DNA of 32,988 nucleotides from Armatimonadota bacterium. Its GTDB lineage: Bacteria > Armatimonadota > Zipacnadia > Zipacnadales > UBA11051. The stretch covers positions 1 to 32,988 of the forward strand of contig JABLXH010000052.1 in assembly GCA_013178155.1 (NCBI GenBank), given 5' to 3'. Shown one piece after another: positions 1 to 32,988 of the stretch (within the stretch, counting starts at the first letter, position 1; each line of letters begins with the position of its first letter). Position numbers and translations under genes: made by a program. The notes beneath the pieces are model-generated. The model searched no databases and was not told the origin of the DNA. It saw only the letters and a list, made by a program, of their open reading frames with translations.

Positions 1-1
1 C

Positions 2-3000
2 AAGGTGCCCGGCCCGTGGCCCGGCCTGGGGTTCTACATGTACCGCGAGTCCCAGCGCTGCTATGTCCATCCGGCGTGGGCCGACAAGCGCCTGGCCGAT
101 GTAGATATGGCCTGGTACCAGCGAGAGTTCACCGTGCCCGCCGGTTGGGGCGGAAGGCGCATCACCCTGTATGCCGAGTACCTCAACTCCCTGGCTGTGG
201 TACACGTGGACGGCGCCAAAGTGGGTGAGATCGCCTTCCCCGGCGGTGAGCTGGACCTGACGCCGGCAGTACAGCCAGGGCGGACGCACGTGCTGTCGCT
301 ATTCGTAGCCGCGCTCCCCCTGAACGAGGAGCTTGTGAGCTACGCCGCCGCCGAGGCCGCGCAGCGAAGCCGCAGCCGCGTCGAGCGGCGGGGCCTCTGC
401 GGTGATGTCTTCCTCTGCAGCACCCCTCCCGGCCCGCGCCTGACGGACCTCAAGATCGAGACTTCGGTGCGCGAGCAACGGATCACCTGCCGCGTGAGGT
501 GCACGGGGCTGGCCGAGGGCCCTTACGTCCTGCGCGCGCAGGTGATGGACGGAGGCGCCGAGGTCCTGGCCTTTGACAGCGAGCAGTTCGGGGCTGTCCA
601 GACGAGCGCGGCACCCGTGACTCTCAGCGCCTCCTGGCCCGACCCGCGCCTGTGGGACCTGCACACCCCGCAGAACCAGTATGACCTCAAGCTCAGCTTG
701 CTCGACGGGCGAGGCGCTGTACTCGATGAACTGCCGCCGACGCGCTTCGGCTTCCGGGAGTTGTGGATCGAGGGCCGTGACTTCATGCTGAACGGCACAC
801 GGCTGTACTGCTTCGCCGTGCCGCTGGACAACGCCCAGATGGCCACGGCCTCGGCCACGTACGAGGGAGCCAGGGAGACTCTGGTGCGGTTGAAGCGCCT
901 GGGCGTGAACCTGGTCTACACCCACAACTACGGCTGCGAACCGGGAGCGCACCTGAGCTTCAGTGAGATCCTGCGGGCGGCCGATGATGTCGGGATGCTG
1001 GTGTCGCTGTCGCAGCCTCACGCCAGCGCCTACCAGTGGGACGCACCGGACGCCGATATTAGCAACGGCTACGCTGATCTGGCGGCGTTCTACGTGCGCG
1101 TGGCTCAGAACCACCCGGCCGTGGTCATGTATGCCCTGAACCACAACATGATGGGCTACGCGCAGGATATGAACCCCGACCTGATGGACGGCCGACATGA
1201 CAACCTGGGGCGGCTGGGTGAGCGCAATGATGGCAATGCGCGGTTGGCAAAGCGCACCGAGGACATCGTTCGCCGGCTGGACGGCACTCGCGTCATCTAC
1301 CACCACTCGTCCGGCAACTGCGGGCAGCTCTACACCAGCAACTGCTACCTGAACTTCGTGCCGATCCAGGAGCGCTCGGACTGGCTCGAGAGTTGGGCGA
1401 CGCAAGGCGTCAAGCCGGTGTTCTTCTGTGAGTACGGAGCCCCCCTTGGGATGAGCTGGACCATGCACCGCGGCTGGTACAAGGGCGAGCGGTCCTTCAC
1501 CAACGGGCGTATTCAGCACGAGTTCTGCTGCGCCGAGTGGGGTGCCCAGTTCCGTGGGGACGCCGCCTTCGACCTGACGGACAAGGAGCGTCAGAACCTG
1601 CGCTTTGAGGCCCGGAAGTGGCGGGAGGGGGGCACCTGGTACCGGTGGGACTACCCCTTCGAGATGCACGAATCCGACTTCGATGCCCCCAACATGCTTG
1701 ACGTGCAGGCCATGTACATCCGGGACAACTGGCCCGCCTTCCGGACATGGGGCCTGTCGGCCTTCAACCTGTGGTCACACCGACAGCTCTGGCACAAGCG
1801 CCCCGGCTTCACGCCCCGCCCGGTGACCTTCGACGTGGACTGGGAGAACCTGCAGCGTCCTGGATTCAGCCCGGATTTCCTGGAGACGCAATATGAGGGC
1901 ATCGAGGTGGCCTACGAGTACGAGGACTGGGAGGCCACGCCAGCGGCCGAAGCCTTCCTGCGTCTCAATCAGCCCCTCCTGGCGTACCTGGCGGGCAAGC
2001 CCGCACGGTTCACCTCCAAGGACCATCTGTTCGTGCCAGGTGAACGGGTTGAGAAGCAGGCCATCGTCATCAACAACAGTCGTGAGAGTGTCACCTGCCG
2101 GTGTCAGTGGTCGCTGGACCTGCCGGAGCCACTGACCGGCGGCGGGGAGGTGACGGTCGAAACAGGCAGTCAGGCCCGTGTCACCATTGGACTGGCGCTG
2201 CCCGACGATACCCCGGCAGGGAAATATGTGCTCTCACTGACTGCGACGTTTAGCACGGGCCAGGTGCAGACCGACCGCCTGGACCTCACCGTCATGCCTG
2301 CCCCGGCCGCGCCGCGACTGAGCGGCCGGGTTGCTCTGTTTGACCCTCTCGGTGACACACGCAACCTGCTGGCCACCCAGGGCCTCCGGTTCGACGAAGT
2401 GGGGGCTGACGCAGACCTCGCGGGCTACGACGTCCTGATCATCGGCCGGGGCGCACTGACGCTCGACGGCGCCGGGCCGGAACTGAGCCGGGTGCGTGAG
2501 GGGCTGAAGGTGCTCGTGTTTGAGCAAGAGCGCCAGGTGCTCGAGCAGCGTCTGGGGTTCCGTGTGCAGGAGTACGGCCTGCGACAGGTGTTCCCACGCG
2601 TTCCGGACCACCCGGCCCTGGCCGGCCTTGCGGCCGAGCACCTGCGGGACTGGCGAGGCCAAGCCACGCTGGTGCCACCGCGGCTGGAGTACCAGTTTGA
2701 CCCTCACGATTCGCCATTCATCATGTGGTGTGGTATTCGTGTTACCCGCCCTTGGCGCTGCGGTACCCAGGGCAATGTGGCGTCAGTGGTCATCGAGAAG
2801 CCGGCGCGAGGTGATTTCCTGCCCGTCGTAGATGGCGGGTACGGCCTGGAGTACAGCCCGCTACTGGAGTACCATGAGGGCCAGGGTCTGGTGCTGTTCT
2901 GCCAGATGGACGTGACCGGGCGGACGGAGGAGGAGCCGGCGGCGCAGCAACTGCTGGGCAATATCCTGCGCTATGTGTTGAACTACACTGCGACTCCGGA

Positions 3001-4162
3001 CCGCCGCGTGGTGTATGCGGGGGCCCCGGCTGGACGCGACCATCTGACGCAGGCCGGCTATGCGCCGGAGGAGGCGGTGGTCGGTGATCTGGGTGACGCA
3101 GACGTGCTGGTGGTCACGCCAGGGGGTGCGGAGAGCCTGGCGGCGCAGAAGGCGGCCCTGGGCCAGTGGTTGGCCAACGGTGGGCGGATGCTGGCGGTAG
3201 GTCTGAACGGCGAGGCGCTCAGCGCCTTGCTGCCAGAGCCAATCAGGACACAGGAGGCCGAACACATTGCCTGCACCTTCGCTCCGCCGCCCAGCGCATC
3301 CCCTTTCGCCGGGGTCAGTCCCGCGGAGGTGAACCTGCGCGAGCCCCGGCAACTGCCCCTGGTTACCGCCGGTGCTGCGCCGCTGGGGGACGGAGTACTG
3401 GCGACGACTAACGAAGGTCGCGTGGTCGTGTGTCAGGTGGCGCCGTGGGATTTCGCCTACGCGGAGCAGTTCAACCTGAAGCGCACGTACCGGCGGACGA
3501 GCTGCCTCCTGGCGAGGCTGCTGGGCAATCAGGGCGCCAGGGCCCAGACGCCCCTCCTGGACCGTTTCGCGCGCCCGGTGTCGGCAGACGTGACGGGGCA
3601 GGAGCCGGTGAGTCGCAATGGTGACTTCGCCCTCGACGCCGATGGCGACGGGGTGGCGGACGAATGGAGCGTCTCGGGCGATGGGGCCCGCGTGCAGGCG
3701 CGACGCGAGCCGCTGGCCGGCGAGGAGGGACGCTGGGCGCAGGTCATTACCAGTGCGCCGCAGGACGGGGCCCAGAGGCCCAGCGCGATGCTGGCCCAGA
3801 TGGGGGTGCCGCTGGCAGAAAGGCAGTGGTACCATCTGTCGTTCCGGGCCCGGGCGGAGGGGATGGCCGGGTCAGAGGTGCTGGTCGCCGTCAACCATAC
3901 GCGGAGCTGGACGGCGTTGCTGGAGTACCGACGCTTCTACCCGGGTACCGAGTGGCAGAGGTTCGAGTACTGGCTCCAGGCGACGGGCACGGAGCCGACC
4001 AATACGCGCCTGCAGATCTGGCATGGCAATGCGGGAGAGTTGTGGCTCTCTGACTTGCGTCTGGAGCCCTGCGCGCCGCCGACAGAAGGTCGTTGGCTCA
4101 GCGGGCTGTACCTGGACGCGCCGACGGAGATGGACGACCCCTACCGCTTCTTCCGGTGGTGA
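2..4162 (+). CDS. Large GH2-like glycoside hydrolase, 5' end missing
   Basis: The frame is open at the left edge and the first visible residues already lie inside a GH2 sugar-binding jelly roll, so the start is upstream. Numbering from the GTG at 5: jelly roll about 1-135, Ig-like strand region to 250, then a (beta/alpha)8 barrel from about 255 (FGFRELWIEG entry strand) to 640. A linker sandwich follows, then two Rossmann/GATase-like segments (about 780-1000 and 1010-1090), and a C-terminal carbohydrate-binding-like sandwich from about 1205. The GH2 nucleophile is plausibly E476 in CEYGAP. The usual acid/base segment (WSLGNE type) reads YALNHN at 376-381, putting Asn where Glu is expected. 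The protein is therefore either altered in activity or no longer a canonical retaining glycosidase. GH2 covers beta-galactosidases, glucuronidases and mannosidases; the substrate cannot be told. The PHP-Cache gene follows 30 nt downstream. Confidence 0.8.
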   Translation, partial: KVPGPWPGLGFYMYRESQRCYVHPAWADKRLADVDMAWYQREFTVPAGWGGRRITLYAEYLNSLAVVHVDGAKVGEIAFPGGELDLTPAVQPGRTHVLSLFVAALPLNEELVSYAAAEAAQRSRSRVERRGLCGDVFLCSTPPGPRLTDLKIETSVREQRITCRVRCTGLAEGPYVLRAQVMDGGAEVLAFDSEQFGAVQTSAAPVTLSASWPDPRLWDLHTPQNQYDLKLSLLDGRGAVLDELPPTRFGFRELWIEGRDFMLNGTRLYCFAVPLDNAQMATASATYEGARETLVRLKRLGVNLVYTHNYGCEPGAHLSFSEILRAADDVGMLVSLSQPHASAYQWDAPDADISNGYADLAAFYVRVAQNHPAVVMYALNHNMMGYAQDMNPDLMDGRHDNLGRLGERNDGNARLAKRTEDIVRRLDGTRVIYHHSSGNCGQLYTSNCYLNFVPIQERSDWLESWATQGVKPVFFCEYGAPLGMSWTMHRGWYKGERSFTNGRIQHEFCCAEWGAQFRGDAAFDLTDKERQNLRFEARKWREGGTWYRWDYPFEMHESDFDAPNMLDVQAMYIRDNWPAFRTWGLSAFNLWSHRQLWHKRPGFTPRPVTFDVDWENLQRPGFSPDFLETQYEGIEVAYEYEDWEATPAAEAFLRLNQPLLAYLAGKPARFTSKDHLFVPGERVEKQAIVINNSRESVTCRCQWSLDLPEPLTGGGEVTVETGSQARVTIGLALPDDTPAGKYVLSLTATFSTGQVQTDRLDLTVMPAPAAPRLSGRVALFDPLGDTRNLLATQGLRFDEVGADADLAGYDVLIIGRGALTLDGAGPELSRVREGLKVLVFEQERQVLEQRLGFRVQEYGLRQVFPRVPDHPALAGLAAEHLRDWRGQATLVPPRLEYQFDPHDSPFIMWCGIRVTRPWRCGTQGNVASVVIEKPARGDFLPVVDGGYGLEYSPLLEYHEGQGLVLFCQMDVTGRTEEEPAAQQLLGNILRYVLNYTATPDRRVVYAGAPAGRDHLTQAGYAPEEAVVGDLGDADVLVVTPGGAESLAAQKAALGQWLANGGRMLAVGLNGEALSALLPEPIRTQEAEHIACTFAPPPSASPFAGVSPAEVNLREPRQLPLVTAGAAPLGDGVLATTNEGRVVVCQVAPWDFAYAEQFNLKRTYRRTSCLLARLLGNQGARAQTPLLDRFARPVSADVTGQEPVSRNGDFALDADGDGVADEWSVSGDGARVQARREPLAGEEGRWAQVITSAPQDGAQRPSAMLAQMGVPLAERQWYHLSFRARAEGMAGSEVLVAVNHTRSWTALLEYRRFYPGTEWQRFEYWLQATGTEPTNTRLQIWHGNAGELWLSDLRLEPCAPPTEGRWLSGLYLDAPTEMDDPYRFFRW

Positions 4163-4192
4163 GTCCGCCGCCAGAGAGCCACCGCGCAGCGC

Positions 4193-7100
4193 ATGGTGCA
4201 CGGAGCGATGAGTCAAACCACACGAGTTGACTTTCATTGCCACTCGACCTACAGCGACGGCGCCGTCTCGCCGCGGGAGCTGGCAGAGCAGTTGGCGGCC
4301 GACGGCGTGGCCTTCGCGGCCCTCACCGACCACAACACAGTGGAGGGACTGCCAGCCTTTGAGCAGGCTTTGGCCCGGCACGAAGTCGGCGTCGTGACCG
4401 GGGTGGAGGTTACGGCCTGGCACGAGGCCCAGGAGCTGCATCTCCTCGGCTATGGCTTCGACCCGGATCATGCCAAGCTGCAGGAGGTGCTGCGGGCGCT
4501 GCGACAGCGCGACCTGCTGGCGAACGCTACGGTGCACGATGCCGTGCGCGAGCGGGCGCTTGCCACGGCCACCCCCTCCAGCGCTGCAGCGACGGCCGTG
4601 GCCAACGGGAGCCGCCTGAGCGTAGAGAGCGCGATCAGCCTGATCCACGAGGCCGGCGGGCGAGCTTTCCTGGCGCATCCGCTGGTTACGGAGGCTGAGC
4701 CGGAGCGGCTCCGTGAACTGCTGGTTGTCCTCCAGGGGCTGGGTCTGGACGGGATCGAGGCGGTGTATGAGCCGTACGCCGCGGCCGAGCAGGAGCGCCT
4801 TCAGAGGCTGGCCGACGAGCTGGGGCTGCTGGTCAGCGCGGGGAGTGACGCCCACGACCGCCGGCTGGCCGGGGGGCGGCCCCTGGGCGTGGAGATGCCG
4901 ACAGCCCGCTGGAAGCGGTTTCGGGATGCGGTCTGCGCCAACCCTCAGACGGTTCCTGGAGCGTCGGGCGCTCGGGGCTCTTCCCCACGCGTGCGGCTGA
5001 AGCGGCGACACCTGCTGTACCACGTGTTTCTGCCCACCGCGCTGGCGATGGGTCTTTTCGTGGCGGTCATCTTCGCCATCTTCCTGCCCACCTACGAACG
5101 CTCGCTGCTGGACCGTAAGCGGGAGATGATCCGGGAACTGACCAACAGCGCGTGGAGCATCCTCGCCGGATATGAGCGCGAAGAGCGCAAGGGCCTGCTC
5201 TCGCGGGCTGAGGCGCAGCGCCTGGCGCGAGAACGTGTGGCGCAGTTGCGTTACGGGCGCGAGGGCAAGGACTACTTCTGGCTGCAGGACATGCAGCCGC
5301 GAATGGTGATGCATCCTTACCGCCCGGACCTGGACGGGCAGGACCTGTCGGACTACCGCGACCCCCGGGGCGTCCGCATCTTCGTGGAGTTCGCCGATCT
5401 GGTCCGGCGGCAGCAGGAAGGGTACGTAGACTACGTCTGGCAGTGGAAGGATGACCCGAGCAGACTGGCGCCCAAAGAGTCTTATGTCAAGGGCTTTGCG
5501 CCCTGGGGCTGGATCATCGGCACAGGCATCTACATTGAGGATGTGCAGCGCGAGATAGGGCGCCTGGAACGCAGCCTCGTCTACACCTCGCTGGGCATCA
5601 TCGTGGTGGTGGCCCTGTTGCTTCTGCACGTGGTTACCCAGACACTTCGCCTGGAGCGGGAACGCTCCGGGGCTGAGGAGGGGCTGCGGGAGTGGACGGA
5701 GCGCTATCGGTCACTGGTCGAGGCCACCACCGAGGGCGCACTGCTGGTGGTGGACGGACGCTGCCGGTATGCCAATCCTTACATGCTGACACTCCTCCGG
5801 GCCGATGAGCGCGAGTTGGGTCTTCTGGACCTGGACGACGTACTGCCGCCCGGGCCGGCGAACGCCGAAGTGCGCGAGATGGTGCAGCGGGTCGCGGCTG
5901 GCGACAGCGCCACCCAGACGGCGGAGTGCGCCCTGCGACGACGCGACGGTTCGGAAGTGGAATGTGTCCTGGCGGTGAGTCGTATGGACTTCGCTGGGCG
6001 CGCTGGCGTCATCCTCCTGGCGCGACCCCTGGGCGTAGTCTCGCCCACGAGTGGGGAAGCCCGGCGAATGGGAGAGCCGGTCCTGCCGCAACAGAGCCCT
6101 GCCGCGGCTGCTCTGGCAGTCGGACTGTTCCGGGCCAGGGTATCACCACAGGGGACGGTGGTCGAGTGCAGTCCTGGAGCGGCCAGGCTGCTGCGCGCCA
6201 GCGCAACCGGCGGGCCAGGGGCGCCACTGACGCTGGCCGCGCTCTTCCGCGACGGCGCGGCCTACGAGGATTTCCGGCAGGAGTTGCTGCACGAGGGCCA
6301 CGCCGAACGACATCTGCACGTCTCTGACCGCGAAGGCGAGGCGCGCACCGTTGCCATCCAGGCGGTCCTGGCGCGGGACGGCGACGGGCTGCCGGCGCTC
6401 ATCGAGGGCAGCATTGAGGACGTTACGGCCTCAGACCGGCGCACGATGCGCCGCGACGCACTCCTCCGACGGCTCCAGGCCTCGGTGCTGTTCCTGCACG
6501 AGCCAGTGGGGCCACTGAGCGCCGCTGACGTCGTGGTGCGCCTGGACACTCCGGTGCAGGCGGTGGTCGCGGCGATGGCGGCCGCCCATGCCAGTGCGGC
6601 GCTGGTGACATCGGAGTCGGGGCAAGCGGTAGGCATCTTCACTGACGGGGATCTCCGCCAACGGGTCATCGCCGCGGGGCTGGACCTGCAGACACCGGTG
6701 CACCGCGTCATGAGCGCGCCGCTGGTGACGGTCCCGGAGCACGCCCAGGTCTACGAAGCCCTGCTGGCGATGGAGAACAGGGCCCTGCAGCATCTGGTCG
6801 TGACCGACCACAACGGCCGCGTGACAGGCATCGTCCGGAGCCGCGACCTGGTGCAGTTCCCCAACTACGGGCCGCTGGTACTGACGCGCGAGGTCTCACA
6901 GGCGGCTAGCGCGGCCGACGTCGCGGCCAACTGCCGCCGGGCTCCCGACCTGGCGAAGGCACTGCTGGACAGCGGCGCCCAACCGCAGCGAGTCACCCGC
7001 ATGCTCAGTGCGGTCTGCGATGCGGCGATCGAGCGCCTGGCGGCACTGGCTGAGGCGGAGTTGGGTCCGCCTCCGGTGCCCTACGTCTTCCTGGGCCTGG

Positions 7101-7900
7101 GCAGCCTAGGGCGCGAGGAGCTGGTGTTTTCCAGCGACCAGGACAATGCCCTGGTATATGCGGATGGTGCGTCGGACGCCGCCGCGGCCCAGGGTTACTT
7201 CCGGGAACTGGCCACCATGATCTGCCGAGGGCTGGACGAGGCGGGCTATCCGTACTGTCCCGGAGAGGTGATGGCCCAGAACCCGCGCTGGTGCCAGCCT
7301 CTGACGGTCTGGCGCCAGTACTTTGCCGACTGGGTACAGCGTGCCGAACCTCAGCAGTTGCTGGAGTTCAGCATCTTCTTCGACTTCCGTCCCGTCGCTG
7401 GTGCCAGCGAGTTGGCCCGGGAGCTGCGCACCCACGTGACCGCTCTGCTCTCGCACAGGCCAGCGTTCTTCCTGTACCTGAGTCAGGAGGTGCTGGCGTA
7501 CAAGCCGCCCGTGGGCCTTTTCGGCCGTATCCTGAGAGCCGGTGAGGCGGGCGGGCAGTTCAACATCAAGGACGCGCTGGCGCCACTGGTAGCCTCAACA
7601 AGGCTTTACGCCCTGCGGGGGGGCGTTGACTCTACCAACACGGTGGAGCGGCTGGCCGAGTTGCTGGAAACCGGGGTGTTGAGCCAAAGCAGCCATGACG
7701 AGACGCTGGCAGCCTACGTGACCCTCACGCGCCTGCGACTGGAGCACCAGGCCACCGCCCTCGATACGGGACAACCGCCTGACAACACCATCAGTCGCCG
7801 GCGGCTGACGACGACTGAGGAGACGCTGCTGAACCAGGCGCTTGCCCAGATCGCGGCGGTTCAGGAGCGCATCAGCCATGACTTTGGGGGCGGAGCCTAG
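4193..7900 (+). CDS. PHP-Cache-PAS-PAS-CBS-DUF294 fusion: membrane sensor with phosphoesterase and nucleotidyltransferase ends
   Basis: The protein has 1235 residues. A PHP phosphoesterase spans about 11-250, with HCH at 15-17, TDHN at 45-48, E72, H162 and SDAHD around 218-222 as metal ligands. TM1 is about 276-298. A periplasmic single-Cache (sCache_2) domain at about 310-455 carries YFWLQD, HPYRPDLDG and PWGWIIGTGIY. TM2 is about 462-482. PAS-like domains lie at about 500-610 and 640-745, the second weaker. A CBS pair covers 776-888. A DUF294 nucleotidyltransferase follows at about 905-1050 with GLGS (968-971) and DQD (982-984), and a DUF294 C-terminal domain at about 1060-1225. Topology puts both enzymes in the cytoplasm. 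DUF294 enzymes are related to GlnD and GlnE and usually carry cNMP-binding and CBS domains. Joining one to PHP, Cache and PAS is not an arrangement I know. There is no kinase, GGDEF or MCP output. An alternative start at 4208 (MSQTTRV) is equally plausible; neither has a good Shine-Dalgarno site. Confidence 0.88.
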   Translation: MVHGAMSQTTRVDFHCHSTYSDGAVSPRELAEQLAADGVAFAALTDHNTVEGLPAFEQALARHEVGVVTGVEVTAWHEAQELHLLGYGFDPDHAKLQEVLRALRQRDLLANATVHDAVRERALATATPSSAAATAVANGSRLSVESAISLIHEAGGRAFLAHPLVTEAEPERLRELLVVLQGLGLDGIEAVYEPYAAAEQERLQRLADELGLLVSAGSDAHDRRLAGGRPLGVEMPTARWKRFRDAVCANPQTVPGASGARGSSPRVRLKRRHLLYHVFLPTALAMGLFVAVIFAIFLPTYERSLLDRKREMIRELTNSAWSILAGYEREERKGLLSRAEAQRLARERVAQLRYGREGKDYFWLQDMQPRMVMHPYRPDLDGQDLSDYRDPRGVRIFVEFADLVRRQQEGYVDYVWQWKDDPSRLAPKESYVKGFAPWGWIIGTGIYIEDVQREIGRLERSLVYTSLGIIVVVALLLLHVVTQTLRLERERSGAEEGLREWTERYRSLVEATTEGALLVVDGRCRYANPYMLTLLRADERELGLLDLDDVLPPGPANAEVREMVQRVAAGDSATQTAECALRRRDGSEVECVLAVSRMDFAGRAGVILLARPLGVVSPTSGEARRMGEPVLPQQSPAAAALAVGLFRARVSPQGTVVECSPGAARLLRASATGGPGAPLTLAALFRDGAAYEDFRQELLHEGHAERHLHVSDREGEARTVAIQAVLARDGDGLPALIEGSIEDVTASDRRTMRRDALLRRLQASVLFLHEPVGPLSAADVVVRLDTPVQAVVAAMAAAHASAALVTSESGQAVGIFTDGDLRQRVIAAGLDLQTPVHRVMSAPLVTVPEHAQVYEALLAMENRALQHLVVTDHNGRVTGIVRSRDLVQFPNYGPLVLTREVSQAASAADVAANCRRAPDLAKALLDSGAQPQRVTRMLSAVCDAAIERLAALAEAELGPPPVPYVFLGLGSLGREELVFSSDQDNALVYADGASDAAAAQGYFRELATMICRGLDEAGYPYCPGEVMAQNPRWCQPLTVWRQYFADWVQRAEPQQLLEFSIFFDFRPVAGASELARELRTHVTALLSHRPAFFLYLSQEVLAYKPPVGLFGRILRAGEAGGQFNIKDALAPLVASTRLYALRGGVDSTNTVERLAELLETGVLSQSSHDETLAAYVTLTRLRLEHQATALDTGQPPDNTISRRRLTTTEETLLNQALAQIAAVQERISHDFGGGA

Positions 7901-7903
7901 CGG

Positions 7904-9307
7904 CTACTGCCCTCGCACCGCGCCCACGACCCGGTGCACCGCGCCCGCAATGCGCTCCTCCACGTCCCCTGCCCAGCGCCAGGCGGGGCGGCCGTACTCG
8001 TCCAGGTGGGGCCCCCCTTCATAGCCGCCCTCCTCCCAGACGCGACGGGATGGTATGTATGCCACCATGTCGTTGGCATAGCCGCAGACCCAGGTCCCCG
8101 GCCCGAACTCCCGCTTGAAGCGCAAGGAGTAGTCTACCACCGCCTCCCCGCCGATGCCGATGAACAGCAGCTCGTTGCCGAACTGCCACGCTTGTACCGG
8201 ATAGGGATAGGAGGTCGGGAAGACGACGCCGGCGTCGATCTGAGCCAGCATGCGCTTCGCCCAGCGGGCGTGGAGTTCCGAGGGGCCGTTGGCGACTGGC
8301 TGCAGCGTCTCGCGGGTGACCAGCTCATCATACTGCAGGTCCACGAACTCGAAAGCCGTCCTCAGGCCGCCGCTGACCGGCTGCAGGGGGCCTGCCAGGA
8401 CCTGCTCCACAGCGTCGGACAGTATCTGCCCATACTTCACGCAGAGGCCAAGCTCGCGCCGGGGAATAGGGTTCTGGTCGGCGCCGCAGGCGTTGAAGAA
8501 GGCCGCCATCGTTCCCGGGTGGCCAGCCTCAAGGTTCACTTGGGCGAAACCCGGGTAGTCACCGCACCAGGTGTTGAAGGACAGTGTGGTGGGATGGCAG
8601 GCATAGCCGAACAGCACGGCGCGTAGCGAGTCGTCAGCTCCCTTGATGACCAGGACCGGGACGTAATGGTCCACCACGCCGCGCAGGGGTGTGCCCGCCG
8701 CAAGCATGGCCGGCACCTCGGCCTCGGTATTCTCGCGGCGGTTGACAGCGAAGGTGCACTTGCCCTCGCCCATCAGCAACTGGGCGGGCTGCAGGTTGGC
8801 CAGCGCCTCCTCGACGGCGTCCGCGATCTCTGCCGACATCCAGGCGGAGTACTCGTCCACGAGGTGACGCTGCTCGTCGTCCAGTGGGTAGTAGTCCACC
8901 AGGTCGTCCTTCAGAATAGGGCCGCAGTGGTTGTGGGAGAACGTGAGCATAAACTCGGAGCGGTCCAGGCCAGTGCGCCGCTGGACATCGGCAAGAAGAG
9001 CCTCGTAGACCGTCTTGGACATGCCCATGTGGTCGGTGGTAACCAGCACGGCCCGTTTGCCGTCCGGAGCCGCGAAGGCGATCACCTTGGCCCACAGGTC
9101 GTGGATCTTGCCGTCGGGGACGCGTTTCGTCCCGTACCCGGCCAGCCACACGGGGGTCTGCGGGGTGATGACGCGACGGGCGAGGCCGACTTGCCAGTCC
9201 ATTGGCGCACTCCTTGCCGGGGCAGCGGCGGTGAGTATCCCTGGCACGGCCAGCAGGGCCGGCGCAAGGGCGACGACGAGTTGGCGATACAGACGCTGCG
9301 GGGCCAT
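7904..9307 (-). CDS. Secreted neutral/alkaline ceramidase-fold metal hydrolase
   Basis: The protein has 467 residues, with a Sec signal in the first 35 or so (hydrophobic 10-28, then APARSAP). The body matches the N-terminal domain of neutral/alkaline non-lysosomal ceramidases. Likely zinc ligands are H127 in SHNHCGP, H238 in ACHPTT, E388 in GIGGE and a tyrosine near 417 (AYIPS). True ceramidases have a Ser nucleophile in a GDVSP-like motif. The equivalent segment here reads CGADQNP (274-280), with no Ser, so ceramide hydrolysis should not be assumed. The family's C-terminal Ig-like domain is missing. The start at 9307 is preferred because the signal peptide begins there. The frame stays open to 9379, but that stretch overlaps the upstream gene. 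The gene lies 13 nt after the TIM-barrel gene and almost certainly shares its transcript. Its stop is 3 nt from the stop of the convergent PHP-Cache gene. Confidence 0.8.
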   Translation of the reverse strand: MAPQRLYRQLVVALAPALLAVPGILTAAAPARSAPMDWQVGLARRVITPQTPVWLAGYGTKRVPDGKIHDLWAKVIAFAAPDGKRAVLVTTDHMGMSKTVYEALLADVQRRTGLDRSEFMLTFSHNHCGPILKDDLVDYYPLDDEQRHLVDEYSAWMSAEIADAVEEALANLQPAQLLMGEGKCTFAVNRRENTEAEVPAMLAAGTPLRGVVDHYVPVLVIKGADDSLRAVLFGYACHPTTLSFNTWCGDYPGFAQVNLEAGHPGTMAAFFNACGADQNPIPRRELGLCVKYGQILSDAVEQVLAGPLQPVSGGLRTAFEFVDLQYDELVTRETLQPVANGPSELHARWAKRMLAQIDAGVVFPTSYPYPVQAWQFGNELLFIGIGGEAVVDYSLRFKREFGPGTWVCGYANDMVAYIPSRRVWEEGGYEGGPHLDEYGRPAWRWAGDVEERIAGAVHRVVGAVRGQ

Positions 9308-9320
9308 GGTGCGGTCACCG

Positions 9321-10103
9321 TCAAGAGTTGGCGGCGATGAAGTCACGGATCCACGTGGCCTGCTCGAGCTGGCCGTCAATGAGGTTGCCCGAGAGGATGG
9401 AATACCCCGCCAGGCTCCCCTCCCCCACCCCGCGCAGAATGCCCTCCCATTGGATCTTGACGCGATCCATCGGCACCGGTGCCCGCAGGGTGTAGTCGCG
9501 CAGGTAGGCGCCCATGATGATGGGTTTGCCCGGGAAGACGTCCTGGCAGCGGAGAATCCCCTCCGCCTGCCGGTCTACCTCCTCGGATCGCCAGATCCAG
9601 AGGTTGATGACGTCCATGTAAGGCGCAAAGTCGGCCCACTCCGGCCCGGATAGCTCGTGGGTGTAGACTACTACCCAAAGCTTGAGGTTCGGGTTGGCGC
9701 TCTTGACGGCGGCATAGACCTCGCCATACTGCTCGGGGGTCATGCCCTCACGGCGGGCCAGGCCGAGCATGTCATCATGGAAGGCGCCGGTGATGTTGGG
9801 GTACTTGAGGGAGAGCTGGCTGACCAGCGCCGCTTCGCTCTTCACCCGTTCCGGGCGCGCGTCCACGGTGTGGTCAGAGCCGCCGTGCTCGGTGTCCTTG
9901 TAGCCCCACTTGGCGATGTCGCAGGTCACCTCATCGAGCCAGGCCATGTGCTGCATGGCGAACTCGGTGTTGGGATGGAACATGTAGTTGGCACGGGTCA
10001 GCCCGAAGAAGCGGCAGCCGTCGCCTACGCCGAGAATGGAGGGGTCCACGCCAGGATCCAGTCCCTGGCCTTCCCAGCACCAGCCGACATCGCGGAAACT
10101 CAT
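9321..10103 (-). CDS. Uncharacterised TIM-barrel-like protein, possible glycoside hydrolase
   Basis: The protein has 260 residues and no signal peptide or membrane segment. Alternating strand/helix segments with charged or aromatic residues at strand ends suggest a (beta/alpha)8 barrel: GAFHDDM (107-112), LWVVVYTHEL (142-151), DVINLWIW (164-171), PIIMGAYL (194-201) and AGYSILSG (232-239). D110-D111 or E150 would be natural catalytic candidates. I cannot assign a GH family. The start at 10103 is supported by AAGGAG 8 nt upstream on the minus strand; longer readings run antisense through the divergent gene. The gene is first in a two-gene operon with the ceramidase-fold hydrolase and divergent from the large polysaccharide operon. 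It is likely cytoplasmic, unlike its secreted neighbours, unless it is exported without a classical signal. Confidence 0.65.
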   Translation of the reverse strand: MSFRDVGWCWEGQGLDPGVDPSILGVGDGCRFFGLTRANYMFHPNTEFAMQHMAWLDEVTCDIAKWGYKDTEHGGSDHTVDARPERVKSEAALVSQLSLKYPNITGAFHDDMLGLARREGMTPEQYGEVYAAVKSANPNLKLWVVVYTHELSGPEWADFAPYMDVINLWIWRSEEVDRQAEGILRCQDVFPGKPIIMGAYLRDYTLRAPVPMDRVKIQWEGILRGVGEGSLAGYSILSGNLIDGQLEQATWIRDFIAANS

Positions 10104-10111
10104 GCAGTTGG

Positions 10112-10117
10112 CTCCTT
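10112..10117 (-). promoter_or_regulatory. Shine-Dalgarno AAGGAG fixing the start of the TIM-barrel gene
   Basis: The plus strand reads CTCCTT, giving AAGGAG on the minus strand with 8 nt to the ATG at 10103. This rejects the much longer open frame that continues to 10988. Confidence 0.75.
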
Positions 10118-10277
10118 CGCCGTCATTCCGGCAGACAGTCTGCGGGTGGGTTCGTCGCCAGGGCCGGGGGATCCTTCCGGGGGTGGGCGCGTTGCCACGA
10201 CCCCTGCAGGCGAGACGATGAGAGAGGACTTCGGGGCAGCGAGGGTGAAAGGCGGCGCGCACGGCAACTCCGCCCGT

Positions 10278-10283
10278 GAGGTG
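10278..10283 (+). promoter_or_regulatory. Shine-Dalgarno GAGGTG for the SGNH-heparinase gene
   Basis: GAGGTG sits 6 nt before the ATG at 10290 and immediately precedes a good signal peptide. It decides this start over the open frame that extends upstream to 9657 through the neighbouring gene. Confidence 0.7.
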
Positions 10284-10289
10284 AACCAC

Positions 10290-13200
10290 ATGGCCTACTC
10301 CCGCATCATGCGCGACGTACTCGGCGCGGCGCTCGCGGCCGGTCTGGTTCTCGCTCCAGCGGCCCGATCCCAGGTCATATTCGACATGGAGACCATCCGC
10401 CATCAGCCTATGGTCGTGGGCGACGAGCGCAAACCCATCGGGACCGTCGAGGTCGTTCCGGGGAAGGTGGGCAACGCCTGCCAGTTCCGGTTCATCGAGA
10501 CCGGCAAGCCCGGCTTCTTCTCGGCCAGCGTCAAGGCCGGGCCGGAATGGAACCAGGCGGCGGGGCTCAGCTTCTGGGTCAGAGGCGACGGTTCCGCCAA
10601 CTGGGGCGGCCTGGAACTGATAGATGCCAGCGACTATGCGCTGCGCTATGGCTACTGCTTCCCCCTGGACTCCACGGAGTGGCGAAAGATTGAGGTGCCG
10701 TGGTGTGACCTGGTGCCCGAACTGCCGGCCGGGGAGCCGGTGGGAGTGCCGGACGGTTACGCGCCCGCGAGCTTTGGCAACCTGTGGTTTGGGAAGTGGT
10801 TCTACTGGCGCGACTATCCGGCGCACGAGTACACCATTGACGAGGTGGCCCTGGAGTCCAGCATCCCGGTGGACACGACAGACTACACCCCGGAGCAGGG
10901 GGGGACGCCACGGCTGTTGGCGAAGCTGCAGGCCGGACAGCCCGTGACCATCGTGACCATGGGCGATTCCCTGAGCGACAAGCGTCACTGGGCCAACCGC
11001 GAGGTGCTATGGTCTGAACTGCTGGCGGCGAGGCTGAAGGCCCAGTATGGCAGCGAGGTCACGTTGGTCAACCCGGCCATCGGCGGCACGGGGCTCAATC
11101 CGAATCTGGTGCTGATGCCCCAGTGGCTGCGCGACACGCCGGCCCCTGACCTGGTGACCGTCTGGTTCGGTTTCAACGATTGGGACAGCGGCATGCGTGG
11201 CGAGCAGTACAAGCAGATGCTGGGCTTCGCTGTGGACCGCATCCGCCGCCTGACCAGAGGCCGAAGCGAGATCCTGCTGATGACGACGTGCCCGGCCATC
11301 CCGCGGTGGACCGAGATGGAAGAGCTGGCTGCCGCGGCCCGGACCGTCGCGGTGGAGAAGAGAACCGGCCTGGCGGACGTGGCCGCGGCCTTCCACAAGG
11401 CCGGAGCGGAGGAGGCAGCGCGCATGAACCTGTATTCCAGTGATACCGTTCACCTGGGGCCTGCAGGCCACCAACTGGCGGCCGAGACGGTCCTGGGCGC
11501 CATCGCAGGGCCGCCGCCGGCCGGCACGGGCGAGCGTCCTGTGCCCCGGGAGCATCCTCGGCTGCTGGGTTCGCGAGCCCGGCTGCAGCAACTGGCCCGC
11601 GAACGGGCTGAGGACTATCAGCGGGTGGTGGCAGTGGCCCGCGAGGCACAGGCCGAGCCGTGGGCCAAGGCGATGTCGCTGTCGCTGGTGTGCGCCATCG
11701 AGGAGGAGGCGCGCTTGGGGCGGGATGCCATTGAGATCGCGAAGCGAGTCTACACCGGCCCCATCCGGGTCGGCCACGAGACCTTCGGTCATGACCTGGC
11801 CCTGTGTGCCATGGTCTATGACCTGTGCTACGAGCACTGGACGCCCGAGGAGCGTGCGGCCTGCATTGAGTACATGAATAAGACCGTAGAGGCCAACGTG
11901 CAGTCTGAGACCCACGTGTTCCACAACGGCTGGTGGGGCTACAAGAACTGGGGCATCGGGCTGGCGTGCTATGCCACCTACTACGACAACGACCGGGCCG
12001 AGGCGACCTTGCAGGCACTGGAAGAGGACTACCGCACCCGCGCGGCCCCGGCGTTGGAGCTGGCTGGTGCGGGAGGCGGCTGGGCGGAGGGCTACTACAT
12101 CAACTACTTCCTGTATGAGTGGCTCTTCTTCTGCGAGGTGGCGCGCCTGTGCGAAGGGGTTGACTACTACGCCGCGGCGCCCGGCTTCTACCGCCAGCGC
12201 GCCATCGCCAGCATGTTCGAGGCGTACCCGGGCCTGGGCCAGTACGGGTCGCGACGCCCCGTACCGATGGGCGACGGCGGCGGACGGCTCTTCGGGGGAG
12301 ACCGCGACAAGGCGCTGTTCGCCCGCTGCATTCTGGTGGACCGGTACCGCGACGACCCCGCCCACCAGGCCGTCAACACCTTCAACCTGCAGACCCCGCG
12401 CTCCTCGGTGGGTAACAACGCCTACAAGGACTTCCTGTGGCGAGACCGCACCATCCCGCGGGAGGATCTGGGGGCGTTCAGGCTCTCGCATCTCAGCCCG
12501 GGACCCGGCTATGTCTACGCGCGTAGCTCGTGGGATGAGGATGCCACGTACTTCTTCTTCAAGTGCGGCGACCGCTTCACCGCGCACCAGCACCTGGACA
12601 ACGGGCACTTTGTCATCTACAAGGGCGCCGAACTGGCTGGCGACGGGGGTCAGTACTACTACTTCGGTGACCCGCATGATGTGAACTACCACCTGCGGAC
12701 CATCGCCCACAGCACCCTGCTGATCCGTGACCCGGCTGAGACCTGGCCTGACATCCGGGCCGGTGAGGTGACGGGCAACGACGGGGGGCAACACCACAAC
12801 TGGCCGCATCACAACGGGGCGGTCGTGGACCCGCAGGACTGGCAGGCCGGCAAGCAGCTCTACGACATCGCTGACATCACCGCCTTCGAGGACACTGGTG
12901 ACTATGTCTATGTCGCCGGCGACTGCACGCGCTCGTATTCTCCCAAAAAGCTCCAAGCCTTTACCCGGCAGATCGTTTTCCTCCGCCCCGGCACCTTCAT
13001 CATCTGCGACCGTGTGGTAGCCACCGATCCGGGCTTTCGCAAGACGTGGCTTTTGCAGGCGATGAAGACGCCGGATCGTCAGGGGGAGCACCTGGTCATC
13101 ACCAACGGCGAGGGGCGTCTGTTCGTGCAGACACTGCTCCCACGTGAGCCACAGGTGCGACTGGCGAGCGGTGAGGAGCTGTACAAGTACGGAGGGCAGG

Positions 13201-13472
13201 CCTACCCGCCCGCACGCGACACGGGCCCGGCTCCGGAATGTCGTGTCGAGGTGTCCCCGGCCGAGCCAGCCGCTGAGGACTACTTTGTGCATGTGCTGAC
13301 CGCCACCGACCCCGAGGTGGGCACGGTGCCCAATGCGACGCTGGAGGAGACCGCTGGCTTCCTCCGCGTGCGTGTTGGGGACACAGCCATTGCCTTCACC
13401 AGGGGTCGCACCGGTGGGACCATCCAGCTCGCGGGCCGGGAGCGGGCGCTGACCGAAAGCGTGAACCGATGA
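10290..13472 (+). CDS. Secreted SGNH esterase / heparinase II-III-like lyase fusion
   Basis: The protein has 1060 residues. A Sec signal covers 1-28, followed by a CBM11-like beta-sandwich at about 30-195. An SGNH (GDSL-type) hydrolase spans about 210-405: GDS with nucleophile S227, GGTG oxyanion region, GFND block, and D385-x-x-H388. A heparinase II/III-type part then runs from about 420 to the end: a helical toroid (HNGWWGYKNW near 543-552) followed by the beta-sheet lyase domain with HQHLDNGH (H766, H768) and the typical ELAGDGGQYYY stretch. Such lyases act on uronate-containing chains by beta-elimination. SGNH enzymes commonly remove acetyl esters from the same polymers. A fused esterase and lyase would deacetylate and cleave in one secreted protein, which is inference. 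The stop overlaps the next start by 4 nt (ATGA), implying coupled translation. The exact substrate cannot be read from the sequence. Confidence 0.82.
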   Translation: MAYSRIMRDVLGAALAAGLVLAPAARSQVIFDMETIRHQPMVVGDERKPIGTVEVVPGKVGNACQFRFIETGKPGFFSASVKAGPEWNQAAGLSFWVRGDGSANWGGLELIDASDYALRYGYCFPLDSTEWRKIEVPWCDLVPELPAGEPVGVPDGYAPASFGNLWFGKWFYWRDYPAHEYTIDEVALESSIPVDTTDYTPEQGGTPRLLAKLQAGQPVTIVTMGDSLSDKRHWANREVLWSELLAARLKAQYGSEVTLVNPAIGGTGLNPNLVLMPQWLRDTPAPDLVTVWFGFNDWDSGMRGEQYKQMLGFAVDRIRRLTRGRSEILLMTTCPAIPRWTEMEELAAAARTVAVEKRTGLADVAAAFHKAGAEEAARMNLYSSDTVHLGPAGHQLAAETVLGAIAGPPPAGTGERPVPREHPRLLGSRARLQQLARERAEDYQRVVAVAREAQAEPWAKAMSLSLVCAIEEEARLGRDAIEIAKRVYTGPIRVGHETFGHDLALCAMVYDLCYEHWTPEERAACIEYMNKTVEANVQSETHVFHNGWWGYKNWGIGLACYATYYDNDRAEATLQALEEDYRTRAAPALELAGAGGGWAEGYYINYFLYEWLFFCEVARLCEGVDYYAAAPGFYRQRAIASMFEAYPGLGQYGSRRPVPMGDGGGRLFGGDRDKALFARCILVDRYRDDPAHQAVNTFNLQTPRSSVGNNAYKDFLWRDRTIPREDLGAFRLSHLSPGPGYVYARSSWDEDATYFFFKCGDRFTAHQHLDNGHFVIYKGAELAGDGGQYYYFGDPHDVNYHLRTIAHSTLLIRDPAETWPDIRAGEVTGNDGGQHHNWPHHNGAVVDPQDWQAGKQLYDIADITAFEDTGDYVYVAGDCTRSYSPKKLQAFTRQIVFLRPGTFIICDRVVATDPGFRKTWLLQAMKTPDRQGEHLVITNGEGRLFVQTLLPREPQVRLASGEELYKYGGQAYPPARDTGPAPECRVEVSPAEPAAEDYFVHVLTATDPEVGTVPNATLEETAGFLRVRVGDTAIAFTRGRTGGTIQLAGRERALTESVNR

Positions 13473-16393
13473 GTGACCTGATGCCCTGTCTGCTGATGGT
13501 AGTGCTGCTGGCTGTGGGGGTCGCCTCCGCCGCGCCCCGGACCCTCGACTTGGGCTTTGGGGGTGGGCAGGCCTGGCAGGTGACGGCCGATGCGCCGTGG
13601 TGGGCGCTCGTGGACCTCCGCCATATGCTCAACTGCTTCCACCCTTACAGTATCTCGGAGACCGGCAGGGCCGCCGGGGCGACCACGATGGTGACCATCC
13701 CCGCTGACTGGCGACCGCCCTTCGCCCTCCGCTTCTTCTGCGCTGACGACTACTTCGCCGACGCGGAGAAGCATAAGCCTGGCATGGTCGGCGTCGAGAG
13801 CTTCTTCGGCCACCGGTACAAGCAGGTGCTGGTGGATGACACGGTGGTCTGGGAGGCCGATTTCGCCGATGAGAACACGCACGGCTCGCCGACGACCTTC
13901 ACAGTGGACCTGACACCGCACGTACAACCTGGGGTGCCCTTCCGGCTGACTCTGCGCGTTTGGGACAAGGTGACGACAGCAGAGCGCAATGAGCGCGATG
14001 TGTGGTTCATCGGTGGCACCTGGTATGCGCCTGGCGACGGCAAGACGGAGCAGCCGCCGCGCTTCCACACCGCAGTGTGGTTCGTTGATCCGGTGGTGGG
14101 CGAGTCGGCGGCGGTGCGCGCGGCTCCAGCCGGGAGACGCCCGCATGAAGCCGTCGTGGCCGCTCGCCACGCCGAACGCTGGCCTCTAAGGCCTCTGTCT
14201 GACGACCTGTCGCTTCCGGTGAAGCTGCGCCTGATTGCCCCGGCTGATATCCCGGCCACCGGCTTCCCGCTGACCTGCGGCCTGCCGTTTCCTCCAGGAC
14301 TGCTGCGCGATGCGGGTAAGCTTGGGCTGCGGGGACCGGGGGGCCAGGAGCTTCCGGTACAGACCGAGCCCACCGCTTGGTGGCCGGACCGCAGTCTGCG
14401 CTGGGTAACGGTGCACACCCTCCTGCCCCCGGGTACGATGCGGGCGGGGGAGGTCACGGTCCATGCCGACGGGCGCGGGCACGGTGCAAGCCCCCTGCGG
14501 GTGACCGAGACCAGCGGCTCCGTGCAGGTTGACACCGGCGCCCTCCAACTGGACCTGGGCGGGAGTGAGCGGGTGCTGGTGGATCGCGTGAGGCGACCCG
14601 ACGGAACGACGTGCCTGGAGGGCCTGCGTCCACGAATGACGGTGGCGCTGGAGAGACGACGGGTGCCCGTGGAGGCGCGCTGGCAACGCGTGCAGGTGCT
14701 GGAACGCGGACCGGTCCGGGCGCGGGTGGAGCTTCATGGGACCCTGCGCGCCGGTAATGAGGTCCTGGGCCGTTTCACCTGTCGGCTGCTGGCCTACGCC
14801 GGGCTGCCAACGGTGCAGGTGCAGTTTCGGACGTACAACGACCTTAAGCCCGTGCCTTACGAGGGGACGCTGAATGACGCGCCACTGGACGTGGCCGACC
14901 TGCGGCTGGTGGCCGAGGCGCCGGGCGTCAGCGGCAAGCACACTGTCTCTGCCGATGCCACGACCGTTGCCCCGGGCCGCCGACCGCCGAACTGGGTCAC
15001 CAATGGTGGCGTGCACGTGGCGGTCTGGCGCTTCTGGCAGCAGTACCCCAAGCGGCTGGCACTGGGTCAAGGACGCCTGGAGGTGGGGCTCTTCGCGGCC
15101 GCGGGTGACGACCGGTTCTACCGCCCGCGCTTCGGTGAGGCCAAGCGCCATGACATCTGGCTGACCTTCGCCCGCGACCCCTTCCCCGAGCCCGAGGCAG
15201 CGACTCTGGGAAGGCTGGCTGATGAGCCACCGCGGCTCTTCGACGGCCCCTGGTTCTGCGGCAGCGCGGCCATCAGCCTTATGGACCCGCAATGGCCGGA
15301 GAGCCACCCTCAGCTGTGGGCGCAAATCGAGCGCCAGTATGGAGACTTCCCCAGCGACAAGTTCCCGGGACATTACGGTCTGCGCAACTTCGGTGACGCG
15401 CCGTATAAGGCGGACCCGCCGCAGTGGCTCAACGGCTACTGGGCCATGGTGCAGGGAACGCTCAACTGGGGCCTGGCCTCGGGGCGGCAGGCGTGGGTGG
15501 AGCGCTCCTTTGAGATCGCTCGCCACATCGCCGATGTGGATACCGTGCACCTGCCCCGGGATCACCCCGACTGGGAGCAGTGGGATGGCATGACCTGTGC
15601 GCTGGGAACCGACCACTCGGTGCACGACGGCCTGTCCCGCTGGGCCGCCTTCCAGATTGGCGAGTCGCTCATGTTGCATCACTGGGTGACCGGCGATCCG
15701 GACAGCCGTGCGGCAGCTTTGGCCAACGCCGAATGGATCATCCGCAACACCGCCGGGCTGGGGTCGTCGGAGGCCCGCAGCCAGGCCCGGCCCATGCTGA
15801 CGCTGCTGCGGGCGTGGGAGGCCACCGGTGACACCCGCTACCGCGACGCGGCGCGGCGGTACCTGGACCTCCGTTACCAGATCGAGAAGGTCATTGACTG
15901 GCGGCGTGGTGCGTATATCCAGCCGACCTACGAGAACTGGCGCTGCGTGTCGGCGGGGCTGGACTCGATGTACGCCATGAACATCTACGAGTACTACCGG
16001 CTCACCGGTGATGTGGATGCGGCACAGCTCGTGGTGGCGGTCGCAGACTCAGTCTATGCGGAGTCGATGCTGCCCCAGGAGGAGGGACTGGGGAGCTTCT
16101 TGTTCTACGTGCGCTACAGCCGCGGCTCATGGTACTACACCCAGATGGCTATCCTGTTTCACATGGCCTACGACCTGACCGGCGACCTGCGCTTCCTGCG
16201 GGCGGGCCGAGCGGCGTTCGCAAGGTATCTGCTCAGCCAGAACCCTGATGGTTCGCCCCTGTACCAGCCCGTGCACAACTTCGGCTGGCTGGACCCGGAG
16301 TACGCGGGCTGGGCGCGCCACTTCCGCGACGTCAAGACGGAACCGTTCGACATTACCAGCCAAACCCCGGTGCCAGACCCGGCGAACTACTGA
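13469..16393 (+). CDS. Secreted PcRGLX/YetA-like (PL26-type) rhamnogalacturonan exolyase
   Basis: The protein has 974 residues with a signal peptide at about 1-22. An N-terminal beta-domain (about 25-225) is not part of the core family. The core follows in the PcRGLX/YetA order: RIFT-barrel region from about 246 (LIAPADIP...GLPFPPG), central beta-sandwich about 345-550, then an alpha/alpha toroid to the C-terminus with GHYGLRNFGDAPYK and a GTDHSVHDGLS segment. The founding enzymes are exo-acting rhamnogalacturonan lyases of PL26 that release unsaturated galacturonosyl-rhamnose. Assignment rests on domain order and motifs. Some YetA-like proteins have no known activity, so the substrate is provisional. 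The start overlaps the previous stop by 4 nt, and GH95 follows after 15 nt. Confidence 0.72.
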   Translation: MSDLMPCLLMVVLLAVGVASAAPRTLDLGFGGGQAWQVTADAPWWALVDLRHMLNCFHPYSISETGRAAGATTMVTIPADWRPPFALRFFCADDYFADAEKHKPGMVGVESFFGHRYKQVLVDDTVVWEADFADENTHGSPTTFTVDLTPHVQPGVPFRLTLRVWDKVTTAERNERDVWFIGGTWYAPGDGKTEQPPRFHTAVWFVDPVVGESAAVRAAPAGRRPHEAVVAARHAERWPLRPLSDDLSLPVKLRLIAPADIPATGFPLTCGLPFPPGLLRDAGKLGLRGPGGQELPVQTEPTAWWPDRSLRWVTVHTLLPPGTMRAGEVTVHADGRGHGASPLRVTETSGSVQVDTGALQLDLGGSERVLVDRVRRPDGTTCLEGLRPRMTVALERRRVPVEARWQRVQVLERGPVRARVELHGTLRAGNEVLGRFTCRLLAYAGLPTVQVQFRTYNDLKPVPYEGTLNDAPLDVADLRLVAEAPGVSGKHTVSADATTVAPGRRPPNWVTNGGVHVAVWRFWQQYPKRLALGQGRLEVGLFAAAGDDRFYRPRFGEAKRHDIWLTFARDPFPEPEAATLGRLADEPPRLFDGPWFCGSAAISLMDPQWPESHPQLWAQIERQYGDFPSDKFPGHYGLRNFGDAPYKADPPQWLNGYWAMVQGTLNWGLASGRQAWVERSFEIARHIADVDTVHLPRDHPDWEQWDGMTCALGTDHSVHDGLSRWAAFQIGESLMLHHWVTGDPDSRAAALANAEWIIRNTAGLGSSEARSQARPMLTLLRAWEATGDTRYRDAARRYLDLRYQIEKVIDWRRGAYIQPTYENWRCVSAGLDSMYAMNIYEYYRLTGDVDAAQLVVAVADSVYAESMLPQEEGLGSFLFYVRYSRGSWYYTQMAILFHMAYDLTGDLRFLRAGRAAFARYLLSQNPDGSPLYQPVHNFGWLDPEYAGWARHFRDVKTEPFDITSQTPVPDPANY

Positions 16394-16408
16394 AGGAGTT
16401 TCCCGCCC

Positions 16409-18724
16409 ATGGACACCAAGCTCTGGATGCGCACCCCGGCCGCCGAATGGGCAGAAGGCTATCCCATCGGCAATGGCCGCCTGGCGGCGATGGTTATGGG
16501 AACCTGCAAGCGCGAGCGTCTGGCGCTGAACCATGAATGGCTGTGGGAGGGGACCAACCGCTTCCGCGACGTGCAGGAGGCAGCGCACTTGCTGCCGCGG
16601 GTGCGGGAACTGCTGCTGGCGGGCGACTATTCGGAGGGAACCCGTCTGGCTAACGAGGCCTTTGGCGGGCCCGGCGGGACCAGCGGCACGCCGAACCGTG
16701 TGGACCCGTACCAGCCGGCAGGCGACCTCTACCTTGAGCTCGATCACGGCCAGCACTGGGACTACCGCCGGGAACTGGACCTCTTCACTGCCGTCACCAC
16801 GGTCAGCTTCACTGCCTATCAGGGCAAGGACGGCGCACGACGCTTCACGCGCACCAGCATCGTCCATCTGACCCGGGATGTCATCATGGTGCATCTGGGC
16901 GCCGAGGGCCAGCCCCTGACCGGGGCGATCACTCTCGACCGGCTCTTCAGCCCGGCGTGTCCGCTGGGCCGTCGGACTACCGGCGATGGCCTCCGCATGA
17001 CCGGGGTGGTGCCCGGTGACATCCCCTTCGTGGTTAACGCCCGGGTCTTCGTGGAGGGCGGCGAGCTGTGCCGTGTTGACGACGCCAAGCTGGGCTTTGC
17101 CGGCGCCACTTCGGCCCTGGTGGTGGCCAACATCGGGGTTGGCTTCGACGGGCGCGACCCGGTGGCCGAAGCTATGGTGCCAGACTTTGCTCCGCGTGAC
17201 TGGCCGGAATTGCTGGCTGAGCACATTGCCGAATACCAGCGGCACTTTGGTTCCATGTCCTTCAGCCTGGGCATGCCGGGGGTGGACCTGCCGACCGATC
17301 AGCGGCTGGAGCGGGTGCGGGCGGGTGGCGCCGATGATACCCTGGCGGAGCTGTACTTCAGCCAGGGGCGGTACCTGCTGTGCTCCTCCTCGGCGCGCGG
17401 CAGCCTCCCCGCCAGCCTGCAGGGCAAGTGGAATGAGGACCTCTGTCCACCCTGGGACAGCGACTATCACGCCGACATCAACCTGGAGATGAACTATTGG
17501 ATTGCCGAGCCCACAGGCCTGCAGCGCTACACTGACGCGCTGTTTCAGCTCTTCGAGCGTTTCGTGCCCCATGGGCGCGAGGCGGCACGCAAGCTGTACG
17601 GCTGCGAGGGCATCTGGTTACCGATACAGTCCGATCCGTGGGGCCGGGCCACACCGGAGTCCTACGGCTGGGCCGTGTGGATCGGTGCCGCGGCGTGGTA
17701 CGCCCAGCACCTGTGGTGGCACTACGAGTACGGCCTGGATCAGGACTTTCTGCGTGACCGGGCCTATCCGTTTCTCAAGGAGGTCGCGGCCTTCTACGAG
17801 AGCTACGTCGTCGAGGACGAAACCGGCACCTTGCAGTTCGTCCCCTCCCAGTCGCCTGAGAACCATTTCATCGAGTGCGATGCCCGCTTCCCGGTGTCGC
17901 TCTGCGTGTCAGCGACGATGGATGTGATGCTGGCCTGGGACTGCCTGACCCATGCGGTCAAGGCGGCCCAGATCCTGGGTGTGGATGCCGACAAGCAGGT
18001 GCAGTGGCAGGAGATGCTCCGCAGACTACCGCCGCTGCGGATCGGCGCCGATGGGCGGCTGATGGAGTGGAACCAGGAGTTCACCGAGCGCGAACCCCAG
18101 CACCGCCACATCAGCCACCTGGTGGGTCTGTTTCCGGGCGAGCAGATCACCGCCGAGGGTACGCCGGAGCTGTTTGCCGCGGCGCGCAAGTCTCTCGACG
18201 CCCGCGTGGCCGCCCAGGAGGCCACCGGGGCGGGTGACACCGGCTGGTGCCTGGCGTGGTATGCCTGCTGCTATGCGCGTCTTGGCGACGGCGACCGGGC
18301 GCTGGCCATCCTGGACAAGCTGATGTCCAAGTTCACCACCAACTCGCTGCTGGACATGCACCCACCGCGCTTCTTTCAGATTGACGGCAACTTCGGTGGG
18401 GCCATGGCTATCGTCGAGATGCTGCTGCAGAGCCAGGGCGAGGTGCTGCGCCTGCTGCCGGCATTGCCGTCGCGCTGGCCGTCGGGACAGGTGCGCGGCA
18501 TGCGCGCCAGGGGTGGGTTCACGGTGGACTTTGCCTGGAAGGACGGCGCACTGACACGGGCCGAGGTGCGGTCCCTGAGCGAGCGGGACTGCACGGTGTA
18601 CGACCCACCGGGGCGGCTGACCGTGCGCACCGATGACGGTCAGGACGTGGCGGCGAGACGCGACGGAGACAGGCTCGTCTTCGCCACGCGACCGGGAGCA
18701 AGCTACGTTCTGACGCCAGCGTAA
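16409..18724 (+). CDS. GH95 alpha-L-fucosidase/galactosidase-type glycoside hydrolase
   Basis: The protein has 771 residues, the usual GH95 length. The N-terminal sandwich opens with the family signature ([23 protein letters not shown]). The (alpha/alpha)6 barrel holds DINLEMNYW (N358, N362), PSQSPEN with candidate acid E484, [13 protein letters not shown] and GDTGW (D610). The C-terminal sandwich is near 700-771. GH95 enzymes invert and remove terminal alpha-L-fucose or alpha-L-galactose; which sugar is used cannot be settled here. There is no signal peptide, so the enzyme is probably cytoplasmic and acts on imported oligosaccharides, in contrast to the two secreted enzymes before it. AAGGAG lies 10 nt before the ATG. 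Confidence 0.87.
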
Positions 18725-18741
18725 ACGGGAGGATTCAGGCC

Positions 18742-19878
18742 ATGGGCACCAGCCTGGAGCCGGTTTGGGATGCTGTCACGAGCACCCAGGGAGTGCGCTT
18801 CCGACACGTGATCGTGGACGAGGACAATCCCGAGCATCCCCACTGCAAGGCAGCGGGCGACCTCGACGGCGATGGTCGGGCTGATCTGGTGGCGGCTAGT
18901 GCGGGGGCTGGCGGGCTATTCTGGTACCGTGCCCCTGACTGGACGAAGCACTTCGTGGGCGATGGCGTCTACACCACCGACATGGCCCTGGGTGATGTGG
19001 ACGGTGACGGAGCCCTGGACATCATCATCCCCAGCAACGAGGGGTTGATGTGGTACCGCAAACCGTCTGGAAGGGGCGCAGACCCGACCGGGCCCTGGAT
19101 GGCGGCGAACATCGGTTCCGCCGGAGCGCGGATGCACAATGTCGAGGTCGCTGACCTCAACGGCGACGGGCGCCTCGACATCGTGACCCGCCACCAATCC
19201 GGCTTCGGACACCTGCTGGGTAACCAGATACACCTGTGGATCCAGGAGACACCGACGCGCTTCCATCACCGCACTTTCCCCTGTCCCCACGGGGAGGGTC
19301 TGGCGGTCGCCGACGTGGACGGGGACGGACGGCCTGACGTCATCATTGGGGGGCGGTGGTACCGCAACCCCGAGGACCCGTTGGGTGGGGAGTGGACGGA
19401 ACACCGTTACATGCCGGAGGCGCGCTTCGCGACGGGATGGACCAACGGCGACGTCATGGTCCGTGTGGCGGACATCAACGGCGACGGGCGGACGGAGATC
19501 GTGCTGTCGCCGTCGGAGGGCCAGGGGCACCTGTCGTGGTTCGCGCCACCGGCGGACCCGCGCGAGGCCGATTGGCAGGAACACGTCATCGCGGCGACGG
19601 ACCATAGCCACGCCCTGGCCCTGGGTGATCTGGACGGCGACGGGCGGCTGGACGTGGTGACCGCCAAGATGCACCAGGCCTCAGCCCCCCAGAGTGTGGC
19701 TGTGTTCTACAACCGGGGTGCAGCGGGCTGGGCGCGCCAGGAACTGGCAACGACGGGGTCGCACAACATCGCTCTTGGCGACGTTGAGGGTGAGGGCCGC
19801 CTCAGCGTGTTCGGGGCCAACTGGAACAACGTCGCCAGCACCCATGCACGACTGGAGCTGTGGGTCAACGAGGGCTGA
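18742..19878 (+). CDS. FG-GAP/VCBS repeat beta-propeller protein
   Basis: The protein has 378 residues. Seven repeats carry an integrin-like calcium loop of the form D-x-D/N-G-D-G-x-x-D: DLDGDGRAD, DVDGDGALD, DLNGDGRLD, DVDGDGRPD, DINGDGRTE, DLDGDGRLD and a degenerate DVEGEGRLS at the C-terminus. Between loops are aromatic WYR-type strands. This predicts a seven-bladed calcium-stabilised propeller. Such proteins are normally extracellular and bind ligands or carbohydrate, and no catalytic role can be assigned. No signal peptide is visible (it opens MGTSLEPVWDAVTSTQG). GGGAGGA precedes the start and the gene is 17 nt after GH95, so it appears to be the last gene of the operon. Its stop lies 3 nt from the stop of the opposing oxidoreductase gene. 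Confidence 0.8.
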   Translation: MGTSLEPVWDAVTSTQGVRFRHVIVDEDNPEHPHCKAAGDLDGDGRADLVAASAGAGGLFWYRAPDWTKHFVGDGVYTTDMALGDVDGDGALDIIIPSNEGLMWYRKPSGRGADPTGPWMAANIGSAGARMHNVEVADLNGDGRLDIVTRHQSGFGHLLGNQIHLWIQETPTRFHHRTFPCPHGEGLAVADVDGDGRPDVIIGGRWYRNPEDPLGGEWTEHRYMPEARFATGWTNGDVMVRVADINGDGRTEIVLSPSEGQGHLSWFAPPADPREADWQEHVIAATDHSHALALGDLDGDGRLDVVTAKMHQASAPQSVAVFYNRGAAGWARQELATTGSHNIALGDVEGEGRLSVFGANWNNVASTHARLELWVNEG

Positions 19879-19881
19879 GGC

Positions 19882-20877
19882 CTACTTCACATAGACCACG
19901 CTCTCGGTCTCGATGGACTCGATTGCGGCGGCCAGGACCTTCTGCGCCGCCAAGGCATCGGCCCCGGAACCGTCTATCTCCTCGGGCTTGGCGCCCTCGT
20001 CCACCTGTCTCACGAAGCATGCCAGCCGCTCGCGGAAGGTGTCGGTGAAGTCGCGCATCCCGCCCCAGAGGCTGGGGTTGGTATAGACAGTCTTCTCCAG
20101 ACTGTCGGCGGGGTAAAGAGTGACCTGCTGGAACATGTCCTCGATAACGAAACGCCCGCCGGTACCTGCCACCTCGCAGCGCTCCATGGGGTGGCCCCGT
20201 CCCACGTCGTAGCTACCCGTCAATGAGCCCACGACACCATTGACGAAGCGGAGGTTGAACTGCGCGGTGGACCAGATGGTGCGCCCAGGGGCCTTCGTGG
20301 CGAAGCAGTGCACGGCCTCGACGTCACCGCAGAAGTAGCGCATGATGTCCACGGTGTGGGGATGAAGGGCTTTGATCTGAAACCACGGCGAACTTTCTCG
20401 CGGGTTTAGAATCCACATACTCATGTTGACGAAGAGCAGGTGCCCCAGGCGTCCCTGCTCCACCCACTGCTTCGCCAGCCGATGGGCGTGGTTGAAGCGA
20501 TGGTTAAGGTTGATGCCATAGCAGCGGCCCAGTTCCCGCGCTCTGGCGACCATCTCCTCCGCTTCTGCAATGTTGTTGGAGATCGGCTTCTCCCCCAGCA
20601 CATGGCAGCCCGCCTCCAGGGCCTGCATGGTGGGGAGGTAGTGGTCGCTGCCATACTCCTCCCCGCCGGTGGCGATGCTGCAGATGTCCGGCTTGAGGGC
20701 CGCCAGCATCGTCGGCGCGTCGTAAAAGCCGGGCACGCCCAGCCGCGCTGCCGCGGCATCGGCACGCTCGGGAATGAGGTCACAGACCCCGACCAGCTCA
20801 GCCTGCGGGTTCTCCTGGTACAGATCGGCATGGCGGTTCCCTATGGGCCCCAGGCCGATGACACAGACACGTTGCAT
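19882..20877 (-). CDS. Gfo/Idh/MocA family NAD(P)-dependent oxidoreductase
   Basis: The protein has 331 residues. A Rossmann nucleotide-binding start (VIGLGPIGNRH, 6-16) is followed by GEKPISNN with the conserved Lys at 97 of the EKP motif, and LHPHTVDIMRY with H174 and D177 in the catalytic H-x-x-D arrangement. The C-terminal part is the family's substrate-binding sheet. These cytoplasmic enzymes oxidise or reduce sugars, inositols and sugar derivatives. The substrate is unknown, but the surrounding polysaccharide genes suggest a sugar acid or deoxy sugar. The start at 20877 has AAGGAG 7 nt upstream. The gene is transcribed divergently from the alpha/beta hydrolase and convergently with the FG-GAP gene. 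Confidence 0.88.
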   Translation of the reverse strand: MQRVCVIGLGPIGNRHADLYQENPQAELVGVCDLIPERADAAAARLGVPGFYDAPTMLAALKPDICSIATGGEEYGSDHYLPTMQALEAGCHVLGEKPISNNIAEAEEMVARARELGRCYGINLNHRFNHAHRLAKQWVEQGRLGHLLFVNMSMWILNPRESSPWFQIKALHPHTVDIMRYFCGDVEAVHCFATKAPGRTIWSTAQFNLRFVNGVVGSLTGSYDVGRGHPMERCEVAGTGGRFVIEDMFQQVTLYPADSLEKTVYTNPSLWGGMRDFTDTFRERLACFVRQVDEGAKPEEIDGSGADALAAQKVLAAAIESIETESVVYVK

Positions 20878-21051
20878 CGTTCGGCTCCTTGCGCGACACT
20901 CAGACGCCCCCGGTGCGAGGGCGCGCGGGAGAGGGTCCCTTCGCCAACATCGCCCGGACTCCTCCATGGCACCTCCTCAGGAAGGGCAGCGGTGGCGACG
21001 GCACGAACCTGCCGCAACTGCATACAGCACGGGCAAGGAGCAACACGAGAC
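20878..21051. promoter_or_regulatory. Divergent intergenic region between oxidoreductase and hydrolase genes
   Basis: These 174 bp must hold the promoters of both flanking genes. AAGGAG for the oxidoreductase lies at 20885-20890 (minus) and AAGGAG for the hydrolase at 21035-21040 (plus). I see no convincing promoter boxes, operator palindrome or small gene. Confidence 0.4.
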
Positions 21052-22485
21052 ATGATGCTACTCGCTGGGATCGCGCTGGCCTCGCTGGGACAGGTCAGCC
21101 CGGAGCACGCGTGGGTGAGGAAGCTGCTGGCCGGCCACGGGCGGACAGCTCTGGTGGTCACCGCGACCGAGGCGGTCAAGGGTGGCGTGGAGGTCATCGC
21201 CAGGTTGCACTACCCGGGGATGAGCGGTGAGACGGTGACGGGGCAGGTGAAGCTGTACCTGCCCTCGCTGCTGGCTACCGACCCCGAGGCCAGGCTGCCA
21301 CTGCTTCATGTGGCCGGGTATGAGGCCGACCGCAACATGGGGGAGGCCATGGTCGGCCTGGGAATGATCCTGTCCACCCCGCACGGAGAGGAACCCAACC
21401 CGATCGTCCGCGGCGAGAACCTGGATGTGGCCATCCTTCACCGCATGCGGGCGCTGTCCTGTGTTGACGACGCGCGGGTGCTGATCGCCGGTGGCAGCGC
21501 GGGTGGCTACATGACGCTCATGCTGGCTGCCGAGACCTTCCCGCTGGCCGGCTCACAGCCTGATGTGCCACCGGTGAACCTTGGCTACAACTGCGGGTAT
21601 ATCACGCGGAACAAGCCGCTGGCCGAGGCCCAGCCGGAGGGGCAAGAGCATCAGAACATGCCGGTGCTGAACGCCGTCGCGCCCATCGGCGAGGGGGCAA
21701 CCGAGGTCTATGGGCCGGACTACAGCTCCGAAGCCTGGCTGAATGCCTCGCCCGTGACCCGTATTGCGGAGATCACCTGCCCCACCCTGATTGCGGTCAG
21801 CACCGCCGACCTGCTGGTGCCGATCAACCAGTATGCTGCTGACCTGGCCCAGGACTTCGACGAGACGCTCTTCCCGAGAGGGTTCCGCATCGCGCTGGAT
21901 GACTTCATCACGCGCCCCAAGGCCCAGCTCACCTTCCTGGGCAGCGTCCCTGCAGAGGACGTGCACCTTGTCCGGCTGACCGTGCCGACGGACACGCCGA
22001 AGCTGGGGTGGACCGGGGAGCCCGAGGGCCCTCGCCCGGCAACCATCAAGGTGCCCTTCAGCCCGACCAGGCGTTTCACGCTGGCAGTCCTGGACGAGGG
22101 GCCCATCGAGCCACAGGTTGGGCACCTGAAGTACTTCGTCAACCCCGACAAGGGCGACTTCCTGGGTTGGGCAGCAGCGCGGAACTGGGGGCCGGAGCAG
22201 CTAAGCGCGGCCAAGCTGGAACGCCTCATGCACCGTTACCTGGGACGCGAAAGGCATCCCCAGAGGGTTGTGCGCGACGGGAGTCAGGTGACGCTCAACC
22301 GTCTCGACTTCCCTGAGGCGGAGATGGCCGACGTGCGCCGCGGCCTGCGCACTTTCTGCGCCCGCGACGACTGTGCGCGCCGCTTTCGGGAGCTGTATGC
22401 ACAGCTCCCGGCCGAACTGCAGGCCCTCGGGACAGGAGTCACAGACATGAGCCTGGACGAGCTGCGGGCGGCCCTGGCCGACTGA
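21052..22485 (+). CDS. Alpha/beta hydrolase, probably exported esterase or peptidase-like
   Basis: The protein has 477 residues. The nucleophile elbow is GGSAGGYM with S149. A candidate acid, D253, sits after the strand LIAVSTAD, and a candidate His, H358, lies in VGHLKYF. This order and spacing fit a Ser-Asp-His triad with about 100 inserted residues between acid and base. A helical tail of about 110 residues follows. The N-terminus (MMLLAGIALASLG) is a short hydrophobic stretch that could be a weak signal peptide. Substrates cannot be assigned. The start follows AAGGAG at 11 nt, and the longer frame upstream runs through the divergent gene and is rejected. The stop lies 2 nt from the stop of the opposing gene. 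Confidence 0.75.
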   Translation: MMLLAGIALASLGQVSPEHAWVRKLLAGHGRTALVVTATEAVKGGVEVIARLHYPGMSGETVTGQVKLYLPSLLATDPEARLPLLHVAGYEADRNMGEAMVGLGMILSTPHGEEPNPIVRGENLDVAILHRMRALSCVDDARVLIAGGSAGGYMTLMLAAETFPLAGSQPDVPPVNLGYNCGYITRNKPLAEAQPEGQEHQNMPVLNAVAPIGEGATEVYGPDYSSEAWLNASPVTRIAEITCPTLIAVSTADLLVPINQYAADLAQDFDETLFPRGFRIALDDFITRPKAQLTFLGSVPAEDVHLVRLTVPTDTPKLGWTGEPEGPRPATIKVPFSPTRRFTLAVLDEGPIEPQVGHLKYFVNPDKGDFLGWAAARNWGPEQLSAAKLERLMHRYLGRERHPQRVVRDGSQVTLNRLDFPEAEMADVRRGLRTFCARDDCARRFRELYAQLPAELQALGTGVTDMSLDELRAALAD

Positions 22486-22487
22486 CC

Positions 22488-25022
22488 TCAGGGCGTCGGC
22501 GACGGGACGTCAGGCAGCCGCAGCCAGTACTGACCCAGGTCCCGGAGGGCACGGGTGGCCTCGCGGGCCAGTGTCAGCGGATCCTCCAGGTTGCCCTCGG
22601 GCGCGAAGGCCAGACGACGCTGTCGTGTGGCCTCGATCTCCGCGTCGCTCATTCCGAGTTGCTGCAGCGCCGCCACGGTGGCTGACCGCAGGCCCTGTTC
22701 ACGCAGCTTCTGCTGGTGGGCCTGCAGCTGAGCCAGCGACATGCCCTCGGCCCTTGCGCCCACGTCCCGCAGGACCTTCAGCAGCGCCTCGTAACGCTCG
22801 GCAACGGCGAGCATGTCCTCCCCGGCCTGACGCTTGTGGTACACGAAGGCGAGGGCCTGGCGTCGCGCCCAGCCTACGTCGCCAGCCTGCAGGGCCCCGC
22901 CGAGACGGTCGAGGCTGGTCTGCGCCGCCCGCAGCGAGACGTAGAGGTCACGCAGCTTTAGGGCAGCGGTGTTGGCGGCCTCGGCACGCTCGGCCGACGT
23001 CCCCCCGCCGGGTTCGACCCGGGGCAGTTCGGGCACGGGGGCGAGGGTGAACTCGCGGAAATCGTCCCGTGGCGGATCACCGCCGAGGGCCTGGGAGATG
23101 GCCGCCCCGGCGTCAAACATGGCCTGGACCATCTCGCTAAGCATCATCCCGGGCATCCCCCCGGCGCCCAGACCCAGCTTCTCCGTGAGCCACGTTACCG
23201 GGTCGGTCAGCCCGTTGAACACGTCGAGGGCTGCCGTGAGGAACTCACAGGCCTCCATTGCCCTCCGCAGCGCCCGCTTGCCGTCGGACGCCGGGTGTTG
23301 CATGGGAGCGGTGCCCAGGCGCTGCCGCGCGCGGTTGCCCGGGTTCATGCCGTCCCAGCCGGGGTCGAGCACCGGGAGGTCGCCGCTCTCCGCCTGGGCC
23401 AGCAGGGCCCGAGGCAGGCCCATGGCGGCGAGACGGAGACCATCAACGGTGCCGGAGGCCATCCCCGTCGCCTTGGCGCCTGGCAGGGCGGCCACTCGCC
23501 GACAGAACACACCTTGCCACGCCTCCTGGAGAAACGTGAGCGCCATGGTTTCAGGAGCCGTTTCATCCCCGTCGGGGACGCTGGGACGCAGGGCGTCGGC
23601 CAGGTGGGCCAGGTCCACCAGGTCTGCGATCTCGGTGGGCACGGGGGCATTGGGGGCCGGTCTGCCGTCGGGCGCCGACAGGGCCGCCACCAGGCGGCTG
23701 ACCTCCCGTACATGCTCCTGCGCCTTGAGGTAGCGTGCGGTCGCTCCCTCGAACTGCGTCCCCTCGGGTGTGCCGCCGCCCTGGGGGACGCCGCTGAAGG
23801 CCCAGCCACCAGCAACGGCCAGCGTTTCTGCGACGCCCGGCGTCAGGCTTAGCTCGCGCACGACGGAGGCCGTCAGGCCCGGGTCGCCTCCCACCGCCAC
23901 GGGAGGGCCATCGGCGTAGGCAACCTGCAGGCGGTTGCCACGTTCATCCGCGATGGCCACGATCCGGCCTTGAGCATCCCGGTCCAGGGTCACTGCCGGG
24001 GGAACTGAAACCTCGATACGTGAGCGGGGGTAGGCGCTCGGGAAGTACCGAACGAAGAGCCCACCGGGATGGTAGCTCCAGCGCTCTTCGGGTATCGGGC
24101 GACTGCCCACGGGCGGCGCTGGATTCCCGGACAGGACGGCTTCGCGCTCAAGGGCCTCAAACGCCACCTCTTCCATGACCATGAGCTTGTCAAAACGTGC
24201 CATCGCCTCGGCAGCTTGCTGCAGGGCGGGCCCCAGGCGCTCAAACATCGCAGTCTGGACGGTCACGAGCCGGTCCAGCGCCACCTGGAACTCCTCCATA
24301 GGGACCTGCTCGCCACGCTCCATCCGCTGGCCCACGGCCTCAAGCTGCGTCTGGGCCTGCTCCAACTCAGCCTGATGAACAGCGAACATCTCCTCCGGGG
24401 TGGCATCGAAGGCTTGCAGAGACTCAAAGAGCGTGGGATCATCGAGCCCCGGTAGCCTCGGCTGGGGGCCACGAGCGGCCGCATTGGCGGCTGCGACGCC
24501 GTCTGCGCCCAGAAGCGACAGGGCGACGGCCTGGCGATCAGCAGACAGCTTCGAGATGGCCTCACGCTCGGCGAGCGCCCAGATGATCACTTGCACAGCA
24601 GTCTGGGGAATGTCGGGGTGCTCGGTCCAGTTCCACAGCACTTCGTGCACTAACGCCGCCGTCTTCCCCCGCAAACGCGCCAGGGCATAGCCGTCGCCGC
24701 CTCCCGGCCCGTATGATCCGGCGCGCAGGCAAAAGGTAGCGGCGTCCATCTCAAAGCAGCCGGGGACGGGCAGCACATAGCCGTAGCCGCGGACGCGTGG
24801 CATCTCCGCCAGGGGCCAGAAGCCAGGTGGCCGGAAGTCGTCCAGGAAGGGGACGTCGGTGTTGGCGTCATCCAGACAAGTGGTTAGACCCGGCTCCAGG
24901 TAGGCTCTCCAGGCCGCCATATACTCCTCTACCGCCTGGCGGTCGGCGGGAGTCAGCGAGTCCTTATCGGCAGCCAGAGCCGGTGTCAGCATCAGCACGA
25001 GAAGCAGTCGTGAACCGCGCAT
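22488..25022 (-). CDS. Uncharacterised secreted protein with thioester-domain-like Cys...Gln segment
   Basis: The protein has 844 residues and I do not recognise a named family over its length. A Sec signal covers 1-18 (cleavage near ALAAD). Residues about 80-155 form the most distinctive region: a Cys (C98) in TFCLRAG, a glycine-rich GPGGGDGY turn, then a helix ending in TAVQVIIWAL with Q144. A Cys followed by Q-x-x-I-W recalls the Cys-Gln crosslink of Gram-positive thioester adhesin domains, but this is motif resemblance only. Residues 200-300 are helical and Glu/Gln-rich. Residues about 310-380 look like beta-strands with an RHS-like DRDAQGRIVAIADERGN turn. The rest is mostly helical, ending in a TPSP-rich tail. 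GGAGGT lies 6 nt before the ATG. The gene stands alone, divergent from the Kelch gene. Confidence 0.6.
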   Translation of the reverse strand: MRGSRLLLVLMLTPALAADKDSLTPADRQAVEEYMAAWRAYLEPGLTTCLDDANTDVPFLDDFRPPGFWPLAEMPRVRGYGYVLPVPGCFEMDAATFCLRAGSYGPGGGDGYALARLRGKTAALVHEVLWNWTEHPDIPQTAVQVIIWALAEREAISKLSADRQAVALSLLGADGVAAANAAARGPQPRLPGLDDPTLFESLQAFDATPEEMFAVHQAELEQAQTQLEAVGQRMERGEQVPMEEFQVALDRLVTVQTAMFERLGPALQQAAEAMARFDKLMVMEEVAFEALEREAVLSGNPAPPVGSRPIPEERWSYHPGGLFVRYFPSAYPRSRIEVSVPPAVTLDRDAQGRIVAIADERGNRLQVAYADGPPVAVGGDPGLTASVVRELSLTPGVAETLAVAGGWAFSGVPQGGGTPEGTQFEGATARYLKAQEHVREVSRLVAALSAPDGRPAPNAPVPTEIADLVDLAHLADALRPSVPDGDETAPETMALTFLQEAWQGVFCRRVAALPGAKATGMASGTVDGLRLAAMGLPRALLAQAESGDLPVLDPGWDGMNPGNRARQRLGTAPMQHPASDGKRALRRAMEACEFLTAALDVFNGLTDPVTWLTEKLGLGAGGMPGMMLSEMVQAMFDAGAAISQALGGDPPRDDFREFTLAPVPELPRVEPGGGTSAERAEAANTAALKLRDLYVSLRAAQTSLDRLGGALQAGDVGWARRQALAFVYHKRQAGEDMLAVAERYEALLKVLRDVGARAEGMSLAQLQAHQQKLREQGLRSATVAALQQLGMSDAEIEATRQRRLAFAPEGNLEDPLTLAREATRALRDLGQYWLRLPDVPSPTP

Positions 25023-25173
25023 CGTGCCACCTCCACGACATCCCGGGGAATGAGACCGGCAGTCCCGAGTACTGCCTTCGCGAGCCGGGCCTTGAGCTCC
25101 TTCCCCCCGGGGTGGCGCCGGGGGCAGGGCCTGGAGGGCTTAGTGGCGAACACCTCCGTGAGGTGAGCAAGAC
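25023..25173. promoter_or_regulatory. Divergent intergenic region with two potential RNA hairpins
   Basis: These 151 bp separate the uncharacterised secreted protein from the Kelch gene. On the plus strand a 7-bp GC stem, CCCCCGG/CCGGGGG (25104-25110 with 25118-25124), has a 7-nt loop. Nearer the Kelch start, CACCTC-CGT-GAGGTG (25151-25165) is a perfect 6-bp stem whose 3' arm is the likely Shine-Dalgarno site. Confidence 0.4.
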
Positions 25174-26214
25174 ATGATGCGAGCCTGCGTGGCAGGTGGC
25201 ATGCTGCTGGCTGTCGTTGGGATTGCCTCCGCTACAGGGCCGCTGGTCCTCGACTGGTCTCAGGGCCCACAGCCCCCGCAGGCGCAGGCGGGCGCCGCGG
25301 TGGGGCTGATCGGCGAGCACCTCGTAGTGGCCGGCGGCACGCACTGGCCCACAACGGACTTCAAGCGCTATTTCGCCTGGACGCAGCTCTACAACCTGCG
25401 CACAGGTGAGTGGAGCATGGGCCCGGACCTGCCGCGGGAACTGGCCTATGCGGCCTACACGAGCTACGACGGCCGGCTGTACCTGTTCGGTGGCTGCGGC
25501 CCGGACCGCCAGCCGACGGCGGAGAGCTTTGTGCTGTCGCGCACCGGAACCGATGCGCGAGGACATCCGACCTTTGCCTGGACCGCAGGACCCGCTCTGC
25601 CTGAACCCCTGGTCTTCGGCGTCGGCGACCGGGTCGGGAGCACTTTCTACCTGTTGGCGGGAGGCCGTGACTACGACCTCAAGAGCATCAGCAATGACCT
25701 GTACGCCCTCGACCTGCGAGCTGGCAAGGGGCAGTGGCGGAAGCTGGCGGCGATGCCGGGCCCGCCCACGGCATACCCGGGCTTCGCGGCCTGCGGAGGT
25801 AAGCTCTACGCTTTCGGCGGCTACCGGGCGGACCGCGAGACGCCCTACAACGTTGCCGACGCCTACTGCTACGACCCGGCGAGCGACGCCTGGACGGCCG
25901 TGAGGCGACTGCCCTGGGCCGCCCGCTGCCTGACCGCCATAGGCTACGATGACCGCTACGTGCTGCTCTTTGGCCCCTACCTCGCCTCGGCGGAGGACGT
26001 GGCGGTCCACGGCCAGGACTTTGGAGTCAGCGGCGCGGTGCTGCTGTATGACACCGTGACCGACACCTACAAGCCGCTGCAGCCGATGCCGCGAGCGCTT
26101 ACGACCATCGGGATCGTTCGCCGGGGGAACGACCTCTACGGGGTCGGCGGCGAACTGCTGTACAAGATCCGTTCGCCCTACCTGTTCATCGGCAGAATCA
26201 CTCAAAGCCGGTAG
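25174..26214 (+). CDS. Secreted Kelch-repeat propeller, NanM/mutarotase-like
   Basis: The protein has 346 residues with a signal peptide at about 1-20. Kelch motifs repeat through the chain: a GG or FGG strand followed by Tyr and Trp at regular spacing (LVVAGGTHW, LYLFGGCG, YLLAGGRDY, LYAFGGYR, LYGVGGE). This predicts a six-bladed propeller. Length and layout resemble N-acetylneuraminate epimerase (NanM) and related cyclically permuted mutarotases, which speed anomer exchange of sugars in the periplasm. Whether this protein has that activity or only binds is open. The start follows GAGGTG at 8 nt. The aminotransferase gene lies 28 nt downstream, probably in one transcript. Confidence 0.75.
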   Translation: MMRACVAGGMLLAVVGIASATGPLVLDWSQGPQPPQAQAGAAVGLIGEHLVVAGGTHWPTTDFKRYFAWTQLYNLRTGEWSMGPDLPRELAYAAYTSYDGRLYLFGGCGPDRQPTAESFVLSRTGTDARGHPTFAWTAGPALPEPLVFGVGDRVGSTFYLLAGGRDYDLKSISNDLYALDLRAGKGQWRKLAAMPGPPTAYPGFAACGGKLYAFGGYRADRETPYNVADAYCYDPASDAWTAVRRLPWAARCLTAIGYDDRYVLLFGPYLASAEDVAVHGQDFGVSGAVLLYDTVTDTYKPLQPMPRALTTIGIVRRGNDLYGVGGELLYKIRSPYLFIGRITQSR

Positions 26215-26242
26215 CGAGCAGTCACTCCCGGGAGTGAGACAC

Positions 26243-27604
26243 ATGCCTGAGCACCAGTGGAACGACGCCGAGAGAGCGGCACTGCGCGAGGATGCGCTGC
26301 GCTACATCATCCCCCACTTCGCCAGCAATGCGGAGTTGGCCAAGGGGCCGAAGATCTTCGTCCGCGGCGAGGGGTGCTATGTCTGGGACCTGGAGGGGCG
26401 CAAGTACTTTGACTCCTTTGCCACGCTGCTGACCACCGTAACCGGACACGTCCGTCCTGAAGTCACCGAGGCGGTCAGGCAACAGATGCAGACGCTGGAG
26501 TTCTTCCCCAACTATGTAGATGCGTTCACCGTCCCCCTCATCGAGTTGGCGCGCAAGCTGGCGGAGATCATGCCCGGTGACCTTAGCGTCAGCTTCTTTG
26601 TCAATAGCGGCTCGGAGGCCAATGAGACGGCGCTGAAGATGGCACGGCAGTACCACGTGGAACGGGGCGAGAAGCACCGCTTCAAGTTCATTGCGCGACG
26701 CGACTCCTACCACGCGACGACACTGGGAGCCGGCGCGGTGACCGGGCTGCGATGGTTCCGGGAGTACTTTGAGCCGCTGATGCCTGGCGCGCTCTTTGTC
26801 CGGGCGGCCCGTGAACGGGACAAGCCCGCGGGGATGACCTCTGCCGAATATGGCCAGCAGTGTCTGGACGAGATCGAGAGACTCATCGCCGATGAGGGGT
26901 CTGAGACTATCGCCGGGTTCATCATGGACCCTCTCCCCGGCTCCAACACCGGCTACCCCTTGCCCCCGGAGGGCTACCTGCAGGGGGTGCGCGAGATCTG
27001 TGACCGGTACGGCATCCTGCTGATCTTCGACGAAGTTCAGACCGGGTTCGGGCATACCGGCCGGTGGTTCTTCTGCGAGCACTATGGCGTCACGCCCGAC
27101 ATCATGACCATCGGCAAGGGCTTCACCGGCGGGTTCATTCCCCTGGGAGCGGCGGTCACCAAGCCGCAGGTTGCTGAGGTCTTTCGCCGCGGTCCGGGAA
27201 CCGAACTGCGCTCCGGCAGCACCTACGGAGGACACACGGTTGCCTGCGCCGCGACCCTGGCGAACATCGGCATCATCGAGCGTGAGGGACTGCTGGAGAA
27301 CGCGCGGGTACAGGGCGAGTACCTGAAGGCCCGTATGGACGAGATGCGGGCGCGGCATGCCATCGTCGGTGGGGCGAGCGGGATCGGGCTGCTCTGGGCG
27401 CTACAACTGGACGTAGACCCGGCCCTGGGCGTTGGTACGTGGATTCGCGACTGGTGCCATGAGCATGGCATGATCCTGCGGAACAACGGTGACATCCTGG
27501 TCCTGGCTCCCTCGCTAATCATCACCCGCGAGGAGTGCGACCTGATGCTGGGGCTGATCGAGGACGCGGTGACGGAGGCGTCAGCCCATTACGGACTGAC
27601 CTGA
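26243..27604 (+). CDS. Class III PLP-dependent aminotransferase
   Basis: The protein has 453 residues. The fold-type I signature is clear: NSGSEANETALKMAR binds the PLP phosphate, DEVQTGFG carries D263 that pairs with the pyridine nitrogen, and TIGKGFTGG carries the Schiff-base lysine K292. The class transfers amino groups between omega-amino acids or amino sugars and 2-oxo acids; family members include 4-aminobutyrate, ornithine and beta-alanine aminotransferases. The amino donor cannot be told from the sequence. GGAG lies 8 nt before this ATG. An in-frame GTG at 26234 overlaps that site and is less likely. The protein is cytoplasmic, placed between two secreted propeller proteins. Confidence 0.9.
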   Translation: MPEHQWNDAERAALREDALRYIIPHFASNAELAKGPKIFVRGEGCYVWDLEGRKYFDSFATLLTTVTGHVRPEVTEAVRQQMQTLEFFPNYVDAFTVPLIELARKLAEIMPGDLSVSFFVNSGSEANETALKMARQYHVERGEKHRFKFIARRDSYHATTLGAGAVTGLRWFREYFEPLMPGALFVRAARERDKPAGMTSAEYGQQCLDEIERLIADEGSETIAGFIMDPLPGSNTGYPLPPEGYLQGVREICDRYGILLIFDEVQTGFGHTGRWFFCEHYGVTPDIMTIGKGFTGGFIPLGAAVTKPQVAEVFRRGPGTELRSGSTYGGHTVACAATLANIGIIEREGLLENARVQGEYLKARMDEMRARHAIVGGASGIGLLWALQLDVDPALGVGTWIRDWCHEHGMILRNNGDILVLAPSLIITREECDLMLGLIEDAVTEASAHYGLT

Positions 27605-27658
27605 CGGGCTCGCGCTGCCATGGGCGCCAAGGGTCCGCGGACAGAAAGGGTAAAGCAG

Positions 27659-28864
27659 ATGCGGCAGATACTCACGGCGGTCGCAGCGCTCGCGCTGCTG
27701 GGATCGATGACGGCGGCCCATGCTGCGGATTGGCCCAACTTCTTTGGGCCCACGCGCAACGGCCTGGCGCCAGACACTGGGCTCAACAAGGACTGGGCGA
27801 CGCGGCCGCCAAGGGAGCTTTGGCGCGTCACGCTGTCTGACGGCGGATATGCCGGGCCGTCAGTCGCTGACGGGAAGGTCTTCATCGTTGACCACCAGGG
27901 CGCCAACGACATCGTGAGGGCCTTGCGCCTGGAGACCGGGGAACAGGTCTGGGAGTTCGCCTATCCCGACCTGACCGAGGCGAACTTCGGTTTCACCGAG
28001 GCCACCCCGGTGTATGCCGAGGGCCTCCTGTACGTCTGCAGCCGGCTGGGGACGATCCGTTGCTTGAACGCCGCGGATGGTAGCCAGCTCTGGTCGCGGA
28101 GCATGACCAAGGAGTTTGGCGCACGGGCGCCGGGATGGCTGTTCGCGGAGTCGGTGCTGGTGGACGGCGACCGGGTCGTGATCTGCACCGGCGCGGCCGA
28201 CCGCAATGTCATCGCCCTCGACCGGAAGACCGGTGAGCTGATCTGGCGCGGCGGCAACGGCGACATGCCCGGGTACGCCACGGCTGTTCCGGCCGAAATC
28301 CTGGGCGTGAAGCAGTATGTCATCTGCACCGGCCCCGGCATCATCGGCGTCAGGGCCGACGATGGCGGGCTGCTCTGGTCCATCCCTTGGAGGAATCAGG
28401 CCGAGGTGAACGCCTCCCTGCCCATCGTCATCGGCAACTCGGTGTTCATCACCAGCGGCTATGGCATCGGCTGCGCGATGTACGATATCACCGAAAACGG
28501 CCCCGTCCAGCGCTGGCGCAACAGGGACATCTCCGCCCACTTCAGCTCGCCGATCTACTACAACGGCTACATCTACAGCAACAGCGACCCTGGCAACTTG
28601 GTGTGCATGGCTCCGGAGAACGGCGCGGTAGCCTGGAAGCAGGGCGGTTTTGAGAAAGGCGGCCTGCTCATCGCCGATGGGGTCATTCCCGCCCTGTCGG
28701 GCAACACTGGTGAACTCATCATGGCCAAGGCAGACCCTGCGGGATACGAGGAACTGGGACGTATCACGCCGCTGGGGGGGCAAAGCTGGACGGCACCGAT
28801 CCTCGCCGACGGCCGTCTCATCGTCCGCAACACCGCGGCAATGACCTGCCTCGACTTGCGCTAG
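27659..28864 (+). CDS. Secreted PQQ-like beta-propeller protein
   Basis: The protein has 401 residues. A signal peptide ends near AHAAD (about 22). The start at 27659 puts the signal at the N-terminus; an in-frame ATG at 27620 adds 13 polar residues and is disfavoured. Repeats of the PQQ-propeller type follow, with alternating strands and a recurring A-x-D-G-x-x-x-W turn (NAADGSQLWSR, DRKTGELIWRG, RADDGGLLWSI). WPNFFGPTRNG after the signal is typical of outer-surface PQQ-like proteins in polysaccharide-degrading lineages. I see no cofactor-site residues that would make it a quinoprotein dehydrogenase, so a binding or scaffold role is more likely. Confidence 0.82.
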   Translation: MRQILTAVAALALLGSMTAAHAADWPNFFGPTRNGLAPDTGLNKDWATRPPRELWRVTLSDGGYAGPSVADGKVFIVDHQGANDIVRALRLETGEQVWEFAYPDLTEANFGFTEATPVYAEGLLYVCSRLGTIRCLNAADGSQLWSRSMTKEFGARAPGWLFAESVLVDGDRVVICTGAADRNVIALDRKTGELIWRGGNGDMPGYATAVPAEILGVKQYVICTGPGIIGVRADDGGLLWSIPWRNQAEVNASLPIVIGNSVFITSGYGIGCAMYDITENGPVQRWRNRDISAHFSSPIYYNGYIYSNSDPGNLVCMAPENGAVAWKQGGFEKGGLLIADGVIPALSGNTGELIMAKADPAGYEELGRITPLGGQSWTAPILADGRLIVRNTAAMTCLDLR

Positions 28865-28874
28865 TGCGGGAGCC

Positions 28875-28899
28875 GTCCGCGGTGCCAGGGGCGGCGGAC
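28875..28899. terminator. Possible hairpin between convergent genes
   Basis: GTCCGC (28875-28880) pairs with GCGGAC (28894-28899) across a 13-nt loop, in the 89-bp gap between two convergent genes. There is no T-run on either strand, so intrinsic termination is uncertain. Confidence 0.25.
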
Positions 28900-28953
28900 C
28901 GCTCATGGCAGACCAGGCTAACCTGTGCTGACCGAGAACGGACCTTCGGCCGG

Positions 28954-31900
28954 TTAGCCCTCCGGAACCTGGACCACGCTACCGATGTTCGCCGTGTCAC
29001 CGGGTCCGATGGCCATGACGACAAACCGGCCTACCCCGTCACTGTCAGCGTCGGGCAAGGTCTCAGGCAGCGGTTGGTCGCACTGCAGGTCCAGACCCCT
29101 CGACTGGACTACCCGAGCCAGCGGCCGGCCCGTCTCGTCAACCACCGCCATCCCGGGCTCCACGAAGTACAGCGGCGCGTTCGTGGTGATGGCGTCGCCG
29201 TTGGCCGTGACGATGGTGCCACGCCCTGTCCGCAGGTCCTGGCCGGCGCAGGAGAAGCGGTCGGGCGCCAGCACTCGCTCGATGCGCACCGAGGCCTCAT
29301 GCGTGGCGCTCTGCACCGGGACCCAACGCCCCTCGTTGGCGGATGTGAGGCACGGCTCCTCGAGGGTGACGATCCCCTGGCCGTAGTCCACACTCCGGAC
29401 AGTCGCCCGGCGCAGCCCCGGGCCCGTCACGGCGGTATTCCCTACCGCGAGCAGACGTCCGTCAAAGAGCCGGGCCCTGACAAGGGCGCCCGCGGCGTCC
29501 AGGGCGGCGCAGGCGGCACGGCCCTGCACCCGCAGCGTGCCGTCCACCCGGTATTCCTGATCCAGGTTGGTGGCTGAGAAGATGATGTGGCGGCGGTCGC
29601 CGAGACGCACCTCTACCGCCACGGCGCCCTCCGCGGGCTCGACGGGAAGCCGACGCACGCTGGTGACGTACGGGGCGCCGAGGAAGCTTTCGTGCACGGT
29701 CACGAAGGCGCTGCTCAGGTCGTTGCCTGTGCGGCGGCGGACTACCCACTTGAGCTTCTCCGGGAACTGCGGCCGGCGCTGCGGCGTGCCGTCGCAGGCG
29801 AAGACTGTCTCGTCTTGCGGCACGAGATGCGAGCGCAACGTCGCTCCGCGCGGGTAGTCCTTCGGGAACAGGTCGGCATCGCGGTTCATGACCCACTGCA
29901 CCCACGGGGCTGGGCCGAAACCGTCTTCTTGCGCCGCCTCCTGTACGTTGTAGAGCCACTGGAAGGCACTGCCGCGGTAGTTGCCGTAATAGTGGCCGTA
30001 CTTGCCGTCCCTCATCTCCTCGTCGTCATAGAAGATGCCGTAGGGCACGTCGGGCCCCGCCAGCGTCCCCTGCTCCCGTGGCGGACTTAGCGGCAGGCTC
30101 GCACTGAACTCGGCCTCCGTCCCATGTACCAGCCAGTCATGTTGTGTCCCGCCGTCCACCCGGAAGATGTCCACCGTATAGGCGTGGTCGGGGTCGGCCT
30201 CGACCAGGAACACGGTGCGCCGATAGTCGCGCACGCGCCCGGGGTACGCGGCCACGTCGGTGACCTCGGCCATCTGCGCGAAGGGGCCCGGGTGGAAGGC
30301 CACGAGTTGGCCCCGCCCCAGCTCGGACCGCCTGGCGTCCACCATGCAGGTATTGTGCACCACGGTGTGGGCCAGGAAGCCAAAGCGCCGGGGGTCGTAG
30401 GTGTCGGCGGTCTCCGGATAGCCCAGGTCGGGTGTCAGGGGCTGGTTGTAGCCATACAGATCGAGGTTCAGCAGGTCGAAGTGGGTGTGTCCAACGTAGT
30501 GACCATAATACAGTGACAGGCCGAAACGGCTCTTGTCGACGCCGGTCTGCAGTGTCAGGAACCCCAACCCCGGCAGCAGGCTGCTGCTGACACCCATCTC
30601 CTCTGCGGTATCGGCGGCTGCGGCGATGATTTCGTCGCCCCGGTAGACATCGAACAGGTCGCGGCCGAACTCGGTGGTGCCTCCGGTCTGCACCATGGCT
30701 TTGGCTTGCGCCGGCAGGCGCATGTGGGCCCAGGCCCGCTCCTGATAGGGAGCGGTCGTGCCCAGGCCGCCGGAGAACATGTTGTTGGAGTCGCCCAGCG
30801 GTGTGGTGTGCCGGCCGAGTACAAGCATCTCCAGCGGCGCCGTATACACACTCCGCAGGCGGGCCTCCTGCCACAGGTTGACCCCGTTGGCCAGCAGCAG
30901 GTCGGCGATATCGGCCAAGTCCGTCATCCAGCCGCAGTTATAGGACGGGGACTCAAAGGGGATGCCGTCGCGGTGTAGCAAGTTGATGAGCATGTCACGG
31001 AAGCTGGTGTCCGTGTACGTTGCCGAAGGAACGCGGTTATCCAGCACCCAGTCCACGATCTGTGACGAAGTGGGCTGACCGGTCTCAGTGTCCAGGGCCA
31101 AGGCGGCCAGCAGGGCGGCCTTCTGGTGCATCCCCCAGTTGCCCTGGATGCGATGAGAGCCGTCCGTAATATCCCGGGCCATGACCCGCAGAAGCCGTTC
31201 CTCGATGTGGGCTTGTAGCCCGGCGCCGTCAAGGCCCGCCAGCCGCTGCAAGTCCGTGTCCTGTGCCAGCGCGGGGAAGACAGCGTCATAGGCCCGCGCG
31301 GCTGCCTCGACTGTCCACGTCTCCCAGGTATGATACAGCAGGCGGCCCTTGTAGCTGGGGTCCACCTCCTTGCCGTAGCTGGACTGGGTCTCATACTGAT
31401 AGTCGGGGTAGTAGACCGCCAGTTGCCACAGCAGCACGGCGCACTTGTGGGCGTAACGCGGGTCGCCGGTGATGAGGTAAGCTCGGGACAGGTTGTCCAA
31501 TGCAGGATGCAGGTAGTTGCGGACCAGCCAGTGAGCGTAGTACCCGACAAACCAGTAGCGGAACTTGTCGCCCGGTGCCTTCTCGTACCCCCAGCCGTCG
31601 TCCACGTACTCGCCGGTCAGGAGCGATCGGTCCTGCATACCGCTCTTGAGGTAGGCATAGAAGTCGTTGCTGGGGTAGGTCTCACCCCCGACGGGGCATG
31701 TCACTTTGTAAGGGTGCTCGAAGTCCATCTTCCAGCCATACATGCTGGCGACCTTGAGGACCTCCTGCCCGTGTACCGGGCACTGATTGGTGTTGACGAT
31801 GCCGGCTCGAGGTACCTGGGGCGGGGGCACGAGGTCGCACAAGCGCTGATCGTCCACGGAGAGCCAGCGGTCCGCCTCCCTGACAATGCGATCGCGCTCC

Positions 31901-32046
31901 TGCCGTGCCCACTCGTACTGCTGCAGGTTCTCCTGCAGGTGGGCCAGTCGCTCTGCGGTGTAGTACCGGCGCCCGGTCTTGCCCCAGGCCGCCGTCAGGA
32001 GACAGGCGCCGCCGAGGCACAATGCCAGCAACTGCAGTCTCAGCAA
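28954..32046 (-). CDS. Secreted heparinase II/III-like polysaccharide lyase, TTG start
   Basis: The protein has 1030 residues with a signal peptide at about 1-22. An N-terminal region holds two short Cys motifs, CPVHG (C89) and CPVGG (C117), which could form a small metal-binding knuckle. A helical toroid spans about 160-500. The beta-sheet lyase domain begins around GHYVGHTHFDLLNLDLYG (H520, H522). A C-terminal beta-rich extension of about 180 residues (from about 850) has no family I can name. The toroid plus sheet order matches heparinase II/III family lyases acting on uronate polymers. The start codon is TTG at 32046, supported by AAGGAG exactly 8 nt upstream and by the signal peptide. 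The gene is divergent from the last gene of the window. Confidence 0.8.
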   Translation of the reverse strand: MLRLQLLALCLGGACLLTAAWGKTGRRYYTAERLAHLQENLQQYEWARQERDRIVREADRWLSVDDQRLCDLVPPPQVPRAGIVNTNQCPVHGQEVLKVASMYGWKMDFEHPYKVTCPVGGETYPSNDFYAYLKSGMQDRSLLTGEYVDDGWGYEKAPGDKFRYWFVGYYAHWLVRNYLHPALDNLSRAYLITGDPRYAHKCAVLLWQLAVYYPDYQYETQSSYGKEVDPSYKGRLLYHTWETWTVEAAARAYDAVFPALAQDTDLQRLAGLDGAGLQAHIEERLLRVMARDITDGSHRIQGNWGMHQKAALLAALALDTETGQPTSSQIVDWVLDNRVPSATYTDTSFRDMLINLLHRDGIPFESPSYNCGWMTDLADIADLLLANGVNLWQEARLRSVYTAPLEMLVLGRHTTPLGDSNNMFSGGLGTTAPYQERAWAHMRLPAQAKAMVQTGGTTEFGRDLFDVYRGDEIIAAAADTAEEMGVSSSLLPGLGFLTLQTGVDKSRFGLSLYYGHYVGHTHFDLLNLDLYGYNQPLTPDLGYPETADTYDPRRFGFLAHTVVHNTCMVDARRSELGRGQLVAFHPGPFAQMAEVTDVAAYPGRVRDYRRTVFLVEADPDHAYTVDIFRVDGGTQHDWLVHGTEAEFSASLPLSPPREQGTLAGPDVPYGIFYDDEEMRDGKYGHYYGNYRGSAFQWLYNVQEAAQEDGFGPAPWVQWVMNRDADLFPKDYPRGATLRSHLVPQDETVFACDGTPQRRPQFPEKLKWVVRRRTGNDLSSAFVTVHESFLGAPYVTSVRRLPVEPAEGAVAVEVRLGDRRHIIFSATNLDQEYRVDGTLRVQGRAACAALDAAGALVRARLFDGRLLAVGNTAVTGPGLRRATVRSVDYGQGIVTLEEPCLTSANEGRWVPVQSATHEASVRIERVLAPDRFSCAGQDLRTGRGTIVTANGDAITTNAPLYFVEPGMAVVDETGRPLARVVQSRGLDLQCDQPLPETLPDADSDGVGRFVVMAIGPGDTANIGSVVQVPEG

Positions 32047-32276
32047 GATCGGGACTCCTTTCCGCGGGCGCCGCCCCTGCTGTCTGCGGCCTGGACTTGC
32101 CGACTCCGGGGGCAGCGCTGGCCGTCAGGTTCGCCGTGGCCCACACCCATCCTTCCCGGCCGAGGGGGACCAGACAGGAGGGAGCGCGCAGAACCGGGGA
32201 GAAGTCAAGAGCCTGTCTCTTGGGGACGTGGAACACCGCGATGACGGATTGCCCCCGATCGCGTGGAGGTGACCAG
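32047..32276. promoter_or_regulatory. Divergent intergenic region, largest gap in the window
   Basis: These 230 bp must contain promoters for both flanking secreted-protein genes. An interrupted inverted repeat AGACAGG (32172-32178) / CCTGTCT (32212-32218) with a 33-nt spacer is present. No small ORF with a credible start is visible. Confidence 0.35.
32055..32060 (-). promoter_or_regulatory. Shine-Dalgarno AAGGAG for a TTG start
   Basis: The plus strand reads CTCCTT, giving AAGGAG on the minus strand with 8 nt to TTG at 32046. There is no ATG or GTG between this site and the signal peptide, so the unusual start is well supported. Confidence 0.75.
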
Positions 32277-32988
32277 ATGCTGGGAGCATTAGCCTTGGGT
32301 GTCCTGGCCCTGGTGGGCGGCGCCGCGGCGGCGGCTGTGGATGTCACTGCTCCGCCCCCCCAGGTGATCCCGCAGGGGGACCTGACGCGCACCATCCAGA
32401 AGGTGACCTTCGCCAACGAGCTGGCCTATTACGCCCTCACATACGACTACCAGACCGAGGCCGCGAAGCCAGGCGAAGCCTCCTCAACTTGGTGGGGCTG
32501 GACCGCAGGCTTCGTCCCGATCGGTATGACCGACCCCAGCGGCTGCAACTGGTACTGGCAGGCCTTCTTCACCTGGGAGTTCGATGACGAAAACCTGGCC
32601 AACCGACCCGCAACCTTCCGGGTGATCCGATCGAGCGGTCCCGATGGCATGGTCGAGTTCGCCTGGGACACGCCGAAGGTGCGCGCCGTCATCCGGTTTG
32701 CCATGGTGACAGGCAACGACAAGCTGCTCATGTTCGGCCACTACGAGCCCAAAGTCGCCGTGCAGCGCGCTCGGTTGCGGTTCTCCAGCTATCCCGGGGG
32801 CTTCGACCTGCCGCGTAATCGGGCCGTCACCACGGCTTCGGGGACGGCTACCGTTGGCCAGACCGTGCAGCTCAACCTGGATCGCGAGCGGTGGTTTCTG
32901 CTGGAGGACGTCACCCCCGATAACCCGCGTCAGGGCTCTGCCGGCATGGTCATCGGCACTCCTGAGAGCTTCGCGGGCGTTAGCATAC
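32277..32988 (+). CDS. Uncharacterised secreted protein, 3' end beyond the window
   Basis: The start at 32277 has GGAGGT 6 nt upstream and encodes a signal peptide (MLGALALGVLALVGGAAAAA). The frame stays open for 237 residues to the right edge. The mature part is rich in Trp, Tyr and Phe and appears beta-stranded, for example WWGWTAGFVPIG and NWYWQAFFTWEF. These traits are common in carbohydrate-binding or secreted sandwich proteins. No family can be assigned from this fragment. It is divergent from the heparinase II/III gene, with a shared 230-bp intergenic region. Confidence 0.7.
   Translation, partial: MLGALALGVLALVGGAAAAAVDVTAPPPQVIPQGDLTRTIQKVTFANELAYYALTYDYQTEAAKPGEASSTWWGWTAGFVPIGMTDPSGCNWYWQAFFTWEFDDENLANRPATFRVIRSSGPDGMVEFAWDTPKVRAVIRFAMVTGNDKLLMFGHYEPKVAVQRARLRFSSYPGGFDLPRNRAVTTASGTATVGQTVQLNLDRERWFLLEDVTPDNPRQGSAGMVIGTPESFAGVSI

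Follow-up and report, generated by a model that had tools for sequence, protein, structure and literature searches.

The closest described counterparts of the protein reported here are the classic DUF294 modules of Pseudomonas, namely PP_0354/PP_0353 of P. putida, their P. aeruginosa homologues and Pflu5625 of P. fluorescens. In P. putida, the CBS-domain gene PP_0354 lies in an operon with PP_0353, coding for an RNase_T exonuclease; mutants in the exonuclease gene and in actP-I grow poorly on pyruvate, and on succinate, acetate and pyruvate alike a PP_0354 mutant shows no growth phenotype (PMC9927547). The cNMP-CBS-nucleotidyltransferase Pflu5625 belongs to the CrbS/R regulon (PMC5715377). Our literature search on DUF294 together with sodium solute symporters returned nothing.

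The gene that we describe comes from an Armatimonadota bacterium (assembly GCA_013178155.1) and lies in a window of 32,988 nucleotides, this being the whole stretch of contig JABLXH010000052.1 that was analysed. Its product has the same CBS + DUF294 + DUF294_C output as the Pseudomonas proteins, and the family shares with the classic module a partner phosphoesterase/exonuclease and, in most members, a neighbourhood of DUF485 and ActP-like symporter genes. However, in place of the cytoplasmic cNMP-binding domain of the classic module (no PF00027 match was found in our protein) there are a transmembrane Cache sensor and PAS domains, and instead of a separate DnaQ exonuclease the chain carries an N-terminally fused PHP domain. 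The initial annotation knew of no described protein with this architecture and had named an exonuclease or a symporter as the usual neighbours of DUF294; the remark on neighbours held, and no description of PHP + Cache + DUF294 was found in the literature searched.

Other parts of the chain also have described relatives. The sCache_2 receptors PscD, Adeh_3718, MctS and CtpM belong to the same sensor family, but they drive chemotaxis signalling domains or histidine kinases, whereas our protein carries a nucleotidyltransferase/PHP pair; MctS is described as a kinase with a Cache2 domain that controls mctP, a monocarboxylate permease gene (PMC9100948). GlnE and GlnD share with our protein a GlnE-like nucleotidyltransferase followed by a helical domain (Z 26-28 to GlnE) and combine modifying and removing activities in one chain, a logic that we propose here as well. 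Unlike them, our protein is a membrane receptor without ACT domains, with PHP standing where GlnE has a second nucleotidyltransferase and GlnD an HD domain. Bacterial PolX also unites a nucleotidyltransferase-superfamily domain and PHP in one polypeptide (cf. PMC9226535). PolX, however, is a DNA polymerase/exonuclease that lacks both a sensor and a membrane part, its PHP domain is C-terminal, and its nucleotidyltransferase is of a different family.

Architecture and active sites of the chain

All domains lie in a single uninterrupted open reading frame encoding 1235 amino acids (Table 1), as had been claimed before any comparison was made. The start has been corrected: the likely true one is the ATG at 4208, because the N-termini of relatives open near "M..TTRVDFHCHS". 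The earlier domain calls were confirmed, as was the periplasmic placement of Cache, with hydrophobic helices at about residues 278-296 and 463-481 on either side of it by hydropathy. Both the architecture and the topology are supported by sequence or model. The second PAS-like domain remains below the Pfam threshold in our protein, though the AlphaFold model shows a PAS-like order of strands and helices; a PAS model matched this half in 6-8 of 44 relatives.

Table 1. Coordinates of the gene and its features in the window; Pfam matches listed for the protein itself are above cut-off.
Feature	Residues	Positions	Strand	Evidence
Whole gene, PHP-TM-sCache_2-TM-PAS-PAS-CBS-DUF294-DUF294_C		4193..7900	+	ORF call; co-linear full-length homologues, 40-59% identical, about a dozen phyla
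PHP phosphoesterase domain, cytoplasmic	10-250	4220..4942	+	Pfam PHP (13-80); solved-structure and model matches
TM helix 1, RVRLKRR just before	about 277-298	5021..5086	+	Hydropathy peak 2.52 at 278; AF2 model shows a long helix
Extracytoplasmic sCache_2 sensor	300-455	5090..5557	+	Pfam sCache_2 (307-455), 2e-37; structure matches 4k08, 5g4y
TM helix 2, then long signalling helix to about 511	about 460-482	5570..5638	+	Hydropathy peak 2.56 at 463; model helix 448-511
PAS domain 1	503-612	5699..6028	+	Pfam PAS/PAS_4 (503-612); TIGR00229; structural match to 3olo with Z 13.6 and rmsd 2.3 over 109
PAS-like domain 2	about 643-743	6119..6421	+	AF2 secondary-structure order; PAS Pfam matches in relatives
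CBS pair	781-888	6533..6856	+	Pfam CBS x2 (to 888); 2yzi, Z 18.7
DUF294 nucleotidyltransferase, GSLGREELVFSSDQD motif at 970-984	916-1054	6938..7354	+	Pfam 7e-46
DUF294_C helical substrate-binding domain	1091-1231	7463..7885	+	Pfam 2.5e-34 (3e-34 rounded)

The solved structures nearest to the PHP domain are 2yb1, 9etk, 3e0f and 7ug9, and its model superimposes on the PHP domain of RNase AM (7ug9) with Z 26.6 and rmsd 2.0 over 201. NBPase (CV1693, 2yb1) and RNase AM/YciV (7ug9, 9etk) have the PHP fold (Z about 26) and the metal ligands in common with our protein. These are, however, stand-alone enzymes with a longer insertion domain, whereas here the domain is fused to a receptor and its insertion (about residues 109-141) is roughly half as long as that of NBPase. 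Neither equivalog score was reached, the best NCBIfam values being 123 bits against a cut-off of 400 for NBPase and 109 bits against 375 for RNase RNM. The metal ligands are H15, H17, D22, H47, E72, H83, H162, D219 and H221; in the alignment, H15, H17, D22, H47, E72 and H162 are kept in 41/41 sequences, H83 in 40/41, and D219 and H221 in nearly all. There is thus good reason to consider the active site intact, while phosphoesterase activity is inferred and no enzyme data support it.

The sensor scored 129 bits with Pfam sCache_2 (cut-off 25) and is 42% identical to 4k08 (rmsd 1.0 over 144) and 38% identical to PscD (5g4y). In PscD, propionate is contacted by Y90, W92, H103, F126, Y143, W145 and K156 (PMC5062169). 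By alignment these correspond to Y361, W363, H374, F397, Y414, W416 and K428, so that all seven contacts are kept in our protein, and all are invariant in 48/48 sequences. H374 is a residue of the pyruvate type, not of the L-lactate type (PMC12415202). The region also matches MctS, over residues 299-504 only and with 74.7 bits against an equivalog cut-off of 700; Pfam detected no kinase domain (HisKA/HATPase), and the protein does not qualify as an MctS histidine kinase. The carboxylate pocket being supported by sequence or model, a C2/C3 monocarboxylate is a well-founded inference as the ligand class, with the ligand itself inferred in the absence of binding data.

Both output families were matched in 44/44 relatives, the scores in our protein being 156 bits for PF03445 (cut-off 21) and 119 bits for PF10335 (cut-off 22.5). 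Within the catalytic motif GS-x-GR-x-E...D-x-D, G970, R974, E976 and D982 are present in 48/48 sequences and D984 in 47/48. D1064, just downstream of the DUF294 domain, is also present in 48/48, and we take it to be a candidate for the third acidic catalytic residue. The fold of DUF294 + DUF294_C matches GlnE (1v4a, Z 28.1; 3k7d, Z 26.5) and the AMPylase DrrA (6yx5, Z 26.1). Pfam GlnE stays below cut-off (16.6 bits against 24), and there is one nucleotidyltransferase domain, not two; the relation to GlnE is a resemblance of fold, supported by sequence or model, without family membership. This active site, too, can be regarded with good support as intact, catalysis being inferred since no biochemical data were found for the family.

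Distribution of the family and its gene neighbourhood

The protein proved to belong to a conserved family and not to be a one-off, which goes beyond the initial annotation: we found 47 PHP-bearing relatives, spread over about a dozen phyla. Of these, 43 have PHP and Cache in a single open frame, and the full-length ones are 40-59% identical to our protein. The distribution is nevertheless rare and patchy (15/291 genomes of Armatimonadota, 2/346 of a Chloroflexota class). In the short forms at loci L080 and L082-L084, PAS-like domain 2 was not seen, and CBS is absent. A tblastn search of plasmids gave no record covering 80% of the query, its best rows being classic DUF294 proteins with about 35% coverage.

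Most relatives adjoin a symporter gene of the type already named as typical for DUF294. An ActP/MctC-like Na+/solute symporter gene is adjacent in 38/47 PHP-bearing and 7/7 PHP-less loci; within Armatimonadota, an ActP-like symporter occurs in 14/15 carrier genomes versus 68/276 non-carriers, and its long form in 7/15 versus 3/276. This linkage is supported by sequence, with exceptions. No symporter lies beside the gene in the window; the genome has a DUF485-symporter pair on another contig, unlinked, whose symporter is 79% identical to that of locus L034. In the clade of our protein the gene is often unlinked from a symporter (L033, L035, L037, L046, L055, L056, L073), and no ActP-like symporter was detected in one carrier genome (G045). 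A functional tie to the window neighbours (GH2-like, ceramidase-like, GDSL/heparinase and GH95 genes) was rejected, no recurring shared clusters being found beside relatives.

PHP is missing only in Myxococcota members, and in the tree the seven PHP-less loci all fall in one clade. A DnaQ-type exonuclease gene lies nearby in 7/7 of these versus 0/47 PHP-bearing loci. PHP occupies the position that a separate DnaQ exonuclease has in other DUF294 systems. This alternation, supported by sequence, rests on one clade, where DnaQ has a classic cNMP-CBS-DUF294 gene, whole or in fragments, as its neighbour. For both reasons the reading of many independent PHP-for-DnaQ swaps is weakened, and DnaQ may belong to the classic protein instead. 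Directly downstream of the classic DUF294 gene of Skermanella, no RNase_T product was found.

Proposed role and competing explanations

We propose a one-component transmembrane receptor for C2/C3 monocarboxylates that regulates uptake or use of its ligand by GlnE-like nucleotidyl transfer, with PHP as the opposing or partner hydrolase; this proposal may just as well fail as stand. Periplasmic Cache would bind an extracellular acid of the acetate, pyruvate, propionate and glycolate class, and TM1 would carry the signal to cytoplasmic PHP; DUF294 would receive it by way of TM2, the signalling helix and PAS, with the CBS pair, where present, adding an adenylate-type energy input. DUF294, related in fold to the GlnE adenylyltransferase/adenylyl-removing enzyme, would attach a nucleotide to a target that governs how these acids are taken up or used. 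The nearest candidate is the ActP-like symporter, usually encoded alongside, together with its DUF485 partner, followed by a downstream enzyme; the symporter's insert of about 165 residues (about 195-375 in L091) was judged an unlikely modification target because it is apparently extracytoplasmic (by hydrophobic helix count) and poorly conserved. PHP, a metal-dependent phosphoesterase of NBPase/RNase AM type, would perform the opposing or completing hydrolysis, a role that we infer in other DUF294 systems for the DnaQ-type exonuclease encoded separately there. Inferred here are the identity of the ligand, catalysis, the target and a shared product for PHP and DUF294, and no biochemical data were found for any family member. 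Against this reading speak the missing growth phenotype of the PP_0354 mutant, the unlinked genes in our protein's clade, genome G045, the one-clade alternation and the Skermanella case, and also that those PHP relatives whose activity is known work on nucleotides and RNA rather than on nucleotidylated protein.

Among the rivals, an output at the RNA level remains possible: PHP would be an RNase AM-like exoribonuclease or an oligonucleotide/pAp phosphatase, and DUF294 would extend RNA or tRNA ends, so that the sensing of carboxylates would alter decay or processing of specific transcripts. In its favour, the best PHP relatives are NBPase and the exoribonuclease RNase AM, a DnaQ-type exonuclease is the functional alternative in other DUF294 systems, and a precedent cited in the P. 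putida study is the degradation of mRNA by a nuclease (PMC9927547). However, DUF294 + DUF294_C best match the protein-modifying GlnE and DrrA, the PHP insertion is short, and the protein is membrane-anchored with its gene by a transporter. Less probable is a scheme like that of a cyclase/phosphodiesterase pair, in which PHP degrades a small nucleotide messenger or an oligonucleotide produced by DUF294, with CBS as the feedback sensor. A writer, a hydrolase and a domain of nucleotide-sensing type in one receptor do resemble GGDEF-EAL logic, and NBPase-type PHP enzymes act on small nucleotides; but the neighbourhoods show no recurring downstream nucleotide receptor, the closest folds modify proteins, and several relatives lack the CBS pair. 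It is hardly credible that either enzymatic domain, or both, should be an allosteric module without catalysis: degenerate PHP domains exist in some polymerases, yet here the metal ligands and catalytic acids stay all but unchanged across many phyla. Finally, a misassembly chimera or chance open frame, the former a concern raised initially, can be set aside, since nothing supports it, dozens of genomes assembled independently share the same co-linear order, and the composition is even from end to end (GC3 0.78-0.88).

The preferred reading has a bolder form, in which a writer (nucleotidyl transfer) and an eraser (PHP) share one chain and are both gated directly by an extracellular carboxylate; we are inclined to doubt it. 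If true, it would define a new class of bacterial transmembrane receptors, whose response to nutrients would consist in reversibly nucleotidylating a transporter or a metabolic protein, and would move the GlnE-like principle to the membrane. Cache outputs listed in a 2016 census were chemoreceptors, histidine kinases, c-di-GMP enzymes, phosphatases, cyclases, Ser/Thr kinases, transcription factors and ion channels, with neither a nucleotidyltransferase nor a PHP enzyme among them (PMC4822843). We conclude that the family is a variant of the DUF294-symporter-exonuclease module, adding to Cache receptors a nucleotidyltransferase/PHP output not listed for them. DUF294 proteins are widespread, are encoded beside ActP-type symporters and exonucleases and belong to acetate/pyruvate regulons, and no substrate or signal for them was found in the literature searched. 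With sensor, nucleotidyltransferase and hydrolase fused and the ligand class predictable, a single purified protein could probe all three.

Architecture and active sites of the putative receptor

The initial annotation, made from the sequence alone, described one uninterrupted frame encoding PHP, Cache, two PAS, a CBS pair, DUF294 and its C-terminal domain, with a membrane helix on each side of Cache. This held. The single frame was confirmed at 1235 aa, and Pfam recovered PHP, sCache_2, PAS, both CBS repeats, DUF294 and DUF294_C in the claimed order, while hydropathy placed one transmembrane helix on either side of Cache. The second PAS has no Pfam match above threshold in this protein; it is supported by the order of secondary-structure elements in the model and by relatives. 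The anatomy of the protein is shown by sequence and by models, the AlphaFold predictions for residues 1-625 (pLDDT 87) and 620-1235 (pLDDT 89) being composed of compact domains. A basic stretch, RVRLKRR, precedes the first transmembrane helix; together with the two flanking helices, it places both PHP and DUF294 in the cytoplasm. Since the N-termini of relatives start near M..TTRVDFHCHS, translation of the gene likely begins at 4208 rather than 4193.

Of the structural matches, those of the Cache domain were to known sCache_2 sensors: Adeh_3718 (4k08; 42% identity, rmsd 1.0 over 144, Z 23.8) and PscD (5g4y; 38% identity). Seven residues contact propionate in PscD (PMC5062169), and all seven are kept in our Cache and invariant in 48/48 relatives, which shows the pocket to be conserved. 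Pyruvate-type pockets carry a histidine where L-lactate sensors have a leucine (PMC12415202), and H374 is its counterpart here. It is very likely, as inferred from pocket conservation and not from any binding data, that the ligands are C2/C3 monocarboxylates.

Both putative enzymes have retained intact active sites, as judged from sequence and models. In PHP, alignment of relatives showed the metal-ligand set to be retained, and the fold matched NBPase (2yb1; Z 26.7) and RNase AM (7ug9; Z 26.6, rmsd 2.0 over 201). However, the PHP insertion is about half as long as in NBPase, and the equivalog cut-offs for the two enzymes were not reached, the scores lying far below. In DUF294, the G-x-x-x-R-x-E motif and the D-x-D acids are kept in 47-48/48 sequences; D1064, conserved to the same extent (47-48/48), might be the third acid, although this assignment is our own. 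DUF294 together with DUF294_C matched both halves of the glutamine synthetase nucleotidyltransferase GlnE, at Z 28.1 and 26.5; a further match, at Z 26.1, was to the DrrA AMPylase. Foldseek was consistent with these PHP and DUF294 matches.

Distribution and variants of the family

This architecture is not unique to the window. A homologue scan with one genome per species returned 58 loci, 55 of which encode family members; PHP and Cache are both present at 47, in a single open frame at 43 of them and with PHP in a separate frame at the other four (L063, L071, L085 and L087). Three loci (L088-L090), encoding two kinases and one chemoreceptor, were excluded, Cache being the only common part. No description of the PHP-Cache-DUF294 architecture was found in the literature searched, which left out most subscription papers.

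Judging by record titles, carriers include Armatimonadota/Zipacnadia, Chloroflexi, Sumerlaeaceae, KSB1, Lentisphaerae, Verrucomicrobia, Phycisphaerae, Fermentibacteria, Wallbacteria and others. Occurrence is low and patchy: 15/291 genomes in the phylum of the window and 2/346 in a Chloroflexota class. The near-universal core comprises Cache, PAS and DUF294/DUF294_C, plus PHP outside Myxococcota, whose form lacks it; at four loci (L080, L082-L084) the protein is shorter, with neither PAS2 nor CBS. One member, from a record titled Propionibacteriaceae (L077), clusters in the tree with Armatimonadota and KSB1 sequences and could represent either a transfer or a misbinned contig.

Symporter linkage and neighbouring genes

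An ActP/MctC-like symporter gene adjoins 38 of the 47 PHP-bearing loci, and in 35 it lies upstream on the same strand, often a few bases away and usually with a DUF485 gene alongside. This linkage is shown by sequence, yet it is frequently broken in the window's own clade: in the window's genome, the DUF485-symporter pair lies on a different contig, its symporter being 79% identical to that of a relative (L034). Despite this, the association holds across the phylum, where an ActP-like symporter was found in 14/15 carriers vs 68/276 non-carriers and a long-form symporter in 7/15 vs 3/276; the Fisher values for these counts take no account of relatedness.

The own-genome symporter is of the long form; no solved relative of it was found by sequence. 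The genes surrounding the receptor gene in the window, up to 19878 (table), are not conserved beside relatives.

Locations of the receptor gene, its neighbours and symporter-related features
Sequence	Coordinates	Strand	Feature
Window	4193-7900	+	Receptor gene
Window	5-4162, 7904-9379 (-), 9657-19878		GH2-like, ceramidase-like, GDSL lipase/heparinase II/III, PcRGLX-like, GH95, FG-GAP; possibly a polysaccharide-degradation locus
Window	25174-32046		Kelch-repeat protein, class III aminotransferase, PQQ-type beta-propeller; heparinase II/III-like ORF (-)
L091, own-genome symporter locus	1501-3402 (C157:26615-28516)		Partner symporter; ~165-residue insert following the sixth hydrophobic helix
L078, locus of a relative	4720-6955		Two ORFs separating symporter from PHP-Cache gene, unlike other loci

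Relation to the classic DUF294 module

In Pseudomonas putida, PP_0354 (CBS) and PP_0353 (RNase_T) form one operon of the MxtR/ErdR regulon; growth on pyruvate is impaired in PP_0353 and actP-I mutants and unaffected in the PP_0354 mutant (PMC9927547). Pflu5625, a cNMP-CBS-nucleotidyltransferase of the CrbS/R regulon, is predicted to act by nucleotidylation (PMC5715377), and the Cache2 histidine kinase MctS controls mctP (PMC9100948).

A DnaQ/RNase_T exonuclease gene was found near all seven PHP-less loci and near none of the 47 PHP-bearing ones. An eighth locus, L060 (record titled Candidatus Hydrogenedentes), was left out of the PHP-less set, as the contig start truncates its member inside Cache and the presence of PHP cannot be checked. 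In the tree, PHP-less members form one clade nested within the PHP-bearing ones, with classic proteins outside; thus, PHP was probably lost once, in that clade. The DnaQ gene at PHP-less loci also adjoins a classic cNMP-CBS-DUF294 gene or its fragments, and the alternation of PHP and DnaQ supports our reading without deciding it.

Unlike the classic module, the PHP-Cache-DUF294 protein has neither a cNMP domain nor an adjacent DnaQ gene. As these two tested defining features are absent, we consider it a variant of the classic DUF294 module, not a member. We propose that the protein is a receptor that would sense a carboxylate and act by nucleotidyl transfer on a target that, like the catalysis itself, is only inferred, and that PHP may be the partner hydrolase of the nucleotidyltransferase, the opposition of the two activities being likewise an inference.

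Follow-up and report, generated by a model that had tools for sequence, protein, structure and literature searches.

A predicted thioester-like domain in an apparently exported protein family of Armatimonadota and other bacteria, with in-frame TGA at the predicted bond-forming cysteine in three relatives

In known thioester domains (TEDs), the Cys is bonded to a Gln that lies on a later β-strand; the helix with the TQxxΦW motif contributes another Gln, which hydrogen-bonds the backbone of the Cys and is dispensable for the bond itself (PMC4450167, PMC6194298). The authors of PMC4450167 give Cys138-Gln267 and Cys109-Gln261 as the bonded pairs of CpTIE and SfbI, respectively, describe an identity between solved TEDs that falls to 12%, and place these domains, in a survey of 2015, exclusively in Gram-positive bacteria. 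By title, no paper on TEDs of Gram-negative bacteria was found in the open-licence literature, nor did we find there any TED report for the lineage analyzed here, in line with an earlier interpretation made from the DNA letters (the sequence-only reading), which had called the lineage not known for such modules. In this study, we describe a gene in a 32,988-nucleotide stretch of DNA from an Armatimonadota bacterium (the window) whose apparently exported product probably carries a structurally new variety of thioester domain, in which the bond would join C98 to Q567 and would serve for amine capture.

The open reading frame extends over positions 22488..25022 of the minus strand, on which all the features given below are located, and translates into 844 residues; it has matches in related genomes. 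The genome that harbors it (G000; 5.5 Mb in 211 contigs) contains one paralogue, on contig C2. As judged by eye, the N-terminus, MRGSRLLLVLMLTPALA, resembles a signal peptide, probably comprising residues 1-17 (24972..25022), and many homologues start in a similar, signal-like manner, in keeping with the secreted character assigned to the protein by the sequence-only reading. Residues 43-188 (24459..24896), recognized as a conserved block and from the secondary structure of the model, make up the N-terminal lobe of the thioester-like domain, with the first strands and, after them, the core helices. This lobe includes C98 (codon TGC, 24729..24731), the predicted bond-forming Cys, placed in the sequence TFCLRAG, which is similar to a [YF]C-L-[HRNK] motif; Q140 (24603..24605), a helix Gln conserved in 73 of 80 entries and otherwise replaced by E, R, H or W; and Q144 (codon CAA, 24591..24593) and W148 (24579..24581), the Gln and Trp of a helical QxxΦW motif (VQVIIWAL). 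The lobe is followed by a helical linker (residues 189-290; 24153..24458), seen as helices in the model and in the alignment, and by a conserved β-hairpin (residues 311-343; 23994..24092) that contains W315, RWSYHPGGLFVRY, supported by the alignment and the model strands. Comparison of lengths delimits next an insert (residues 344-553; 23364..23993) missing in short relatives, which opens with an RHS/YD-like hairpin (RHS_repeat is detected in 10 of 75 rows at E ≤ 1). The closing strand region (residues 554-575; 23298..23363), PGWDGMNPGNRARQRLGTAPMQ, is defined by the alignment and by strands 540-544 and 552-558 of the window model, and bears Q567 (codon CAG, 23322..23324), the predicted bond-forming Gln. 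A C-terminal region (residues 580-844; 22491..23285), helical in the window model, is present in long members.

The whole protein finds no Pfam-A family at E ≤ 1, the TED profile included, and no NCBIfam family at E ≤ 0.01, and the portion of the protein that had been left unassigned remains without a family. In the case of other members the link to Pfam TED (PF08341) is borderline by sequence: the Nostoc linckia member reaches 23.1 bits against a cut-off of 22, the other five of the six whole proteins scanned have no match, and matches are found for 4 of 75 trimmed core rows at E ≤ 1 (best 0.011) and for 3 of 26 domain rows at E ≤ 10 (best 0.15). Borderline scores of this kind fit the known divergence of TEDs.

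The initial scan for related loci with the window protein alone gave no match, and the family was reached with a domain alignment, which yielded 79 loci from the best 80 of 127 matches. By title, these 79 loci come from Armatimonadota (Zipacnadia, WS1, Fimbriimonadaceae), Acidobacteria, Aminicenantes, cyanobacteria, Meiothermus, Sphingomonadales, Lysobacter, Bacteroidota genera, a myxobacterium, WOR-3 and a planctomycete, and the lack of Gram-positive names among them says little. These phyla are usually counted as Gram-negative; the hosts live mostly in the environment and have an outer membrane. Of 61 related genomes, 24 contain a match, the window's own genome included. Within the window's phylum, a profile search detects a member in 61 of 291 genomes; the corresponding counts are 14 of 247, 1 of 140 and 4 of 118 genomes for the phylum of L069, the phylum of L072 and the order of L092, respectively. 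These last three counts include the central genome, picked because it has the gene, and the single L072 case is the central genome itself. The neighborhoods of 12 loci, inspected by eye, have no partner common across lineages; two related sphingomonad genomes (L092 and L108) do have neighbors in common. Among PLSDB plasmids, the short protein has no match at E ≤ 1e-5.

The Cys and Gln of the segment first pointed out are conserved beyond chance. In the 26 aligned sequences retrieved with the whole window protein (A1: the window, the paralogue of its own genome and 24 others, L007 being excluded with its domain out of frame), C98 and Q144 are both invariant, as the sequence-only reading required. 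A wider set, collected without demanding the Cys, comprises 83 distinct entries, with some genes represented by more than one piece. Of the 81 entries that have a codon in the Cys column, 78 read C and three TGA (two lack the column); position 144 is Q in 80 of 80 (three lack it), W148 is present in 80 of 80, and Q567 in 75 of the 75 entries that the profile reaches, with eight unreached. Since the scan pattern demanded the Cys, its invariance in the 79-locus scan set is by construction; the 51 entries outside this pattern-selected set show C in 46, TGA in three and no column in two, together with Q144 in 48 of 48 and Q567 in 47 of 47 (four unreached). Alignment A2 (75 rows, window included) keeps C98, Q144, W148, W315 and Q567 in every row, with a single Cys and two Gln invariant (C70, Q116 and Q274 of L092, which correspond to C98, Q144 and Q567), and W315 is found in 84 of 84 rows that have a letter at that point. 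A2 leaves out L043, whose frame breaks before Q567, L050, L051 and L060, which meet contig ends, and L077, a near-duplicate of L076; A3 retains 49 of the 79 loci, the first four of these and the short members being omitted.

The entries without a Q567 column are pieces that are split or frame-broken, that meet a contig end or that contain a run of N, plus the paralogue of the window's genome, in which this region is degenerate (RQPSGQSNRP) with the Gln retained. The MAFFT alignments place other letters at Q567 in L023 (R, contig end), L026 (A, frame break), L043 (A), L172 (D) and L177 (S). In the profile alignment, L172 has Q at this position and the L026 motif turns up in a different frame, while the match stops short of the motif in L023 and L177. 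The Cys motif also varies within the phylum, where FCL is replaced in some members by FCG, FCC or FCA.

The invariance of Q567 is important because the bonding Gln of TEDs sits on a late β-strand. The sequence-only reading had suggested a crosslink between C98 and Q144, a pair that marks exactly the two ends of the segment running from 24731 to 24591 on the minus strand of the 844-residue frame, and which would thus confine the thioester to a 47-residue module. The strict conservation of both residues is what such a bond would predict, but the Gln of the QxxΦW helix is described as non-bonding and dispensable in known TEDs (PMC4450167, PMC6194298), and a second invariant Gln, Q567, occupies the place of the bonding one. 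We have therefore rejected the C98-Q144 crosslink, which we regard as most improbable. By analogy with known TEDs, the bond partner of C98 is likely to be Q567, on the C-terminal strand (PGNRARQRLG) and outside the segment first pointed out, while Q144 is likely to be the analogue of the TQxxΦW Gln. The two predicted bonding residues are separated by 469 residues in the window protein and by about 200 in short relatives.

The remaining traits of TEDs can be followed along the chain. The [YFL]CΦζ motif appears as FCLR in the window, with the Cys at the end of a strand in both models, and QxxΦW as VQVIIW in a helix, with loss of the leading Thr of TQxxΦW; Q567 lies just before a predicted strand and is preceded by Arg, versus a hydrophobic residue in the weak ΦQζΦΦ motif. 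A helical core lies between the Cys and the late Gln, an arrangement also found in TEDs. Taken with a weak match of the fold to three TEDs, the Cys and helix motifs uphold the TED-like part of the sequence-only reading, whose choice of bond partner has been abandoned.

The short members have 308-351 residues, and many are from Sphingomonadales. Their C-terminal motif, similar to VAVPGNTxRQRLxQSGR, has its window counterpart in PGNRARQRLG, before which the window protein, compared with them, has an insert of ~200 residues, and 22 of them terminate 9-24 residues past the Gln. LPxTG/A is absent from the last 60 residues of all 80 open reading frames searched, some of which are cut by contig ends, and no stalk family was detected in the six whole proteins scanned, so the combination of LPXTG anchor and stalk domains of a Gram-positive TIE protein was not observed.

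The AlphaFold2 model of a short Croceibacterium protein (75 rows; pLDDT 92.3, pTM 0.90) places the Cys at the end of strand 60-70, followed by helices 94-104, 112-123 (with Q112, Q116 and W120) and 133-142, further helices, and the later strands 231-236, 241-248, 264-268 and 276-282, with Q274 directly preceding the last one. The window model (50 rows, 827 residues, to which 17 has to be added for protein numbering; pLDDT 83.6) shows the same order of elements, with the Cys at the end of strand 71-81, Q144 in helix 123-134, and strands 540-544 and 552-558. Sequence searches of the PDB gave no convincing relative, and Foldseek with the short model gave no match at E ≤ 0.001, hence no significant match to any enzyme. 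The same model was then compared by VIA-align with the top 1000 chains of Foldseek, of which 997 could be compared; three reach Z ≥ 2 and all three are TEDs: Cpa (4c0z; Z 5.0, 111 residues aligned, 3.7 Å), SfbI (5a0l; Z 4.8, 118 aligned, 4.7 Å) and CpTIE (5a0d; Z 4.8, 110 aligned, 4.3 Å), a Z near 5 being weak by VIA-align's own note, and such that it could by itself reflect a common arrangement. These values gain weight because no other fold appeared and because the bonded residues coincide. The range ends for CpTIE (60↔128 and 280↔273) bring, if ungapped, C70 onto Cys138 and Q274 onto Gln267; for SfbI, the end 280↔267 brings Q274, if ungapped, onto Gln261, and an ungapped count from the N-terminal range end leads to residue 111, compared with the bonded Cys109. 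The three rows obtained with the short model do not include other published TEDs such as 5a0n or those of class II. VIA on the whole window model gave mostly helical matches, without any TED in the 50 rows listed, which shows nothing, because that model has 827 residues. With the short model, the fold-level resemblance to TEDs is therefore weak but specific among the chains compared.

Unexpectedly, three of the 81 entries have an in-frame TGA precisely where C98 is encoded, namely L176 (genome G227), L167 (G117) and the second of two tandem copies at L168 (G214), in the contexts SY-TGA-LHAG, SY-TGA-LKAG and SY-TGA-LRAG; the window gene has TGC and no TGA at this point. Within the matched core of 55 gene copies, there are three stops, every one at the Cys codon, which makes an assembly error unlikely; two further stops fall at the very end of the match, profile position 282. 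The L177 copy contains a run of N. The other tandem copy of G214 has TGT, and dN/dS between the two copies is 0.124 before the TGA (60 codons) and 0.121 after it (390 codons), rough values with dS near 2. In the case of the G227 gene compared with L198, dN/dS is 0.214 after the TGA, again roughly, with dS about 2, and is saturated before it. In both genes, these ratios indicate purifying selection on the sequence behind the TGA, in keeping with read-through.

The machinery for selenocysteine (Sec) is also represented. The tRNA-Sec is above cut-off in G227, G117 and G214 (and in 196 of 291 genomes of the phylum overall), and SelB in G227, G117 and the window's own genome; SelB is not above cut-off in G214, an 88% complete draft. 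A GU-loop hairpin 22-27 nt past the UGA is present in all three TGA genes and in 4 of 52 Cys genes, two of these four at -8 kcal/mol or below, by criteria fixed after viewing the three TGA genes. Against shuffled sequences, the three hairpins score z values of -3.36, 0.30 and -1.01, one being unusually stable, and Rfam gives no SECIS match in the three genes. On a 127-row tree obtained by a quick method, the TGA rows are scattered and imply three changes, the G117 row being long-branched and of unsure place. Altogether, the sequences make it probable that the TGA at the Cys codon of these three relatives encodes Sec, and its position exactly at that codon suggests that the residue at position 98 is chemically reactive. 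We tentatively propose that some members are selenoproteins in which Sec takes the place of the bond-forming Cys and would form an internal selenoester, that is, a covalent warhead of faster reaction, a possibility that we rate as somewhat less likely than not. No described example of an internal selenoester in any protein was found in the open-licence literature.

Selenocysteine is usual in redox enzymes, and glutathione peroxidases have a Sec-Gln-Trp center. In this regard, the three TGA codons and the proximity in sequence of an invariant Gln and Trp to C98 could be read as the signature of an enzyme, with C98 (or Sec) as a catalytic thiol or selenol held by the Gln and the Trp and with no thioester at all. 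We consider this unlikely, as no significant enzyme match emerged from Foldseek, TEDs alone reached Z ≥ 2 among the compared chains, no second Cys is invariant, and Q567, distant in sequence, is invariant too. The weakness of the Foldseek and profile comparisons would also be explained by a TED-like fold that has lost its bond and keeps a free Cys and Gln for packing. This explanation is still less probable to us, given that packing can hardly account for a strict conservation of Cys and Gln across distant phyla and for scattered switches between Cys and Sec.

The reading that we favor, an exported thioester domain bonded through C98 and Q567, suggests the following sequence of events. The protein would be exported. 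C98 lies where its β-strand ends and Q567 where the closing β-strand begins; upon folding, the thiol of the former would attack the side-chain amide of the latter, with release of ammonia, and an internal thioester would be left buried in the domain. The second core helix would provide Q144 and W148 to hold the backbone of the Cys, as TQxxΦW does in known TEDs. An amine on a target surface could then open the thioester, resulting in a covalent bond to Q567. As the short members end soon after the Gln without an LPXTG tail, this bond could anchor the protein either on the envelope of its own cell or in its surroundings.

If this is true, covalent thioester chemistry extends to Armatimonadota, Acidobacteriota, Cyanobacteria, Sphingomonadales and others, and the question arises of what such environmental bacteria attach to. 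The short members, of about 320 residues, should be easily expressed, which makes the claim directly testable by mass, and the adjacent Cys and TGA copies of one genome would allow a biological selenoester to be compared with its thioester twin.

Several known systems help to place the family. It resembles bacterial selenoproteins with Cys homologues in the in-frame TGA at a Cys position, the hairpin behind it and the presence of Sec machinery, but corresponds to a predicted thioester domain and not to any known redox enzyme. The phylum also has small TED proteins (L034-L041), in which the Cys, a QxAIW motif and, in records long enough to include it, a late Gln follow one another as they do in the family; they differ in the tails of 7 of 9 rows, which are PEP-CTERM-like. 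A profile comparison between the family and these proteins aligned only the helix motif, with a probability of 0.5%, and a PDB search with them gave nothing helpful. With the class I TEDs (SfbI, Cpa and CpTIE; PF08341) the family has in common the export signal, the [YFL]CΦζ Cys at a strand end, the helical core with QxxΦW and, by prediction, the bonding Gln on the closing strand; unlike them, it has no C-terminal LPXTG and is found in hosts usually counted as Gram-negative. In class I, the linker from the third helix to the closing strands has roughly 10 residues, according to the part of PMC6194298 that describes it, whereas in our family helices and a hairpin take its place, with a length of about 120 residues in the short model and about 375 in the window model. 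A large insertion at this same point is shared with the class II TEDs (BaTIE, SaTIE and EfmTIE86), where it is a β-sandwich with a slipknot (same part of PMC6194298), while the models of our family predict a mostly helical one. The best explanation, as judged from these models, is that the family represents a TED variant in which a mostly helical insert takes the place of the class I linker or of the class II β-sandwich.

In three relatives of the window gene, an in-frame TGA falls precisely at the codon position of C98, the cysteine predicted to form the thioester bond. These genes lie at the loci L176, L167 and L168, the last carrying the triplet in its second copy (TGA at 2180), and selenocysteine is probably the residue at this position of their predicted thioester domains (TEDs). 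The genome of the window has a tRNA-Sec gene adjoining selB (contig C191, 8191-10197), yet the window gene uses TGC. Its paralogue in the same genome (L005, 6167-8689) retains the predicted bonding Gln within a degenerate closing-strand motif (RQPSGQSNRP).

The insert of the window protein (23364-23993) contains an RHS/YD-like hairpin, and 10 of the 75 aligned family members match Pfam RHS_repeat at E ≤ 1 (best 0.00097). In long members the C-terminal part is also helical, over about 265 residues (22491-23285 in the window), with a conserved DPPxxD stretch, GDPPRDDF in the window protein, whose scan against Pfam gave no match for this region. Among the products of the neighbouring genes, within 18742-32046, are an FG-GAP protein, a GFO/IDH/MocA oxidoreductase, a Kelch protein, a class III aminotransferase, a PQQ propeller and a heparinase II/III-like protein.

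Among the relatives, L098, L109, L118 and L120 begin with what we take, by eye, to be twin-arginine-like signal peptides, a feature suggesting that some family members may be exported in the folded state. L072 and L075 are lipoprotein-like in appearance.

The same phylum also holds small TED proteins (L034-L041), found in 8 of 201 genomes at E ≤ 0.001, seven above the Pfam cut-off. Their rows show a Cys and QxAIW, with a late Gln in most, and seven of nine end in PEP-CTERM-like tails.
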